A stretch of DNA of 64,000 bases from Rhodanobacteraceae bacterium. Its GTDB lineage: Bacteria > Pseudomonadota > Gammaproteobacteria > Xanthomonadales > Rhodanobacteraceae. The notes below the pieces were generated by a model, which saw only the letters and a program-made list of their open reading frames with translations, searched no databases and had not been told where the DNA came from. Position 1 is the stretch's first letter; the number at the start of each line of letters is the position of its first letter. The position numbers and the translations under genes were made by a program. The DNA lies in contig SCQU01000017.1 in assembly GCA_004299555.1 (NCBI GenBank), positions 1 to 64,000 of the forward strand. The letters run 5' to 3'. Below are positions 1 to 64,000 of this stretch, piece by piece.

Positions 1-89
1 CCGGTCACGGGGCTCATCGATGGAGCCGAAACTATGTCGCGTCGAACGCGCGCACTTGCCCAGAAAAACTGACTCTTGAGAACATCACC

Positions 90-944
90 CTACATAGTCG
101 GGCGCGCTACATAGTGCGGCAAGGTGTGCGCGCTGATCGGCTTCTCGATCCCCGCGCGCCCGCGTGCGGTCTTGATGGCCCGCGCCAGGATCGCGTCGTC
201 GAAGCGGTGTCGTCGCTCCGCCCCGTCGAGCGGGCCGATGGATCGGCGTATGGAGGGAAACACGAACTGCCAGCCGAACTCGCGTGCGGCGCGCGGGTAC
301 TTGCGGCCCAGCGCGTGGCGCAATCGGGTTGCGCCGAAGCCTGCCGCCAGATCCTGCTGGTGCAGCGATCGCGCCCGTTCAATTTCACGTCGCAGAGGTT
401 CGACCAGCGAACGCGGCAGCATCGTGTGCCTGTCCTTGCCGCCTTCGCCGTCACGCACCGTAATCTCGTTGCGCGCGAAATCCACGTCCTTCACGCGCAG
501 CCGGAGACATTCCACCAGGCGCATCCCTGTACCGTACAACAGGTTAGCCAACAGCCATGGCCAGCCACATTGTGGCCAGTAGCCGGCGTGTCTTCGCCTG
601 CGACAGCACCACGGGCAACCGCCGTGGCCGCTTCGCACGCACCACGTCCTCCATCCACGGGGGTCGATACCCAGCACTTCGCGATACAGGAACAGCAGCG
701 CGGAAAGCGCCTGGTTCTGCGTACTCGCGGTCACAGCGCGCCGCACGGCGAGGTCGGACAGGAACCGCGCGACCTCGTGTGCACCCCTCTCGCGAGGGTG
801 GTGCTTGCCATTGGCCAGGATGAACCGGCGGATCCATCCGGTGTAGGCCTGCTCCGTTTGCAAGCTGTAGTGTTTGAACCGCAAACGCTCGCGGACGGTA
901 TCCAACAGGCGCGGTGCGGGCACCTCCGCGGCTCCGGCCTTTAC
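90..944 (-). pseudogene. intI: Integron integrase (IntI-type tyrosine recombinase) remnant
   Basis: Reading on the minus strand, the N-terminal core-binding part (LLDTVRERLRFKHYS, then TQNQALSALLFLYREVLG) is typical of IntI integrases, as is the block WQFVFPS within the IntI-specific insert region. The reading frame is broken twice. At about 663 it moves to another frame, which carries EDVVRAKRPRRLPVVLS down to about 565. It then returns to the first frame at LLANLLYGTGMR, about 554. The C-terminus ends at HTLPHYVA, where family members have HTLRHSFAT, so the HxxR arginine is changed to proline. The final GH and Tyr motifs are missing, because bases 1-89 do not encode them. The protein cannot be active. 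No clear start codon was found, and the 5' end runs into an unrelated fragment. I saw no attC array beside it. Confidence 0.85.
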
Positions 945-956
945 TCCCCCGGCACA

Positions 957-1101
957 AGCAGCATGACCGCACTGCGTGCCAGAATCCCAGCGGCATAACG
1001 CTGCGGTGCTGACGGTCGCTGTACAGCCACTGCAACACCAACCTGCCGTAGGAAACGACCTGGCACACCAACCCCAATGCAAACCAGAAAGCACCGTTCA
1101 A
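957..1101 (-). pseudogene. Fragment of LAB_N (lipid-A biosynthesis N-terminal) domain protein
   Basis: The frame encodes FWFALGLVCQVVSYGR followed by LQWLYSDRQHRSV and PLGFW. This fits the small membrane LAB_N domain, whose members have the pattern W..GF.GQ....R...QW..SER..RSV.P..FW. About 48 of the usual 70 or so residues are present; the frame then runs into unrelated sequence. The fragment lies directly before the degraded integron integrase and in a different frame from it, so a deletion or recombination event probably joined the two. The only in-frame start is a weak TTG at 1101. Confidence 0.55.
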
Positions 1102-1343
1102 AATCAGAGACCTTGCTGTTTGCGTATTGCACTGACGCCGGCCACGGATTCGGGAGCATGCTGACCGGGGCGGTGAAGCGGTATGGGTAATATCACCGTG
1201 AGCGCTGCAATAAGCCGTAGTGGAGTTTCGGGTCTGTGTGTGACGACGGTCACTCTTGACCCGCTACGCGAAACGGTCCCTCTCCAGAGAAGGAGAGGGA
1301 CCTCGTGGCGCAGAACGTAGGGTCTGGCCGAATTGTCCGAAGA

Positions 1344-1715
1344 TTAATCGGCGTTCGGACCTTCGACCGAATTTTCAAGTACCGTGCCGGTCTTCGCGTC
1401 GACGCCTACTTCATGCGTAACGCCGGCAGTGTTCTTGACATCGAAGGAGTAGCGAAGTCCGCTGCCGCCCTTCTCCTTCTCCAGTTCCTCGGTCACGATC
1501 TTGCCCGGGTAGGTCTTCATCGCGGTTGCCCTGGCTTGCTGGAGGGAAACGCGTGCGTCCTTCAGGTACTGCGAACCATCAAGTTTCTTCGTGCCGTGCA
1601 TGGATTGCATGGCCTGCATGGATTGTCCTGTGGACGCAAACGCAGGCACGCCTGTGACCGCCAATGCGAGAGCTGTCGCGCCAATAATGCACATCATTGC
1701 CTTGCTTGCAGTCAT
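1344..1715 (-). CDS. PepSY domain-containing secreted protein
   Basis: A 123-residue protein. Residues 1-28 form a signal peptide (charged start, hydrophobic core, cleavage near AFAS). A short Met/Gln-rich linker follows (QSMQAMQSMHG), then a single PepSY domain with YLKDARVSLQQARATA and TYPGKIVTEELEKE, ending in the usual strand pattern (YSFDVKN, VGVDAKTGTV). PepSY domains are small exported modules linked to regulation or inhibition of periplasmic proteases and to metal-responsive loci. The start is supported by AAGGAG about 10 bases upstream of the ATG. It stands alone between pseudogenes, so its partner is unknown; the neighbouring metal-type efflux cluster is suggestive only. Confidence 0.8.
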   Translation of the reverse strand: MTASKAMMCIIGATALALAVTGVPAFASTGQSMQAMQSMHGTKKLDGSQYLKDARVSLQQARATAMKTYPGKIVTEELEKEKGGSGLRYSFDVKNTAGVTHEVGVDAKTGTVLENSVEGPNAD

Positions 1716-2066
1716 GATTGTTGATCTCCTTTGCCGTTTTACTGAATACCTGTTATGTATGGGACAGGCTATCCAGACTGCCTTAGGTGAGCCTTAGCAA
1801 CACGTGGCCACAAGCGAGAGTATTTCTTGATCATTCATGTTCAATGCAATCGTTTCGTTGAGACCGACTACACGTGCATCCTTCCTCGTAATTCGACGGG
1901 CGGCAGCAACTTGAAAGCGGCAACAAGCAACAACACGAGTGCGTGGAGCCTGACCACGGACCCGCCCCGCAAACACACCGCGATTGCAATTCATCCACCA
2001 GTCCAACCAAGTGCGTCACGCTCCGGATGAAACCTCGGGACGGCCGATGCAGCGAATACGACCTTG
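1716..2066. other. Non-coding stretch, no gene seen
   Basis: This interval lies between the PepSY gene and the asparagine synthetase remnant. Its open frames are short and have no recognisable protein pattern. The part nearest 1716 must contain the promoter of the PepSY gene, but I could not fix clear -35 and -10 boxes. Confidence 0.5.
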
Positions 2067-2486
2067 CTATAACCGTGTTCGCCATTCGAGCCACTCGCTC
2101 AGGACAACGAGCGTCCATATGGCTTTGGCGTGGTCTCGTACGTGCGAACCGTGTTCGGACAGAAGTTGCAGAGCCACTTCGCTGTCGATCCCGACATCTC
2201 GCAATACCGGGGCCGATAATCGCGATCGGGCCCAGTCCAGCAGGGGTCCGCGTAACCAAGCCCCCAATGGGACCCCCAAACCACGCTTGCGCCGATTCAC
2301 GATCGGCTTCGGCAAGTAACCCGTGGCGTACCTTTTCAAAAATACCTTCGTGGTGAATCCGCGCACGCGCTCGGCCACCGGCAGCGTCGCGGCGAATTCG
2401 ATGACTTGCTGATCCAGGAATGGGGCCCTGACTTCCACCCCATAGCACATGCCGCCGCGGTCCGCCTTGGCCAGTATTGAATTGAG
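2067..2486 (-). pseudogene. C-terminal remnant of asparagine synthetase (AsnB type)
   Basis: About 139 residues match the C-terminal end of glutamine-dependent asparagine synthetases: LNSILAKADRGGM, then EVRAPFLDQQVIEFAATLP, a lysine-rich KRYATGYLPKPIV, GLGVPLGAWLRG, and a final AIWTLVVLSEWL. The whole N-terminal glutaminase domain and the ATP-pyrophosphatase SGGxDS loop are missing. The reading frame continues upstream to 2693 but those residues are not recognisable. A full AsnB has about 550-640 residues, so this is a truncated relic. It sits between the PepSY gene and the RND cluster and shows that the left part of the window has been rearranged. Confidence 0.75.
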
Positions 2487-2796
2487 TCGGTGTGGTTGGA
2501 GCAAGGCCGATGATTGTAGCCGCGTACAAGTGAAGTTCGGCTGCAGCGCATCATGCGGCCGATTGGGTTCCGTCAGTCTGGGTGCCGCACGCCGCTCGAT
2601 CAGATTGGACGTACCAGTCATCCGGCCGCGATGCTTCGAAGCGGCATCGCGTTTCGTAATCGGATGCATCATGTCCCTTCTCCGTTGACACAAGCCGATC
2701 GCCGCCGCCGCAGTTGAGCGCCATGACTACTTCTCCGGGTTGCGGCGAGTTGCATGCTCAAACCGAATGATTGGTTGATCGGGCTGGCGGATACTC

Positions 2797-5700
2797 TTAT
2801 GCGCGCCCGTCAAATCTCAGCCAACGTGACGCCAGTACCGGCAGCACCAGCAAGTTGAGCGCGGTGGAAGTCGCCAGACCGCCCAGGATCACCGCCGCCA
2901 TCGGACCTTCGATTTCGTTGCCGGGCGCCCCTGCGGTCAGCGCCAGCGGCGCCAGCCCGAGCGCGGTCACCAGCGCAGTCATCAGGATCGGTATCAGGCG
3001 CTCGGACGCACCACGCTGCACGCTGGCCGTGTTCCACGGCAGACCTTCGACCTCCACCAGATGTCGATAGTGCGACACGAGCATGATCGAGTTGCGCACA
3101 CTGATACCGAACAGGGTCACGAAGCCGACCAGACCGCCCAGCGTCAGCGTGCCGCCCGTCAGCAACGCCACTGCCACGCCACCGACCAGCGCGAAGGGCA
3201 GGTTGACCGTCACCAGCGCAACCGTGCGCAGGCGACGCAGGGCAAGATACAGCAGCAACACGACACCGGCTGCCGCCAGCACGCTGTAGACAAGCAATTG
3301 GCGCGTGGCCGCGGATTGCGCGGCGGCATCTCCGCTGAATACCGGGAACACGCCGGCCGGCCAGTGCACGTCGTGTGCCAGCGCCTTGCGCGCACGCGCG
3401 ACGAACGCACCTGCGTTGACACCTTTAAGATTGACCGTGATCGCCTGTACGCGCAGCCCATCTTCGTGCTGGATCATGAAGCGGCCATCGGTCATCGACA
3501 GATCTGCAAGTTCCGACAGCGGCAACTGACGTCCATCCGGCGCCGCAATCCGCAATGCGCCGACAGCCGCCGGATCACGCCGCAGCGCGGGCGGCAGGAT
3601 CACCGTAACATCGAATACGCGGTCACCATCGAGCACCTGACCGACGCGCGCGCCGGCGTAGGCCGCCTCCAGCTCATTCAGCACATCGCCCGGCGCGATA
3701 CCGTTACGCGCCAGTGCGGCGTTGCGCAGCCGAATCGAAAGCTGGGGCTCGCCTTGCGGCGCCTGCACCTGCACGTTGGTTGCGCCGGGCAGTTTCGACA
3801 ACACCGCGGCGGCCTCGCTCGCCTTGCGATCGATCTGGTCGAGATCGTTGCCGTAGACGTTTACCACCACCGGCGCGGTAAAACCGGACAGGGTTTCCTG
3901 GATACGCTCGGTCAAGAACGTATTGACCGAAAAACTGGCGCCTGCAAACGCTGCCAATGCATGCCGGATCTGATCCAGCGCACGTTGTTGGCCCGCACCG
4001 GAAAGCGGCTTCAGTTCCACCTCGAATTCGTTGGCGAACACGGGCGATGGATCGGCGATGCGGCTGGCCCGGCCGGTGCGCTGCGCGACCGAACGCACCC
4101 CGGGTATCGCGAGCAGTGCGTGGGTGACGTGTGTGCCCAGACCTTGCGAAGCCTGCAGCGATGCGCCGGGAGCAAGTCGCATGTGCACGATGTAATGGCC
4201 CTCGTGCAGTTGCGGCAGGAATTCGCCTTGCAAGAACGGCAGCGTAACCAAGGCCGCGATGCACAACAGCGCAACCGCAACGATCAGCGCGCGCGGATGC
4301 CGCCCGACCCGCGTCAACCATCGCAGGTACTGGTGTTTCAGCCAGGCCTGGACACGCGGTTCGGGCGACTCCTGGGCGCCGCGCAACAGGGTCATTGCCA
4401 ACGCCGGCGTCACGGTCAGCGCAACCGCCAGCGAGGCCATGATGGCGGCGATATAGGCGATGCCCAGCGGCGCGAACAAACTGCCCGCCACACCCGACAG
4501 CGTCAATACGGGTACGAACACGAGCGCAACGATGAATGTGGCGTAGATCACCGCACCGCGCACTTCCAGCGATGCGGCCAGCACCACCTCTCCGGCGGGC
4601 AATGGCGTTGCCCTCGAGCGGTTCAGGCGCAGCCGGCGCATGATGTTCTCGACATCGATGATTGCATCATCGACAACCTCACCGATGGCAATGGCCAGCC
4701 CGCCGAGCGTCATGGTGTTGAGGCCAAAGCCGAAGCGCTCCAGCACCACCACCGCCGCCAACAGCGACAGCGGAATCGCCACTGCCGAGATCATTGCCGC
4801 GCGCGCATTGCGCAGAAGCAGGAACAGCACCACGATCACCAGCGCTGCGCCGATCAGCAGTGCATTGCGAAGATGGCCAACGGCGGCGCTGATGAAATTG
4901 GCCGGGCGGAACAACGCTGGATACAGCTTGACGTGCTGTACGCGCAGTGCCGGGCCGAGTCCCTGCAACTTGTGTTCGAGCGCGTTCGTCACGCGCACGG
5001 TATCGGCGCCGTACTGCTCGCTGATGACCAGCATGACACCCGGCTTGCCCATGATCGAAGCTGCACCGGTCGCCGGCGCGCCCCCGTTGATCACGTTGGC
5101 GACATCCCCGAGGCGCAACACCGAACCATCGTGTTCGCGCAGCGCCACCGCGGCGATCGCCGCGGGCGTCAGCGGTGCCCCCATGGGTGCCAGCACGATT
5201 CGTTGATTGTCGTTCTCGACAAAACCCGCGCCGGTGTTGCCGGTGGCGCGCCGGGCCGCCGCGATCACCTCCTGGAATGACAGCCCGTAGCGTGCCAGTG
5301 CGCCGGGATGAATCTGGATCTGCAATTGCCGCACGACCCCACCGAATACGCTCACGTCCGACACGCCCGGCACCGCCAGCAATTGCGGCTTGATCGTCCA
5401 GTCGGCCAGCGTGCGCAGTTGCATCGGCGTCAACGTCGACGAGGTCATGCCGATCGTGAGCACGATGCCGGCCGAGGATGACAGCGGCAGCAAAACCGGC
5501 GCATGCACCGTGGCCGGCAAGTCTGGCGCGGCGCGCTGGATACGCTCACTGACGGTCTGCCGCAAGCGGGTCAGATTGCTGCCGGCGCGGAAGGTCAGTG
5601 TGATCGCCGACAAGCCCTGGATCGATTTCGAGCGCATCCCGGCAAGGTTGTTCGCGCCCGACAAGGCGTTTTCCAGCGGCTGGGTGACGAGCGTCTCGAC

Positions 5701-5880
5701 TTGCTCCGGTGTAAACCCCGGCGCTTCCGTCTGCACGATGGCCTGCGGTGGCGCAAACTCGGGGAATACGTCCAGCCGTGCGTGACCCAGCGCGAGCCAT
5801 CCATACGCGGTGGCCAACACTGCCAGTGCGATCATCACGCCGCGCAGCCGCACGGCGAGGCCAATGATGGCACTCAACAT
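2797..5880 (-). CDS. Efflux RND transporter permease (CusA/CzcA, heavy-metal-type)
   Basis: A 1027-residue inner-membrane proton-driven pump, the normal length for the family. The first membrane segment is near residues 9-27. The periplasmic start, DVFPEFAPPQAIVQTEAPGFTPEQVE, is typical of the HME branch. The central membrane part holds GEVVDDAIIDVEN, the charged fourth-helix motif that carries protons. The C-terminal half repeats the fold and ends in a membrane bundle (GFVTLFGISVRNSIMLVSHY). It begins 57 bases after the adaptor gene, at an ATG at 5880. The fourth-helix motif differs from the classic CusA and CzcA sequences, so the cargo (Cu, Zn, Co or another metal) cannot be named. It is the pump of a tripartite system with the two genes before it. 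Confidence 0.93.
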   Translation of the reverse strand: MLSAIIGLAVRLRGVMIALAVLATAYGWLALGHARLDVFPEFAPPQAIVQTEAPGFTPEQVETLVTQPLENALSGANNLAGMRSKSIQGLSAITLTFRAGSNLTRLRQTVSERIQRAAPDLPATVHAPVLLPLSSSAGIVLTIGMTSSTLTPMQLRTLADWTIKPQLLAVPGVSDVSVFGGVVRQLQIQIHPGALARYGLSFQEVIAAARRATGNTGAGFVENDNQRIVLAPMGAPLTPAAIAAVALREHDGSVLRLGDVANVINGGAPATGAASIMGKPGVMLVISEQYGADTVRVTNALEHKLQGLGPALRVQHVKLYPALFRPANFISAAVGHLRNALLIGAALVIVVLFLLLRNARAAMISAVAIPLSLLAAVVVLERFGFGLNTMTLGGLAIAIGEVVDDAIIDVENIMRRLRLNRSRATPLPAGEVVLAASLEVRGAVIYATFIVALVFVPVLTLSGVAGSLFAPLGIAYIAAIMASLAVALTVTPALAMTLLRGAQESPEPRVQAWLKHQYLRWLTRVGRHPRALIVAVALLCIAALVTLPFLQGEFLPQLHEGHYIVHMRLAPGASLQASQGLGTHVTHALLAIPGVRSVAQRTGRASRIADPSPVFANEFEVELKPLSGAGQQRALDQIRHALAAFAGASFSVNTFLTERIQETLSGFTAPVVVNVYGNDLDQIDRKASEAAAVLSKLPGATNVQVQAPQGEPQLSIRLRNAALARNGIAPGDVLNELEAAYAGARVGQVLDGDRVFDVTVILPPALRRDPAAVGALRIAAPDGRQLPLSELADLSMTDGRFMIQHEDGLRVQAITVNLKGVNAGAFVARARKALAHDVHWPAGVFPVFSGDAAAQSAATRQLLVYSVLAAAGVVLLLYLALRRLRTVALVTVNLPFALVGGVAVALLTGGTLTLGGLVGFVTLFGISVRNSIMLVSHYRHLVEVEGLPWNTASVQRGASERLIPILMTALVTALGLAPLALTAGAPGNEIEGPMAAVILGGLATSTALNLLVLPVLASRWLRFDGRA

Positions 5881-5937
5881 GGGCGATCGACGCTGGAGTG
5901 GGCGGATGGAGACGCCGCCATGGGCTCGGGAGCCACC

Positions 5938-6933
5938 TCAGTCATCATCGTCTCCGGCGGGTTGGGTACCGGGTGGCGGCAGCAATTCCTGCGACAGCAA
6001 CAGCTCGCCCCCGCGCACCACCACACGTTCGCCGGCATGGAATCCACTGGATTGAAACCAGCCGGTTGCCGTACGTGCAGTCTGCGCGAGCGGACGACGC
6101 TGAAAATGTCCGGCCCCGGTGTCGACGTAGACCCAGGGTTGACCGGCGTACCAGATCACCGCCGCATCGGGCACGATGACGCCACGGCGCGTCGGCGTGC
6201 CCTGCGGCACCGTGGCCGTCAGCCGCTGCCCGATACGCAGCCCGGCGGCCTCGGTGCGATAGAAATAGGTCGACCCTTGCACGACCGCATCGGTACGCGG
6301 CGATGGTCCCAGCAGGCTCGCCGGCACGGTCTCACCATCTTTTGTCTGGATGCGTATGGTGCCGGCGGCCGGCGATTTGCTGCCCACCGGCAGCACGACC
6401 GCGAGCAACGTGGCACCACCGTCGGCATAGTCGTCCAGCGCCTGCACACCGCGGGCCACCAGAGCTGTCAATGTCGTGCCCCACTGCGTGCGTGCGCCGC
6501 TCCGCGCGGCGGCATAATTTGCAGCCGCCGCAACCTGTTTCGCGTGCGCGGCGGAAGCGGCCGCTTCGGCCACCTGCACAGCGTGTAGCGCCGCATTGCC
6601 GCCGTGACGGTAAAGCTCACGCAAGCGTCGCGCCTCCGTGGCGTCCGCATGCGACTGCGTCACTGCGGCATCCAGCGCGGCACGCTCGCCTTGCAGTTGT
6701 GCGGAAAGTGTCAATAAAGGCTGCGGATCGAGCACCGTGGCGATCCCCTGCACCTGCGGGGCATGGCAAGATGCTATTAGCGGTGCGACCTTGATGCCGC
6801 TTGCCGTCACACTCGCCGGCGACAGCGTGACCGTGATGACCACTGTTGCGCCCGGCGCCGGGGCGGCGATCACCAGCGGCAACAGGTACAACACCGCGAT
6901 TCGCGCATCGCGCCACTTAAAATTCGTCGACAT
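5938..6933 (-). CDS. Efflux RND periplasmic adaptor (membrane fusion protein)
   Basis: A 331-residue adaptor linking the RND pump to the outer-membrane channel. A hydrophobic segment (AVLYLLPLVIAAPAPGA) near residues 11-27 is a signal or anchor. The middle is an Ala-rich helical hairpin (VAEAAASAAHAKQVAAAANYAAA), and the C-terminal beta domains hold GQRLTATVPQGT and DAAVIWYAGQPWVYV. I chose the ATG at 6933 rather than the longer open frame because a G-rich ribosome site precedes it. This start overlaps the end of the TolC-like gene by 17 bases, which suggests coupled translation. The acidic tail GDDDD at the C-terminus is unusual. No His-rich metal-binding stretch is seen. Confidence 0.88.
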   Translation of the reverse strand: MSTNFKWRDARIAVLYLLPLVIAAPAPGATVVITVTLSPASVTASGIKVAPLIASCHAPQVQGIATVLDPQPLLTLSAQLQGERAALDAAVTQSHADATEARRLRELYRHGGNAALHAVQVAEAAASAAHAKQVAAAANYAAARSGARTQWGTTLTALVARGVQALDDYADGGATLLAVVLPVGSKSPAAGTIRIQTKDGETVPASLLGPSPRTDAVVQGSTYFYRTEAAGLRIGQRLTATVPQGTPTRRGVIVPDAAVIWYAGQPWVYVDTGAGHFQRRPLAQTARTATGWFQSSGFHAGERVVVRGGELLLSQELLPPPGTQPAGDDDD

Positions 6934-8356
6934 CGATCGCCCCCGGAGAGCCTGAATCGGACGAAGCGGAGATCGCGTTTGCCGCGGGCACTGACGGCAG
7001 TTTCGAACCAGGCCACAGCGGGCGTTGCAAGGCGTCTTCGAGTCGGGCAAGTGCATTCAATGTGGCGGACAAGGCGTCCTGCGCCGCGAGCGCGGCGGTG
7101 GCGGAAGCGACTTGCGCGGTGAGTTCGGCGAGATGACTGGCTTGCCCGGCCTTGCGCATTGCCGCAGCGCGCACGGCGGTCTTCTTGGCCGTGGCCGCAG
7201 CGGCCGCCATGCTTTGCCAGGCTGCGTAGCGCTCGGCGTAGGCGGCACGCGTTGCATCCAGTTGGTTGAGAATCAGCGCCTGTCTTGCGGTGACCGCGGC
7301 CGCGGCTTCGTCGCGCGCTGCGGCCGCAGCACGGATGCGCGCACCGGCGCCGTGGAACAATGGCAACTCGACGTTGATGCCGAAGGTGAATTTGCGCTGG
7401 CCCTGATCGTAGAGATAACCCGGCGCCACACTCGTGGTCGGGTAACGCCTGCCGGCGGCGAGGCGCAATTGCGCGGCCGCCGCGCGGTAACGCGCCAACA
7501 ATGCGGCCAGATCGAGGCGGTTCCAGGCCGCGTCCTTCGCCAGTGCCTCGGGCGGCAGTGCCGCAGGCTCGGGGGGTGATTCAAGCCCGGGCCAATCCAA
7601 TGTCACCGCATTCAACGCGGTCTCGGGCACGCCCACGGCGGCCGCGAGCGCATGTTCGGCCGCGACGCGTTGGGCCCGCCGGGTGGCGAGATCAGACGCG
7701 GCGCGTTGCGCATCGAGTTGTGCGGCAAGCCGGGCACCACGACCGTCTTCGCCTGCGGCGACACGCCGCTGCACGGCAGCCAGATACTCCGCATCGTCTT
7801 GCGCGACAACCTGTGCCAGTGCCTGCGCGCGTCGCGCCAGCAGGACCTCACGCAGCGCTGCCAATGTCTGCACCCGACTATGCCACACCGCCAGCGCTTC
7901 CTGATCCCGCGCCGATTGCGATTCCGCGGCGGCCACATCCCGCCGCGCGGCGGCTTCTCCGGGGTGCAGCAGGGGCAACAGCAGCGCCACGCCGACCGTC
8001 CAGGGCGATGTTCCCGCAAGGCCGCTGAACACCTTTTCCGGACTGAGTTCAAGCGTGGGATTGGCGCGCTGCGCGGACAACACGGCGTCGGCCGCGGCAC
8101 GCGCAGCGGCAGCATGCGCCTGCGTCAGGGCTGGATTGAAGTACCATCCGGCAACCACCATGCGGTCGGGCGTCCATGGTACTTTCGCGTTCCCGGATAG
8201 CCCAAGGCGCAATTCGGCCGCGCCAAGGCCCGGGTCATCGAGCCGTCGCGCAGCGATCGCATGTGCGTTGGCCTGGGGGTTGAGCGGCCGCGGTGCCGGA
8301 ACCGTGGCGCACGCGCCCAGGGTCAATGCCAACAAACCAGCCACCGCGAGGTTCAT
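6917..8356 (-). CDS. TolC-family outer-membrane efflux lipoprotein
   Basis: A 479-residue protein with a short signal peptide and lipobox (LTLGAC, Cys at residue 16), so it is probably lipid-anchored in the outer membrane. The rest is Ala- and Arg-rich helix, with two related halves typical of the TolC barrel and tunnel. One half holds PTLELSPEKVFSG and GVALLLPLLHPGE; the other holds APGYLYDQGQRKFTFGINVELPLFHG, the usual TolC-family marker before the second hairpin. It lies first in the pump genes, 104 bases after the DUF2127 gene, and overlaps the adaptor. Its role is the exit duct of the RND system. Confidence 0.9.
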   Translation of the reverse strand: MNLAVAGLLALTLGACATVPAPRPLNPQANAHAIAARRLDDPGLGAAELRLGLSGNAKVPWTPDRMVVAGWYFNPALTQAHAAAARAAADAVLSAQRANPTLELSPEKVFSGLAGTSPWTVGVALLLPLLHPGEAAARRDVAAAESQSARDQEALAVWHSRVQTLAALREVLLARRAQALAQVVAQDDAEYLAAVQRRVAAGEDGRGARLAAQLDAQRAASDLATRRAQRVAAEHALAAAVGVPETALNAVTLDWPGLESPPEPAALPPEALAKDAAWNRLDLAALLARYRAAAAQLRLAAGRRYPTTSVAPGYLYDQGQRKFTFGINVELPLFHGAGARIRAAAAARDEAAAAVTARQALILNQLDATRAAYAERYAAWQSMAAAAATAKKTAVRAAAMRKAGQASHLAELTAQVASATAALAAQDALSATLNALARLEDALQRPLWPGSKLPSVPAANAISASSDSGSPGAIDVDEF

Positions 8357-8460
8357 GGCGCGACTTTAGTGCGCTGGACATGACGAACGCGGCTCGATTC
8401 GATGACAATTCTGTCATCTTGAGGCCGCCCCGCAACTGGCCACCAATCATGCGTTATCGG

Positions 8461-8955
8461 CTACGGCTTGCGTCGACGGCTTTTCACGTACCACCATTCG
8501 CGCCAGATCAAGAGCACGATTGCGATATCGACGGCGGTCAACACGTAAAGCGGTGCTGACGGCGCGAGAAACAGCCGATGGATCTGGTAGCCGATGAACG
8601 CTGCAAGCAACAGCAATGCGACTGGATAAGACCGACGCAGCCCACGCAGCAGGCCAGCCACCAGGCCGACCTTCACCAGCCCGTGCGCCAGCAGATAGGC
8701 GGCCGCAAAATGCCGTGTGCCGACGGACAGGTTTCGCGCCATGTGGGTAAGAAGGTTCGCAACGAAATCGCGCGGATCTTCGGCCAGCTCGGCGCGGGTC
8801 AATAACGCAACGGCGCGCCGGATCTCGGGTCGTGTGGTCAGGAACAAGGCCATGCCGCCGATGATTTCAACCACACCATCGAGCCCCTTGAGCAGGATGC
8901 CGACTTCATAAGCGCGGTGATACAGGGCTTTCGCGTCAAGCTTCATGAGCTTCAT
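8461..8955 (-). CDS. DUF2127 family membrane protein
   Basis: A 164-residue protein with about four hydrophobic segments (near residues 17-39, 82-104, 110-127 and 134-150). The start LYHRAYEVGILLKGLDGVVEIIGG and the central HFAAAYLLAHGLVKVGLVAGLL fit the DUF2127 family, inner-membrane proteins of unknown function. It begins 19 bases after the sensor kinase gene and is followed by the efflux genes, so it is probably in the same transcript. Co-transcription suggests an accessory role in metal stress, but this is inference only. Confidence 0.8.
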   Translation of the reverse strand: MKLMKLDAKALYHRAYEVGILLKGLDGVVEIIGGMALFLTTRPEIRRAVALLTRAELAEDPRDFVANLLTHMARNLSVGTRHFAAAYLLAHGLVKVGLVAGLLRGLRRSYPVALLLLAAFIGYQIHRLFLAPSAPLYVLTAVDIAIVLLIWREWWYVKSRRRKP

Positions 8956-8974
8956 GGCGGACCGAGCGAAAAAT

Positions 8975-10396
8975 TCAGCGAGCCGGAAACCGCAGGATCA
9001 CCGTGGTGCCTGCCCCCGGTGTGCTTTCCAGCCGGACGCTGCCGTGATGCAGATCGACGATGGTCTTGACGATCGACAAGCCCAAACCGGTTCCCTGCCC
9101 GGCATCGCGGTGGCGCGCGGCGTCCACCTGATAGAAGCGATCGAACACGTGCGCGAGATGCCGCGCTTCGATCCCTTCGCCCTCGTCGCGGACCCGCAGT
9201 TCGGTGCTGGCGTCGGGCTGGATGCGCAAGCCGACACGGATCAGGCCGCCGGCGGATGAATGCCGAATCGCATTGGTCAGCAGATTGGCCAGTGCCTGCC
9301 GGAACAGCGCCGGATCGGCGTCGATCCTGGCTGCTCCTTCCAGCTCGATGGCGATACCGCGCCCCGCCGCAGCCGGAGCATGCTGCGCAATTACCCAGGC
9401 GCTCGCTTGCGCAGCGTCGAAGCGCTCACGACGCAAGGCCAGTTCTGCATGTTCGGCACGCGCCATGAACAGCAAGTTCTCGATCAGCACGTTGAGCCGC
9501 CGGCACTCCTCAAGACCCGATTCAATCGCAGCCCGATAGTCCTGCGGACTGCGTGGATTCATCAAGGACACCTCGAATTCACCGCTCAAGTTGCTCAGCG
9601 GCGTGCGCAGCTCGTGCGCCAGATCGGCGGAGAACCGGGACAATCGCGCGAACGCCTCTTCGATCCGGTTCAGCATCGCATTGAACACCTGCACCAGATC
9701 TTCAAGCTCGCTGGGCCACGGCGGGGTGAGTGGAATGCGCCCGGACAAATGTGCGGGAGTGACCGCTCTTGCGGCGCTGCTGATGCGCTTCAGTGGCGCC
9801 AGGCCCCGCGCAGCCACCCAGCGACCGGCGACTAGCAGCAACGGAATCAGCAACAGGAAGGCCAGAGCCATCGCGCGGCGAAAGTCGGATAACAGGGCGT
9901 CATCCCGCGTCACGTCCAGCGCAACCTGCACGCGCAGCGGCTGCGTCGTGCCGGTCGTCGACAACGATAGGGTTGTCAATTCATAGTCGTGATTGCCAGC
10001 CCTCCGACGCTGCATCAGCATCGAAGACGGGCCTGTACCCGTCGCAAGCGGAAACCAGCTCTCCGGCAACTCGCCACCCATGCCCGGTGTCTCACCCAGC
10101 ACCCGCCCGTCAGCGCTGATGACCCGGGCCAGATACTCGCGCAGGCGTGTCCCTGCCGTTTCCTTGGCAATTTCAGCCAGCAGTCCACGCGGATCCCCGC
10201 CTGCATCACTCAGGTCTCTTTGTAGCTCGACGGCTTTTGCCTGCAGAAACCTAACGTGCCCGGCAGCAAAATTGGTCGACAGTCGCCAATAGATCACGCC
10301 CGCGAACAATGCCACGGCAACCAGCGCAATCAGCGTATACAGCAGCGTCAGGCGCGTGCCAATCGAATGCGCCCGCGTCGATGCTTCACTCGGCAT
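8975..10396 (-). CDS. Sensor histidine kinase, CusS/heavy-metal type
   Basis: A 473-residue membrane sensor. The first membrane helix (TLLYTLIALVAVALFAGVIYW) is near residues 18-38, followed by a periplasmic sensing loop. The second helix (RRAMALAFLLLIPLLLVAG) leads into a HAMP domain. The dimerisation and phosphoacceptor site is ADLAHELRTPLSNL, and the ATP lid has NLLTNAIRHS, RDEGEGI and GTGLGLSIV. Start choice lies between ATGs at 10402 and 10396; both lie upstream of the regulator's stop at 10386, giving an overlap of about 10 bases. It probably phosphorylates the adjacent regulator in response to periplasmic metal and so controls the downstream pump genes. Confidence 0.9.
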   Translation of the reverse strand: MPSEASTRAHSIGTRLTLLYTLIALVAVALFAGVIYWRLSTNFAAGHVRFLQAKAVELQRDLSDAGGDPRGLLAEIAKETAGTRLREYLARVISADGRVLGETPGMGGELPESWFPLATGTGPSSMLMQRRRAGNHDYELTTLSLSTTGTTQPLRVQVALDVTRDDALLSDFRRAMALAFLLLIPLLLVAGRWVAARGLAPLKRISSAARAVTPAHLSGRIPLTPPWPSELEDLVQVFNAMLNRIEEAFARLSRFSADLAHELRTPLSNLSGEFEVSLMNPRSPQDYRAAIESGLEECRRLNVLIENLLFMARAEHAELALRRERFDAAQASAWVIAQHAPAAAGRGIAIELEGAARIDADPALFRQALANLLTNAIRHSSAGGLIRVGLRIQPDASTELRVRDEGEGIEARHLAHVFDRFYQVDAARHRDAGQGTGLGLSIVKTIVDLHHGSVRLESTPGAGTTVILRFPAR

Positions 10397-11084
10397 GTGC
10401 ATCCAGCATGTACCCTGCGCCGCGCACGGTATGCAGCAGTGGAGTCGGAAAGGGCGCATCCAGCTTGGCGCGCAAGCGCTTGATCACCACATCCACGACA
10501 TTGGTTTGTGCTTCGAAACACACTCCCCAGATGCTTTCCGCGATCAGCGTGCGCGAGAGCACGCGGCCGTGATGCCGCGTCAACAGCAGCAACAGGGCAT
10601 ATTCCTTCTGGGTGAGCTGCAACCCACGGCCCGCACGTTCAACGCGATGCCGCAATGGATCAACGACCAGGTCGCCGACGCGCATCACACCGGCCTGCGT
10701 TGCCGATCCCGGGAGGCGCGTCAGGTTGCGCAGTCTTGCCAGCAACTCGGCGAAGGCAAACGGCTTGACCAGATAGTCGTTGCCGCCCAGTTCGAAGCCA
10801 CGTACCCGATCCTCGACATGATCGAGCGCGCTGAGAAACAGTACCGGCGTGCGGATGCCCTCCGCGCGCAGTGCCCGCACGATCGCCCAACCGTCGCGCC
10901 CCGGCAGCATCACATCGAGAATCGCCACGTCGAAATCGTGCTCACGCAGCAGTGTCAACGCGCTGTTGCCATCCCCGATGACGTCAACGGAGAATCCCTG
11001 CTCGTGCAGCCCCTGTGCGAGGTAGCGACGGGCCTTGGCTTCGTCTTCGACGACTAGAACACGCATGGCTCCGGACTCCGTCAT
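10386..11084 (-). CDS. OmpR/CusR-type response regulator
   Basis: A 232-residue regulator. The receiver domain has the acidic pair VVEDEAKAR, the phosphorylation site in DVAILDVMLPGRDGW, and the late lysine in YLVKPFAFAELLARL. The C-terminal winged helix (GLQLTQKEYALLLLL, then VVDVVIKRLRAKLD and HTVRGAGYML) is of the OmpR type. It overlaps the upstream propeller gene by four bases (ATGA) and the kinase gene downstream, so the three are translationally linked. An internal ATG at 11066 is another possible start. It likely drives its own operon and the RND genes. Confidence 0.92.
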   Translation of the reverse strand: MTESGAMRVLVVEDEAKARRYLAQGLHEQGFSVDVIGDGNSALTLLREHDFDVAILDVMLPGRDGWAIVRALRAEGIRTPVLFLSALDHVEDRVRGFELGGNDYLVKPFAFAELLARLRNLTRLPGSATQAGVMRVGDLVVDPLRHRVERAGRGLQLTQKEYALLLLLTRHHGRVLSRTLIAESIWGVCFEAQTNVVDVVIKRLRAKLDAPFPTPLLHTVRGAGYMLDAHAE

Positions 11085-12142
11085 CGCGGCTTCGATGATG
11101 TCGGCATTGCAGTGGAAGCGGCTGCGGCACTGCGCGAAACGTCCATGATGCGGAGTACGGCTTTCCCGCGCAAATCCTTGAGCGGAAAGTAGGAATAGTG
11201 CGACATGGGATCGACAGCTACCACATGCGCGTCCGGGCCGAGCATGCCTTCGCCGCTTTCGGTTACCGCACCGTTGTGCGTTTTGAAGACGGAAACAATG
11301 CCCGCTTCGCTGGCGACATAGACCCAGCCAAGCCGGGGATCCATGGCCAGCACGTCGGGATCGCCGCCCACCTCGAAGGTGGCAACGACGCGGCGGCTGA
11401 CGAGATTCAGCACCAGCAACCTGGCGTTGTCCTCGCAGGCGATGAAGGCCAGACGCTGCGCCGGCACGATCTGCAGGCCGTGATTGCCGCGGGCACCTGG
11501 CAAGTCGATCCGGGCGATCACCCGATCAGTGGCCGGGTCGATCTCGGCCAGTTGCCGACGCGTCTGCACGTTGGCAAAGATGTGGCCGGATACGGAGTCG
11601 TACTGGGTGTTGCCGACCTGGCCACCCAGCGGAATGGTCGCCACGCGCGTGTTCGTGCGCACGTCGATCACGGTATCGGTGCCACCCTTTTCGTCCGAAA
11701 CATACAGTTTGTGCACATCAGGCGCATACGCCATGCCGTCCGGATACACCCCGGCCGGGACACGTGCCACCTCCTTGAAGGTGTCTTCGTTGATGGCGAC
11801 GACCTGGTCGGTACCGGTTGCCGTCGCGTAGACAAGTCCGAGCGCCGGAATGACCAGCACACCGTGCACCCGGCTGATGCCCGGAATCCGCGCTACCACG
11901 CGTTGCGTTCGCGTATCGAAGACGATCACCGCACTGTCGCCCAAGTGCGCAATGAACAGCAGGTGTGGCGCCGGATCGAGGCTCGCATAGTCCATCCGCG
12001 TCGTGCCGCCACCGAGTGGTACATCGGCCACCTTGGTCAATGGCAGCACCTGCGCGGCGCGAGGTGCCGCCACGCACACTGCGGACACGCTCAGCAGCGC
12101 CAATAGGCAGACGACACGGCACAGCGAGATCAAGCAGTTCAC
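11081..12142 (-). CDS. YncE-like secreted beta-propeller protein
   Basis: A 353-residue protein when started at the GTG at 12142. I chose this start because a strong GGGGGAGG ribosome site lies six bases before it and the product then begins with a clean signal peptide (VVCLLALLSVSAVCVAAPRA). The mature part is a chain of YVTN-like repeats (LLFIAHLGDSAVIVFD, LVYATATGTDQVVAIN, KLYVSDEKGGTDTVID, LAFIACEDNARLLVLN, WVYVASEAGIVSVF), forming a periplasmic propeller. Its stop overlaps the response regulator start by four bases, so it is the first gene of the metal-response operon. The ligand is unknown; a metal- or redox-sensing role is inference from position. Confidence 0.8.
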   Translation of the reverse strand: MNCLISLCRVVCLLALLSVSAVCVAAPRAAQVLPLTKVADVPLGGGTTRMDYASLDPAPHLLFIAHLGDSAVIVFDTRTQRVVARIPGISRVHGVLVIPALGLVYATATGTDQVVAINEDTFKEVARVPAGVYPDGMAYAPDVHKLYVSDEKGGTDTVIDVRTNTRVATIPLGGQVGNTQYDSVSGHIFANVQTRRQLAEIDPATDRVIARIDLPGARGNHGLQIVPAQRLAFIACEDNARLLVLNLVSRRVVATFEVGGDPDVLAMDPRLGWVYVASEAGIVSVFKTHNGAVTESGEGMLGPDAHVVAVDPMSHYSYFPLKDLRGKAVLRIMDVSRSAAAASTAMPTSSKPR

Positions 12143-12839
12143 GGGGGCCTCCCCCGGGCCGAAAATCAGAGGCTCGGCAGATTGGGAATGTTCGCAGGTG
12201 ATCCGTGGCATGGTCCACCTCAATGAACTGGGTGTTGGATGTAAATCACGGCAGCTACACGGGTTGTTGCATGAGAGCACCTTACGCTGCATGGGCGTTA
12301 TCAAGCCATGGTTAACACCGGTAGGCTGCCCGGTCAGGTGCAAACCGCCCGCTTGCGGGTATGGTGCGTGCTCAAGGCAGCGGATCGTTCACGTCTTATG
12401 CGCCGGGTGGAGTCGCAGTGGAACCGGCGGCAGCACCTGACTGGCGCCCCGGACTTCACGGATACCGGTTCCTGTTCCTTGATCTGGGCGTTGCTTCGCC
12501 GTCGTCGCGCTGATCCTTGTTCGTCTTGGTCTTTGGTGCCGCGACGCTCCGCTCGCCGGGCCCGTCTCGTTGGGGCCGAATGGCGACGCGTGTGGAACTT
12601 CATTGAGGCTCAACGTCCGCACTGATCGCCTCAACGGCGGTATGGCGGACATGGGCCGCGCCGGGAAGCGCACGATCCGCCAAGCGCCCACGAGCACGTC
12701 GGCCACGTATTGGCGTACAACATCCTGGGCTGTTGATTTCCGGTTATAACTGAGCCGGTTTTTTCATCGGAAGCCGAGCCACCGGTTTGTGGCAGGTCAC
12801 CCTTGACGACCAGTGCCGCATGCACTTGCCTGGCCGTGC
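12143..12839. other. Intergenic region upstream of two divergent genes
   Basis: About 700 bases between the leftward propeller operon and the rightward integrase. All open frames here are short and low in coding character. A short CCGG repeat pair followed by TTTTTT near 12743-12766 could be a weak terminator. The region probably holds the promoter for the metal operon and the left edge of the integrase gene's control region. Confidence 0.5.
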
Positions 12840-13976
12840 ATGGCCCGGAGAAATCGCACGAATCGGCACCGCAAAGTTGACCCATCGATCCCGGCCTTCA
12901 TCGATCAGCGCCAGCCTCCCGTCGGCATCTATTGGAACCGGCGGGACCGGTATTGGTACTCGCTGCCCGGCGGCAAATACACTCGTGTGGCTGGTGAGGA
13001 CGCCAGACTATCGGACCTGCATGCCGCCATGGAAACGCTGCACGGCGCCGATCGTGGCACCCTGGACTACATGCTCGGTCGATTCGAGACATCCAAGCAA
13101 TTCGAAGTGCTGGCCGTACGCACGCAGGATGACTACAAGTACTGCCGAAAGGTGCTGCAGGGGTTCAAGACCAAACTCGGCATTCCGTTCGCAGACCTGC
13201 GCCGGGCGAGCATCACGCCACCCACTGTCCAACGGCTGGTCGACAAGATCGCCGAGACGCACCCGAGCAAGGCCAACCACGTCGCCCGTTATTTGTCGGC
13301 TGCCTACCGGTGGGCCGGGTTGCGGGTGGGCGTCGAGAAAAATCCCGCGAAAGGTGTTCAGCAGGCGAGGGAGCGCGGCGCGCATCGAGTGCCGGATGCC
13401 GAGACCATGCGAGCGCTCATTGCGTTCCTGCGTGAGCGCGGTAGCCGGAAGGGGCACACGGAGGGATCCGTATCACCCTATCTCTGGGCGGTCGCGGAGA
13501 TCGCCTACCGCTGTCGCATGCGCGGGATCGAAGTGCGGGAGCTGACCGACGCTGACTGGACCGTCGAGGGCGTCATCGTGCGACGACACAAGGGGAGCCT
13601 CGACAACATCACGCGTTGGTGTCCGGAGCTGCGGGAGGCTTGGGATTGGCTGGCGAACCGCCGCAACAAAATCTGGCAGCGCAAGGTGCTCGCCGTGCCG
13701 CTGACACCGGACAAGCGGACGCTGCTGGTCACGGAATCAGGCCATGCGGTGGGTCGCAGCACGCTCAATACGGCATGGCAGCGTGCGATGCAGCAGGCCC
13801 TCAAGGCCGGCGTGCTCACGGCCGAGACGCGGTTCGGATTGCATGCAACCAAGCATCGCGGGGTGACGGATACGCCTGGCACCCGGCGCGACAAGCAGGA
13901 CGCGGCCGGACACCGCTCACCGACGATGACCGATGTGTACGACCCGGCCGGCAATATGTCAAAAAAGCCGGGTTGA
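12840..13976 (+). CDS. Phage/island-type tyrosine integrase
   Basis: A 378-residue site-specific recombinase. The N-terminus (MARRNRTNRHRK, then GIYWNRRDRYWYSLPGGKY) is the arm-binding domain of xanthomonad phage-type integrases, and a SAM-like core-binding domain follows. The catalytic part shows the first Arg in AYRCRMRGIEVREL, then LHATKHRGVTD, DKQDAAGHRS and a final MTDVYD that carries the nucleophilic Tyr. I start at the ATG at 12840, where the family N-terminus begins; an in-frame ATG at 12813 adds nine residues. It ends 33 bases from the 3' end of a tRNA-Gln gene, the usual place for an integrase of an integrated element. It should integrate and excise the island to its left. Confidence 0.9.
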   Translation: MARRNRTNRHRKVDPSIPAFIDQRQPPVGIYWNRRDRYWYSLPGGKYTRVAGEDARLSDLHAAMETLHGADRGTLDYMLGRFETSKQFEVLAVRTQDDYKYCRKVLQGFKTKLGIPFADLRRASITPPTVQRLVDKIAETHPSKANHVARYLSAAYRWAGLRVGVEKNPAKGVQQARERGAHRVPDAETMRALIAFLRERGSRKGHTEGSVSPYLWAVAEIAYRCRMRGIEVRELTDADWTVEGVIVRRHKGSLDNITRWCPELREAWDWLANRRNKIWQRKVLAVPLTPDKRTLLVTESGHAVGRSTLNTAWQRAMQQALKAGVLTAETRFGLHATKHRGVTDTPGTRRDKQDAAGHRSPTMTDVYDPAGNMSKKPG

Positions 13977-14009
13977 TTTACACGCCGATTTACACGGATC
14001 GGCTGAAAG

Positions 14010-14084
14010 TGGCAGCCCCGGAAGGATTCGAACCTCCGAATGCCTGAGTCAGAGTCAGGTGCCTTACCACTTGGCGACGGGGCT
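14010..14084 (-). tRNA. tRNA-Gln (anticodon CUG)
   Basis: On the minus strand a full cloverleaf can be drawn. The acceptor stem AGCCCCG pairs with CGGGGCT, followed by discriminator G and an encoded CCA. The anticodon stem CCTGA/TCAGG encloses the loop CTCTGAC, giving anticodon CTG. The T arm is GGAGG-TTCGAAT-CCTTC. The 3' end faces the integrase gene, so it is a likely attachment site. I found no second copy of the 3' end in the window, so the other end of the element is probably outside it. Confidence 0.95.
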
Positions 14085-14280
14085 GTATTTCCTGCTCGAT
14101 CCGATTCTAGAACAAGTCCATTGACATCGCGATCGAGGGCAACGCTGCGCAACTGCCGCACCCGTAGTCGCTGTCGTGAAAAGTCAGGCCGCGAATAGCC
14201 GTTCCGGTCTCCACACCTCGCAGGTCACTACGCGCGCCGGCATTTCCCGGTGGCACAGTGACCGGAGAGGATCGCAAAAA

Positions 14281-14676
14281 TTAGCGCTTGGAGAACTGGG
14301 TGGCACGGCGTGCCTTGTGCAGGCCCACCTTCTTGCGCTCGACCGCGCGTGCATCGCGCGTCATGAACCCGGCGCGGCGCAACGGCGCCTTCAGGGTTTC
14401 ATCGTATTCGACCAGCGCGCGCGCGATGCCAAGGCGGATCGCACCAGCCTGGCCGGTGATACCGCCGCCTTCAACGCTGACCTTGATGTCGAACTTGTCG
14501 CCCATCTGGGTCAGCTCCAGCGGCTGGCGCACGATCATGCGCGAGGTCTCGCGGCCAAAGAAATCGTCCAGCGACTTGCCGTTGACCTTTATCTGGCCAT
14601 TGCCCTTGCGCAGGAACACGCGTGCGGCGGAAGTCTTGCGGCGGCCGGTGCCGACGTTCTGTTGCAGGGTCGCCAT
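14281..14676 (-). CDS. rpsI: 30S ribosomal protein S9
   Basis: A 131-residue protein of normal length. It has the S9 markers [14 protein letters not shown] near the start, [19 protein letters not shown] in the middle and the basic tail [12 protein letters not shown] that reaches the tRNA P site. It follows rplM by two bases, the standard bacterial rplM-rpsI operon. Ordinary chromosomal gene that fixes this part as core genome. Confidence 0.98.
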
Positions 14677-14678
14677 GA

Positions 14679-15107
14679 TCAGATCTCCAACACCTTGGGC
14701 TGTTGTGCGCTGTGCGGGTGCTCGGCGCCGCTGTATACCTTGAGCTTGCGGTACATCGCACGCCCCAGCGGATTCTTCGGCAGCATGCCCTTGACGCCGA
14801 TCTCGATGACGCGCTCGGGATGCGTGGCCAAAAGCTCCTTGAGGCTGGTGGTCTTCAGGTTGCCGACATAGCCGGTCACGCGATGGTACTGCTTGTCATT
14901 GAGCTTGTTGCCGGTCACCGCAACCTTGCCGGCATTGACCACGACGACGTAATCGCCGGCATCCACGTGCGGGGTGAACTCTGGCTTGTGCTTGCCGCGC
15001 AGCCGGCGCGCGATCTCGGAACACAGCCGGCCCAGGGTCTTGCCGCTGGCATCGACGATGAGCCAGTCTCGCTTGACCGTCTCGGCCTTGGCGTTGAACG
15101 TCTTCAT
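14679..15107 (-). CDS. rplM: 50S ribosomal protein L13
   Basis: A 142-residue protein, the usual length. The start [15 protein letters not shown] was chosen over the longer open frame because it matches family N-termini. Other markers are [33 protein letters not shown], and [21 protein letters not shown]. It is the first gene of the rplM-rpsI operon; its promoter lies in the roughly 200 bases before the divergent coq7 gene. Confidence 0.98.
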
Positions 15108-15304
15108 GGGAACGATCCGTAAAGTAGTTTGATCCGCACGGGCTGCGGAGCCGCGACCTGTACGCCGTGACGGGGTTGACAACAACGAAAGACCGGCAAG
15201 GATACCTGCGCCCTGCCGCCCACGCAAGCACGCGCGCGAACCTGACCGTGCCCTGAGCCGCGCATTTTAGCACCGCGCCGGCCTGAACGCGCGACAATGG
15301 GAGG

Positions 15305-15952
15305 ATGCACGACCATCCACGCCAATTGTCGCGGCTGGACCGGGTTCTGGCCGGACTCCAGCGCGCGCTCGGCACCGTCGCCGGTGCCGCGGTGGCGGCC
15401 CGGCCATCGCCAGGCGCGCCCCACCCGATCCCCGAACTCGACGCCCGCGCGCGCCGCCACACCGCCGGCCTGATGCGCATCAACCACACCGGCGAGGTGT
15501 GCGCACAGGCCCTGTATGACGGTCAGGCCGCGCTGGCGCGCGACCCGGCAACCCGCGCGTACCTTGAAGGCGCGGCCGCGGAAGAAACCGACCACCTGGC
15601 CTGGTGCGCCGAACGCCTGCGTGAACTCGACGACCACGGCAGCCTGTTCAACCCCGTATGGTACGCGGGCAGTTTCGCGATCGGCGTGTTGGCCGCGGCC
15701 GCGGGTGACCGCTGGAGCCTTGGCTTCGTGGTCGAAACCGAACGTCAGGTCGAAGCCCACCTCGGCAACCACCTGCGGCTGCTGCCGGCCAGCGACGCCC
15801 GCTCGCGCGCGATCCTCGCCACGATGCAAGCCGACGAGGCCCGCCACGCCGGCAACGCGCACGCGCGCGGCGGCGCCAGGCTGCCGTTCCCGGTGCCGGC
15901 GCTGATGCGCAGCGCGGCGGCGCTGATGAAGGTTGTCGCGTACCGGGTGTAG
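15305..15952 (+). CDS. coq7: Coq7-type ubiquinone hydroxylase (demethoxyubiquinone monooxygenase)
   Basis: A 215-residue membrane-associated di-iron enzyme that adds the last hydroxyl group in ubiquinone biosynthesis. The di-iron ligands are visible in the paired helices: [24 protein letters not shown], and later [11 protein letters not shown] with DEARHAGNA. Length and order of the motifs are normal. It is divergent from rplM. In xanthomonads, which lack UbiF, a Coq7 protein does this step; that is known of the family and fits here. Confidence 0.93.
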
Positions 15953-16063
15953 GCCGCGCGCCGCGTTGCAAGACACGCGCGGCGCGCAATGTGCCACGGG
16001 CGATGGCGGATCGAGCGCCGCCGGCGTGCAGGCTGCCGGACGCAGCAACCCTGCGCCCGCCGG

Positions 16064-16849
16064 TCACATCAGGTTGCGGCCGTGGAACAACTCCTCGATC
16101 TCGCGCTTCAGCAGCGCCTCGATCTTCTGCCGTTCCTTGAACGAGAAATCATCCGGATGCGCCTCGAACAGATAGGTGTCGAGGTCAAAGTCCCGCACAT
16201 GCATCTTGGTATGGAACATGTTTTCCTGGTACACGTTGACGTCATACATCTGGTACTTCTGCCGGATGTGGCGCGCCAGGTAGTCCTGCACCGAGTTGAT
16301 CTTGTGGTCGATGTAATGCTTCTTGCCGTGGATGTCGCGGGTAAACCCGCGCACCCGGTAATCCATGATGACGATGTCGGACTCGAAGCTGTCGATCAGG
16401 TAGTTCAACGCCTTCAGCGGCGAGATCACGCCACAGGTTGAGACGTCGATGTCGACGCGGAAGGTGGCGATGCCGTTGTGCGGATGGGTCTCGGGGTAGG
16501 TGTGTACGGTGATGTGCGACTTGTCCATGTGCGCGACCACCGCATCGGAAATCACGTCCTTGCCGAGCTTGTCGACGAGCGGATGCTCGGAAATCAGCAT
16601 CGTCACCGACGCGCCCTCCGGATCGTAATCCTGGCGCGCGATGTTGAGGATGTTGGCGCCGATGATGTCGGCGACGTCGGTGAGGATCTGCGTCAGGCGA
16701 TCGGCGTCATAGGCCTCGTCGATGTAGTCGATGTAGCGCTCGCGTTGACCCTTGTTGACCGCATAGCAAAGGTCATAGATGTTGAAGCTGAGCGTTTTGG
16801 TGAGATTGTTGAATCCCTGCAGTTTCAAGCGGGGCAACGCCTTGACCAC
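16064..16849 (-). CDS. speD: S-adenosylmethionine decarboxylase proenzyme (SpeD)
   Basis: A 261-residue proenzyme that self-cleaves to a pyruvoyl enzyme and supplies decarboxylated SAM for spermidine. The processing site is visible in [14 protein letters not shown], where the serine gives the pyruvoyl group, with the catalytic Cys in [18 protein letters not shown] use the GTG at 16849, preceded by a GAGG ribosome site, because family members begin at this point ([14 protein letters not shown]). An open frame continues to 16909 but is not conserved in type. It is divergent from clp, sharing about 200 bases of control region. Confidence 0.94.
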
Positions 16850-17050
16850 GGCAGCATCCTCGGAACCGGTGGAAACGGGGAGTAACGCGCGGAACCGGAA
16901 ATCCAACACGCGTGGCAGCTATCGAAAGCGCGAAGTATGCGCGAAAACGGCAGCGCCTGCACCCCCGCTGGAGCGTCCCGTGCATGTGAAGTTCAGGGCG
17001 CAGGGATGCTAAACTTTCACATTCTGGCGCCACGCGATAAAGAAAGCCCA

Positions 17051-17746
17051 ATGTCGGAACTGCGCTACCTCCTGCAGCAGGTGTACGAACGCTCCCAGGC
17101 CCCGGCAATGCTGGCGCCCGACCCTGCCGCCATGCAGCGCCTGCTCGAACAGTGCCACCGCCGCCGTTATCCGGGCAAGACCGTGATCCTGCGACCGGGT
17201 GATCCCGCCACCACGCTCTTTTACGTGATCGACGGTTCGGTCACGGTATGCAGCGAAGACGAACAGGGCCGTGAGCTGATCCTGGCCTACATCAACCGCG
17301 GCGAGTTCATCGGCGAAATGGGTCTGTTCGTCGAACAGGCGCAACGCGAGGTGCTGATCCGCACCCGCAGTGCGTGCGAGCTGGCTGAAATCGCCTACGA
17401 GAAACTGTTCCAGCTGCTGGCCGGCCCGCTGCGCGATGACTGTCCGCGCATCCTGTTCGCGATCGGCCTGCAGCTCACCCACCGGCTGCTGCGCACCTCG
17501 CGCCAGGTCAGCCGCATGGCGTTCCTGGACGTTACCAACCGTATCGCCCGCACGCTGCTGGACCTGTGCGAGGAGCCCGACGCCATGAGCCACCCCGAGG
17601 GCACCCAGATCCGCATCTCGCGGCAGGAGCTCTCGCGCATCGTCGGCTGCTCGCGCGAAATGGCCGGCCGCGTGCTGAAACAGCTTGAGGACAACGGCGG
17701 GATCGGCGTGAAGGGCAAGACCATCGTGGTGCGCGGCACGAGATAG
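17051..17746 (+). CDS. clp: Clp, CRP-like global regulator of the xanthomonad type
   Basis: A 231-residue DNA-binding regulator. The cyclic-nucleotide fold has FYVIDGSVTV, then GEFIGEMGLFVE and AQREVLIRTRSACELAEIAY. In the last part the Arg-Ser pair of E. coli CRP is Arg-Glu. In Xanthomonas Clp the equivalent Glu is tied to c-di-GMP rather than cAMP response, so I infer the same here. The DNA-binding part is RISRQELSRIVGCSREMAGRVLKQLE, very close to CRP. The start at 17051 fits the family; the longer open frame does not. It is divergent from speD, as in other xanthomonads. Targets are likely virulence, motility or extracellular enzyme genes elsewhere. Confidence 0.93.
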   Translation: MSELRYLLQQVYERSQAPAMLAPDPAAMQRLLEQCHRRRYPGKTVILRPGDPATTLFYVIDGSVTVCSEDEQGRELILAYINRGEFIGEMGLFVEQAQREVLIRTRSACELAEIAYEKLFQLLAGPLRDDCPRILFAIGLQLTHRLLRTSRQVSRMAFLDVTNRIARTLLDLCEEPDAMSHPEGTQIRISRQELSRIVGCSREMAGRVLKQLEDNGGIGVKGKTIVVRGTR

Positions 17747-17857
17747 CCGCGCGCGCCCGCGACCGCCGCGTCCATCGGCGCCTTAGTGCCTTGATGGTTG
17801 GGGGTGGCGCCGGGCAGCGTCAGGCTGCTGCGCTCAACGCGCCGCGGCCTCCGCGAT

Positions 17858-18535
17858 TCACCGCCACTCTACCCGCGTCACGCTGCGGCCAAGCGCCTTC
17901 TCGACCTGCTTGCAGAGCTTGGGTGACCCATTGACCAGTACCGCTTCCGTAGCCACCGCCAGCAGCGGCACGTCCTGAAGCGAGTCGGTGTAGGCCACCT
18001 GCCAGCCCTCGACCCCATACGCGGCCAGCGCTTCGAGCTTCGCCCGGCCAACGTTGTGCCAGCCACTGCGCATGCCGAGGCGCCCCGCCGTGAGGTGTGA
18101 GGCGACGATTTCGACCGGACTCACCCCGAGCCCCTCCAGCACGCCGCGGGCCAGGGTCTCTTCGCACCCGGTCACCACCACCACGCGGTCGCCAGCCGCA
18201 AGGTACCGCCGCAGCGTCGCGATGCCTTCCCGGTAAAACTGGTGCGGACGATGGACCAATGCGGCGGCGAACCCCTCCGCCAATGCCCGGTAGCGCGCGC
18301 GCCCCACGCCCAACAAACCGATGTGCACCAGGGCGCGCAGGCACCGGCGGCGCGAGACCAGCAACAGCACCAGCAGCCACGGACTTGCCAGCAACACCAG
18401 CGCCTTGCGCCACCCGCCGTGCGCGTAGCGGTCGCGCATGAACAGGCCGAAGGTGTCACCGCGCACCAGGACGCCATCGAAGTCGAACACCACCACGCGC
18501 GGCCTGGCGGACCGGGTTGCAGCCTGCATGCTCAC
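17858..18535 (-). CDS. HAD-IB family phosphatase (SerB-like)
   Basis: A 225-residue HAD hydrolase. The nucleophile motif VVVFDFDGVLVRGDTF is at residues 14-29, the second motif is VVVVTGCEE, and the late acidic motif is YTDSLQDVPLL. Between them lies a long basic hydrophobic cap with LVLLASPWLLVLLLV, which may associate with the membrane. Its ATG overlaps the end of trpC by four bases, so it is translated as the last gene of the trp cluster. The substrate is not known; family relatives act on phosphoserine or phospholipid precursors. Confidence 0.85.
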   Translation of the reverse strand: MSMQAATRSARPRVVVFDFDGVLVRGDTFGLFMRDRYAHGGWRKALVLLASPWLLVLLLVSRRRCLRALVHIGLLGVGRARYRALAEGFAAALVHRPHQFYREGIATLRRYLAAGDRVVVVTGCEETLARGVLEGLGVSPVEIVASHLTAGRLGMRSGWHNVGRAKLEALAAYGVEGWQVAYTDSLQDVPLLAVATEAVLVNGSPKLCKQVEKALGRSVTRVEWR

Positions 18536-19335
18536 CCCCCGGCGAACAGTCCGGCCAGCGCGGCGCCGGGATCGTCCGCGCGCATGAACGCCTCGCCGAT
18601 CAGGAACGCATCGACACCCGCCGCACGCAAACGCGCGACATCCCCGCGGCTGGTGATCCCGCTCTCGCTGACCAGCAGGCGTTCCGCGGGCACGTCGGCC
18701 CGCAGCAACAACGTGGTCTGGATGTCGGTGACGAAAGTCCGCAGGTTGCGGTTGTTGATGCCGAGCAGCGTCCGCGCGAAGTTCGGCAACGGCAGCGCAC
18801 GGCGCAGATCGAACGCGTTGTGGACCTCGACCAGTACGTCAAGCCCAAGCTCGATCGCCAGCGCGTGGAGGTTGGCAAAATCCGCGTTGTCGAGCGCGGC
18901 CGCGATCAGCAGCACCGCATCGGCGCCCAGCGCGCGCGCCTCGTAGACCTGATACTTGTCGAGCGTGAAGTCCTTCCGCAGCACCGGCAGCGCGCAGGCC
19001 CCACGCGCTTGCGCAAGATGCACGTCGCTGCCTTGGAAAAACTCGGTATCGGTCAACACCGAAAGGCAGGTCGCGCCGCCTGCCGCGTAGCCGCGGGCGA
19101 GTGCCGCCGGCTGGAAATCCGCGCGGATCAGGCCTCTGGACGGACTGGCCCGCTTGATCTCGGCGATCACGGCCGCCTGGCCGGACGCCACGCGCGTCCG
19201 CAACGCCGCCGCAAATCCGCGTACGGGCGGCGCGCCGGCGCAGCGCGCACGCAATTCCTTCAGCGGCACGCGCTGCTTGCGCGCCGCCACTTCCGCGCGT
19301 TTGTGCGCAAGCATGCGTTCCAGAATATCGTTCAT
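18532..19335 (-). CDS. trpC: Indole-3-glycerol phosphate synthase
   Basis: A 267-residue TIM-barrel enzyme that closes the indole ring in tryptophan synthesis. Clear markers are [15 protein letters not shown] (catalytic Lys), [31 protein letters not shown] and [12 protein letters not shown], ending in [14 protein letters not shown]. It overlaps both neighbours by four bases (trpD upstream, HAD phosphatase downstream), so the set is translationally coupled. Confidence 0.97.
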
Positions 19336-20378
19336 GCCGGTGCTGCAGCGAGCGCCACGGTCGCCGCCACGAACGCATCGAGCTTTGCGCGCGCCGCGCC
19401 GGTGTCGATGGCCGTCCGCGCCAGCGCCACGCCCCCTGCGATCGATTCGGCGCAGCCGGCCGCGTACAGCGCTGCGCCGGCATTCAGCAGCACGATGTTG
19501 CGCGCCACGCCCATCTCGCCATCCAGCACCTGCAACAGCATCGCCTTCGACTCCGCCGCGTCGGCCACCCGCAGGTTGCGGCTGGATGCCATCGGGATGG
19601 CAAATTGCTCGGGTTCGATTTCATACTCGCGCACCGCACCGTCACGCAGTTCGCCAACCAGCGTCGTGCCGCCGAGCGAAATCTCATCCAGCCCGTCCTT
19701 GCCATGCACCACCAGCGCGTGGGCCACGCCCAGGCGTTCCAGCACGCGCACCTGGATGCCGACGAGGTCCGCGTGAAACACGCCCATCAGGATGTTGGGG
19801 GCGCCCGCGGGGTTGGTCAACGGCCCCAGAATATTGAACAACGTGCGCACGGCCATCTCGTGGCGCACCGGCGCCACTGCCTTCATGGCCGGATGGAAAC
19901 GCGGCGCGAACATGAAACCGATGCCGGTCCGTTCGATGCAGCGCGCGACCTTGGCGGGGCCAAGGTCGATCTTTGCGCCCAGTGCCTCCAGCACGTCGGC
20001 GCTGCCGGAGGACGATGACACGCCGCGATTGCCGTGCTTGGCCACGCGCGCACCCGCGGCGGCCGCCACGAACATCGAGGTGGTGGAAATGTTGAAGCTG
20101 TGCGCACCGTCACCGCCGGTGCCAACGATGTCGAGCATGTGCGGGTGCGGCGGCAGCGTGACGTGCTCGGCCAGCTCGCGCATCACCGTCGCCGCGCCGG
20201 CGATCTCGCCCACGGTTTCCTTCTTGACCCGGAGGCCGGTCAGGATGGCCGCGGTCATCGCCGGCGACACCTCGCCGCGCATGATCTGCCGCATCAGGTC
20301 GATCATCTCGTCGTAGAAAATCTCGCGGTGCTCGATCGTCCGCTGCAGTGCTTCGTGCGGCGTGATGCCCATGGTCAC
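19332..20378 (-). CDS. trpD: Anthranilate phosphoribosyltransferase
   Basis: A 348-residue enzyme that joins anthranilate to PRPP. It carries [20 protein letters not shown] (phosphate site), [22 protein letters not shown], and [16 protein letters not shown]. All positions known to bind PRPP and Mg are present. Start overlap with trpG is four bases (ATGA). An alternative start two codons in (MGITPHEAL) is equally possible. Confidence 0.97.
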
Positions 20379-20971
20379 GCCGCCTCGCGCAAGGGCCGGC
20401 CGAGGAAATTGCGCAACAGGTCGTGGCCGCTTCCGGTCATGATCGATTCCGGGTGAAACTGCACACCCTCGACCGCCAGCGCCTTGTGCCGCAGGCCCAT
20501 GATTGCGTCAAACGAGCCGTCCGGGTGTTCCGTCCACGCGGTGACTTCAAGACAGTCCGGCAGGCTTGCGCGCTCGACCACGAGCGAGTGGTAACGCGTG
20601 GCCTCAAACGGATTGGCCAGGCCCGCAAACACGCCCTGCCCGCGATGGTGCATCGGCGAGGTCTTGCCGTGCATGATGGTCTTCGCGCGCACGACCCTGC
20701 CGCCAAACGCCTGGCCGATCGCCTGGTGCCCCAGGCACACACCGAGGATCGGGATCACGCCGGCGAGCTCGCGGATCAACGCCAGGGTGATCCCCGCGTC
20801 ATCGGGTGTGCCGGGGCCAGGCGAAATCACGATCCGTTCGGGCGCCAGCGCCCGGACACCCGCCACGTCCACCGCGTCGTTGCGCAGTACCTTTACCTCC
20901 TGCCCCAGTTCACCGAAGTACTGTGCGAGGTTGAACGTGAAGCTGTCGTAGTTGTCGATCAGTAGGAGCAT
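20375..20971 (-). CDS. trpG: Anthranilate synthase component II (glutamine amidotransferase)
   Basis: A 198-residue class I glutamine amidotransferase that supplies ammonia to TrpE. It begins [17 protein letters not shown], has the Cys nucleophile in [15 protein letters not shown], the oxyanion strand [12 protein letters not shown], and the His-x-Glu dyad in [10 protein letters not shown]. It is the first gene of the coupled trpG-trpD-trpC-HAD set. The region 5' of it is not trpE but accessory DNA, so the native promoter region may have been altered by the insertion. Confidence 0.97.
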
Positions 20972-21246
20972 TTCTAGCTTATCTCATTATTATGTATAAC
21001 TTTTATAGTCTCAATCGTTCTCGAATACCCGCAAAAATACCCGCATTTTGCCTGAGTACCCTCCAGTGGCTGACGGCCACTCCCTTGCCATCTTGTTGCC
21101 GACAGGTCACGGACTGGGCAAGTGTAACCGCGGGCACATTTGCTGCATGCCATTGTGGGCCAAGCACCAGCTGATCTAATGCCGCACACGCTGCGGCGTC
21201 GATGCCTCAGAGTGCGCCGTTGACGTCTCCAGCGCTGTGCATGGTC
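20972..21246. other. Junction between trp operon and accessory region
   Basis: The first about 80 bases are clearly richer in A and T than the rest (ATTATTATGTATAACTTTTATAG near 20984-21006), unlike all neighbours, and probably hold the trpG promoter. A short inverted pair GCAAAA/TTTTGC lies near 21030-21050. No gene is seen. The change to other DNA here suggests an insertion point. Confidence 0.5.
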
Positions 21247-21420
21247 TCAGGGCAGCGACATCTCGCGACGCATGAACTCATCGAACAGGGGCACGGTGAA
21301 AGCAACTTGACCGTGTTCCGGCGCGTAGATCATCACTTCTTGATCAGGCTGTCGCGCGACGGCGCCAAGCTTCGAGCGTTGCGGTTCATCGCCTTGGCAA
21401 CATCGAATGAGCGCTACGGG
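21247..21420 (-). pseudogene. Truncated, frameshifted copy of the C-terminus of the AAA ATPase gene at 24.5 kb
   Basis: On the minus strand this stretch is a close copy of the end of the ATPase gene 24464-25642. It would encode DVAKAMNRNARSL and, in another frame, HGQVAFTVPLFDEFMRREM with a stop at 21247. A one-base deletion relative to the intact gene (near 21331-21337) breaks the frame at the point where the intact gene has KKGMIY. Only the last 55-60 codons are present. Both copies have the same orientation, and they flank the HNH and HsdR-N genes. Confidence 0.85.
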
Positions 21421-21709
21421 CTACGTCTCCGGGGGAAGTTGTTCAAGTTCGAGTTCGGCCAATACGGTTGTACGCGGACGAACACGCAACGGGTACTTTC
21501 GGCCACAACCAGTCTATGAGAAGTCGGCGTTACGATTCCCCCTAAGCGGACCTCTAAACGAGCCAAGCCGATGCCATCGGAAGCCACATGCGAGGGTGGC
21601 CATCGTCGAGGACAACTCAACCCGACCTGCGGAACTGTCCGCCGCCTCTTGAGCCCGCCTAAGATGCGCCCAACTGGTACTCCACGCAGGGTGCGAAACG
21701 ATCAATTCC

Positions 21710-22459
21710 ATGAGCAGCAAGAAATTCCAAGGAAAGACCTGCGTCTACTGCGGCACGCCGGGGGCATCAGGCACCGCCGATCATGTCATCGCGCGTGAGT
21801 TTTTCCCCGAGGGGGCGAAGCGCGCGAATCTGCCCCAGGCGCCCGCATATCGCCAGTGCAACAATGAGAAGTCGAAGCTCGAGCACTATGCGGCGACGGT
21901 GCTGCCTTTCGGGGCGTCGCACACCGAGTCGCGCACGATCCTGTCGGACATAGTCCCTGGCCGTCTAGCGCACAACCGGAAGCTCGCCCGCGAACTCGCC
22001 GAGGGTTTGGCGGCGCATTTCGTCTCGCAGGACAACGGTCGCAGTTGGGATATTGAGATGACACTGCCGTTCGACGGTGTGAAAATCGCGCGCCTCTTCC
22101 AAATGATCGCCCGTGGCTTGGCTTACGTAGAGTTTGGCATCATGCTCCCCGACGCGGAATGCGTAGTTCATGCGGACTTCCTCACCGCTGATGGGCGCTC
22201 GTTCTTCGACCGCGTCTTCGAGGGGAAGGGCAACAAGACCGGCGAAAGGAATCTCGGAAACGGAATTTTTGTTTACGACGGCGTGCAAAGCCTCGAGTCG
22301 CCGCAGCTGACGCTGTTGCGGATGTCATTTGGTGCGATGCTGGGCGGTGATCCCAAGGCTCGGGGAGCGCGCGTCTCCGTGGTCTACGCGCTCACGGCTC
22401 CGCGGAAGATGTCTGCCGCGAGCAGACTGGTCGAATTTCTTCGCTCTCAGGGCGTCTAG
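21710..22459 (+). CDS. HNH endonuclease-like protein
   Basis: A 249-residue protein. The N-terminus holds a zinc and HNH core: CVYCG (Cys 11 and 14), GTADHVIARE (Asp-His 24-25), then YRQCNNEKSKLEHYAATVLPFG (Cys 50, Asn 51-52, His 59). Two cysteines at the front but only one before the Asn pair make it a variant of the usual four-Cys HNH. The remaining roughly 190 residues are unrecognised; they include IEMTLPFDGVKIARLFQMIARGLAYVEFG and may bind DNA or a partner. It lies 75 bases before the HsdR-N gene, same strand, and is probably a defence nuclease. Start is the ATG at 21710. Confidence 0.75.
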   Translation: MSSKKFQGKTCVYCGTPGASGTADHVIAREFFPEGAKRANLPQAPAYRQCNNEKSKLEHYAATVLPFGASHTESRTILSDIVPGRLAHNRKLARELAEGLAAHFVSQDNGRSWDIEMTLPFDGVKIARLFQMIARGLAYVEFGIMLPDAECVVHADFLTADGRSFFDRVFEGKGNKTGERNLGNGIFVYDGVQSLESPQLTLLRMSFGAMLGGDPKARGARVSVVYALTAPRKMSAASRLVEFLRSQGV

Positions 22460-22534
22460 AGGGCTCTACTCCGATTCCACGGACACTTCCAAGTAAGCTC
22501 TGAACTTACACGGCACGGCAGGAACTCCAAGCCT

Positions 22535-24262
22535 ATGGCCATGGCCGACATTTACACACAGCCGCTCTCCTTCGAAAGACTGCAGCAGTTCAAGATGCTG
22601 GCTGCGCTCGGTGCGGATTCGGTCGCGATACTGGCTCGCATCGAGAGTCTAGATGTCGCGAATTTCAATGAGGCTGAAGTACGGGCCAACATCATCGATC
22701 CGATGGTCCACGTTCTCGGGTACGACAAGGGCACCGACTTCTCAGTCGATCTTGAGCGGTACCTGAAGGTTCTCGAGAAGGATCTGAAACCCGATTACAA
22801 ACTCAATTTATGGAAGGCCGATTTCTGGATCATTGAGGCAAAGAAACCGCGCTTCGGGAAAGCCGACTTCGCGTACAAGGATTTGTCCCAAGCACTTGAG
22901 TATGCCGCTCACCCGCAGATCAACGCCGCGCTCGTTGTGTTGTGCGACGGGATCAAGATCGAGGTATTCGATCGCGAGGTCGATCTGACGGGGCCGATAC
23001 TTCACATCGACCGCGAACACTTGCGACGCGATTTCGACAAGCTACGCCATCTTCTTGAGCCCTGGCAGGTGTGGTTCTTTCAGAAGCGGCGAATTCTGCG
23101 CTCGCTCGACAAGGTTTTCGACCGCGAATTCAACATGCAGCGCGTGGAAGAATTCAAGGCCCTGGTGGAAGCCAGGCTCAAGGGCAAGCGCCAAATCATC
23201 CTAGAGAACTTTCGGCGCAATATGAAGCCTGACACGGCGGAAGTAAGTGAGATGTTGCTCAGTGCACCGATGGAGGACCTGGTTGAGGTGCATCTCTTTC
23301 TCAATCACCCAGTCCCAGCGCTGAAAGCGATGACGACCGCCTTGGTCAAGCACAGCGAGGGCCGCAGCTTCAGGACGCTGTTCAGGATATTTCCCGATCA
23401 GCCGCGCGATGCCAATGACCTATTCTACGGGCAGGCTCTCAGGTATCTGTTCGATCTCGCTGAAACGCGTGAAACCGTTGAATGGTCTCCGGCATGGCTG
23501 ACGCCTGGCCAGCAGAGCAATGGTAAGGTCGAATTCATTGCGCAGCGTCTCCTGCGTTTATGCGTTACGCATTTCGCGGCGGATGAGGCGCGCAAGACCA
23601 TATTGTTAGCGGCGGCCGCGTTCCGGCGCGTGATCAAGGTTTTGCTGATGTCGAACGACGCGCAATGGCGACAGGCGCAAGTCCTCCACTTCCTCGATCG
23701 TTATCAGACGCCCGAGCTCGCCTGGAGACAAGCCGTGGCGTCGCCTGCGGGACAGATGTTAGGCATGCTGGAAAGCGGCACTCTTGGAGCTACCTATCGG
23801 TTCGTCGCCGCGTGCCGCGGCGAGCATGGCGAATTCAAGACTGAGAGCGCGAAGCTCCAATTGAAGGCCATTTGGCAGTTCGAAAGGGGCGTCCTGAGCG
23901 CCATCGACAACTACCCGAAGCTGCGCGAGGAGCGCGGCCTCGGCGAAATGCACCCGACCGAAAGTGTGTGTGTCAACTATGACTTTCTCGGGCACTTTGC
24001 GCTTTGCGTCGTCTCATCCATTCCGACGTGGAAGGAATACGTCCAGCAGAAGCACCAAGGTGAGCTCCGAACACTGGCCGCGCTCGGATCTTGGAGTGCT
24101 CGCGAATTGCTAGGCCTTGCGACAGCCGCGCCCTATCCGCCGCTGCACGACGAAGAGGTGGCAACCCGCTTCTTCTTTGGAGATATCGCCACGATGCGGG
24201 CACTCAGGAGCGGATACGCCGGCCGGCCCGCTGACGCTGGCGCAGTCGCAGATCCGACTTAG
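22535..24262 (+). CDS. Protein with type I restriction HsdR N-terminal-like nuclease domain
   Basis: A 575-residue protein. The first about 180 residues match the HSDR_N fold: EAEVRANIIDPMVHVLGYDKG, then ADFWIIEAKKP with Asp 96 and Glu 101-x-Lys 103 as the PD-(D/E)xK site, and QALEYA (Gln 119, Tyr 123) in the QxxxY position. Residues 190-575 have no helicase motifs, unlike true HsdR (about 1000 residues), and I do not recognise them. Thus a stand-alone nuclease with a new C-terminal part. An AGGA ribosome site precedes the start. It forms a likely two-gene unit with the HNH gene. Loss of a helicase part and function as a phage or plasmid cutter are inferences. Confidence 0.72.
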   Translation: MAMADIYTQPLSFERLQQFKMLAALGADSVAILARIESLDVANFNEAEVRANIIDPMVHVLGYDKGTDFSVDLERYLKVLEKDLKPDYKLNLWKADFWIIEAKKPRFGKADFAYKDLSQALEYAAHPQINAALVVLCDGIKIEVFDREVDLTGPILHIDREHLRRDFDKLRHLLEPWQVWFFQKRRILRSLDKVFDREFNMQRVEEFKALVEARLKGKRQIILENFRRNMKPDTAEVSEMLLSAPMEDLVEVHLFLNHPVPALKAMTTALVKHSEGRSFRTLFRIFPDQPRDANDLFYGQALRYLFDLAETRETVEWSPAWLTPGQQSNGKVEFIAQRLLRLCVTHFAADEARKTILLAAAAFRRVIKVLLMSNDAQWRQAQVLHFLDRYQTPELAWRQAVASPAGQMLGMLESGTLGATYRFVAACRGEHGEFKTESAKLQLKAIWQFERGVLSAIDNYPKLREERGLGEMHPTESVCVNYDFLGHFALCVVSSIPTWKEYVQQKHQGELRTLAALGSWSARELLGLATAAPYPPLHDEEVATRFFFGDIATMRALRSGYAGRPADAGAVADPT

Positions 24263-24463
24263 GCTGCCTCGGGCGAATGCCGCCATCGCATTCGGTATTC
24301 CTGCTACTCCACTGATTCGCTGCTAAGCAGCCGCTTGCCAGCGACCGCTTCGGGTCGTTTTCGCCACTTCGCCCCTTGCAAACTGATCATGTCGCCGCGC
24401 GGCCGATCATCTGGGATCGAGCGATCACCGTGTCCTCGGCTTTGCCGTACACGGTGCATGTTC

Positions 24464-25642
24464 TTAGGGCAACTGCATCTCGCGTCGCATGAACTCGTCG
24501 AACAGTGGCACGGTGAAGGCAACTTGGCCATGTTCCGGCGCGTAGATCATCCCCTTCTTGATCAGATTATCGCGCGTCGGCCCCAAGCTGCGGGCGTTGC
24601 GGTCCATTGCCTTGGCAACGTCGGATGATCGCTGCGGCCCTTCCCCGAGCTCGGCCAGGTAACGCATGTAGTCGCGTTCCAGCGGCGTCAGTCGATCGAA
24701 ACGCACCCGGAAGAAAGACTCGTCCAGTTTGCGAATCGACTGGTTGGTCGCAACTTTGGCGTCACGCTCGGTAATGACATCGCTGTTCGCGATATTCCAG
24801 GCGTTGTAACCCCACTCCTGCAGAAAATAGGGGTAGCCGCGGGTCTGCGCGAAGATTTCTTCAAGTGCGCCGTCGTCGATGCGCGCACGCTCGACTTCAA
24901 CCGGTTCGCGGATCGCTTTGTAGGCGTCTTCCTTTTCGAGTCGATCCAGCCGCGGGAAGTCGAACAACCGCTCTGCGTAACTCTTGGCGTCACCCGCCTG
25001 CCCCGCCAGCTGCGGCAACCCTGCCCCGAACAACAGCAACGGCAGGCCATCCTGATTGACCGCGTGCATGCCCCGAATCAACGCCGCAAGCTCTTCGCGT
25101 GAGACGTATTGCAATTCGTCTATCAGCAACACGACGGGTCGCTTTGCTTCTTTGGCCGCCTGCGCAGTTGCCACGAGCACGTCTTTGACGTCCGCTTCGA
25201 AATCACCGCTGTCGGCGTGACCCGGCTCGGGATCAACCCCCAACGTCACGTCTACGCCGCCAGTGCTGACCGTGACTCTGCCGATGAAGCTGCGCAGCAC
25301 GCGCAAGCCTTTTTTCACCGCCTCGATCGCGTGGCCGGGCCGGTCCAACTGCAGCAACACCCGGCGCAGCGCGTGAATCAGGAGCTGGCGCAGGTCTTCG
25401 CCGTCACGCGCTTCGATCTGTTCGACCAGATAGCCACGCGTATTGGCTTCCCTTCCGATCTCGTTCAACAAGACGGTCTTGCCCACGCCGCGCAGGCCCA
25501 AGATCATCAGCGACTTGGCGTGCCGGCCACGCTTGGTTCGCTCGAGCGCGGTCACCGCCTGCTCCAGCACCTCGGATCGGCCTGCCAGCTCGGGCGGGCT
25601 CACTCCCGCACCGGGGTTGAACGGGTTGCTGTAGGTGTCCAT
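24464..25642 (-). CDS. ORC/CDC6-like AAA ATPase, possible defence regulator or effector
   Basis: A 392-residue protein. It starts MDTYSNPFNPG, with PPELAGRSEVLEQ before Walker A GLRGVGKT (residues 49-56), Walker B VVLLIDELQY (170-179), and GYPYFLQEWGYNAW, an archaeal-ATPase marker. The C-terminus (PLERDYMRYLAELG, then SSDVAKAMDRNARSL and IYAPEHGQVAFTVPLFDEFM) reads as a winged helix. A longer frame to 25732 starts outside the family pattern. It is divergent from the SNF2 helicase operon with 125 bases between them, so they may share a promoter. A damaged copy of its 3' end lies at 21.3 kb. Confidence 0.85.
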   Translation of the reverse strand: MDTYSNPFNPGAGVSPPELAGRSEVLEQAVTALERTKRGRHAKSLMILGLRGVGKTVLLNEIGREANTRGYLVEQIEARDGEDLRQLLIHALRRVLLQLDRPGHAIEAVKKGLRVLRSFIGRVTVSTGGVDVTLGVDPEPGHADSGDFEADVKDVLVATAQAAKEAKRPVVLLIDELQYVSREELAALIRGMHAVNQDGLPLLLFGAGLPQLAGQAGDAKSYAERLFDFPRLDRLEKEDAYKAIREPVEVERARIDDGALEEIFAQTRGYPYFLQEWGYNAWNIANSDVITERDAKVATNQSIRKLDESFFRVRFDRLTPLERDYMRYLAELGEGPQRSSDVAKAMDRNARSLGPTRDNLIKKGMIYAPEHGQVAFTVPLFDEFMRREMQLP

Positions 25643-25767
25643 GCGCTTGTGGCGGCTAGGAATGTCTAGGCAAGTATAGCCAAAACTAGATAGACTTGAG
25701 TAGAAATAGCTATCAACCTGCCTCGGGAGCAACCTTCGCGGGGCCGGAGTCGCTCACGTTGAATAGC
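25643..25767. promoter_or_regulatory. Divergent control region between ATPase and helicase operon
   Basis: The 125 bases between the ATPase start (25642) and the chosen helicase start (25768) include a locally AT-rich part (near 25670-25715: AAGTATAGCC, AAAACTAGATAGAC, TAGAAATAGCTATC). No strong consensus -35/-10 pair can be fixed. This is the only place where promoters for both the ATPase and the six-gene operon can lie. Confidence 0.45.
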
Positions 25768-28653
25768 ATGGCCGCAAGCTCCATGGGGATCACTGATTAT
25801 TACGCCAAATACATCGCCCACGAGCTGACCCGCCGTTTTCCGCCCGACAGTGGCGAGAAGCTCGCCAGTGCGGTAGCGAGCGCGCAGGTGGACTTGAACC
25901 CGCATCAAGTGGACGCGGCGCTGTTCGCGTTTCAGTCGCCCCTTTCCAAGGGGGCGCTGCTCGCTGACGAGGTGGGGCTTGGCAAGACCATCGAGGCAGG
26001 CCTGGTGCTTTCGCAGAAATGGGCCGAGCGCAAGCGCCGCATCCTGGTCATCACGCCATCCAATCTGCGCAAGCAGTGGTTGCAGGAACTCACCGAAAAA
26101 TTCTTCCTGCCCTGCCGCATTCTGGAATCGAAGTCGTACAACGCGGCCAGCAAGCAGGGGCACCTCAGGCCGTTCGAGGGCAATGACATTGTCCTCTGCT
26201 CGTACCAGTTCGCGCGCAGCAAAGCGGGCGACGTGCAAGCCATTCCGTGGGATGTGGTGGTCATCGACGAAGCGCACCGCCTGCGCAATGTGTACAAGCC
26301 GTCCAACGTCATCGCCAACACCCTGAAGCAAGCGTTGGCTGGCCGGGACAAGGTGCTGCTCACCGCGACGCCGTTGCAGAATTCGTTGTTGGAATTATTC
26401 GGCCTAGTCAGCTTCATCGACGAGCATACCTTCGGCGATCTGCAGAGTTTTCGCGAACAATTCGCGCACCTAGAAGAAGGCCAAGCGTTCGCCACGCTGA
26501 AAACGCGTCTGAAACCAGTCTGCCATCGCACGCTGCGCCGGCAGGTAAATGCCTACGTTCCGTTTACCCGGCGCCTGCCGTTGGTCGAGGAATTCACGCC
26601 GGAGCAGGGCGAAGATCAACTTTACGAACAAGTTTCGGAGTACCTGCAACGCCCCAACCTGCAGGCCCTGCCATCAGGTCAGCGCGCCCTCATCACCCTG
26701 GTACTGCGCAAGTTGCTGGCGTCCTCCACCTTCGCCATCGCCGGCGCATTGACGTCGATGTCCGAGCGCCTCAAGGCCCGTCTGCGCCAGGACGAACAAG
26801 CTGCCGCCCTCGACGACGACTTGGGTCGCGATGACTTGAGCCGGGACTACGAGACCCTGGACGAGACCGCCGATGAATGGTCGGAGGAAGCGCAAGCCGA
26901 GCCCCTCAGCGAAGCCGATCGCCACGCCATCCAGCAGGAAATCGCCCATCTCGACAGCTTCGTCGAGCTTGCCACTTCCATTGACCACAACGCCAAGGGC
27001 ACGGCGTTGCTCAAGGCTTTGCAGGTGGCATTCGGCAAGCTGCGGGAATTGGGTGCCGAACAGAAGGCCATCATCTTCACCGAATCCCGGCGCACGCAGA
27101 ACTATCTGCTCCGCTTACTGGCCGATAGCCCGTGGGCCGAGGGCATCGTGCTGTTCAACGGCACCAACACCGACGAACGTTCCCGGCAGATCTACAAGGA
27201 GTGGCTCGAACGTCATCGCGGCACGGATCGCGTCACTGGCTCGCGCACCGCCGACATGCGCTCGGCGCTGGTGGATTATTTCCGCGAGCAAGGACGCATC
27301 ATGATCGCCACGGAAGCGGGCGCCGAGGGCATCAACCTGCAATTCTGCTCGCTGGTGGTCAACTACGACCTGCCATGGAATCCGCAGCGGATCGAGCAAC
27401 GCATTGGCCGTTGCCACCGCTACGGCCAGAAACACGATGTCGTCGTGGTGAACTTCCTCAACCGGAAAAACGCCGCCGACCTGCGCGTGTTCGAACTGCT
27501 CGACCAGAAGTTCCACCTGTTCGAAGGCGTATTCGGCGCCAGCGATGAAGTGCTTGGCGCAATCGAATCAGGCGTCGACTTCGAAAAGCGCATCGCGGCC
27601 ATCTATCAGGCCTGCCGCAGGCCCGATGAAATCAAGACCGCGTTCGACCAGTTGCAGCTGGAACTGAGTCTGGAGATCGACCAGTCGATGGCGCGCACGC
27701 GGCAAAAGCTGCTGGAGAATTTCGACGACGAGGTGCGCGAGAAGCTCCGCGTCCGCGATGAGGACTCCCGAAAAGCCTTGAATCGCTACGATGAGTGGCT
27801 GATGCAGCTCACCCGGCACGTGTTGGGCGACTGCGCCGAGTTCAACGGCGACGGAGAGTTCGAGTTGAAGGCACGGCCCGACTGGGCCAGCGCAACGGGT
27901 GTTCCGCTTGGCCGCTACGAGCTGCCACGGCGCACCGGCGATGCCCACCTCTACCGGCTGAATCATCCGCTTGCCGAGGCCCTGCTCGCCCATGTCGAGT
28001 CACGCGAGTTGCCGACGGCGGAAATTCGTTTCGACCTTGGCCAGCACCAAGGCCGTATCAGCGCGCTTGAATCCCACACAGGCGAACGCGGGACGCTGGC
28101 AGCGTGGCGTTTCAGCGTGGAATCGCTGGACGCCGCCGAGGATCACCTGATCGTCGTCGCCATGACCGACAGCGGCGAAGCGCTGGACGATGATGCGGCC
28201 CGTCGGCTGCTCACATTGCCCGGTGAATTGATCCAACAAGGCATCTCGCTGGATGAGACGCGCCTGAGTGAAATTGCGGTGGAGCGGCAGGCTGCCATCC
28301 AGCGGGACGTTTCCACGCGCAACGCGCGTTTCTTCGAAGCCGAGGCCGAAAAGCTGGATGGCTGGGCGGACGATCTGAAAGTGGGCCTGGAGCGCGAGAT
28401 CAAGGAACTAGACCGGCAGATCAAGGAAGCACGGCGCGCGGCGACGGCGACCCTGACGCTGGAAGACAAGCTGGCCGCCCAGCGGCAGATCAAGGCGTTG
28501 GAAGCGCAGCGCAACCAGAAACGGCGGTCGTTGTTCGAGGCGCAGGACCGGATCGACGCGCAACGTGACGCGATGATCGGTAACATCGAAGGTAGGATGC
28601 AGCAAGTGGTGAAGTCAGAGCGGTTGTTCAGCTTGGCATGGGAAATCGCATGA
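25768..28653 (+). CDS. SNF2/RapA-like DEAH helicase, first gene of six-gene operon
   Basis: A 961-residue SNF2-family ATPase. Markers: NPHQVDAALFAF (Q motif), ADEVGLGKT (Walker A, about residues 66-74), VVIDEAH (Walker B), LLTATPLQNSLLELF, and in the second lobe NYDLPWNPQRIEQRIGRCHRYGQ. The last about 250 residues are charged, with strong coiled-coil repeats. The family N-terminus is MGITDYYAKYIAHEL, so the ATG at 25768 (MAASSM) is preferred; a TTG at 25696 would add 24 residues, with weak ribosome sites in both cases. It resembles stand-alone SNF2 helicases of defence islands such as DrmD, but none of the DISARM partner genes is here. It ends nine bases before the next gene. Confidence 0.9.
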   Translation: MAASSMGITDYYAKYIAHELTRRFPPDSGEKLASAVASAQVDLNPHQVDAALFAFQSPLSKGALLADEVGLGKTIEAGLVLSQKWAERKRRILVITPSNLRKQWLQELTEKFFLPCRILESKSYNAASKQGHLRPFEGNDIVLCSYQFARSKAGDVQAIPWDVVVIDEAHRLRNVYKPSNVIANTLKQALAGRDKVLLTATPLQNSLLELFGLVSFIDEHTFGDLQSFREQFAHLEEGQAFATLKTRLKPVCHRTLRRQVNAYVPFTRRLPLVEEFTPEQGEDQLYEQVSEYLQRPNLQALPSGQRALITLVLRKLLASSTFAIAGALTSMSERLKARLRQDEQAAALDDDLGRDDLSRDYETLDETADEWSEEAQAEPLSEADRHAIQQEIAHLDSFVELATSIDHNAKGTALLKALQVAFGKLRELGAEQKAIIFTESRRTQNYLLRLLADSPWAEGIVLFNGTNTDERSRQIYKEWLERHRGTDRVTGSRTADMRSALVDYFREQGRIMIATEAGAEGINLQFCSLVVNYDLPWNPQRIEQRIGRCHRYGQKHDVVVVNFLNRKNAADLRVFELLDQKFHLFEGVFGASDEVLGAIESGVDFEKRIAAIYQACRRPDEIKTAFDQLQLELSLEIDQSMARTRQKLLENFDDEVREKLRVRDEDSRKALNRYDEWLMQLTRHVLGDCAEFNGDGEFELKARPDWASATGVPLGRYELPRRTGDAHLYRLNHPLAEALLAHVESRELPTAEIRFDLGQHQGRISALESHTGERGTLAAWRFSVESLDAAEDHLIVVAMTDSGEALDDDAARRLLTLPGELIQQGISLDETRLSEIAVERQAAIQRDVSTRNARFFEAEAEKLDGWADDLKVGLEREIKELDRQIKEARRAATATLTLEDKLAAQRQIKALEAQRNQKRRSLFEAQDRIDAQRDAMIGNIEGRMQQVVKSERLFSLAWEIA

Positions 28654-28662
28654 GGTGTCGTC

Positions 28663-29670
28663 ATGGCTAACGGAAGACTGCTCAGGCAGTTGATCAAATC
28701 GGGCGCCGAGGGTGATCAGGACGCCTTTCGTCGTGCATCCGAAGCCGTGATTTCGGAGGAAAGGGAAAAGCAACACCACCTCCTTGCCAACGATCTCGAG
28801 AAGATTCTCTACGGGAGAAGCAAGATGCCGGCGAGCCTGTCCATAGTGAAAGCTGCCCACGCGGTTCCCATTGATCGCGAGCGCGACCTGAACTTGATCG
28901 AAGTTCTACAGCCGACACGGGATCTGGGCGACATTGTGTTGTCCGATAAAACGCGGTCCGCACTGGACGAGGTGCTCATGGAGCACAACCGTGCGGATGT
29001 GTTGCGAGCGCACGGTCTCGAACCTGCCCAGAAACTGTTGTTCTTTGGCCCCCCAGGGTGCGGCAAAACGCTTGCGGCCGAGATCCTGGCAACGGAACTC
29101 TCGCTACCATTGGCGTTGATTCGGCTCGATTCGGTGGTTTCCTCATTCTTGGGCGAGACGGCAGCAAACCTGCGTAAGGTCTTCGATTTCGTATCCGAAA
29201 CACCCGTTATTGCATTGTTCGACGAATTTGACGCTCTCGCCAAGAGCCGCGATGACGTTGCGGACCATGGCGAACTGAAGCGTGTAGTCAATGCCGTACT
29301 GCAAATGATGGACAGCTATCGCGGTCGCAGCGTACTGGTTGCAGCAACCAACCACGAAACTCTCCTCGATCCGGCAATATGGCGGCGCTTTGATGAAGTC
29401 ATTCAGTTCGAGCGACCGAGCCTCGAGCAAATCAAGCAATTGCTCGCGATGAAGCTCGCAGGGGTTCGACGTCAGTTTGATCCTTCAGAAAGCCATATCG
29501 CCAACATGTTCAAGGGCATGGCACACGCCGACGTCGAGCGCGTATTACGCCGGGCTGTGAAGGAGATGGTGCTGCAAGGCCGGGAGTTTCTTGATCTACC
29601 GCATCTGGAAGAAGCTTTGTCGCGCGAATACACGCCGAAGAGGAACAGGAAAGCAACCAGGGGGACATGA
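28663..29670 (+). CDS. AAA+ ATPase, IetA-like
   Basis: A 335-residue single-domain AAA+ protein. Helical N-terminus to about residue 85, then GDIVLSDKTRSALDEVL, Walker A FGPPGCGKT (128-136), Walker B IALFDEFDAL, sensor 1 VLVAATNHE and the arginine motif IWRRFDEV. It overlaps the subtilisin-like gene by four bases. An AAA+ ATPase tightly coupled to an S8 protease is the composition of IetAS, first described as a stability and exclusion locus on an Agrobacterium Ti plasmid and later as an anti-phage pair. I infer the same kind of action: the ATPase senses or remodels, the protease executes. Confidence 0.88.
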   Translation: MANGRLLRQLIKSGAEGDQDAFRRASEAVISEEREKQHHLLANDLEKILYGRSKMPASLSIVKAAHAVPIDRERDLNLIEVLQPTRDLGDIVLSDKTRSALDEVLMEHNRADVLRAHGLEPAQKLLFFGPPGCGKTLAAEILATELSLPLALIRLDSVVSSFLGETAANLRKVFDFVSETPVIALFDEFDALAKSRDDVADHGELKRVVNAVLQMMDSYRGRSVLVAATNHETLLDPAIWRRFDEVIQFERPSLEQIKQLLAMKLAGVRRQFDPSESHIANMFKGMAHADVERVLRRAVKEMVLQGREFLDLPHLEEALSREYTPKRNRKATRGT

Positions 29671-32000
29671 TGCCTCATCAGCACTTACGGATCGCCCGCG
29701 AAGAACCCAGCAACGAACGCAAGCCAAGGAAACCTCAGCCGAAACACGCGCCCGCTGATCCACGGGGCCTCGGCGCGCGCCTCAAGCAATCGTTGGAGCG
29801 CGCGCTTGACACAGACACAGCCACACGTGGTTACGACGACCGCCGCCTTATCAAGCTGAAGGTCGAGGCCGGGTTTCGCCCAGATGATCTGGCCAAAATC
29901 CCCGGAATCGAAGTCGTCAGCCAGGAAGGCAAATCCATCGTTCTCGCCTTCGCCGATGCCAAAGCCCTTGAAACATTCGAACAACGGTTGACCCGGCTCG
30001 TAAGGGATGGAACCACCACAAGAAAGGAAATCTTCTTTGCCTTGCAGGCGTTCGAGAACTGGACGCCGGCCGATCGTACCGGGCAGGCGCTTGCGCAATT
30101 CGACGCTCCCGACGCGGGAATGTTTGTCGTGGACGTCGAACTATGGCCGCTGGCAAAACCAGCCGAACGCCAGGCATTGCGTGCTGGTTTTGAAGGCGAT
30201 CTGCGACAACAACATATCGAATATCTGGACTTTCTCGACAAGCCCAGTCTGCTGATGTACCGCGTGCGAACCGGCAAGCGCGGCTTGGGTAGGCTCTTGT
30301 CGCATCGCGATGTCCGACTGGTGGACCTTCCTCCTCGGTATGGGCTGGAGACGGAACTTCTGGTGCTCGATATCAATGAGCTCCCCCCGGTGACTGCACC
30401 TGGCATCAACGCGGCCGTAGTCGGCGTGCTGGATACCGGCCTAGCCAGTGCGCACCCGATCTTGGGTGCGGCCGTTGGCGAAACGGCCGGATTCATCCCA
30501 CCTGACAGGAACGGAAATGACGACAACGGGCACGGGACGCGGGTTGCCGGCCTATCACTTTACGGCGACGTCCGTGCATGCCTCCAGCAGAAACGCTTCG
30601 TTCCGGAGCTCAAACTATTGAGCGGCCGGGTATTCGGTAACGGCGGCACTGACGCAACACGTTTCGTCGAAAAGAACGTGGAAGATGCCGTGCGGTATTT
30701 CCACGGTGAATATGACTGCCGCGTGTTCTGCCTCAGCTATGGGGATACCAACAAGGTCTACGATGGCAGGCATGTTCGTGGACTTGCGTACACGCTGGAC
30801 AGCTTGTCCCGCGAGTTGGGCGTCCTGTTCGTTGTACCAACTGGGAACCTCCGCGCTGAGGAGCTACCGGACGACCCACATACCCACTATCCGGAGTACC
30901 TTCTCGACGAATTAGCGCGAGTGCTTGATCCGGGTACCGCGCTGAACGCGCTCACCGTGGGCGGCCTGTCGATATTCGATGCCGATGTCAATGCGCAGCG
31001 CTACCCGAACCATCTCGAAGGCGCCCCGATCGCGCGTGTCGGCCAGCCGTCGCCATTTACCCGGACCGGACCATCCGTCAACCAGGCCATCAAACCGGAC
31101 TTGGTTGCAAACGCCGGCAACTGGGTGGTTCGCCGCGCTGGGGGACTCGAACATCGCCGGCTCGGGGTACTTTCATCAAGCAAGGAGTTCGCGAGCGGAC
31201 GGCCCTTCAATGAAGATGTCGGCACCAGCTATGCGGCACCGCAAATCGCACACGCGGCTGCGCGCTTGCTGAACCACCTGCCAGCCGCAAGTGCCAATCT
31301 GTTGCGGGCCATGCTGGCTGCTCACGCGCGCTGGCCGGAACCCGCCGTCGAATTGTGCAAAGGCGCGAAGGGCAAACCGGATGTAGCAACACTGACCCGG
31401 CTCATCGGTTACGGTCAGATTCGGGCGGACGCCTTGTTTGAATCGCTGGACAATGCGGTGACGTTGTATGCCGAGGACGCGCTGCCAAACGACCACCACC
31501 ACTTCTACGAAATGCCCCTGCCGGACGATCTGTGGACACCCGGTGGGCGCGAGCGACTGATCAGTGTGGCCTTGGCGCATAACCCCGACGTTCGAACCAC
31601 TCGAATTGACTATCGTGCGACGCAGATGTCGTTTCGCCTTGTGCACGCTGCGAGCCTCGCCGAAGTCGGTTCGTGGTACCGCAAAGTGCGTGCGGACGAG
31701 GCGGAGGAAATACAGGAATACACGAACGGGCGCGCCATCACGGCTCAGATGAGGGGACGCGGAACGTTGCAGTGTGCCGCGTGGCGGTTCCCCACGTCTC
31801 GACGCGCAGACTTCAAGTTGTTCCTGGTGGTAACCCGCCACGACGCCAACTGGTCGGACGTCAAGGCAACAGCCGAGCCATATGCGCTGGCCATCACCAT
31901 CCAGGACCGCGAGAACGCAACCGGGCAACTGTACGCGCAGATTCGCCAGCGGTTACAGCTCCGCGAGCAGATACGCCTGCGTGTCCGGGCTGGGCGTTGA
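29667..32000 (+). CDS. Subtilisin-like S8 serine protease, IetS-like
   Basis: A 777-residue cytoplasmic-looking protease (no signal peptide). The catalytic triad is intact: Asp 256 (VVGVLDTGLA), His 289 (DDNGHGTRVAG) and Ser 522 (VGTSYAAPQIAHAAA), with oxyanion Asn 395 (VPTGNL). The first 240 residues are an extra domain including a GIEVVSQEGKSIVLAFAD-type fold that may be an inhibitor or partner contact; about 230 residues follow the catalytic part. The length fits IetS-type proteases. It is coupled by ATGA overlap to the AAA ATPase gene and ends five bases before the methyltransferase gene, so it is in one transcript with R-M genes. Confidence 0.9.
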   Translation: MMPHQHLRIAREEPSNERKPRKPQPKHAPADPRGLGARLKQSLERALDTDTATRGYDDRRLIKLKVEAGFRPDDLAKIPGIEVVSQEGKSIVLAFADAKALETFEQRLTRLVRDGTTTRKEIFFALQAFENWTPADRTGQALAQFDAPDAGMFVVDVELWPLAKPAERQALRAGFEGDLRQQHIEYLDFLDKPSLLMYRVRTGKRGLGRLLSHRDVRLVDLPPRYGLETELLVLDINELPPVTAPGINAAVVGVLDTGLASAHPILGAAVGETAGFIPPDRNGNDDNGHGTRVAGLSLYGDVRACLQQKRFVPELKLLSGRVFGNGGTDATRFVEKNVEDAVRYFHGEYDCRVFCLSYGDTNKVYDGRHVRGLAYTLDSLSRELGVLFVVPTGNLRAEELPDDPHTHYPEYLLDELARVLDPGTALNALTVGGLSIFDADVNAQRYPNHLEGAPIARVGQPSPFTRTGPSVNQAIKPDLVANAGNWVVRRAGGLEHRRLGVLSSSKEFASGRPFNEDVGTSYAAPQIAHAAARLLNHLPAASANLLRAMLAAHARWPEPAVELCKGAKGKPDVATLTRLIGYGQIRADALFESLDNAVTLYAEDALPNDHHHFYEMPLPDDLWTPGGRERLISVALAHNPDVRTTRIDYRATQMSFRLVHAASLAEVGSWYRKVRADEAEEIQEYTNGRAITAQMRGRGTLQCAAWRFPTSRRADFKLFLVVTRHDANWSDVKATAEPYALAITIQDRENATGQLYAQIRQRLQLREQIRLRVRAGR

Positions 32001-32005
32001 AGCAC

Positions 32006-33724
32006 ATGACGAAAAGGCAAAAGCTGGAACTGACGTGGATCGGGAAGGAAAACCGGCCGAAGCTGGAGCCGCGGATTCTGCTGGAGGACCCGTCGATGTC
32101 GTATCACGCGGCGCAGCGGGTGACGGACGGCGACATCTTCGACAGCCGGCTGATCTTCGGGGACAACCTGCTGGCGCTGAAGGCGCTGGAGCAGGAGTTC
32201 GCGGGTAAGGTGAAGTGCGTCTACATCGATCCGCCTTTCAATACCCAGCAAGCACTTGAACACTATGATGACGGAATTGAGCATTCGCTGTGGCTGTCCC
32301 TGATGCGGGATCGCCTGGAGCTGATCCGCAGCCTGCTGGACAAATCGGGCACCTTGTTCGTTCACATCGATGACAACGAGATCGCCTATCTCTCTGTCCT
32401 TCTCGACGAAGTCTTCGGAAGGGCGAACAAACTCTATGTGGTGACGTTCAAGCAAGGCTCGGCGACTGGCCACAAGTCCATCAACCCCGGATGTGTGAGC
32501 ACGACAAATTTCATCCTCCTGTACGCGAAGGACAAATCGTCGTGGGTTCCCAACAAGGTTTACACCGCAAGGGGGAGAGACCCGCGCTACGGACAATTCA
32601 TTCCGAATAGGCACGAACGCCACAAGAACTGGACCTTCGACACGCTGGCGAACGCGTTTGCAGCATCGTTGAACCTTTCCGTGGAAGATTCGCGGAAGGC
32701 CGATCGGTATCAGAAAAAGTTGGACCAGTTTGTCATCGACCATGCCTCAGAGGTCGTCCGGCTTGCGCGTCCTAGTTACAACGACGTGGGCGCCGCTGCG
32801 CGGAAAATGATCGACATCTCCAAACGATTTCCCGCACGCGTGCTTCGATTGACCAGGAAGGGTTACTCGGACATGTATTTCCTCGGCGGCCAACGCATCC
32901 TGTTCTACGCGGACAAAGTAAAAGTCATTGACGGAGTGGCGACCACTGCTGAGCCCCTAACCACGCTCTGGGATGACATCCTCTCGAACAACCTCCACAA
33001 AGAGGGCGGAGTCAAGTTCCCCAAGGGAAAGAAACCCGAGGCGCTGATCAAGAGAGTGCTCGAGCTCTGCACGAACCCGGGCGACTTGGTTCTCGACTCC
33101 TTTGCCGGCTCCGGCACCACGGGTGCGGTGGCGCAGAAGATGGGCCGCCGCTGGCTCATGGTGGAGCTAGGCGATCAATGCCATACACACGTCATTCCGC
33201 GCCTGAAAAGTGTCATCAATGGCGAGGATTCGAGCGGTGCCACCAAAGCCATGGATTGGAAGGGCGGCGGTGGGTTTCGTTATTACCGCTTGGCGCCGTC
33301 CCTGCTGGAAAAGGATCATTGGGGCAACTGGGTCATCAACCGCGAGTACAACGCAGGCATGCTGGCCGAAGCCTTGTGCAAGCTGGAAGGCTTCACCTAC
33401 GCGCCGTCGGATTCGGTGTACTGGCAGCACGGCCATTCGACCGAGCGCGACTTCCTGTACGTCACCACCGCCAGCCTCACGCATGAGCAGTTGCAGCAGT
33501 TGAACGACGAGGTGGGGCCGGAACGCTCTTTGCTGGTGCTGTGCACGGCCTTTCGCGCGCGCGCCAATGCGTATAAAAACCTTACCGTGCGCAAGATTCC
33601 CAAGCAGGTGTTGTCGCACTGTGAATGGGGCCACGACGATTACAGCCTGCAGGTGGAGAACCTGCCGCAGGCGCCGCGCGAACCGGATCAACAGGGTTTG
33701 TTCGAGGACGGGGGTGCGCCATGA
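32006..33724 (+). CDS. Type III R-M adenine methyltransferase (Mod), beta class
   Basis: A 572-residue DNA methyltransferase. The catalytic motif VYIDPPFNTQQALEHYDDG (DPPF at 75-78) comes before the SAM-binding motif DLVLDSFAGSGTTGA, as in beta-class N6-adenine enzymes. Between them (about residues 140-330) lies the target-recognition domain. The N-terminus (LTWIGKENRPKLEPRIL) is typical of Mod proteins. I use the ATG at 32006, five bases after the protease stop; the open frame from 31673 is not conserved in type. It overlaps the RhuM gene by four bases. Marks host DNA and directs the Res subunit. Confidence 0.92.
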   Translation: MTKRQKLELTWIGKENRPKLEPRILLEDPSMSYHAAQRVTDGDIFDSRLIFGDNLLALKALEQEFAGKVKCVYIDPPFNTQQALEHYDDGIEHSLWLSLMRDRLELIRSLLDKSGTLFVHIDDNEIAYLSVLLDEVFGRANKLYVVTFKQGSATGHKSINPGCVSTTNFILLYAKDKSSWVPNKVYTARGRDPRYGQFIPNRHERHKNWTFDTLANAFAASLNLSVEDSRKADRYQKKLDQFVIDHASEVVRLARPSYNDVGAAARKMIDISKRFPARVLRLTRKGYSDMYFLGGQRILFYADKVKVIDGVATTAEPLTTLWDDILSNNLHKEGGVKFPKGKKPEALIKRVLELCTNPGDLVLDSFAGSGTTGAVAQKMGRRWLMVELGDQCHTHVIPRLKSVINGEDSSGATKAMDWKGGGGFRYYRLAPSLLEKDHWGNWVINREYNAGMLAEALCKLEGFTYAPSDSVYWQHGHSTERDFLYVTTASLTHEQLQQLNDEVGPERSLLVLCTAFRARANAYKNLTVRKIPKQVLSHCEWGHDDYSLQVENLPQAPREPDQQGLFEDGGAP

Positions 33725-34791
33725 CGGCGAACGAACCCGTCAAGTCTGCATCGGAACTCATTCTGTATCGCACCGAGGATGCGCGCACGCGTATCGAGGT
33801 ACGACTGGAAGGCGGCACGGTGTGGCTGACGCAGGCACAGATGGCGGAGCTTTTCCAGACCACCCCACAGAACATCACAACCCACCTTCGCAGGATCTAC
33901 GCGGACGCGGAACTCCAGCCCGATGCAACCTGTAAGGATTACTTACAGGTTCGCCCGGAGGGTGGGCGCAGCGTCGAGCGGCGGCTGAAGCACTACAACC
34001 TCGATGCCGTCCTCGCGGTGGGTTACCGCGTGCGCAGTGCGCGCGGCACGCAGTTCCGCCAGTGGGCCACGCAGCGCTTGCACGAATATCTGGTCAAGGG
34101 TTTTGCGCTGGACGATGAGCGCCTGAAACGCGGAGCGGACGACGGTTACTTCGAGGAATTGCTCGCGCGGATCCGTGACATCCGCTCCTCGGAACGGGTG
34201 TTCTGGCGCAAGGTGCTCGATATCTACGCCACCAGCGTCGATTACGACACGCGCGCGGAGGCCAGCCAACGCTTCTTCCGGATCGTGCAAAACAAGATGC
34301 ACTGGGCAGCGCATGGGCACACCGCCGCCGAGGTGATCCGGGCACGCGCGGATGCGGGCAAGCCCAACATGGGGCTGACCAATTGGAGCGCGACACGGCC
34401 GCGCCGGCAAGACGTGACGGTTGCCAAGAACTATCTGGATGCGGGTGAACTGGAAACGCTGAACCGGATCGTCACCGCGTACCTGGAATTCGCGGAGCTG
34501 CAGGCGCTCAATCGGCGCCCCATGGCGATGGCGAACTGGATCGCGAAGCTGGATGAGTTTCTGCGGCTGGGTGAACGCGGCATCCTGACGCACGCGGGCA
34601 GCGTCAGCCACGAGACAGCCGTCGCCCATGCGCAAGCCGCATTTGATGCGTTCCATCGCGAACAGCTGGCACAGGCCGCCGCGTTGGAACACGAACTGGA
34701 AACCACGGCGAACCAGCTCAAGCGGATTGCCGCGGGCAAGCGCAAGCCGGCCGCGAAGGCGCCGCGCGGAAAACCCAAGGGGAAACCATGA
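33721..34791 (+). CDS. RhuM family protein
   Basis: A 356-residue protein. The first half matches RhuM: ILYRTEDARTRIEVRLEGGTVWLTQAQMAELFQTT (a winged-helix-like DNA-binding start), NITTHLRRIYADAEL, NLDAVLAVGYRVRSARGTQFRQWAT (as in KilA/Bro-type proteins). The second half has FFRIVQNKMHWAAHGHTAAEVI and a Lys/Ala-rich tail. RhuM was named as a Salmonella virulence-region gene and often lies inside type I or III R-M loci; its function is not known. It overlaps both Mod and Res by four bases, so its stoichiometry is linked with theirs. Confidence 0.9.
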   Translation: MTANEPVKSASELILYRTEDARTRIEVRLEGGTVWLTQAQMAELFQTTPQNITTHLRRIYADAELQPDATCKDYLQVRPEGGRSVERRLKHYNLDAVLAVGYRVRSARGTQFRQWATQRLHEYLVKGFALDDERLKRGADDGYFEELLARIRDIRSSERVFWRKVLDIYATSVDYDTRAEASQRFFRIVQNKMHWAAHGHTAAEVIRARADAGKPNMGLTNWSATRPRRQDVTVAKNYLDAGELETLNRIVTAYLEFAELQALNRRPMAMANWIAKLDEFLRLGERGILTHAGSVSHETAVAHAQAAFDAFHREQLAQAAALEHELETTANQLKRIAAGKRKPAAKAPRGKPKGKP

Positions 34792-37478
34792 ACCGCCACG
34801 TCAACGCGATCGCCGGCCGCCTGAGCCTGCGCGCGCCGCAGCGGGAATCGCTGGAAATCCTGGATCGGGTTACCGAGATTGCGCCGCCGCGCAAGGATGC
34901 GGATGTAACGGCGGCGCTGGCGACGATCCACGGTGAATTTCCATCGGTGACGGATTTTGAGCGTGACTTCACCTCGCTGTGCTTCGCGCTGGCGACGGGT
35001 GTCGGCAAGACGCGACTGATGGGCGCATTCGTCACCTATCTGCATCTGGCGCACGGCATCAACAACTTCTTCGTGCTGGCGCCGAACCTGACCATCTACA
35101 ACAAGCTGATCGCCGACTTCACGCCCAACACGCCGAAATACGTGTTCAAGGGCATCGCCGAGTTCGCGGTCAGCGCCCCTGCAATCGTCACGGGCGACAA
35201 CTACGACCAGCGTGATCCGGCCAGCGGCGCGTTGTTCGGCGGCGTGCGTATCAACATTTTCAACATCTCCAAGATCAACTCGGAGGTTCGTGGCGGCAAG
35301 GCGCCGCGGATCAAGCGGCTATCTGAATACATTGGCGAGAGCTACTTCGATTACCTCGCCGGCCTGCCGGACCTCGTGCTGCTGATGGACGAATCGCACC
35401 GCTACCGCGCCAGCGCGGGTGTGCGCGCGATCAACGAGCTGAAGCCGATCCTGGGGCTGGAACTGACCGCCACGCCGTTCGCGGAGTCCAGCCATGGGCC
35501 GGTGCCGTTCAAGAACGTGATCTATGACTATCCGCTGGCACGGGCGATGGCGGACGGATTCGTCAAGGAACCGGCAGTGGTCACGCGCAAGGATTTCGAC
35601 CCGCGCGGCATGTCGGCGCCGGAAATCGAACGACTGAAGCTGGAAGATGGCGTCCGCCTGCACGAGAGCGTGAAGGTCGATCTGGAAACCTACGCGCGCG
35701 AAACCGACAACCGTATCGTAAAGCCCTTTCTGCTGGTGATCGCGCGGGATACCACCCATGCCGGCGAGTTGTTGGCGTTGATCCAGTCGGGCGCCTTTTT
35801 CGAGGGTCGGTACAAGGACAAGGTCATCCAGGTGGATTCCAGCCAGACCGGCGCCAAGGAAGAGGAAATGATCGAACGGCTGCTGAAGGTCGAGCAGCCT
35901 GACGAGCCGACCGAGATCGTCATCCACGTGAACATGCTGAAGGAAGGCTGGGACGTGACGAACCTGTACACGATCGTCCCGCTACGGGCCGCGAATGCGC
36001 GCACCCTGATCGAGCAGTCCATCGGGCGCGGCCTGCGCCTGCCTTACGGGAAGCGCACCGGCGTCAGCGCGGTGGATCGGCTCAACATCGTCGCGCATGA
36101 CAAGTTCCAGGAGATTGTCGAGGCTGCCAAGCGGCCGGATTCGCCGATCCGGATGCAGGCCATCGTGCTCGACCCCGCGCAGTTCCGTGAGAAGACCGAA
36201 ACCGTGGTATCGCAGTCGACGCTGTCCGGCAAGCTCGGATTCAAGCCGGCAGCGATGACGGGAAGGACCGCGCTCGCCGGCCGCAACGAGACGCCGGCGT
36301 TTACGAAGCCCGAAGAGCAGAAAGTCGCGCAGATGGCTTACGAGGCAATCCGGACGCTTGAGAATCAGCCAGGCGAGGTGCCTTCCGTTGCCGCGCTGCG
36401 GAAACCGGAGGTGCTGGCGACCATCACGCGAAAAGTCCAGGCCGGATATACGCCTGCGCAGGGTGAGTTGGAGGGCATGGCCGAGATGCCTGACATTGCC
36501 GAGGTCGTGGCAAAAACGGTGGATCTGGTCGCGCAGCAGACCATCGACATTCCACGCATTCTGGTGGTACCCAAGGGCGAGGTGACGTGCGGGTTCCGAT
36601 CGTTCCGGCTCGAACTGGGCGCGCTCAAGTACCCGGCGGTATCCGACGAACTGTGGTTGCAGCATCTGCGCACGGAAAAGAACGAAGTGGTGGCATTGGC
36701 CCAAGGTGGCGTTCGTGAAGAGCGGCCGGAGGACTATGTGGTCAGTGGTTTGGTGGACTTTGACGACGTTTCCTACGATGACCAGGCCGACCTGCTGTAC
36801 GACCTAGCCGGGCAAGTGGTGCAACACTTCCAAGGCTATCTCTCCGAGGAGGACGCGGAGAAGGTGCTGCGCTGTTACCAGAAGCCGCTCGCGCAATTCG
36901 TGCATGCGCAGATGCAACAGCATTACTTCGAAGATGCGTCGGAGTACGAGGTCAAGGTCAGCAAGGGCTTCACCGAGTTGAAGCCGAGTGCCTACACACA
37001 AGGCGTCAACGAAGAGCCCGCCGATTATCGCGTCGCGCCCGATGACAGAAGCAACATGGCGCGTTACTTGTTTGGTGGCTTCAAGCGTTGCCTGTATCCG
37101 GTGCAGAAGTTCGATTCGGATGCAGAGCGCAAGTTGGCGATCATCCTGGAGCGTGACGCGATCAAGTGGTTCAAACCGGCGCGCGGGCAGTTCCAGTTGT
37201 ACTACCGCGTGGAAGGCAACGACCCGCAGGAATACCAGCCCGATTTCGTTGCCGAAACCGACGATGCGATCTACATGCTGGAGCCCAAAGCTCGCAATCA
37301 GATGGGTGCGCCGGACGTGCTGGCCAAGCAGGAAGTGGCCGTGAAGTGGTGTGCGCATGCGTCGGATTACACGCAGCAGATTGGTGGCAAGCCTTGGCGA
37401 TATGTGCTGATTCCGCATGACGTCATATCCGAGAATATGACACTTGAGGGATTGGCGAAGCAGTTCGGCACACGTTGA
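34788..37478 (+). CDS. Type III restriction endonuclease Res subunit
   Basis: A 896-residue translocase and nuclease. Helicase motifs: Walker A ALATGVGKTRL (about 68-78), VLLMDESHRYRA (DESH 201-204), LGLELTATPF, and later NMLKEGWDVTNLYTIVPLRAANARTLIEQSIGRGLRLP. The C-terminal nuclease shows PDFVAETDDAIYMLEPKA: Asp 819 and Glu 832-x-Lys 834. All of these are intact, so it looks active. It is the last gene of the six-gene operon and begins inside the RhuM stop by ATGA. It would cut unmodified DNA when bound with Mod. Confidence 0.93.
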   Translation: MNRHVNAIAGRLSLRAPQRESLEILDRVTEIAPPRKDADVTAALATIHGEFPSVTDFERDFTSLCFALATGVGKTRLMGAFVTYLHLAHGINNFFVLAPNLTIYNKLIADFTPNTPKYVFKGIAEFAVSAPAIVTGDNYDQRDPASGALFGGVRINIFNISKINSEVRGGKAPRIKRLSEYIGESYFDYLAGLPDLVLLMDESHRYRASAGVRAINELKPILGLELTATPFAESSHGPVPFKNVIYDYPLARAMADGFVKEPAVVTRKDFDPRGMSAPEIERLKLEDGVRLHESVKVDLETYARETDNRIVKPFLLVIARDTTHAGELLALIQSGAFFEGRYKDKVIQVDSSQTGAKEEEMIERLLKVEQPDEPTEIVIHVNMLKEGWDVTNLYTIVPLRAANARTLIEQSIGRGLRLPYGKRTGVSAVDRLNIVAHDKFQEIVEAAKRPDSPIRMQAIVLDPAQFREKTETVVSQSTLSGKLGFKPAAMTGRTALAGRNETPAFTKPEEQKVAQMAYEAIRTLENQPGEVPSVAALRKPEVLATITRKVQAGYTPAQGELEGMAEMPDIAEVVAKTVDLVAQQTIDIPRILVVPKGEVTCGFRSFRLELGALKYPAVSDELWLQHLRTEKNEVVALAQGGVREERPEDYVVSGLVDFDDVSYDDQADLLYDLAGQVVQHFQGYLSEEDAEKVLRCYQKPLAQFVHAQMQQHYFEDASEYEVKVSKGFTELKPSAYTQGVNEEPADYRVAPDDRSNMARYLFGGFKRCLYPVQKFDSDAERKLAIILERDAIKWFKPARGQFQLYYRVEGNDPQEYQPDFVAETDDAIYMLEPKARNQMGAPDVLAKQEVAVKWCAHASDYTQQIGGKPWRYVLIPHDVISENMTLEGLAKQFGTR

Positions 37479-37490
37479 CCTCGTGGAACC

Positions 37491-37513
37491 GCGGGGGCTA
37501 TATCAGCCCCCGC
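37491..37513. terminator. Hairpin spanning the end of the first radC-like gene
   Basis: A nine-base-pair stem (GCGGGGGCT with AGCCCCCGC) and a five-base loop (ATATC). The stop codon of the leftward radC-like gene lies inside it. It also follows the Res gene of the rightward operon by 12 bases, so it may stop both transcripts. No U-run follows on either side. An identical hairpin is present at 38530-38552. Confidence 0.6.
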
Positions 37514-37980
37514 GCCGCCATCGACGTGACCTGCTCGCCAACGACAAGGTGGTCGAGTACCCGCGTTCCGATCAGCGCCAGCGCATCGCGGAGCTGATGG
37601 GTGATGTTGCGGTCGGCGGCGCTGGGTTCCGCGACCCCACTCGGGTGATTGTGGGCGAAGATGACCGCCGCCGCGTTGTGCTTGAGGCACGCGCGCACGA
37701 CTTCGCGCGGATGGACGCTCGCGCCATCGATGGTGCCCTGAAACATTTCCTCGGCCGCGATGACGCGGTGCCGGTTGTCCAGAAACAGCACCAGAAAAGC
37801 TTCGGCCTGCCGGGTGGCGAGCCGCGCCTGGCAATAGGCGGCGGTATCCCGTGGGCTGGTGAGTGACGGGCCGTGTTGCAGCGTTTCGGCCAGCATGTCC
37901 TGCACCACCGCCAGCAGCTCTTGAGGTTGCACCGCGCCGGTGAAGTGGTAGGCGCCCTGCGCATCACGTTCGTATTGCAT
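37498..37980 (-). CDS. RadC-like JAB/MPN-domain protein (short copy 1)
   Basis: A 160-residue protein. The JAMM metal motif is present: [18 protein letters not shown] (His-x-His and the distal Asp), with [24 protein letters not shown] short N-terminal part ([15 protein letters not shown]) replaces the helix-hairpin-helix of full RadC (about 220 residues). The ATG at 37980 has a clear AGGAGA ribosome site. RadC-type JAB proteins of this length are common on integrative elements and plasmids; their role is not settled. It is a paralogue of the next gene and lies convergent to the R-M operon. Confidence 0.88.
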
Positions 37981-38529
37981 TGGTCTTCTCCTGAACCGGC
38001 CCACCGTGGGCCGTCGGGGCGACCACAGCGCCGCGAACGGCGCAGCCCGCACCCGCAGGGGCGCAACAACGTGGAGCACGCCTTTGGCGTTGCGGGCGAG
38101 CAAGCGGCGCTAGGATTCGCCCGTTTCAGGACCACAGACGGGCATGGGAAGACCTTGGGATACGTGATGTGCACGCCGATTCCCGCGCGCTGACCTCTAT
38201 TGCGCTGGCGGCGGACCTTGTGGCCGAAACGCGTCAACACGAACGTACGCCGGGATCGCGCGAACGCATTGCGACGGATCGCCAACCGGCAGGTCGTGGC
38301 TGCGACGATGATGCAAGCCGATTTCTGGAATTGACACGGTGCCGAACGGCTGCCCAAGCTGCGTGATCCATCAAACCTTCGAATTCACGTCGCGATCGGC
38401 CAACGCCGCGGCACTGCGGACCGAGTCGCCGATGCGCGACATTCAGCAGGCGCTGCCGATCTCGTGTTTGTGCCGACGTAATGCTGCGCAGAGAGAAGCG
38501 AGTCCATCGGCTGACGCGGACGTGAAACA
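37981..38529. other. Intergenic region between the two radC-like genes
   Basis: About 550 bases upstream of the first radC-like gene, before the end of the second. Open frames on both strands are short or lack any family pattern. It may hold the promoter of the first copy. I see no gene in it. Confidence 0.5.
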
Positions 38530-38552
38530 GCGGGGGCTATATCAGCCCCCGC
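38530..38552. repeat. Second copy of the radC-end hairpin
   Basis: Same nine-base-pair stem and ATATC loop as at 37491-37513, again over the stop codon of a radC-like gene. Conservation goes with the conserved gene end (GLI-stop), so it may be only coding conservation, but the perfect pairing would work as a terminator or RNA-end protector. Confidence 0.5.
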
Positions 38553-39190
38553 GCCGCCATGGATGTGGGTTCTCCCGAACCGATCACGAGGTGATCGAGC
38601 ACGCGGACCCCGATCAGTTGCAGCGCGTCGCGCAGTTGGTGGGTGATGTTGCGGTCGGCCGCCGAGGGTTCTGCCACACCGCTCGGGTGATTGTGGGCAA
38701 AGATGCAAGCCGCCGCGTTGTGCTCAAGCGCTGCCCGCACCACCTCGCGGGGGTGCACTGACGCGCCATCCAGCGTGCCGCGGAACATCTCCTCGAACGC
38801 CAGCACCCGATGCCGGTTGTCCAGAAACAGGACGGCAAAGACTTCGTAGGGTCGGTCGGTCATGCGAGCTTTCAGGAATGCTGCGCTGTCGCGCGGGCTC
38901 GTCAACGCCGGGCGCGCCGCAAGTTCTTCAAACGCGCAGCGCTTGGCCAGTTCCACCGCCGCCGCCAGCCGTGCTCGCTTCGCTGTCGTGAGTCCTGCAC
39001 CCTGGTTGATGGCCGCCCGGATGCTGCCTGCCTTCGCGACTGCTGCCCTGATTGCGTCCATTGCGGCATCGTTGGTGGTGCCCGCTGCCACGGCGATCAG
39101 TTCCACCGCGGTCAAGCCTTCCGCCCCCAATGCGAGCACACGTTGTGCCAGTGTCATCGTGCCGCCATCCCGTACCATCGTGTTCAACAT
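38537..39190 (-). CDS. RadC family protein (copy 2, near full length)
   Basis: A 217-residue protein. The N-terminal about 95 residues contain the RadC lead region (LTAVELIAVAAG), and the C-terminal JAB domain has [31 protein letters not shown] and DHLVIGSG. Metal-binding residues are intact. The ribosome site GGAG lies before the ATG at 39190. The two radC-like genes match closely in their last 60 codons (only a few changes), which points to duplication. Confidence 0.9.
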   Translation of the reverse strand: MLNTMVRDGGTMTLAQRVLALGAEGLTAVELIAVAAGTTNDAAMDAIRAAVAKAGSIRAAINQGAGLTTAKRARLAAAVELAKRCAFEELAARPALTSPRDSAAFLKARMTDRPYEVFAVLFLDNRHRVLAFEEMFRGTLDGASVHPREVVRAALEHNAAACIFAHNHPSGVAEPSAADRNITHQLRDALQLIGVRVLDHLVIGSGEPTSMAARGLI

Positions 39191-39813
39191 GCTTGCTCTC
39201 CTTCTCTCCGAAACCAGCGGCCGGTTGGCCGCGGATGTTTCGGAACGAAGGCCCAGCCGCCGGCGCGCGCGGCGGCGTCAAGGGCGCGAAGCGGCAGGGA
39301 GAGGGATAAATGGAGGGGACCCGCTTGCGGGGCGTAGGCCGTTTATGCTCGCCCGCCACCCCTTGACGCGCGAAGCCGCGCGCAGAGGCAGAAGGGGGCA
39401 CCGCCGCAGGCGGGGGAAGCCGAGCACCAGCGACAGCTGCCCCCACGGATGTGCACACACACGCCGTAGGGCTCGCAGCGCGAGCGGAACGCGAACGGGA
39501 GAGACCACTATCGGCGCAGCAGCGTCCGGGAACCGGACGCGCTGTCCGGGGTGGGGTTCACGACGCTGAGTAGCTTGGTACTCGGATGCAATCGTGACCA
39601 GCTTCAGCAGACTTCAGGGTGTTGTGCTGGTACTGCCCCTGACCGTAACGCAAGCTGAGGACGGACGGGTGCTATCGACCCGTACCGGCCTATGGCGACC
39701 GTCCGCTCCAAGGTAGCGGCGCCGACTACAAGGAGATGCCCAACGAGCGCTCCCTTGTTCAATCGGCACCGTCACTCACGACTCGGTCACCACCGGCATG
39801 CATGCATGGTTTG
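39191..39813. other. GC-rich region with no gene seen
   Basis: About 620 bases. The first 350 are extremely GC-rich with many purine runs (GGGGGCACC, GGAGGGGACC) and short inverted repeats such as GCGTCCGGGAACCGGACGC near 39525-39545. The last 200 bases are less biased. No reading frame looks real. It may be the control region of the radC copy or an element edge. Confidence 0.5.
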
Positions 39814-40575
39814 TCATCCGAGCACCCGAGCGAGTTGATCGGAGTAGGACCGACTCATCGTAAGTTCGGTGCCATCTTTCAGGCGCACGCAACGATCACG
39901 GTTGAACAGCGGGGTGATGTCCTTGATGCGATCGATGTTCACGATAACTGAGCGATGGATGCGCAAAAATTTCTCTGGATCGAGTTGACGTTCGAGCCCA
40001 CTGATCGTTTCTCGAAGCGAATAAACATCCCTTCCGACGTGCAGGGATGCGTAATTGCCCGCCGCCTCAACCCAGTCGATGTTTTCGACGTGAATCAGTG
40101 TGGTCTTCCCGGAAGACGCGACTGCGAGGCGGACGCGATACTTTGCAGCGGCTCGCAGGTCATCGAGCAAGCCCAACAGACGTTCATCGCATTGACCACG
40201 CTTCTTAAGTTCGATTTGCTCCCGAGTTCGCTGTAACGCGGCGAAGAACCGTTGCTTGTCGAACGGCTTGAGCAAATAGTCGAGCGCGTGCACCTCGAAC
40301 GCGCGGATGGCGTATTTGTCGTAGGCGGTCACGAAGATGACGAATGGCAGTTCATCGTTCGGGATTCGTTCCAGCACCTCAAACCCATTCAGCTCGGGCA
40401 TCTGCACATCCAGGAAGACCAGATCAGGGCGCATCAGGCAGATGACATCGATAGCCTTTTCGCCATCTCCGCATTCCCCAATCACCTCGAATTCCGTGAC
40501 GCTACTGAGATACCGCCGGATGTGACGGCGTGCCAGCGGAACGTCGTCCACGATCAAGGTTCTTATGGTGCTCAT
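39814..40575 (-). CDS. LytTR-family response regulator
   Basis: A 253-residue regulator. The receiver has TLIVDDVPLARRHIRRY, phospho-Asp in LVFLDVQMPELNGFEV, and the Lys in DYLLKPFDKQRF. The LytTR DNA-binding domain has HVENIDWVEAAGNYASLHV, RETISGLERQL, and RIHRSVIVNIDRI. It sits downstream of the LytS-type kinase and overlaps it by 74 bases. The pair likely senses a surface or membrane signal. Target genes are unknown. Confidence 0.93.
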   Translation of the reverse strand: MSTIRTLIVDDVPLARRHIRRYLSSVTEFEVIGECGDGEKAIDVICLMRPDLVFLDVQMPELNGFEVLERIPNDELPFVIFVTAYDKYAIRAFEVHALDYLLKPFDKQRFFAALQRTREQIELKKRGQCDERLLGLLDDLRAAAKYRVRLAVASSGKTTLIHVENIDWVEAAGNYASLHVGRDVYSLRETISGLERQLDPEKFLRIHRSVIVNIDRIKDITPLFNRDRCVRLKDGTELTMSRSYSDQLARVLG

Positions 40576-41653
40576 TGCTTTTGGGTCCGGTGTGCGTGAA
40601 AGGGATGCAGACCGTCACGACGAAGCGCTTCTCCTGCGCTTGGACGTCGAGATCGAGTCGCCCAGCAGCGCCGTAGAGCTGCGCGAGGCGCAGTCGTGTG
40701 TTTGCGAGACCGACACCCGATCCCGAGCCGCCGCCGTCGGCGACGCCGGGGCTACTGTTGGAAATGGTAAGGACGAGTGAATCATCGCGTCGCCTGCTAC
40801 ATACATTGAGCGAACCCGGCGCGGAGTGCGGCGCAATGCCATGAACGATTGCGTTTTCGATCAGTGGCTGGAGAACGAAATTAGGCACTTTCGCATCGAG
40901 CGTAGGAGGTTCGATGTCGAAGTGAACCGTCAGACGTTCCCCTAAAAGCATGTTCTGGACGTCCAGATACTTGCGCGTAAAGGCGAGCTCGTCCTCCAAG
41001 GCGACCTCCTGAGCATCATCGCCATCGAACGCGAACCTGAGTAAATCGCTCAGCTGTGTCATGACTTCTTCGGCGGCCTCCGGGCTTTGGTAGCCGAGCT
41101 CGGAGATCGCGTGCAAAGTGTTGTAGAGGAAGTGCGGATTGAGCTGCGCCTTGAGTGCCTGCAAGCTGGCGCGCTCCAGCGAACGTTCGCGCTCATGATA
41201 GCGATTGAAGTAATCGATGGCGTAGCTCATCGCAGCCACAACGCAGTAGACGATGAATTCGTAGGGCGCGATGGCGATAACGACCTTCGCGATGGACCAT
41301 GGAGCCTGATTTGGCATGATTGGCAGGAGGTCCAGCTTGTGCTGTACCAGAAGGGTGGTGTAACGGACAAACAGGAGATGAGCCAACACCACGGTCAGCG
41401 CGACGGTTGCGTGAAGCGCTACGTTGCGGAACTTATCTCGGCTATCAAGTGGCAGTCGACGTGTAAGCCACAGGATCAACGGCGTCAATGCCGCCCAGAT
41501 CCATGCCGAGTAAAGCGCGGACACGAGCGCGGTACCCCACGCAATCGGAACTCCACCAGCCGCGGAGTCGAAGTAGTCGGGCGCTGTCATCAGAAGCCCG
41601 TACAAGCTCCAGCAGACCAGTATCACCCCTGCATGTTTCCACCTGACTCGCAT
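40502..41653 (-). CDS. LytS-like sensor histidine kinase
   Basis: A 383-residue membrane kinase with about four N-terminal hydrophobic helices (near residues 9-25, 38-64, 80-98 and 122-145). The kinase part has the phosphoacceptor in LKAQLNPHFLYNTLHAIS, then VPNFVLQPLIENAIVHG and SGSGVGLANTRLRL (ATP lid). It belongs to the His_kinase family that partners LytTR regulators. The C-terminal tail (about 25 residues, PKSNEHHKNLDRGRRSAG) extends into the regulator gene; this overlap is longer than normal. Confidence 0.9.
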   Translation of the reverse strand: MRVRWKHAGVILVCWSLYGLLMTAPDYFDSAAGGVPIAWGTALVSALYSAWIWAALTPLILWLTRRLPLDSRDKFRNVALHATVALTVVLAHLLFVRYTTLLVQHKLDLLPIMPNQAPWSIAKVVIAIAPYEFIVYCVVAAMSYAIDYFNRYHERERSLERASLQALKAQLNPHFLYNTLHAISELGYQSPEAAEEVMTQLSDLLRFAFDGDDAQEVALEDELAFTRKYLDVQNMLLGERLTVHFDIEPPTLDAKVPNFVLQPLIENAIVHGIAPHSAPGSLNVCSRRRDDSLVLTISNSSPGVADGGGSGSGVGLANTRLRLAQLYGAAGRLDLDVQAQEKRFVVTVCIPFTHTGPKSNEHHKNLDRGRRSAGTPSHPAVSQ

Positions 41654-41794
41654 TTCGACTATCTCTAGCCCACCAACATCCGCCTAGCCCGAGCCATCTC
41701 ATTAGAGTACCCCGAGGGTTCGGCCTGATCACATCCTCTTCAGCGCCGCGCGCCGACTACGACGTGAAATCACGCGGAACGAGAGAGCGACTGG

Positions 41795-43114
41795 TCAGTG
41801 GAGTACCTGACGGAAGAACGCGATGGTCTTCGGTCCTACGTTCGCGTTCGCCCGGCCGTAGCCCGCCGGAGTGCCGCCGACGGGGATGTACTTGTTTGCG
41901 ATGGCCCAAGTGGTTGAAGGCCAATAGCCCGGGAAAATTATGTGGCCGGCATTCGGGTAGTAAAGCACCCGAAAGGGAAATTTGTGCTTATGCGTCCTCA
42001 AGATGTTCAGAGCTATGGATGCTTCGATTCCTGAGGATGCCAGTTTGTCGTCGCCGCCGGCAATAAAAAGAACTGGACCGTTGATCTGCCAAATTGGAAT
42101 CAACGCCTTTTTAATCAAGGACAGGTCACGGGATGCAAGAAATTTCTGGTACTCCTTGTAAAACACGAACGGCACAGGTTTACCGCTATACAAAAAAGGC
42201 GACGCATCAACTGACCTGTAGTCTGCAGGCGGCACACCACGATCGATGCCGTTCAAAATAGTCACGGGTCCCAGGGCAGATACGATTGCATGAATTCCTG
42301 GAAGGTGCGCCGCCGAGAAAAGCGCCAGCGTTCCGCCCCAGGAACCTCCCCACGCCCCAATGCCTTCTGAATTGACGAACGGCAGCTTTTGTAGGTACGT
42401 CAATGCTTCCTGAACAGGCTTGACGGGTACGTCAACCATGTTTGTTGGCAATGGACCAATGTGATACCAAGCGGTCGCGAGGGCCACAAAGCCGTGCGAT
42501 GCAAGCCATCGGGCAACGAAAGCTGAAGTGACGATGCCGCCTTCGGAGCCGCCAAGAACGATGATCGCCGGATGCCGGTTTCCATCATGCGCGAAATTCG
42601 CCGGGTAATACAGATCGGCGTAAAGGCTTCCTTGCCGAATCTCCTTCACAGCCAAGTTCGGACTGGCCAACAGCCGCACGATGGTCGCGTCCGCGACGTT
42701 CTTGCCATCGACCGAAGCGGTCAAATGGTAAACATCCTTCTTTGTGGCTGGGGCACCTTTCTGAGGAAAGACTGCAAACGTCGCCGTCGGTTTGTTTGAT
42801 GGCGGTAGCATCGACCAGAACAGCCCCATCGGGTCGATGCAGTGGTATGTGCCTGAAAAAGGTGCGGTATCCCTCAGGCTCAAGGTTCCGCTCGGATCAG
42901 AGTAAAACGCTGCATGAGATTGCCAGGTGTTCCCCTTGGCGTCGGTTGCTGTGAGGGTAAGCGTCACCTTCTGATCAGGCGTAAGGTTGCGCATCGCGAT
43001 GGTAACCGGTTGATCGAACAGCGCTGTTTGTGGATGCACTTCGAGGGTCGCAGCACCAGCCGGCAAGGCGAGAGATATCGCGAAGGCCAAGAACATCGCG
43101 GCAATTTGCTTCAT
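41795..43114 (-). CDS. Secreted BAAT/acyl-CoA thioester hydrolase-like protein
   Basis: A 439-residue protein. Signal peptide at residues 1-21 (MKQIAAMFLAFAISLALPAGA). The first about 140 residues form the immunoglobulin-like Bile_Hydr_Trans domain; the C-terminal part is an alpha/beta hydrolase with nucleophile GAWGGSWGGTLAL, Asp in FIAGGDDKLASSG, and His in YPNAGHIIF. The AGGAG ribosome site fixes the ATG at 43114. BAAT relatives act on acyl-CoA, which is not found in the periplasm, so the real substrate is probably another ester or amide. Catalytic Ser instead of the Cys of bile-acid transferases favours hydrolase action. Confidence 0.82.
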   Translation of the reverse strand: MKQIAAMFLAFAISLALPAGAATLEVHPQTALFDQPVTIAMRNLTPDQKVTLTLTATDAKGNTWQSHAAFYSDPSGTLSLRDTAPFSGTYHCIDPMGLFWSMLPPSNKPTATFAVFPQKGAPATKKDVYHLTASVDGKNVADATIVRLLASPNLAVKEIRQGSLYADLYYPANFAHDGNRHPAIIVLGGSEGGIVTSAFVARWLASHGFVALATAWYHIGPLPTNMVDVPVKPVQEALTYLQKLPFVNSEGIGAWGGSWGGTLALFSAAHLPGIHAIVSALGPVTILNGIDRGVPPADYRSVDASPFLYSGKPVPFVFYKEYQKFLASRDLSLIKKALIPIWQINGPVLFIAGGDDKLASSGIEASIALNILRTHKHKFPFRVLYYPNAGHIIFPGYWPSTTWAIANKYIPVGGTPAGYGRANANVGPKTIAFFRQVLH

Positions 43115-43692
43115 GCTTTTCTCCTGAGGCACGTCGCTTCCCAACCACATCAGCGGGCTGGCACGCGTCTGATCAGAGCGTAGGGTGATGCGCGCCAGGA
43201 GCAACGGAATAGTGACGAGCCGTGCACGAGCGGTGATCAACCGTGCGTGAGGTGTGTTCGCCCCTTCGGATGGGCGCGAAATGGCTACCTCAAGCGGTCG
43301 TTTCGGGCAGCTTGGTGCGCGCCAAAGATGTAACACCAAGTTGCGCGGCTGAACGGCTGAGTGCGACACTCCGGCGGCCATCGGTCCGTTGCGACCGAAA
43401 GTGAGTCAATTCGATCGTACATTCACCGATGTTTGTTGGTCATCCCGTCAGCAGTGTGTGGCGTGTCGGCATTAGTGACGCTTCGCACGAACGATTCTGA
43501 TCAGAGTGGTCGCCGCAATGGCCGCTATCGGGCAACTCAACCGCGGGACCGACCGGCTGGTTTTGGCCGGAGTGCGCCCATACGCATGACCGCAGCGCTC
43601 TTTGACCAGGGATTGGCCGACAATGGCCTTCGAGAGCAGAAAGCGAGTCGGATTGCGGCAAGAGCTTCGCAGTCTGCTCCCACTAATAATTA
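43115..43692. other. Intergenic region before the BAAT-like gene
   Basis: About 580 bases between the end of the TrlF-like gene and the start of the BAAT-like gene. No open frame has a recognisable pattern on either strand. Promoter of the BAAT-like gene must lie in its left part. Possibly decayed mobile DNA. Confidence 0.45.
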
Positions 43693-46677
43693 TCAAATAG
43701 TCACCCGCAAACGTTTGGCGCGCTCCTTGAAGGCACGCTCTCCACCTTCGAGGATGTCGCACACGTGCTGCCGGATGAGCGGGTTTTCGAGACTCCCGCT
43801 CTCATACGTAATGAGCGGTAACTGGCCGGGCCTGTGTGATCCGCACTGTGCCACGATCACCTGATCCGCATCGGTGTTCACCACCAAGTTGGCGTTATGC
43901 GTCACGATCACAATCTGGCGCCGCTTCTTGGCGTCGCGGAAGCGATGCACTAGCTCTTGATAGATGGATTGAGGGTCCAAGTTCTCTTCAGGCTGATCGA
44001 TGATCAGTGGTCGGTCATCTTCCGCATCGATAGCCAGGTACAGCAGAAGCAAGACGATGCCGCGCGTGCCAGGTGACAACTGCTCGATATCTACGCCGTC
44101 ATACTGCAAGCCGTAGCCGACAGTGATGTGATCGGTGCTGTACAGCCAGTCCGAAATGTTGCGCGCCCACGCGCGGAACTCGGCGCTCACCGGCATGTGG
44201 GTCCGGAGCGCCGCCTCATTGGCCCTGACGAAATTGAGTAAGGCTGTAGAGGCCTGGGCAGCGTCACCGGTTGCCCATTCCGCCATCAGCCCGGCGCGGG
44301 CCGTCCGCAGCAACTCACCGCGCCCCTTGAACGGGCCGTTGGTCCTAAGATCCAACAGAGCCTCACCCTTGGCAGCCCACTGCTCAAGGTCTACTTTTCG
44401 ACGCACCGAGAACGACAATTTCGACAAGGAGCCGCCCGCCTCATCGATGCATTCCTTGATGGGCGCGTAGAGATCCGCAAGCTCCCGTTCTTCTTCAACG
44501 ATGGCTTCGAAGATGGCGGCGTAGGCGCTGCGCCGCGTGTCGATCAGTGCGCGGATGCGCTCGTCTGCACCTTGAACGCGCTCGGTCTGCTGGAGCACCT
44601 TGGTCAGCGCGGCTTCGGCTTTGGAGATCTTGTCCGAGAGGGTGGTATAGCGTTTGACATTCTGCGCGTCGACACCGACCAGAGTGCTCAGGCGAGCGAG
44701 CTCCCGCTCAAGGAGCGAGAGCGATTCATTCGCGAGTTTGGCATCCGCCGGTATCAGCGCGACGGTTGGATCGGGATTGGCCTTAGGCACTGGGTCGGCT
44801 TTCGCGGGGCCTTGCAGCGCGACCACAGACAGGTTGGCCTGTTTGATGTGCTCGGTCAGCAACTCGTCAACCGGGCCGGCATAGTCGAGCCTGAAAGCTT
44901 CCCAGTCGGTGGCGCTGAGGCCGGCATGCTCACGCTCTTGCTTCAGGTCGGCGAGCAGAGAAGGCGCCTGACGGGTGCGGAAGTCTTGAACGTCACTTTG
45001 CAAGTGAAGCAGAGCCTGGTGTCGCCGCTGAGCTTGGTCCACCAGTTGTCGCTTCGCATCGACCGCCCGCGAAACCTGTTCATGACGCCGCGCACGCTCT
45101 TCGTTGCCCTTGGCAACCAGCGACTTGCGGTCGGTCTTGTCCTTGTCGATCGCACGCTTCTTCTCGTCCCGGTCCTTCTCGAGCGCCTTGAGGCCATCCT
45201 TCTTGACGCGTTCGTCGGTGAGATCTGCGGACGCCTTGGTCAGAGCCTGTTGCTGGCGTTTGCGCTTCAGGCACGATGTTTCCAGACGAAGGCCCAGCAA
45301 CTCCTGGAAGGAGTCGGCGCCTTGACGTTCATTGAGCGGGTGCGCATTAAAGATTACACGCTCTATCTCCGTGACCAATGCATCGTTCAGGCCTTCCGCC
45401 GAGCAGAGCTGGTCGACAAATTGCTGCGATAGATACTGGACATACGGGCTGGCCAGGAGGTGCTCCATATCAGTCTGAGCGAGGTCGTTGCCGGTCGTTT
45501 CGCCAGACGCCCATTGCAGTTCGGCTTTGCTGTCACCGAGGTGTTGTTTCGCGCGCAGGATGAAGGAGCGATCGTTCAAGTGAGGGGAGAGCGCAAGACC
45601 ACCTGCCGCAATCAGATCAGCCAAGGCGGTTTTGCCCGAGCCCCGCGCGCCGATCACGGCAACCAGCCCCGCGTTCAGTTCAACGGTACCGTTCGCGATC
45701 CAAGGCGCGTTCGTCACGGTCAGCGAGTTGATGGTATGGCTGCCCAATGCGCCGAGCGGTGGCTCGGCGCCGATGAAAACACGTTCTTCGGGTTCGATGC
45801 AGGCTTGGCGTAGCGAGTCGAATATCAGGTCACCCTTGACCCAGCAGCGGCGGTCGCCGTCAGGCTGCCCGACCCTGGCGAGCGAATGGGCATCCGACCC
45901 GTGCAGGCAAGGCTTGCATCCGTTGTACTGGCTTTCGAGTTCTTCGACGGTGGCCGATCCCTTGCCCAGCCAGAAGCGCACCTGCTTGGGATTGGCGCTG
46001 AAGATGATGTGGGCAAGCCCCTCGACGTTTTTGCGCTGCGCCGCGAACGAGGCGGCGGCGTCCCGCAGACCCGAGGTGCCATCCTTCTCTCCGCCGGCGA
46101 CGGCGATCAGGGTGTTCTTCTTGATCCACTCGTTTTTTGACCATGCCTGCTTTAGCTGGTCGATGTTCACTTTAAACTGATTGGCGCCTTCGGACCGGGC
46201 CGCATCGTCGTCTGTCAGGTCTGGCTTATGGGCGAGGCCCAGGCGGATGAGGTCGCTGCGTTGGCAGCGGTAGGACTCGCCCAGGTAAGGGAACTCAAAC
46301 TCCAGCAGGAAGCGCTTTATCCGGTCGATGTGGTCGGCATCATGCGGCGAGAAGAGCAGATGGATGTTGACCGCCGAAGCCTTCGCGGTTTGGATGCCGA
46401 GTCTCAACTCGACGTTGGGGAATATCAAACCCACTCCAGACAAACGCCCGCGGCGTTTTTCTTCGACGACCTGCTCGTAGCGTTCAATGCCGAAGTAGTC
46501 GGTGATACCGATCGCGCGAATCGGCGGATTCGACGCCTCGATGGCGTCCAAAAACGCTGCCCAAGGATCTGGACCGGCATACTGGTCATTCAGAGCTGTA
46601 CCGGGCGTGTGGATGTGAGGGTCCCAGCGATGCCAGCGCGAGCCGCGTTTGCTTTGCACATCGAATGGTGTCTTCAT
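43693..46677 (-). CDS. TrlF-like PHP-domain plus SMC-type ATPase
   Basis: A 994-residue protein. N-terminal PHP metal-dependent phosphoesterase-like region: RWHRWDPHIHTPGTALN, AIGITDYFGIERY, and later GCKPCLHGSDAHSLARVG. Next comes an SMC/ABC-type ATPase head: Walker A VIGARGSGKTALADL, then a long charged coiled-coil region (about residues 460-560 and 650-740), LSPGTRGIVLLLLYLAI (signature) and Walker B RPLIIDQPEENLDPQ. Ends in VVNTDADQVIVAQ. Start choice is the ATG at 46677 or 46710. Proteins of this plan occur in defence islands and plasmids; the PHP part could cut nucleic acid or nucleotide signals. Function is inferred only. Confidence 0.85.
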   Translation of the reverse strand: MKTPFDVQSKRGSRWHRWDPHIHTPGTALNDQYAGPDPWAAFLDAIEASNPPIRAIGITDYFGIERYEQVVEEKRRGRLSGVGLIFPNVELRLGIQTAKASAVNIHLLFSPHDADHIDRIKRFLLEFEFPYLGESYRCQRSDLIRLGLAHKPDLTDDDAARSEGANQFKVNIDQLKQAWSKNEWIKKNTLIAVAGGEKDGTSGLRDAAASFAAQRKNVEGLAHIIFSANPKQVRFWLGKGSATVEELESQYNGCKPCLHGSDAHSLARVGQPDGDRRCWVKGDLIFDSLRQACIEPEERVFIGAEPPLGALGSHTINSLTVTNAPWIANGTVELNAGLVAVIGARGSGKTALADLIAAGGLALSPHLNDRSFILRAKQHLGDSKAELQWASGETTGNDLAQTDMEHLLASPYVQYLSQQFVDQLCSAEGLNDALVTEIERVIFNAHPLNERQGADSFQELLGLRLETSCLKRKRQQQALTKASADLTDERVKKDGLKALEKDRDEKKRAIDKDKTDRKSLVAKGNEERARRHEQVSRAVDAKRQLVDQAQRRHQALLHLQSDVQDFRTRQAPSLLADLKQEREHAGLSATDWEAFRLDYAGPVDELLTEHIKQANLSVVALQGPAKADPVPKANPDPTVALIPADAKLANESLSLLERELARLSTLVGVDAQNVKRYTTLSDKISKAEAALTKVLQQTERVQGADERIRALIDTRRSAYAAIFEAIVEEERELADLYAPIKECIDEAGGSLSKLSFSVRRKVDLEQWAAKGEALLDLRTNGPFKGRGELLRTARAGLMAEWATGDAAQASTALLNFVRANEAALRTHMPVSAEFRAWARNISDWLYSTDHITVGYGLQYDGVDIEQLSPGTRGIVLLLLYLAIDAEDDRPLIIDQPEENLDPQSIYQELVHRFRDAKKRRQIVIVTHNANLVVNTDADQVIVAQCGSHRPGQLPLITYESGSLENPLIRQHVCDILEGGERAFKERAKRLRVTI

Positions 46678-46737
46678 CTGCGCCAGGGAGTGGGGGGGTC
46701 TGTCCGTCATTCTGCAGGTTGCATCAAGTCGATTCAA

Positions 46738-47675
46738 AAAAGTTGAATTCGAAGGTTGAAGGCTACTACGAACGCAAAATTAAGCGTCCGCTCTTGGCCG
46801 GTAGTACGCTTTCGCTCCGCTGCAGTTGGCCGTCCGGCGACCGTATCCGCGCATGAACCAGGCAACATCCGCGACCGGCACATGTGGTCGACGATCACGC
46901 TGAAGCTGCTTGTCACAACGCTGCTCTCCTCGATGCCGACTCGACCCGCTAATTGAAAACAGATTGCCGGAGCGTCAACGCACGCTGTTGCGCGAGGGAT
47001 GGTCGCCGAAGGGCCGCGACGCACAGCGGCGCGGGGCACAAGCCCGACGAGCCCGACCTGCAAGGGGCGCGCCATCAGGGATCGATTGGACCTTGATCCA
47101 CTTTTCCGGATCACCACAACTACATGACTCGCCACTCGAACGTCACCTCGGCTCGATCCAACCAAACACGTTGCGCAACCTCAAAGTCGGGCCGATGAAA
47201 GCGTGCATCTGCACAAGGCATCGCACTCGGCCATGCCAGACATCGAGCTTGAAATTGTGCAGTAACCGGCCGGCTGTCGACTGATCTTCTTAACCCCACG
47301 ATGCACTCGGCTGCGCATCAGCCTCCTGACCTCACCAAAGCGGGACCTGTTGTACCGCGAGCGCAACCGTCTGCTGCAACCGCCGGCTCAATACGAATGG
47401 CGAACACCGTCGCGTACCAGCGCGGGCGGGGCCAAGGTATGCCGCACCTCTCGACGATATCTCTGGAATGAGCGGCGTAAGGTCGCGGCGCACAACAAGC
47501 CCGGGCACGCAGCGCATGGCCACAAAGGTGCGCCGGTCGCGCGGACCCCATGCAAACGCATCGGTCCTGCGCGCCGCGGCATGTCCTCGTGCGCAAATGT
47601 TTGGTGGAGTTGGCTCGACGCTTCCGGAACCAACCTTCGATACGTCGCCTTGCGGGCGGGGCAAGACAAAACTGC
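46738..47675. other. Long intergenic region between TrlF-like gene and T4SS genes
   Basis: About 940 bases without a credible gene. Open frames exist on both strands but have biased amino acid content and no family pattern. It separates two blocks of unlike origin and may be decayed DNA from an insertion or the region that holds a transfer origin; no clear nic site was recognised. Confidence 0.5.
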
Positions 47676-47704
47676 TTGACAAGACGACAGTACGTCAATA
47701 TCGT
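47676..47704 (+). promoter_or_regulatory. Possible sigma70 promoter for the T4SS gene block
   Basis: TTGACA at 47676-47681, 17 bases, then TATCGT at 47699-47704. A small inverted repeat (GACG six bases CGTC) lies in the spacer, which could be a repressor site. The region is more AT-rich than its surroundings. It is 48 bases upstream of the first T4SS-block ATG. Confidence 0.45.
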
Positions 47705-47752
47705 CTGTATATAGTTTGTACTTTGTGCAACCGGATATATAGAATATCTAGC

Positions 47753-48535
47753 ATGGACCGCCGGGAATCCCACCACTCGTTGCACCTGGTCTCGTTGGTT
47801 GCCCTGTTGCTGTGTGGCAGCGCCGGCGCACAGGTTGCACCCGGCACCAACGCGCAAGTTGGGCGCATCATCGACCAAGCGAATCTGATGGCGCGCAGCG
47901 GCCTCCCCACTTCGGAAATCGACACGTGGGTGAAACGCCAGCTCGAATCGATCCATGGCGCCAAGGTCAAGAGCGCCCCGCCGGCATGGGATGCCTATGC
48001 CTCGGCAGCATGGGCGCAAGAGGATGACAACCCCACGCAAGGCGCCGGTATTCAGGACGCATTCAGTGTGGCTAGAATGGTCGCCAGCGCCACAAAGATC
48101 GGGATGCAGGCCAGTGCGGAAACCAGTGCCACCGCCGCCACGCATCAGCGAGCGGCTTATCAAGCGAACGCTATACATGCCCGTGCCCAAGGGGCAGTCG
48201 GGGCCGGTTATTCACGAAGCGGAGCTGGTGGATCAACTCTCACAAGGCGCGATCCGGCAGATCTGCGTCTACCAATCGGACGAGGGGTTTCACCTGAAAG
48301 TCCTGCCCACGTGGCGGGACGCATTCCTGACCTTGGTGGGGACACGCACGCAGCGCATCCGGTACTACAAATCGCTGGACCGACTGATCGAGGCGATCAC
48401 GAAACACGGGGAACTGCCGCCGACGCTTGTCATCGGCAGCCAGCAGAAGCACACGACGCGGTAACGCGGTTCGCATTCGCGAATGCTTGCGTGCAAAGCG
48501 CAAGCGACCAAGCTTCGCGCAAGGGTGACCAGTAA
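47753..48535 (+). CDS. Exported protein of T4SS block, C-terminus uncertain
   Basis: The start MDRRESHHSLHLVSLVALLLCGSAGAQ is a signal peptide. The next about 110 residues read as a real helical protein (VGRIIDQANLMARSGLPTSEIDTWVKRQLESI, then AFSVARMVASATKIGMQAS). From about 48160 the frame turns into Arg/His/Gly-rich nonsense, while a different frame there encodes the next gene. Its open frame continues to a TAA at 48533-48535, which overlaps the third gene's ATG. So the 3' 360 bases are probably not genuine coding, due to a lost stop or a frameshift. I do not recognise the product; position suggests a transfer-apparatus accessory. Confidence 0.45.
   Translation: MDRRESHHSLHLVSLVALLLCGSAGAQVAPGTNAQVGRIIDQANLMARSGLPTSEIDTWVKRQLESIHGAKVKSAPPAWDAYASAAWAQEDDNPTQGAGIQDAFSVARMVASATKIGMQASAETSATAATHQRAAYQANAIHARAQGAVGAGYSRSGAGGSTLTRRDPADLRLPIGRGVSPESPAHVAGRIPDLGGDTHAAHPVLQIAGPTDRGDHETRGTAADACHRQPAEAHDAVTRFAFANACVQSASDQASRKGDQ
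48126..48464 (+). CDS. ParC-like plasmid partition-associated small protein
   Basis: The clear coding part runs from RTLYMPVPKGQSGPVI to LPPTLVIGSQ, including GAIRQICVYQSDEGFHLKVLPTWRD and KSLDRLIEAITKHG. This resembles ParC-family partition-associated proteins (about 90-110 residues) found with T4SS and plasmid genes, which have a TLYLP start, an RQICLYQSDEGFHL core and an R.LDRL end. Start is not fixed: GTGs at 48114 and 48126, or ATG at 48177, which would cut into the conserved RTLY. It overlaps the previous open frame in another register. Confidence 0.55.
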   Translation: MPPPPRISERLIKRTLYMPVPKGQSGPVIHEAELVDQLSQGAIRQICVYQSDEGFHLKVLPTWRDAFLTLVGTRTQRIRYYKSLDRLIEAITKHGELPPTLVIGSQQKHTTR

Positions 48536-49023
48536 TGGAACTGGCCTCCCCCGGTCGACTGCCGATCGAGGCTTCCTGGAAGCTCGGCCTTCTCGCCTAC
48601 TCGCCTTTGCGTGGCGTGTGGCTGTGGGCTTTCCTGCTGCTGCTTGCCTACGTCTGGTACGAACTGAGTCCGGCGACCGGTCTCGACGCGATCCTCGTAG
48701 TCCTGTTCGTGTACCTCGCGGCCTTCGCCTACCGCTGCATCTACAACCGCAGCGTCCTGCTTTACATGGACGACGCGGGCGTGTGGGTCAGCCGCGGCGT
48801 GATGCCCTGGAATCGCGGCATCCATGGCGTGAAATGGCGCGACATCGAATCGGTGGTGTACCGGCAAGGCTTCGCGAACTGGGCCAGCCGATCCTTCCCG
48901 GTCACGATCGTCGAGCGCTTCACGCAGCGCGGCGAAATACACCTCAACCACGTCTGGCACGGCGATCAAGCCGTGACGCGGATGAACGCGAAGCTGATGG
49001 CGATGACGAAAGGCTGTGCGTGA
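48535..49023 (+). CDS. Membrane protein with PH-like domain, unknown function
   Basis: A 162-residue protein. Two hydrophobic helices (VWLWAFLLLLAYVWYEL and ILVVLFVYLAAFAYRCIY) within residues 27-70, then a soluble part: LLYMDDAGVWVSRGVMPWNRGIHGVKWRDIESVVY and FPVTIVERFTQRGEIHLNHVW, a bacterial PH-domain-like pattern. The start has AAGGGTGA before the ATG. It sits between the ParC-like and VirB2 genes, so it is probably part of the transfer block. I do not know a name for it. Confidence 0.7.
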   Translation: MELASPGRLPIEASWKLGLLAYSPLRGVWLWAFLLLLAYVWYELSPATGLDAILVVLFVYLAAFAYRCIYNRSVLLYMDDAGVWVSRGVMPWNRGIHGVKWRDIESVVYRQGFANWASRSFPVTIVERFTQRGEIHLNHVWHGDQAVTRMNAKLMAMTKGCA

Positions 49024-49070
49024 AAGGGACCCGCACGATGCGGGGCGTTCTCAACCGACAAGGGTATCCA

Positions 49071-49442
49071 ATGAAACAGACTCGAGCGTTGGTGCAAGAA
49101 GTCAAAGCGTGCGTGGTGGGCCAAGTGGACCGTTACGCGCGGATGTTTGCGTGGACAGCGATGCTCGCACTGGTGTTGGTGCTTGTGGCTGCGCCGCACC
49201 TGGCTGTCGCGCAAGCCGCAGGCGGCATGGACCAGTTGTGCACGAACGCACAACAGGCGGTGAAGTGGGTGTTCGTCGGCATCTACTTCATCCTGGTGGT
49301 AGCGGTGGGCGGCGCGGCAGTCGCTGCATCGTTCGGCCGTCTGGAGTGGGCCGTGGTCGGGCGCATCCTGGTCGGCTGCATCGTGGCCGGTCTCGCGGTC
49401 GCGCTGGTGCAGGCGCTGTCCGGCCTGACCGGAACCTGCTGA
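49071..49442 (+). CDS. virB2: VirB2/TrbC-type pilin subunit
   Basis: A 123-residue preprotein. A long signal sequence (MFAWTAMLALVLVLVAAPHLAVAQA) precedes mature AGGMDQLCTNAQQAVKWVF, then two membrane helices (GIYFILVVAVGGAAVAASF and VVGRILVGCIVAGLAVALVQ). This is the standard plan of T4SS major pilins. Start could also be at 49038. It is just before virB3 (five bases). Confidence 0.88.
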   Translation: MKQTRALVQEVKACVVGQVDRYARMFAWTAMLALVLVLVAAPHLAVAQAAGGMDQLCTNAQQAVKWVFVGIYFILVVAVGGAAVAASFGRLEWAVVGRILVGCIVAGLAVALVQALSGLTGTC

Positions 49443-49447
49443 AAATC

Positions 49448-49774
49448 ATGGCCGCCCCGGAAGGCGATCGGTTGTTTGGGGGGCTGACTCGACCGGCAAC
49501 CGTGCTCGGCTTGCCGATCGAGGCCCTGCTCGCGATCGGCGGCGTGACGGCGATCGTGTTTCTGGTCAGCGCCATGTTTCAGGCGCCCATCCTCATCCGG
49601 CTGTGCGTGATCGGCGTGGGCGTGGTTTTGTACGGCATCGCCCGCCTGATCTGCATGAAGGATCCACGTTCGTTCCGCTATTGGGCGTTGATGCTCTCGA
49701 CCCGTGGCACCCACCGGACGCGCGGATTCTGGAAAAGCAGTTCGTACTCTCCCCTGCCGCACAGGAAAAGATGA
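49448..49774 (+). CDS. virB3: VirB3-type inner-membrane protein
   Basis: A 108-residue protein. It begins GDRLFGGLTRPATVLGLPIEALLAIGG, with two hydrophobic segments (residues 23-43 and 47-63), followed by ICMKDPRSFRYWALML, the VirB3 marker. It overlaps virB4 by four bases (ATGA). It is needed for VirB4 placement at the inner membrane. Confidence 0.88.
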   Translation: MAAPEGDRLFGGLTRPATVLGLPIEALLAIGGVTAIVFLVSAMFQAPILIRLCVIGVGVVLYGIARLICMKDPRSFRYWALMLSTRGTHRTRGFWKSSSYSPLPHRKR

Positions 49775-52185
49775 TGGCCGCGCACATGCAGACACAGCGG
49801 ATCGCGGGCGCGGAGCAGGATTTGCCCAAACGCATCCCCTACACGGCGATGGTCTCGCCGCACAACCTCCGTTGCGCGGGTGGCGCGGTATTGACCTGCT
49901 TCAAGATCGGCGGCGTCGCGCACGAAGCCGCCGACGATGAAGACCTGCAGGCCTGGCACGATTCCCTGTGCGGGCTGTTGCGGAACATCGCCGGCGGCGA
50001 CGTGGCGCTCTGGGTGCATATGATCCGGGAGCCGCGCACGCAATATCCGCCTGGCGTGTTCGACGATGATTTCGCGGGGCGCCTCAACGAGCGTTACAAG
50101 GCGAGCCTGACCGGCACGCAAATGATGGTCAACACGCATTACCTCTCGCTGCTGGTCCGCGGCGAACCCAAGGCGCTGAAGTTTCTGTCGCGCGGCAAGA
50201 AGAAGACGGTGCAGAGCCTCTTCGAGAAGATCGACGAGGACAACGAGCGGATCGACGATCTGGCCGCAACGGTGATGGCCGGCCTTGCGCGGCACGGCCC
50301 GCGCCGGCTCGGGACTTACGAGCACAACGGCGCGGTGTTCTCCGAGACCCTGGAGTTCCTGGCTTATCTCGTGAACGGCGCCTGGTCGCGGATCGCACTG
50401 CCCAAAGGCCGCGTGAGCTACTGCCTGCCCTGGTCGCGCCTCTCCTTCGGACACGAACAGTTCGAGTGTCGGCAACCGGAACGCACGCAGGTGGGCGCGC
50501 TCCTCGCGGTCAACGAATACCTCACCGAAACAACGGAGCCGGGGCATCTGAACGTGCTCCTGTCCCTGCCCTTCCCGTTCGTGCTCACCCAGTCGTTTTC
50601 GTTGATTGCGAAAACAAAAGCGCAAGCGGCGCTCGCCAAGCAGCAGCGCCTCTTGATCAATGCCGAGGATGCAAGCAGGAGCCAGGTCGAGGGCATCAGC
50701 GCCGCGCTCGATGACCTTGCGGCGAACCGGGTCGCGTTCGGCGAGCATCATTTGAGCCTCGCGGTGCGCGCGGCGAACACGCGCGAACTCAATGACCGGA
50801 TCGCGATCGCGCGATCCTCGCTCGCCGAGACCGGCTTCGTGGTCGTGCGCGAGGACGTGTGCCTGGAAGCCGCCTTTCTGGCGCAGCTTCCCGGCAACTG
50901 GAAGGAACGGCCGCGGCCCGCCCCGATCAGCTCGCGCAATTTCATCGGGTTCTCATCCTTCCACAACTATCCGCACGGGCGGATGCTGGGCAACCAGTGG
51001 GGGCCGGCGGTGACCCTCCTCAAAACCGTCAGCGGCACGCCCTTCTATTTCAACTTTCATATTCCGCCATCGAGCCGCAAGGGCGTCGATGAAAAGGACG
51101 TCGATGATCGCGTGCCCGGCCACACGCTCCTGCTCGGGCCCACCGGTTCGGGCAAGACGGTGATCCAGACCTTCATGCTCGCGCAGTGCGAGAAGTACCG
51201 CCCGACCGTGTTCACTTTCGACAAGGACCACGGCCAGGAAATCTTCATCCGGGCGATGGGCGGCAAGTACTCGAGCCTCAGGAACGGCGAGCCGACCGGC
51301 TTCAACCCCTGCGCGATGCCGGATACCGCAGCGAACCGAACGCATCTGGAACAGCTCGTCAGGAAGTGCATCGAAAGCGAACTTTCGCCGATGCAGGAAC
51401 GCGAGATTGCCGAGTCGGTGGCAGGCCTGTACCGGCTGCCGTGGGAGCAGCGTCGTTTCTCGACGTTGCTGCAGTTCTACGACCCTACCGATCCGAGCGG
51501 TGTGTATGCGCGTTTCCGGAAGTGGTGCCAGGGCGGGGCCTTGGGTTGGGTGTTCGACAACGAGCAGGACACGATTGCCTTCGACGGCACCCGCTACTAC
51601 GGCTACGACACCACGGAGTTCCTGGACAACGACGAGATTCTGACGCCGACGGTGATGTACCTGTTTCACCGCATGGATCAGTTGATCGACGGCCGTCGCT
51701 TCATCCTCAACATGGATGAGTTCTGGAAGATGCTGGCGGACCCCTACTTCGAGGAAAAGGCCCTCGATGCCGTCAAGACCTACCGCAAGCGCAACGCGTT
51801 CGCGTTGTTCGGTACGCAAAGCCCGGCCGACGTGCTGCGCAGCCAGTACAGCCGCCAGCTCATCGACCAGTTGGTGACACAACTGTACCTGCCGAACCCC
51901 AAGGCGACTCGCGAGGATTACATCGACGGTTTCAAGCTGACCGAGCGCGAGTACCAACTGATCCGGCATGACATGGTGGAGCAAAACCTGCGCGGATTCC
52001 TGTTCAAGCAAGGCGCGAACGCGGCCGTGTGCGAACTCAACCTGCGTGGCTTCGATGACGAACTGGCCGTCCTGTCCGGCACGGCGGCCACGGTGGAACT
52101 GGCCCAGCGCGCGATCGCGCAGGCCGGCGAGGAACCCGAAGCCTGGCTGCCCCTTTTTCAGCAACTGCGGAGAGGACGCTCATGA
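49771..52185 (+). CDS. virB4: VirB4-type T4SS ATPase
   Basis: An 804-residue protein. N-terminal CagE/TrbE part (IPYTAMVSPHNLRCAGGAVLTCF, LNVLLSLPFPFVLTQSF). The ATPase has Walker A TLLLGPTGSGKTVIQTF and Walker B FILNMDEFWKML, then FGTQSPADVLRS. Start at 49771 fits the family and overlaps virB3; the longer open frame to 49603 overlaps virB3 in another frame. It powers pilus building and substrate transfer. Confidence 0.95.
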   Translation: MMAAHMQTQRIAGAEQDLPKRIPYTAMVSPHNLRCAGGAVLTCFKIGGVAHEAADDEDLQAWHDSLCGLLRNIAGGDVALWVHMIREPRTQYPPGVFDDDFAGRLNERYKASLTGTQMMVNTHYLSLLVRGEPKALKFLSRGKKKTVQSLFEKIDEDNERIDDLAATVMAGLARHGPRRLGTYEHNGAVFSETLEFLAYLVNGAWSRIALPKGRVSYCLPWSRLSFGHEQFECRQPERTQVGALLAVNEYLTETTEPGHLNVLLSLPFPFVLTQSFSLIAKTKAQAALAKQQRLLINAEDASRSQVEGISAALDDLAANRVAFGEHHLSLAVRAANTRELNDRIAIARSSLAETGFVVVREDVCLEAAFLAQLPGNWKERPRPAPISSRNFIGFSSFHNYPHGRMLGNQWGPAVTLLKTVSGTPFYFNFHIPPSSRKGVDEKDVDDRVPGHTLLLGPTGSGKTVIQTFMLAQCEKYRPTVFTFDKDHGQEIFIRAMGGKYSSLRNGEPTGFNPCAMPDTAANRTHLEQLVRKCIESELSPMQEREIAESVAGLYRLPWEQRRFSTLLQFYDPTDPSGVYARFRKWCQGGALGWVFDNEQDTIAFDGTRYYGYDTTEFLDNDEILTPTVMYLFHRMDQLIDGRRFILNMDEFWKMLADPYFEEKALDAVKTYRKRNAFALFGTQSPADVLRSQYSRQLIDQLVTQLYLPNPKATREDYIDGFKLTEREYQLIRHDMVEQNLRGFLFKQGANAAVCELNLRGFDDELAVLSGTAATVELAQRAIAQAGEEPEAWLPLFQQLRRGRS

Positions 52186-52895
52186 ACATCAGGAAAAGCC
52201 TTCTTGCGATCGCACTGACCGCATCACTCGCCGGCGTGGGTGCAACCGCCCAGGCCCAATGGGTAGTGATCGATCCAGCGGAGATTCAAAGCAACATGCT
52301 GAACCACGCCCAGGACATCGCGAAGTACGTCCAGATGGTCCAGCAGATGCAGTCGCAGCTGCAACAGCTTCAACAGACCTACGCGCAACTGCAAACCCAA
52401 TACAAGTCGATCACTGGCAGCCGCGGCCTCGGGATGATCGACAACGAGAACTACACGCAGAACATCCCTACCAACTGGCAGCAGACCTTGCAGGCGATGC
52501 AAAACGGCGGGCACGTCGGCCAGCTCGCCAACCAGATCAGCCAGGAAGCCAGTGAACTGCAGCAGCCCTACTTCAAGAACGTCGGCAGCATGGTCACGAC
52601 GGCACTTTCAAACAACATGAATCAAAGTGCCACGGGTCAAGCCTTGAATGCGCAGATGTATGACGAATCGGGAGCGCGCTTCCAGTCCATCCAGCAGCTC
52701 ATGCAGCAGATCAACAACACCACGGACCTCAAGGGGATCGCAGAGATTCAGGCGCGTCTGGAAGCCGAGAACGCGCAGCTGCTCAACGAGCTGATTCGAC
52801 TGCAGGCGATGAACGGAATGATCGATCAGCAGCAGAAGATCCAGACACAACAGCAACAGCAGCAGCAGTACCAGCTCTACCACACATCTTATTGA
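52182..52895 (+). CDS. virB5: VirB5/TrbJ-type minor pilin protein
   Basis: A 237-residue exported protein. Signal peptide 1-25 (LLAIALTASLAGVGATAQA). Mature part is helical, with Gln-rich coiled coil (AKYVQMVQQMQSQLQQLQQT) and LEAENAQLLNELIRLQAM, ending in a Gln tract from CAG repeats. This is typical of VirB5/TrbJ proteins, which sit at the pilus tip. It overlaps virB4 by four bases. The Gln tract length may vary between strains. Confidence 0.88.
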   Translation: MNIRKSLLAIALTASLAGVGATAQAQWVVIDPAEIQSNMLNHAQDIAKYVQMVQQMQSQLQQLQQTYAQLQTQYKSITGSRGLGMIDNENYTQNIPTNWQQTLQAMQNGGHVGQLANQISQEASELQQPYFKNVGSMVTTALSNNMNQSATGQALNAQMYDESGARFQSIQQLMQQINNTTDLKGIAEIQARLEAENAQLLNELIRLQAMNGMIDQQQKIQTQQQQQQQYQLYHTSY

Positions 52896-52906
52896 GAGAG
52901 GTGATC

Positions 52907-53284
52907 ATGCGCATCGCGACTGCAACCGTCTTCTGTATCGCCGCGCTCGCGCTTGCCGGATGCTCCAAGCCCGGCAAGCAGGGCGGCACCGGCAGCGTTT
53001 CAACCGCGCCTGAGGGGCAGACGGCAGCGGTGGATTACCACAGCCTTATTTCATACAGGGTAGGCAATCCGGAGCGCTATGTGAACGATCCGAACTATCC
53101 AGCGTTCAAGCACGCGCAAATGATGTGTGCCGAGGCCGGCGACAACCTTGCAGACAATGCGTGGTGCGACGCCGTTTACAAGGCGAAGGTTTGTGGTGAC
53201 GCCTCGGCGCGCGGCGATCGTGATGGTCCTCAATGGGCAGCGTTCGTTGAGCAACATCCGAGCGTCGCGTGTCCACTGAAGTAA
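52907..53284 (+). CDS. EexN-like entry-exclusion lipoprotein
   Basis: A 125-residue protein. Signal peptide and lipobox (ALALAGC, Cys near residue 19) make it a lipoprotein. The mature part has YHSLISYRVGNPERYVNDPNY and MMCAEAGDNLADNAWCDAVYKAK, which follows the EexN plan (a W/Y..NP.ER.....C....G.....N..C..A). EexN proteins block entry of like elements into a cell that already holds one. The ATG at 52907 has GAGAGAGG before it. Position between virB5 and virB6 is the usual EexN place. Assignment is moderate. Confidence 0.6.
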   Translation: MRIATATVFCIAALALAGCSKPGKQGGTGSVSTAPEGQTAAVDYHSLISYRVGNPERYVNDPNYPAFKHAQMMCAEAGDNLADNAWCDAVYKAKVCGDASARGDRDGPQWAAFVEQHPSVACPLK

Positions 53285-53299
53285 TCGGCGAGCTAAACC

Positions 53300-54379
53300 A
53301 TGGCCACCGGTACCCACATTGCGGGCTTCCTGCTGGACGACACCCTGCACACGGCGCAGCAGTACGCGAACCACAGCTCTGCGGCGATGATCGGAATCAT
53401 CGGCCCGATAGCCGGGTCGCTCTTGATTATCTATGTCCTGCTGTGGGGCGCGGGAATCGCCAGCGGCCAGATTGTCGAACCTTTTACCGACGGCGCGAAG
53501 CGGGTCATCCGCATATCGGTCATCGTGATGTTCGCGCTTACGGCAGGAATCTACCAAGGGCAAGTCGCAAATGTTGCGTTTACCACGCCAGCCTTGCTTT
53601 CAAGCCGGATCGCCAACGCCATGCCTGGCGTCTCCAATGAGTGCGGCTACACACCTGATCCCGGAGAGACAGCCTTGGCAAGTTCTTTGGACCAAGCCGC
53701 ATCTGCGGGGTTTTGCATCGGCGGGAAAGCATGGGACGCAGCAGGTTTGAAACACATGGGCATGTATCTGGTTGCAGTGTTGGTCGACACGGCCACCGCA
53801 GTGGTTGTGGCGATCGCTGCAGGAATTGTGTTCATCACCTACCTTGCACTTGCGGTGCTTCTGGCGGTGGGACCGCTGTTCATCCTTTTTGCTTTGTTCC
53901 AGCAAACGCAAAGATTCTTCGAGACGTGGCTGGGTCATGTAGTGAACTTCATGGTCACGTTTTTATTGATCAGTTGCACGATTGCCTTGGTGTTCACGGT
54001 GTTTGACGACTATCTCGGCATCATCGGATCAGACCCTACCGCACCCGACGTTCTCATGAATTGCCTGAAATTGGTCGGGATGGTGGTGGCCGTGGTGATG
54101 GTGCTTCTGCAAGTCAAGCACATGGCCGCAGCCCTGGGCGCCGGCGTGGCGCTTGGTGCCGCAGGGGTGGGAGGCCGACTCGCTTCCGCCGGATCGAGTG
54201 GGGGCCGCGTCGCGTTGACCGGGCATTCGCGTACGCCGATCGGAACGGAAGGGTCGGGGCGTGAAGCAGCTCGCCAGCACAAGGCGATCGGACAGACTCT
54301 CGCGCTGCCCGCAAGCGTTCCCTACAAGCTCGCTCGGCGGGTCTGGCAGGGCTCGAACTCCGCATCGAAAGGATCTTGA
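53300..54379 (+). CDS. virB6: VirB6/TrbL-type inner-membrane channel protein
   Basis: A 359-residue protein with about six to seven hydrophobic helices, for example IIGPIAGSLLIIYVLLWGAGIA, IRISVIVMFALTAGIYQ, MYLVAVLVDTATAVVVAIA and FITYLALAVLLAVGPLFILF. The last helix set is before a basic, Gly- and Arg-rich C-terminus. This is the VirB6 plan; it forms part of the translocation channel. Confidence 0.9.
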   Translation: MATGTHIAGFLLDDTLHTAQQYANHSSAAMIGIIGPIAGSLLIIYVLLWGAGIASGQIVEPFTDGAKRVIRISVIVMFALTAGIYQGQVANVAFTTPALLSSRIANAMPGVSNECGYTPDPGETALASSLDQAASAGFCIGGKAWDAAGLKHMGMYLVAVLVDTATAVVVAIAAGIVFITYLALAVLLAVGPLFILFALFQQTQRFFETWLGHVVNFMVTFLLISCTIALVFTVFDDYLGIIGSDPTAPDVLMNCLKLVGMVVAVVMVLLQVKHMAAALGAGVALGAAGVGGRLASAGSSGGRVALTGHSRTPIGTEGSGREAARQHKAIGQTLALPASVPYKLARRVWQGSNSASKGS

Positions 54380-54380
54380 C

Positions 54381-54557
54381 GTGAATCTCACGATGAAAGT
54401 GTTCTGCGTGCTGGCGGTTCTCTCCCTGACCGCGTGCGCATCGAATCCTCCCCAGGAAGCGAAGGTTCCGCCCAAGTGCCATGGTCCCTACACACCCATC
54501 AACACGCCCGACCACTATCCAACGGTAACAGCGGCGAAAGCAAAGGACATACGCTGA
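54381..54557 (+). CDS. virB7: VirB7-type small lipoprotein
   Basis: A 58-residue lipoprotein. LAVLSLTACASN is the signal peptide and lipobox. The mature part is short, with Pro-rich PPQEAKVPPKCHGPYTPIN. GTG at 54381 has an AAGGA ribosome site; ATG at 54393 is the other option (54 residues). It overlaps virB8 by one base (TGATG). It links to VirB9 in the outer-membrane complex. Confidence 0.75.
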   Translation: MNLTMKVFCVLAVLSLTACASNPPQEAKVPPKCHGPYTPINTPDHYPTVTAAKAKDIR

Positions 54558-55282
54558 TGCATGCGCCTGCCGACACGAACACACGTGCCTATCTCGACGT
54601 CGCCAAAGCCTGGGAAGTTGACGAAATCCTGCGCGCCCGCTGCAGCGAGCGGCGCGCGTGGTGGATTGCCGGGATTGGTGTCTTTCTTGCGATCTGCGGG
54701 GTGCTTGCCGTGGTGCTCCTGACGCCCCTCAAGACGGTCGAGCCGTTCGTGGTCAGGGTGGACAGGAACACCGGCGCCACGGATATCGTGACGCAGCTCG
54801 ATGAACGCACCGTCACGTTCAACGAGGCGATCGACAAATATTTCCTGGCCCGCTACCTGCACTACTGCGAGGACTATTCGTGGGCGACGGCCTACACGGA
54901 CTGGCAAGCCTGCTCGATGCTGTCGGAGAAATCGATCGCGGCTGCTCAGTTCGCGGCGATCAACCCCAAGAACTCGAAGTCTCCGACGGCCGTATACGGC
55001 AATCACGGACGCGTATGGGTGAGCGTGGAGTCCATCGCGTTCTTGAACAATCACGGGATGGCGCAGGTTCGCTTTATGCGCCACGAACTGAACAGCGAAG
55101 ACGACACGCCGGCTGATTCCGAATGGCTCGCGACCGTGGTCTATCGGTACTTGAACCCGCCGGTCGATGAGCGCTCGCGTTTGATCAACCCGGTCGGTTT
55201 TCAGGTGACCGAATTTCGGATCGACCCTGTCGTGGTGCCGACCGCACCCGTCGCCGACTCGTCCACGCGGGGTGCCAAGTGA
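54557..55282 (+). CDS. virB8: VirB8-type inner-membrane assembly protein
   Basis: A 241-residue protein. Short cytoplasmic start (YLDVAKAWEVDEILRARCSERR), one membrane helix (WWIAGIGVFLAICGVLAVVLL) and a periplasmic NTF2-like domain with PFVVRVDRNTGATDIVTQL, DKYFLARYLHYCEDY and QVTEFRIDPV. Start at 54557 overlaps the VirB7 stop. It is a core scaffold of the T4SS. Confidence 0.92.
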   Translation: MHAPADTNTRAYLDVAKAWEVDEILRARCSERRAWWIAGIGVFLAICGVLAVVLLTPLKTVEPFVVRVDRNTGATDIVTQLDERTVTFNEAIDKYFLARYLHYCEDYSWATAYTDWQACSMLSEKSIAAAQFAAINPKNSKSPTAVYGNHGRVWVSVESIAFLNNHGMAQVRFMRHELNSEDDTPADSEWLATVVYRYLNPPVDERSRLINPVGFQVTEFRIDPVVVPTAPVADSSTRGAK

Positions 55283-56253
55283 AAACCAGATTCCTCGGCC
55301 TTGCAATTTGCCTGCTGGCGTCGGCGGTGCCGGCAGCCCATGCGGAGTCGTTGCCGGTCGCGGGCCCTTACGACGCCCGCATCAAAACCGTCGATTTCAA
55401 CGCGGCCAATGTGGTGCGGGTTGTCGGTCACTTCGGCTATTCCACGGACATCGAGTTCGCACCGGGCGAGTCGATCATCAGTGTGGCGCTCGGCGACTCG
55501 CTCGCCTGGGCGGTGGCTCCCGTTGAAAACCATATCTTCGTGAAGCCACGCGAGCCGCACGCGACCACGAACATGACCGTGATCACCAACAAGCGGGTGT
55601 ACCAATTCGCCTTGATCGGCGATCCGGCGCGCTCGGAACCCAGGAAGGATTTCTACTACCTGGTGCGTTTCAAGTATCCGCACGCGCAGGCGGCGCGGAG
55701 TGCTGCCGCTGCCAACGCGGTGAAGGTCCAAGCTGCGCTCGATGTGAACGACCAACCCCGGAATTGGGATTACTACGGGTGCGGCCCCCACACGATCCGG
55801 CCGACCCAGGTGTACGACGACGGCCGGTTCACGTACTTCACATTCCCGGCAGCGATGCAGGTACCGGCGATCTATTACGTTGACCAGGATGGCCAGGAAA
55901 GCCTCACCAACGGCCAAATGCGCGGCGATCAGTTCGTGGTGTTCGGCACGGCGCGCAAATTCGTCCTGCGTCGCGGCAACACCGTGGGCTGCGTCGAGAA
56001 CCGGGCCTACAACCCCTACGGGGTCTATACGCCGACCGGCACCACCTCGCCCGATGTGGAACGTGTGTTGAAGTCATCGGCGCCGGTGCAATCCGCGCCC
56101 ACCCACACCCTGCCCCCTGCCGCGCCGCCCAAGCCGCAAGCTTCGCCATTCATGCTGCCCATGTTCGGGACTCCGGGAGCTACAGCCGGTCAGCAAGGCC
56201 CGGCCGTCTTGCAGGCCACGCCCGGCTCTTCTCCTGATCATTCGGGGCACTGA
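55279..56253 (+). CDS. virB9: VirB9-type outer-membrane complex protein
   Basis: A 324-residue protein. Signal peptide residues 1-23. N-terminal domain: YDARIKTVDFNAANVVRVVGHFGYSTDIEF, HIFVKPREPHATTNMTVITNKRVYQFALIGD. C-terminal domain: GRFTYFTFPAAMQVPAIYYVDQDGQE, and FVLRRGNTVGCVENRAYNPYG. It begins with GTG overlapping virB8 (GTGA). A Pro-rich tail of about 55 residues is longer than usual. Confidence 0.92.
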   Translation: MKTRFLGLAICLLASAVPAAHAESLPVAGPYDARIKTVDFNAANVVRVVGHFGYSTDIEFAPGESIISVALGDSLAWAVAPVENHIFVKPREPHATTNMTVITNKRVYQFALIGDPARSEPRKDFYYLVRFKYPHAQAARSAAAANAVKVQAALDVNDQPRNWDYYGCGPHTIRPTQVYDDGRFTYFTFPAAMQVPAIYYVDQDGQESLTNGQMRGDQFVVFGTARKFVLRRGNTVGCVENRAYNPYGVYTPTGTTSPDVERVLKSSAPVQSAPTHTLPPAAPPKPQASPFMLPMFGTPGATAGQQGPAVLQATPGSSPDHSGH

Positions 56254-56255
56254 AC

Positions 56256-57404
56256 ATGCAGACGAACGATAGTGATGCGACGTTGACCGGCGGCGAATCC
56301 ATCGAGCCGGCCCACGAGGAACGCGGCATTCCGCAAGTCGGGCGCAGGGGCAAGGGCAACAAGCCGCTGGTAGCCTTTTTGATGCTCGTGGCGGTGTTGT
56401 TGGTGCTGTTCCTGATTGCACGGATTGCGATCGGGCAACTTGCGGGTAAGCATCATGAAAAGCCTGTCGTGAAAGGCGACGCCCGCTCGATCCCGTCGCT
56501 GACACAGCAGGCTTTCGACACCCTTACCAAGCCTGCGCCCCCACCGGCGTCGGCAATCGCGTCGGCACCCCCCGCTCCACCCGCCGCGCCGAACAGTACG
56601 CGCCCGTTGACGCCCGAACAACAGGCTGCCGCGGATCTCGCCGCCCGGCGCCAACGCTCGCCGCTGCTGGCGATGAGTGCCGCCGGCGGTGGCATGTCCA
56701 GTGCTGGCAATGGCCCGGAGTCGACCGGTCGTGCCGCAGCGGATAACAGCTATGGCTCGCTCGGCAACGCCTTGCAGGCCACGCGCGCAACGAGCGTGGC
56801 TGCGACCACACTCGAAAACCCGGATCTCACGATCACCCAGGGAACCTTCATCGACTGCGTGCTCGAAACCGCACTGGATTCCGAACAGCCCGGTATGACG
56901 CGTTGCATGCTGCCGCGCAACGTGTATTCAACCGATGGGCGCGTGTTGTTGCTGCCACGCGGTAGCCGGCTCGTGGGGCAGTATCAATCGGGCCAGCTGC
57001 GCCAAGGCCAGCAGCGGATCTTCGTGGTCTGGACCCGCGTCGAGACCCCGGATGGCGTGATCATCCATCTCGCCTCGCCCACCACCGATCCGTTGGGACG
57101 TTCGGGCATGAACGGCCGGATCAACAATCATTTCACCGCAAGGTTCGGCGCGGCACTCCTGGTGTCCGTCGTGAATGATCTGACGAACTACGAGATCGCC
57201 AAGAAAAGCCAAGGCACGACCCTGAACTTCAATACCACCACGGGCGAGATGAACAACCTCGCCTCGATCATGGCGGAAAACTCTATCCACATCCCGCCCA
57301 CGCTCTACAAGAACCAGGGCGGGCACATCGGCATCTTCGTCGCCCGCGACCTCTATTTCGGGAATGTCTATGGCCTTCGTCCCGTCCAACGTCACGCCGA
57401 TTGA
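56256..57404 (+). CDS. virB10: VirB10-type energy-sensing channel protein
   Basis: A 382-residue protein. N-terminal inner-membrane helix (LVAFLMLVAVLLVLFLIARIAIG), Pro-rich periplasmic spacer (APPPASAIASAPPAPPA), then the TrbI barrel domain with ITQGTFIDCVLETALDSEQPG, LLLPRGSRLVGQYQSGQLRQGQQRIFVVWTRV, and GMNGRINNHFTARFGAALLVS. All normal. It spans both membranes and passes energy state to the outer-membrane pore. Confidence 0.93.
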   Translation: MQTNDSDATLTGGESIEPAHEERGIPQVGRRGKGNKPLVAFLMLVAVLLVLFLIARIAIGQLAGKHHEKPVVKGDARSIPSLTQQAFDTLTKPAPPPASAIASAPPAPPAAPNSTRPLTPEQQAAADLAARRQRSPLLAMSAAGGGMSSAGNGPESTGRAAADNSYGSLGNALQATRATSVAATTLENPDLTITQGTFIDCVLETALDSEQPGMTRCMLPRNVYSTDGRVLLLPRGSRLVGQYQSGQLRQGQQRIFVVWTRVETPDGVIIHLASPTTDPLGRSGMNGRINNHFTARFGAALLVSVVNDLTNYEIAKKSQGTTLNFNTTTGEMNNLASIMAENSIHIPPTLYKNQGGHIGIFVARDLYFGNVYGLRPVQRHAD

Positions 57405-58428
57405 TGCGGTGCTCGATCACAGCGCCTTCACGGCGCTGACGACGTTCATCGCGCCTTTGCGACATCTGCTCGATGGCGCGGTGACGGAAGTTTGCGTCAA
57501 CCGTCCTTACGAAGCATGGACCGAAGCCGAGGATGGCTGGCGCAAGCACCGCATCGAGGGCCTGGGCTACGAGGATCTGCGGCAGCTCGCCAAGCTCATT
57601 GCGACGTCGACCAATCAGAAGATCGATGAAACCACTCCGCTCTGCTCGGCGGCATTGCCGTCCGGCGAACGCGTGCAAGTAGTGATTCCCCCGGCAACGA
57701 CTTCCGGCTGTGTCAGCCTCACCATCCGCAAGCCCTCCAGGCTGCGGCTCTCCCTCGAAGACTACGAAAAGGGCGGCAGCTTCGATGAAGTGAAGCTGGC
57801 TGATCACGGCGACGACGCGCTTGAAACCCAACTCCTTGCGCTGCTGGCCGAGCGGCGCATCCGCGAGTTCCTGACGCTCGCGGTCCGTTCGCGTCAGAAC
57901 ATCATCGTGTCGGGCGCTACGGGCTCGGGCAAAACCACGATCATGAAAACCTTGGTCGATCTGATTCCAGCCGACGAGCGGCTTATCACGATCGAGGACA
58001 CACCCGAACTCGATATTGTCAAACAGTCCAACCACGTCCGGCTGTATTACTCGAAAGACGGCCAGGGCGTGTCGAAGGCGACGCCGAAACAGCTCCTGGA
58101 ATGCTGCCTGCGTCTCAAGCCCGATCGCGTGCTGCTGGCCGAGCTGCGGTCGGATGAAGCGTTTTACTACCTGCGGAACGTCAACAGCGGTCACCCGGGT
58201 TCGATCACCTCGGTCCACGCGACCACCCCTGAGCTTGCCATCGAACAGCTCATGCTGCTGGTGAAGGAATCCGCGGGCGGCGCGCACTTGTCGCGCGACG
58301 ACATCAAGCAACTCCTGTTCATGCTGGTGGACGTGGTAATCCAGTTCCGCAAGGTAGACGGCGTGCGACGGGTGACCGGGATCTACTACGACCCGAAGCG
58401 CAAGCGCACGCTGCGCGGGGTGCGCTGA
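57364..58428 (+). CDS. virB11: VirB11-type secretion ATPase
   Basis: A 354-residue traffic ATPase. N-terminal domain LLDGAVTEVCVNRPYEAWTE; ATPase with Walker A VSGATGSGKTTIMKTL, the Asp box ITIEDTPELDI, Walker B LLAELRSDEAFYYLRNVNSGHPGSITSVHA. It starts at ATGs at 57364 or 57370, 35-41 bases inside the virB10 end. It ends with a one-base overlap (TGATG) with virD4. Confidence 0.94.
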   Translation: MSMAFVPSNVTPIDAVLDHSAFTALTTFIAPLRHLLDGAVTEVCVNRPYEAWTEAEDGWRKHRIEGLGYEDLRQLAKLIATSTNQKIDETTPLCSAALPSGERVQVVIPPATTSGCVSLTIRKPSRLRLSLEDYEKGGSFDEVKLADHGDDALETQLLALLAERRIREFLTLAVRSRQNIIVSGATGSGKTTIMKTLVDLIPADERLITIEDTPELDIVKQSNHVRLYYSKDGQGVSKATPKQLLECCLRLKPDRVLLAELRSDEAFYYLRNVNSGHPGSITSVHATTPELAIEQLMLLVKESAGGAHLSRDDIKQLLFMLVDVVIQFRKVDGVRRVTGIYYDPKRKRTLRGVR

Positions 58429-60290
58429 TGGCGAATCGAGGTTCCCCCATTTGGATCAAGGCGCTGGTTCTGATGCTCTTTCTGCTGTTGCTGGTGCCGC
58501 TCTGGCTGTTCGTATCCGGGCATGTGGTCGGCTTCCTGTGGTTTCGGTTTCACATGCCGGCGCTGCCGCTCCTCGCCTGGGTCGATTACTGGCACGAGTA
58601 TGCCGAGCAGCCCGCCATGCGTCCGCCGCTCATTCTTTCGGCCGCTGTCGCAACGGTGATCTGCCTTGCCCCATTTGCGCTCTTTTTCCTGCCGCGCAGA
58701 CGTTCGCTGCATGGCGAAGCCCGCTTTGCCCGCATGCGCGAAGTACGCCGCGCGGGATTGCTGGAAAACAAAGTAGGCGACGGGATCATCATCGGCCGGA
58801 TCGGGCGGAAGTTCCTGACGGCGGGCCTTGCCGACTACCCGCACGTGATGCTGGCCGCGCCCACGGCCAGCGGCAAGGGCGTGGGCATTGTGATCCCGAA
58901 CCTCCTGCACTGGAACCATTCCGTAATCGTGCTCGACATCAAGGGCGAGAACTGGCAGCACACCGCCGGATTTCGGGCCAGGCACGGTCACAACGTTTTT
59001 CTGTTCGACCCGGGCTCGCCACACCGGCGCACGCATCGCTGGAATCCCCTCGCCTACGTGCGGCAGGATCCCGCGCTGCGGGTGGACGACATCCAGAAGA
59101 TCGGCCACATGCTGTTCCCCGACATTTCCAACGTCGATCCCATGTGGTCGGCGTCCTGCCGTTCGCTGTTCTTAGGGCTAGTGCTGTACCTGCTCGAAAC
59201 GCCCGGCGCCACGGTGTCGCTCGGGCAGGTTGCCCGCGAGATGTACGCGTCAAGCGAAAAGCGGTTCGAGGCGGCGTTCAAGCAAGCCCAGGCTGCGGGC
59301 AACCCTTACTCGACCACCTGCGTGCACGCGATCAGCGACTATCTCAACACCTCGGACAACACCCGCACGTCGATTCGCAAGACCTTCACGTCCCGTTTCG
59401 AGCTGTTCCTGAACCCGATCCTGGATGCCGCGACGGCGGCCAACGATTTCGATCTGGAGCAGCTTCGCCGCACGCGGATGAGCATTTACATCGGCATCAG
59501 CCCGGACAACCTCGGGCGGCTCGCGCCGCTCCTGAACCTGTTTTTTCAGCAGGTGGTCGATCTCAACACCCGGGTGCTGCCCGAGCATGACAAGACCCTC
59601 AAATATCAGCTGCTGCTCCTGCTCGATGAGTTCAAATCGCTCGGCAAGATGCCGCTGCTCGTCGATGGCGTCGCGTTCCTGCGTGGGTACGGGGTGCGGT
59701 TGCTGCCGATCTTCCAGTCACCCAGTCAGGTGCGCGAGATCTACGGCGACGAAGCCGCCAGGACGTTTTTCGAGAACCACCACGTTCGGATCACCTACAC
59801 GCCGGCAACGGTGGATGCGGCAACGGACATCGCGCGTGAGCTTGGCAACTACACATACAAGGCCAGGTCGATATCGCGCCCGCACAGCCTGTCCGGCGGC
59901 AAGGGTGGCGCGTCGTCCAGCACTTCGGACCAGCAGCGCGCCTTGATGCTCCCACAAGAACTGCGCGAGCTGGGTACCGAAGAAGCCATCATCTTCGCGA
60001 AAGGCGTCAAGCCGATCCACGCCGACAAGATTCGCTGGTACCAAGACCCGGAGTTCAAGGGACGACCGCTCGCCGCACCGGAAGTGCCCTTGGCCACGCT
60101 TTCCACTGCCGCGCCTATCATGGTCGCAGATCATGACAGCGGTGAAGCCGGCGAGGTCGAAGCTCTCTATGAAAAGCCCTTCTCCCACTTCAAACTCGAC
60201 TTCTCGGACGTGGAGATTCCCAAAGGTCCGATCAGTGAAGATGAAGCCGAAGACCTCGCCGACAGGTTTTATGCTTCGCTGACCAAGTAA
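58428..60290 (+). CDS. virD4: VirD4/TraG-type coupling protein
   Basis: A 620-residue conjugative coupling ATPase. Two N-terminal membrane helices (LVLMLFLLLLVPLWLFVSG, LILSAAVATVICLAPFALFF). Walker A MLAAPTASGKGVGIVIP, VLDIKGENWQHTAG, Walker B LLLLLDEFKSLGKMPLLV, RLLPIFQSPSQVREIYG. It brings the relaxase-DNA complex to the T4SS. Its presence shows that DNA transfer, not only protein secretion, is the original function. Confidence 0.95.
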   Translation: MANRGSPIWIKALVLMLFLLLLVPLWLFVSGHVVGFLWFRFHMPALPLLAWVDYWHEYAEQPAMRPPLILSAAVATVICLAPFALFFLPRRRSLHGEARFARMREVRRAGLLENKVGDGIIIGRIGRKFLTAGLADYPHVMLAAPTASGKGVGIVIPNLLHWNHSVIVLDIKGENWQHTAGFRARHGHNVFLFDPGSPHRRTHRWNPLAYVRQDPALRVDDIQKIGHMLFPDISNVDPMWSASCRSLFLGLVLYLLETPGATVSLGQVAREMYASSEKRFEAAFKQAQAAGNPYSTTCVHAISDYLNTSDNTRTSIRKTFTSRFELFLNPILDAATAANDFDLEQLRRTRMSIYIGISPDNLGRLAPLLNLFFQQVVDLNTRVLPEHDKTLKYQLLLLLDEFKSLGKMPLLVDGVAFLRGYGVRLLPIFQSPSQVREIYGDEAARTFFENHHVRITYTPATVDAATDIARELGNYTYKARSISRPHSLSGGKGGASSSTSDQQRALMLPQELRELGTEEAIIFAKGVKPIHADKIRWYQDPEFKGRPLAAPEVPLATLSTAAPIMVADHDSGEAGEVEALYEKPFSHFKLDFSDVEIPKGPISEDEAEDLADRFYASLTK

Positions 60291-60348
60291 CCACGCGGCC
60301 ACGCTCTCGGCCGCAGCAGCACCTTTCCAACTCTCAAAGGAGTTCACT

Positions 60349-61083
60349 ATGAGCACTGACACCACGCAATCCCCTCCCCCGGCCGGCTCCAGCCCCGACG
60401 GCGGCGCCAGCGGCAAACGCCAGCTCAATGAAATCCGGCGCGTGGACCACGTCGAAGGCAAGCCGGACAGAACGTTTCCCGAGTATGTGCCGCAGCACTA
60501 CCACCAGGACGGCAATTCATTCCGTTCCGCCTACATTCCGGACAAGATCGAGTTCGTCGATCGGGGCAACCGGATGCACGCGTATCGCCCGGTGAGCCGC
60601 TTCACCGAACGGACCTTGGTGGAAACCGCGCAGGCACGCGGCTGGAAGGAACTGGAAGTCACGGGTGATGATCGCTTCCGGCAAGCCATCTACATCGAAG
60701 CCGCCTCGCGTGGCATGCCAGTGCGGGGCCATACCCCCACCGAACAGGATGCGGACATCCTGCAGCGGCGTGCGGAACGCAAGGCCGCCGAGTCGAACCC
60801 GATGGTGCAGGCGTACCTTGAAGCTGAAACCAACCCGCAGCGCAACGCGGCGATCAAGCAGTACCCACAACTCAAACAAGCCTTCGCTGGCGAGGCGGCA
60901 GCCAAGGCATTTGCGGATGCCAACATCGACTCCAAGAAAGCGGCCGCCAACTTCATCAACCGGTTCCGCGACAACACCGCGATCGCGCTCCATACCGGCC
61001 GCGAGTTGCCAAAGATCCAGCCCAGTGAGGAGAAGCACGAAGTCCAGGAACCCAAATTGAAAGACCAGGATCGCTCGCGGTGA
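60349..61083 (+). CDS. LPD7-domain protein of conjugative element
   Basis: A 244-residue soluble protein. Central part is the LPD7 domain: RSAYIPDKIEFVDRGNRMHAYRP, TLVETAQARGWKELEVTGDDRFRQAIYIEAASRGMPVRGHTPTEQD. LPD7 is usually fused at the C-terminus of mobilisation relaxases or TraC-type polyproteins. Here it stands alone behind virD4. C-terminal part is helical (NFINRFRDNTAIAL). It has AAAGGAG before the start. Function unknown; probably helps the DNA-transfer complex. Confidence 0.78.
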   Translation: MSTDTTQSPPPAGSSPDGGASGKRQLNEIRRVDHVEGKPDRTFPEYVPQHYHQDGNSFRSAYIPDKIEFVDRGNRMHAYRPVSRFTERTLVETAQARGWKELEVTGDDRFRQAIYIEAASRGMPVRGHTPTEQDADILQRRAERKAAESNPMVQAYLEAETNPQRNAAIKQYPQLKQAFAGEAAAKAFADANIDSKKAAANFINRFRDNTAIALHTGRELPKIQPSEEKHEVQEPKLKDQDRSR

Positions 61084-61369
61084 GGCACCCGTGAGGGACA
61101 ATGATCTGCCGGATAGATTGGACGCCGCGCAACGTGTCGAGGTAGCTCGAACGTTGCGCGGTATGCGCGTGCAGTTGACCATCCGTTCCGGTAATTGCTG
61201 ACCAACGTGCCGGTGCTGAACCCTTCCAATGACCGGGTCTGCGATTGCGCTTGGGCAGGAGTCGGCCTGCGGACGGTCAGACGGTCAAAAAGGCTCCTCC
61301 ATAGCGGACGTAACCTTGAACCCTTGGTACGGCAATTTGGGAGCGGGCCAAACTCGTTCGCCTATCCGC

Positions 61370-63427
61370 TTATCCCGCCGTCCGAATGCGCGGAACCACT
61401 TCATTCGCGCCGGCTTCCGGCGCAGCATGTGCGCTACAAAGAAGCCGGCTCAACCGCTTGCGTTCGCCCGTACGCTGCCGCTGACTCAACGGTAGATAAC
61501 CAGGATGCGCTCGACCAATGATCTGTTGTCCTGCATTGGAAAGCACCATGCGCAAGTACCGGCAGACCAGCCGGTTGCCTTGGTGATCTGACGCGTGTAC
61601 GTAGATATAGAGGTAGCGATCGAGCGGGTACCCACCGGAGACGATGTCCTGTCGGGAACCCGTTGTGACGTAGCCTCCTGCGAGACGGATGCCGAGTACG
61701 CGCACGTGGCTGTTCGCCTGGTTTAGATCGGCGAAGCACAGCGCACCGCGATCGGACGCGACATGCCGGAGTACTGCGCGGGATTCGGGAAAACCAAGGT
61801 AACCCGGCGCGTAATGCCGTTTACCCAATAGCTGGGTGCGCATGAACCGCCCCAGCGCGGTGTCCGCTGCCAAGCCGCACGGAGCGATGGCAAGTGCCGC
61901 CCACGCGCCTCTGAGTCCCAGTTGCGACCAGGTGATCGGACCGGAACTCGTGAATACCAAGCGCAGCGCCCGCATGTCGATGGTACGCAGCGGATTTGCA
62001 CGGTTGACGAAGATCGCAAGCGGAGATGATTTTGCGCGGGGGTCGAGCGCTGCGTGCGCGACCGCAAATCGCAATGGGTCACTACCGGTTTGGCGCCGGT
62101 AAGCGGATAACTCGGACTTCGAAAATGTGGCGCCCATGGGCGCGAACAAGCTGGTGCCATCGGCCAGCGCAGCCGGCGCGCTTCGCGTGCCAGGAAGAAT
62201 CAACTTGAAGTGCGTGCCCGGAAACAATCGCGTAAAGCGGTGGTCGAGCGCTTCGAGCATCCAACGCATGTCGTTGTAGCCCACGATCCGGATCGCACCC
62301 GTTGAGGTGAAGTAGGCCGGCCGCGTCGACCGTTGCGCACCGGTGCCCGTTCGTATATGCGTCCGGCACGCGTGGCGCAACTGTCCATCTGCCACTCCGC
62401 GCTGCACGCTGGTAAGCGCCATGAATCGCATGGGGCCGCCGGCGATCTGTGCTTGCCCGGCCTGACCGAGTATGTAGGTCAGAACGCGACACGCAGGCGC
62501 CGAGAGGGTGCCTGCGGCGGTCGCGGGAAAGCCCAGGTAGATTTCGCGCTCCAGCGCGTACTCACCGGTAGCAACGGCAGCGGCCGAGCCTGTGACGTAG
62601 GGCACGCCGCGGATCCTGGCGATCGGTACCGCGCGCACGGCCGCAGTGCCATACCCGAAGCCACTGTAGCTGATGCCGTCCGGATCATGACCGACGGCCT
62701 GAACGATGGCCGCCAGTGCGCTCCGATGGGGCGAATCGCGCTCGATCCGCAGGTTGCTGCGCCAATGGCGTCCGTGCAGGACATGCAGATCCAAGTAATT
62801 CACGATGCCAGGCGGGTTGCCCGACGCGCGTTTGGGCTCCATCCCGTAGACGTGTACTGGGCGTGTGGCCCAGCGTCCGCCAAGACCAAGTTGACCCCAA
62901 GTCAGGCGGTCCGCGGAAGGGCGCGACGCACCCGCCGCGAAGATCTTCTCCAGTTGCAGCAACGTCAGTCCGTGGATGGAGTTGGCGCGGTTCACGTAAA
63001 TCGCCAACGCGAACGTCCCATGCGGCGTCGCAAAACTGCCCCGCGCCACCGGTATGACGATCAGCGGGTGTCCGATCCGCTTGAACGCCACGATCTCCGA
63101 GGGGAACGGTTCGCGCGCGAAACTGATGCAATTTGCCTTTCCCACGAGGGCTGCCGCCACGCCTCCGGCGGAAAAGCGTGTGGTGTCGGGAACCTGCACC
63201 ACGAAGCGAGGATCGAGCACGCGCATCGCGTTTGCCCAGCGTACCAGCAGCGCCCGCATGGTAAGCGCACCCGAACACCGCAGGTCCGATCGATCCGCGA
63301 GGCCGCTGCCCGTGGACGGACGCGTTGTCGGCGTCGTAGCCAAGGAGTGGCCCGAAAACCATAGCAGTCCGAGTATCAGCAGCCCCGTAGCGGCCGAGCG
63401 CATACAGCATGGCAGGGCGGCGAACAT
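61370..63427 (-). CDS. Tandem PstS-like periplasmic binding protein
   Basis: A 685-residue exported protein. Signal helix at residues 9-28 (SAATGLLILGLLWFSGHS). It consists of two related halves. Half 1: CSGALTMRALLVRWANAM, ISFAREPFPSEIVAF, FALAIYVNRANSIHGLTLLQLEKIF, TWGQLGLGGRWA, ILGQAGQAQIAGGPMRFMAL. Half 2: IRIVGYNDMRWMLEALDH, SLFAPMGATFSKSEL, PLAIFVNRANPLRTIDMRALRLVF, TWSQLGLRGAWA, VLSNAGQQIIGRAHPGYLPL. This is PBP-like fold doubled by internal duplication. Ligand unknown. Start at 63427 lies after the upstream gene's stop at 63483. Confidence 0.8.
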   Translation of the reverse strand: MFAALPCCMRSAATGLLILGLLWFSGHSLATTPTTRPSTGSGLADRSDLRCSGALTMRALLVRWANAMRVLDPRFVVQVPDTTRFSAGGVAAALVGKANCISFAREPFPSEIVAFKRIGHPLIVIPVARGSFATPHGTFALAIYVNRANSIHGLTLLQLEKIFAAGASRPSADRLTWGQLGLGGRWATRPVHVYGMEPKRASGNPPGIVNYLDLHVLHGRHWRSNLRIERDSPHRSALAAIVQAVGHDPDGISYSGFGYGTAAVRAVPIARIRGVPYVTGSAAAVATGEYALEREIYLGFPATAAGTLSAPACRVLTYILGQAGQAQIAGGPMRFMALTSVQRGVADGQLRHACRTHIRTGTGAQRSTRPAYFTSTGAIRIVGYNDMRWMLEALDHRFTRLFPGTHFKLILPGTRSAPAALADGTSLFAPMGATFSKSELSAYRRQTGSDPLRFAVAHAALDPRAKSSPLAIFVNRANPLRTIDMRALRLVFTSSGPITWSQLGLRGAWAALAIAPCGLAADTALGRFMRTQLLGKRHYAPGYLGFPESRAVLRHVASDRGALCFADLNQANSHVRVLGIRLAGGYVTTGSRQDIVSGGYPLDRYLYIYVHASDHQGNRLVCRYLRMVLSNAGQQIIGRAHPGYLPLSQRQRTGERKRLSRLLCSAHAAPEAGANEVVPRIRTAG

Positions 63428-63482
63428 TCCGGTTCTGAATCCCAGCAACGTGCCGTGCGACCGATCCCGGACTGCCCGGTGA

Positions 63483-64000
63483 TCATGACCCCGAAATCGA
63501 CCATAACACGATGGCATCGAACAAGGCCTTGCCCTGTGGTGTGAGATAGCTGAAGGTCGGATTGTCCAAGCCCATCAACGCACGTCGAGCCGGGGCGATG
63601 AAGCCGTCTACCATCGGCGCACCCTTTGGATACCCGAATATCGCACTTTGGGAGGGTGCATTCGGCAGCGTTGCGATGACGATGGCGTTCGGACCCGGGC
63701 TGGCCCATTTGACCACGCTGGGGTGCTGCGCGAACTGGACCAAGCCGGCCGGCAATCCGGCTGCCATGGGGCTCCAGGAACCGACGATGTCGAGAAAATC
63801 GTCGGGCGGATCATCACTTTCGCGCTCCTCGCCGTACTCGCCGTAGTCGACGTAGCGATGGCGCCCAACCAAGTGCAGGGCATCGGCATCCAACCCTTCC
63901 AGCGCCAGTACCGGGACCGGCGCGTCGGCGTATTTGCCCGCAAGTTTGTATTTGGAGCAGGTCGAAGAAATGATCACCAGGTTCTTGCCATGGGCGCGCG
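63483..64000 (-). CDS. Unknown protein, 5' end cut by window edge
   Basis: The reading frame is open through base 64000, so the gene continues beyond the window; 172 codons are visible. The end PTFSYLTPQGKALFDAIVLW is like the end of ThuA/amidotransferase-like modules in exported proteins. Upstream holds VIISSTCSKYKLAGKYADAPVPVLALEG, fitting a Rossmann-like core. It is 55 bases before the tandem PBP gene, same strand. Assignment is weak. Confidence 0.5.
   Translation of the reverse strand, partial: RAHGKNLVIISSTCSKYKLAGKYADAPVPVLALEGLDADALHLVGRHRYVDYGEYGEERESDDPPDDFLDIVGSWSPMAAGLPAGLVQFAQHPSVVKWASPGPNAIVIATLPNAPSQSAIFGYPKGAPMVDGFIAPARRALMGLDNPTFSYLTPQGKALFDAIVLWSISGS

Follow-up and report, generated by a model that had tools for sequence, protein, structure and literature searches.

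An IetAS ATPase–protease pair as exchangeable cargo of a DrmD-linked type III restriction-modification operon in a Rhodanobacteraceae bacterium

We analyzed a 64,000-nt stretch of DNA (positions 1-64,000, forward strand, of contig SCQU01000017.1, assembly GCA_004299555.1, Rhodanobacteraceae bacterium), hereafter the window. It carries six adjacent genes in the order drmD-like helicase, ietA, ietS, mod, rhuM, res:

25768..28653, + strand: DrmD-like SNF2/RapA helicase, gene 1 (PADLOC PDLC02619, 1.6e-207; NCBIfam DISARM_DrmD_b, 697 bits)
28663..29670, + strand: ietA, AAA+ ATPase of CDC48/p97 type, predicted antitoxin or restrainer (PADLOC IetA PDLC02196, 9.4e-107)
29667..32000, + strand: ietS, S8 (subtilisin-like) serine protease, predicted toxin (PADLOC IetS PDLC02198, 5.5e-273; Pfam S8, 3.6e-36)
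32006..33724, + strand: mod, type III DNA adenine methyltransferase (PADLOC MTase_III, 5.7e-195; Pfam N6_N4_Mtase, 2.8e-38)
33721..34791, + strand: rhuM, RhuM family, second-slot cargo (Pfam Virulence_RhuM, 9.4e-112; PADLOC PDC-S05)
34788..37478, + strand: res, type III restriction subunit (PADLOC REase_III, 1.7e-212; Pfam ResIII, 4.6e-20)

Because all six genes lie on the plus strand with tight junctions (+9, -4, +5, -4 and -4 nt, taking the corrected helicase start of 25768), the region 25768-37478 is probably a single transcription unit. The helicase open reading frame as called starts at 25696, but its homology begins only at about residue 30, which places the drmD start at ATG 25768 or 25783. 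The mod gene starts at ATG 32006 or at TTG 31997, the latter overlapping ietS.

By profile matches, mod encodes an N6-adenine methyltransferase and res, in the same operon, a DEAD helicase-nuclease, which is the gene content of a type III restriction-modification (R-M) system, as we predict the two to be. The helicase links the operon to DISARM through its likeness to DrmD. Unlike DISARM, however, the locus has no drmA, drmB or drmC beside drmD, its methylase and nuclease are of type III, and the helicase scores below the NCBIfam cut-off of 950 bits for DISARM_DrmD_b. One MZB-domain protein is encoded elsewhere in the genome, on contig C2. There is also a likeness to MADS, in that NCBI gives the label MAD1 to a small HTH gene preceding the drmD homologue of E. 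coli, but those operons carry no further annotated MADS gene. Such a MAD1-like HTH gene is found upstream of drmD in E. coli, Rhizobium and Cupriavidus; none was found upstream of drmD in the window.

The original prediction described the two genes downstream of the helicase as an IetAS-like pair, an identity borne out by the PADLOC matches listed above and by intact active-site motifs. IetA (335 aa) carries Walker A GPPGCGKT, Walker B ALFDEFDAL and an RRFD motif, and its nearest solved sequences are p97/VCP (p97/CDC48 AAA modules). In IetS (777 aa), D256, H289 and S521, together with the oxyanion residue N394, are invariant across 55 family members, giving a full catalytic triad. The NCBIfam IteA and IteS models also match (1.5e-79 and 1.2e-31), under their equivalog cut-offs. 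On this profile and motif evidence the pair is a genuine IetAS. The predicted same-strand ATGA overlap between the two reading frames (28663-29670 and 29667-32000) is present as described, but it is not the arrangement to be expected of IetAS in general, since plasmid relatives have ietA and ietS about 7-25 nt apart.

An AlphaFold model of IetS built with 36 sequences (pLDDT 86.8, pTM 0.87) has two alpha/beta plaits in residues 1-225, a loose linker at 225-231, the catalytic subtilisin domain at about 248-592 and a beta-rich C-terminal domain at 597-750. KP-43 superposes on the model with Z 29.7 and an rmsd of 2.7 over 373 residues, in an alignment that runs through the C-terminal beta domain to residue 745. 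Modelled alone, the N-terminal domain reached a pLDDT of 89.6, and a Foldseek search with this domain alone returned nothing under E 0.001. Its second plait (about 150-225; residues 152-228 in the match) matches the Tk-subtilisin propeptide (2z56) with Z 7.9 and an rmsd of 1.9 over 65 of 65 residues, but ribosomal S6 and other unrelated plaits match equally well. Since the resemblance is to a fold common to many ferredoxin-like proteins, the modelled N-terminal region may be an inhibitory intracellular prodomain; a secretion prodomain is unlikely. The original prediction was to fall if the 240-residue N-terminal domain were a secretion prodomain; the domain is not clearly distinct from a prodomain, residues of about 150-225 being folded like a subtilisin propeptide.

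Judged by eye, the IetS N-terminus (MMPHQHLRIAREEPSNERKPRK...) is hydrophilic and shows no evident signal peptide, so that the enzyme is probably cytoplasmic, as had been proposed. A family-wide motif, YxHLxxxRE..(R/K)R, occupies the extreme N-terminus. Residues 1-10 are confidently placed only when IetS is modelled at full length (a block mean of 90, versus 64 in the N-terminal domain alone), which suggests that this tail packs against the catalytic or C-terminal part.

That free S8 protease activity would be toxic inside the cell agrees with experiments on relatives. SGI1 encodes SgiT (S025), whose toxicity to E. coli shows within 30 minutes and is prevented by SgiA (PMC5006074); T133 of Mycoplasma mycoides is likewise toxic, with its AAA-ATPase partner as the antitoxin (PMC8562856). 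The window pair shares with the known cases (IetAS of pTiC58, SgiAT of SGI1, TA132/133 of mycoplasma) the order of an AAA+ ATPase followed by an S8 protease with an intact triad. It differs in its surroundings: the known pairs have not been described inside R-M operons, whereas this one lies between the helicase and mod of a type III operon, bracketed as originally noted by R-M and helicase genes, with the DrmD-like helicase 5' and mod, rhuM and res 3' of it.

We searched for relatives of the pair in the same genome, in the order and beyond. Of the three S8 genes in the genome, one is the ietS of the window, another encodes a second IetS and lies on contig C7, and the third, on contig C17, has surroundings that showed no similarity to our R-M or IetAS queries. 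Across 299 genomes of the order, a close IetS was found in one, the window's own. That IetS is a housekeeping or secreted subtilase whose neighbour is accidental could be argued from the propeptide-like part of the N-terminal domain, but we regard this as barely credible given the IetS-family scores, the presence of an ietA partner in nearly all relatives, the lack of a signal-like N-terminus and the finding of no more than distant IetS matches, in 3 of the remaining 298 genomes. We rejected a housekeeping protease on tree position as well as on the scattered and plasmid-borne distribution: rather than clustering with stand-alone housekeeping proteases, the outcome that was to count against the original prediction, IetS groups with ietA-partnered IetS proteins.

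The IetAS pair is scattered across phyla and occurs on plasmids, a distribution that fits a mobile module. Most relatives stand alone, for example on plasmids of Pseudomonas type and of Nitrosospira, Vibrio and Bradyrhizobium. Some adjoin other large DNA-processing systems, being placed behind a large DUF4011-like helicase or within a DISARM-like cluster (neighbours named by eye). In Luteimonas mephitis (L055 3360-12325), ietAS directly follows recC-recB-recD, as if guarding RecBCD, again with neighbours named by eye.

The full drmD-ietA-ietS-mod-res arrangement, with or without cargo in a second slot, was found in the window and in L053 (with its near copy L052), L272 and L279, and ietA-ietS-mod-res without drmD in L059, L274 and L286; in L054 the contig is cut at ietA. 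Contig C7 of this genome holds another operon (L026 5828-19222), which comprises a PLD-type helicase, ietA, ietS, a DUF4391-like gene, mod, rhuM and res. Only ietAS and rhuM are clearly similar between this operon and that of the window, the helicase, mod and res being distant. A contig classed as viral in IMG/VR (L129) carries an operon of PLD-helicase, ietAS, mod, rhuM and res, with a DUF4391-like gene before ietA, a sign of carriage by mobile elements.

To survey what occupies the position of ietAS, we started from res rather than ietS, which removes the bias of a search seeded with the cargo itself, and collected Res relatives (phylum, class) together with DrmD relatives on plasmids. Some cargo families were assigned by profile search and others from record annotation or from reading of the sequence. 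Slot 1 lies between drmD and mod, and slot 2 between mod and res. Slot 1 holds AIPR/AbiU (L209, L214, L219, L221, L222, L231, L271), AbiD/Abi_2 (L208, L230-L233), DSR2 (L217; 1185 aa, PADLOC 1.5e-143), Schlafen/AlbA_2 (L227, L228, L284; the L227 slot open reading frame is 90.7% identical to the L228 Schlafen protein by tblastn), HEC-01 made up of AAA_21 + DUF4276 (L273, and L236 by annotation), an AAA_13 protein (L275), or SIR2 with HerA (L269). DinD-like genes take the slot 1 position in L213 and L223, where drmD was not seen, and the slot is empty in L224, L225, L226, L265, L266, L285 and others. Elsewhere in the window's genome, a search for AAA_13 proteins (PrrC/RloC type) gave no match. 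Slot 2 contains RhuM, DUF1016/YhcG, Fic, zeta toxin, a VapC-like protein, PD-(D/E)XK, DUF262, or nothing.

Judged by this recurrence of the slot and the exchange of its contents, both seen in sequence comparison, IetAS is an exchangeable cargo of slot 1. The pair is indeed embedded in an R-M operon, as predicted, but not as a fixed part of it, since it is one of many such cargoes. These same operons weigh against the idea that DrmD, IetA and IetS are integral to one restriction machine, with IetS processing Mod/Res or a phage protein. The tightness of the operon and the recurrence of the pair in another, distant operon within this genome would agree with such a machine, but the close backbones of L271 and L273 lack IetAS and the six operons named above have an empty slot, and we consider an integral role very improbable.

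Exchange is most directly visible among close relatives. E. coli LS45 and CUPF09 are 99% identical in drmD and 98% in res at the DNA level, and LS45 and a Salmonella plasmid are 97% identical in drmD/res. Although these E. coli and Salmonella backbones are 97-99% alike, in slot 1 the likeness is reduced to an Abi gene that is 66% related, with the AIPR gene missing. The target-recognition region of mod has also been replaced among the E. coli/Salmonella operons (L230-L233, L208). The AIPR gene of 2014C-3011 carries an internal deletion of 1.2 kb. Relative to the window, L272 has 77% identity in Res and 73% in DrmD but only 46% in IetS, and L286 has 49% in Res and 51% in IetS; L271 and L273, with 77% in Res and 71-75% in DrmD, have no IetAS.

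We counted changes of slot content on a Res tree with 44 rows. Of these, 33 bear a slot label, among them the near copies L208, L222 and L231; slots that fall at contig ends received none. A minimum of 16 changes in slot 1 content is required on this tree. For the IetAS label the minimum is 6 (5 being forced by branches with good support), against a shuffled mean of 7.3, and the label is therefore hardly clustered. The IetS tree likewise calls for no fewer than 6 changes in residence in an R-M operon; here the count was taken over all rows, since the two R-M groups on this tree are too few for a shuffling test.

Since the slot holds other abortive-infection modules or nothing in related operons, the operon resembles a defence system whose self-destruct component can be exchanged. 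We give an even chance to a reading in which the IetAS toxin-antitoxin module serves as suicide cargo of the DrmD-type III R-M operon, in the manner of PrrC in EcoprrI. Mod and Res, with the DrmD helicase, would form the first line by cutting unmodified DNA, while IetA, co-translated with IetS, would hold the S8 protease in check, perhaps through an action on the plait and tail region of its N-terminus, which is in part propeptide-like. Release of IetS would follow if restriction were blocked or overwhelmed by a phage, or if IetA disappeared or ran short of ATP, and the freed protease would then cleave cell proteins, stopping growth before phage is made. This suicide-cargo reading is favoured by the presence of AIPR/AbiU, AbiD, DSR2, HEC-01, AlbA_2 and SIR2 with HerA in the same slot elsewhere and by the second operon of the same layout on contig C7. 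Against it stand the three ietAS-mod-res operons without drmD and the commonness of the propeptide-like fold among ferredoxin-like proteins.

The precedent is itself partial. The gene of PrrC, a suicide effector that is released when Stp blocks EcoprrI (PMC12707154), lies within an R-M operon, and so does the predicted effector gene of the window. EcoprrI, however, is of type I and PrrC is a tRNA nuclease, whereas the window system is of type III and its effector would be a protease with its own antitoxin, its guarding role drawn from the analogy.

The same gene arrangement could arise from stacking, in which IetAS is a self-sufficient anti-phage system that has promoter and transfer unit in common with the R-M genes but no cross-talk with them. 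IetAS is catalogued as a stand-alone defence system in PADLOC and NCBIfam and is counted among phage defence systems with a mechanism that is not known (PMC11878078), and the slot contents are mostly systems catalogued as working alone. The insertion between helicase and mod, the overlapping frames and the repeated use of the slot suggest more than chance linkage, although co-expression or co-transfer could explain these as well; overall we think independent stacking somewhat unlikely. Less probable still, in our view, is a selfish addiction module that stabilizes the R-M locus or island, with no role in phage defence and no sensing of the restriction state. The pTiC58 relative has been described as a plasmid stability toxin-antitoxin system, SgiAT promotes SGI1 maintenance (PMC5006074), and many plasmids carry stand-alone IetAS; because the pair mostly occurs alone on plasmids as a stability module, its residence in an R-M operon could reflect addiction rather than guarding. 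The other occupants of the slot (DSR2, AIPR, AbiD, HEC-01, Schlafen), however, are mostly abortive-infection modules and not classical addiction pairs. Addiction, stacking and guarding cannot be separated by sequence alone.

The suicide-cargo reading can be extended to the backbone as a whole. DrmD-Mod-Res may be a general sensor platform that restrains or releases whichever toxin module occupies slot 1 (protease, NADase, RNase or ATPase-nuclease), with failure of type III restriction as the single trigger and IetAS as the protease version; we hold this broader proposal to be rather doubtful.

The swapping of toxins in R-M loci has already been proposed: Makarova et al. 2012 described type I and III R-M loci holding toxin genes that displace each other, with AIPR linked to type III (PMC3506569). 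Immunity loci were noted there as being without antitoxins, unlike the window, whose slot holds a full toxin-antitoxin pair, and the words protease and subtilisin are absent from that paper. In the open-access literature searched, we found no description of IetAS with DrmD, RhuM or a type III R-M operon, nor of a protease toxin-antitoxin pair as R-M cargo, a DrmD-linked two-slot backbone, or two such operons in one genome. The operon offers a concrete, testable case for the long-standing idea that restriction is coupled to cell suicide, and a setting for finding what triggers IetAS. Since the same backbone carries different suicide modules even in E. coli strains whose backbones are 98-99% identical, swap experiments are feasible.

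Repeated sequences were noticed on both sides of the operon. Upstream, a minus-strand AAA_16 ATPase gene (24464-25732) has its 3' end (24454-24637) repeated 3.2 kb upstream at 21237-21419 with 85-89% identity, which is probably an insertion or duplication scar. Between the two copies lie an HNH-like open reading frame (21710-22459) and one of 575 aa (22535-24262) with a type IIG/restriction-like N-terminus. Just past res, two tandem radC-like genes on the minus strand (37498-38103 and 38537-39190) share 76% DNA identity across 261 nt.
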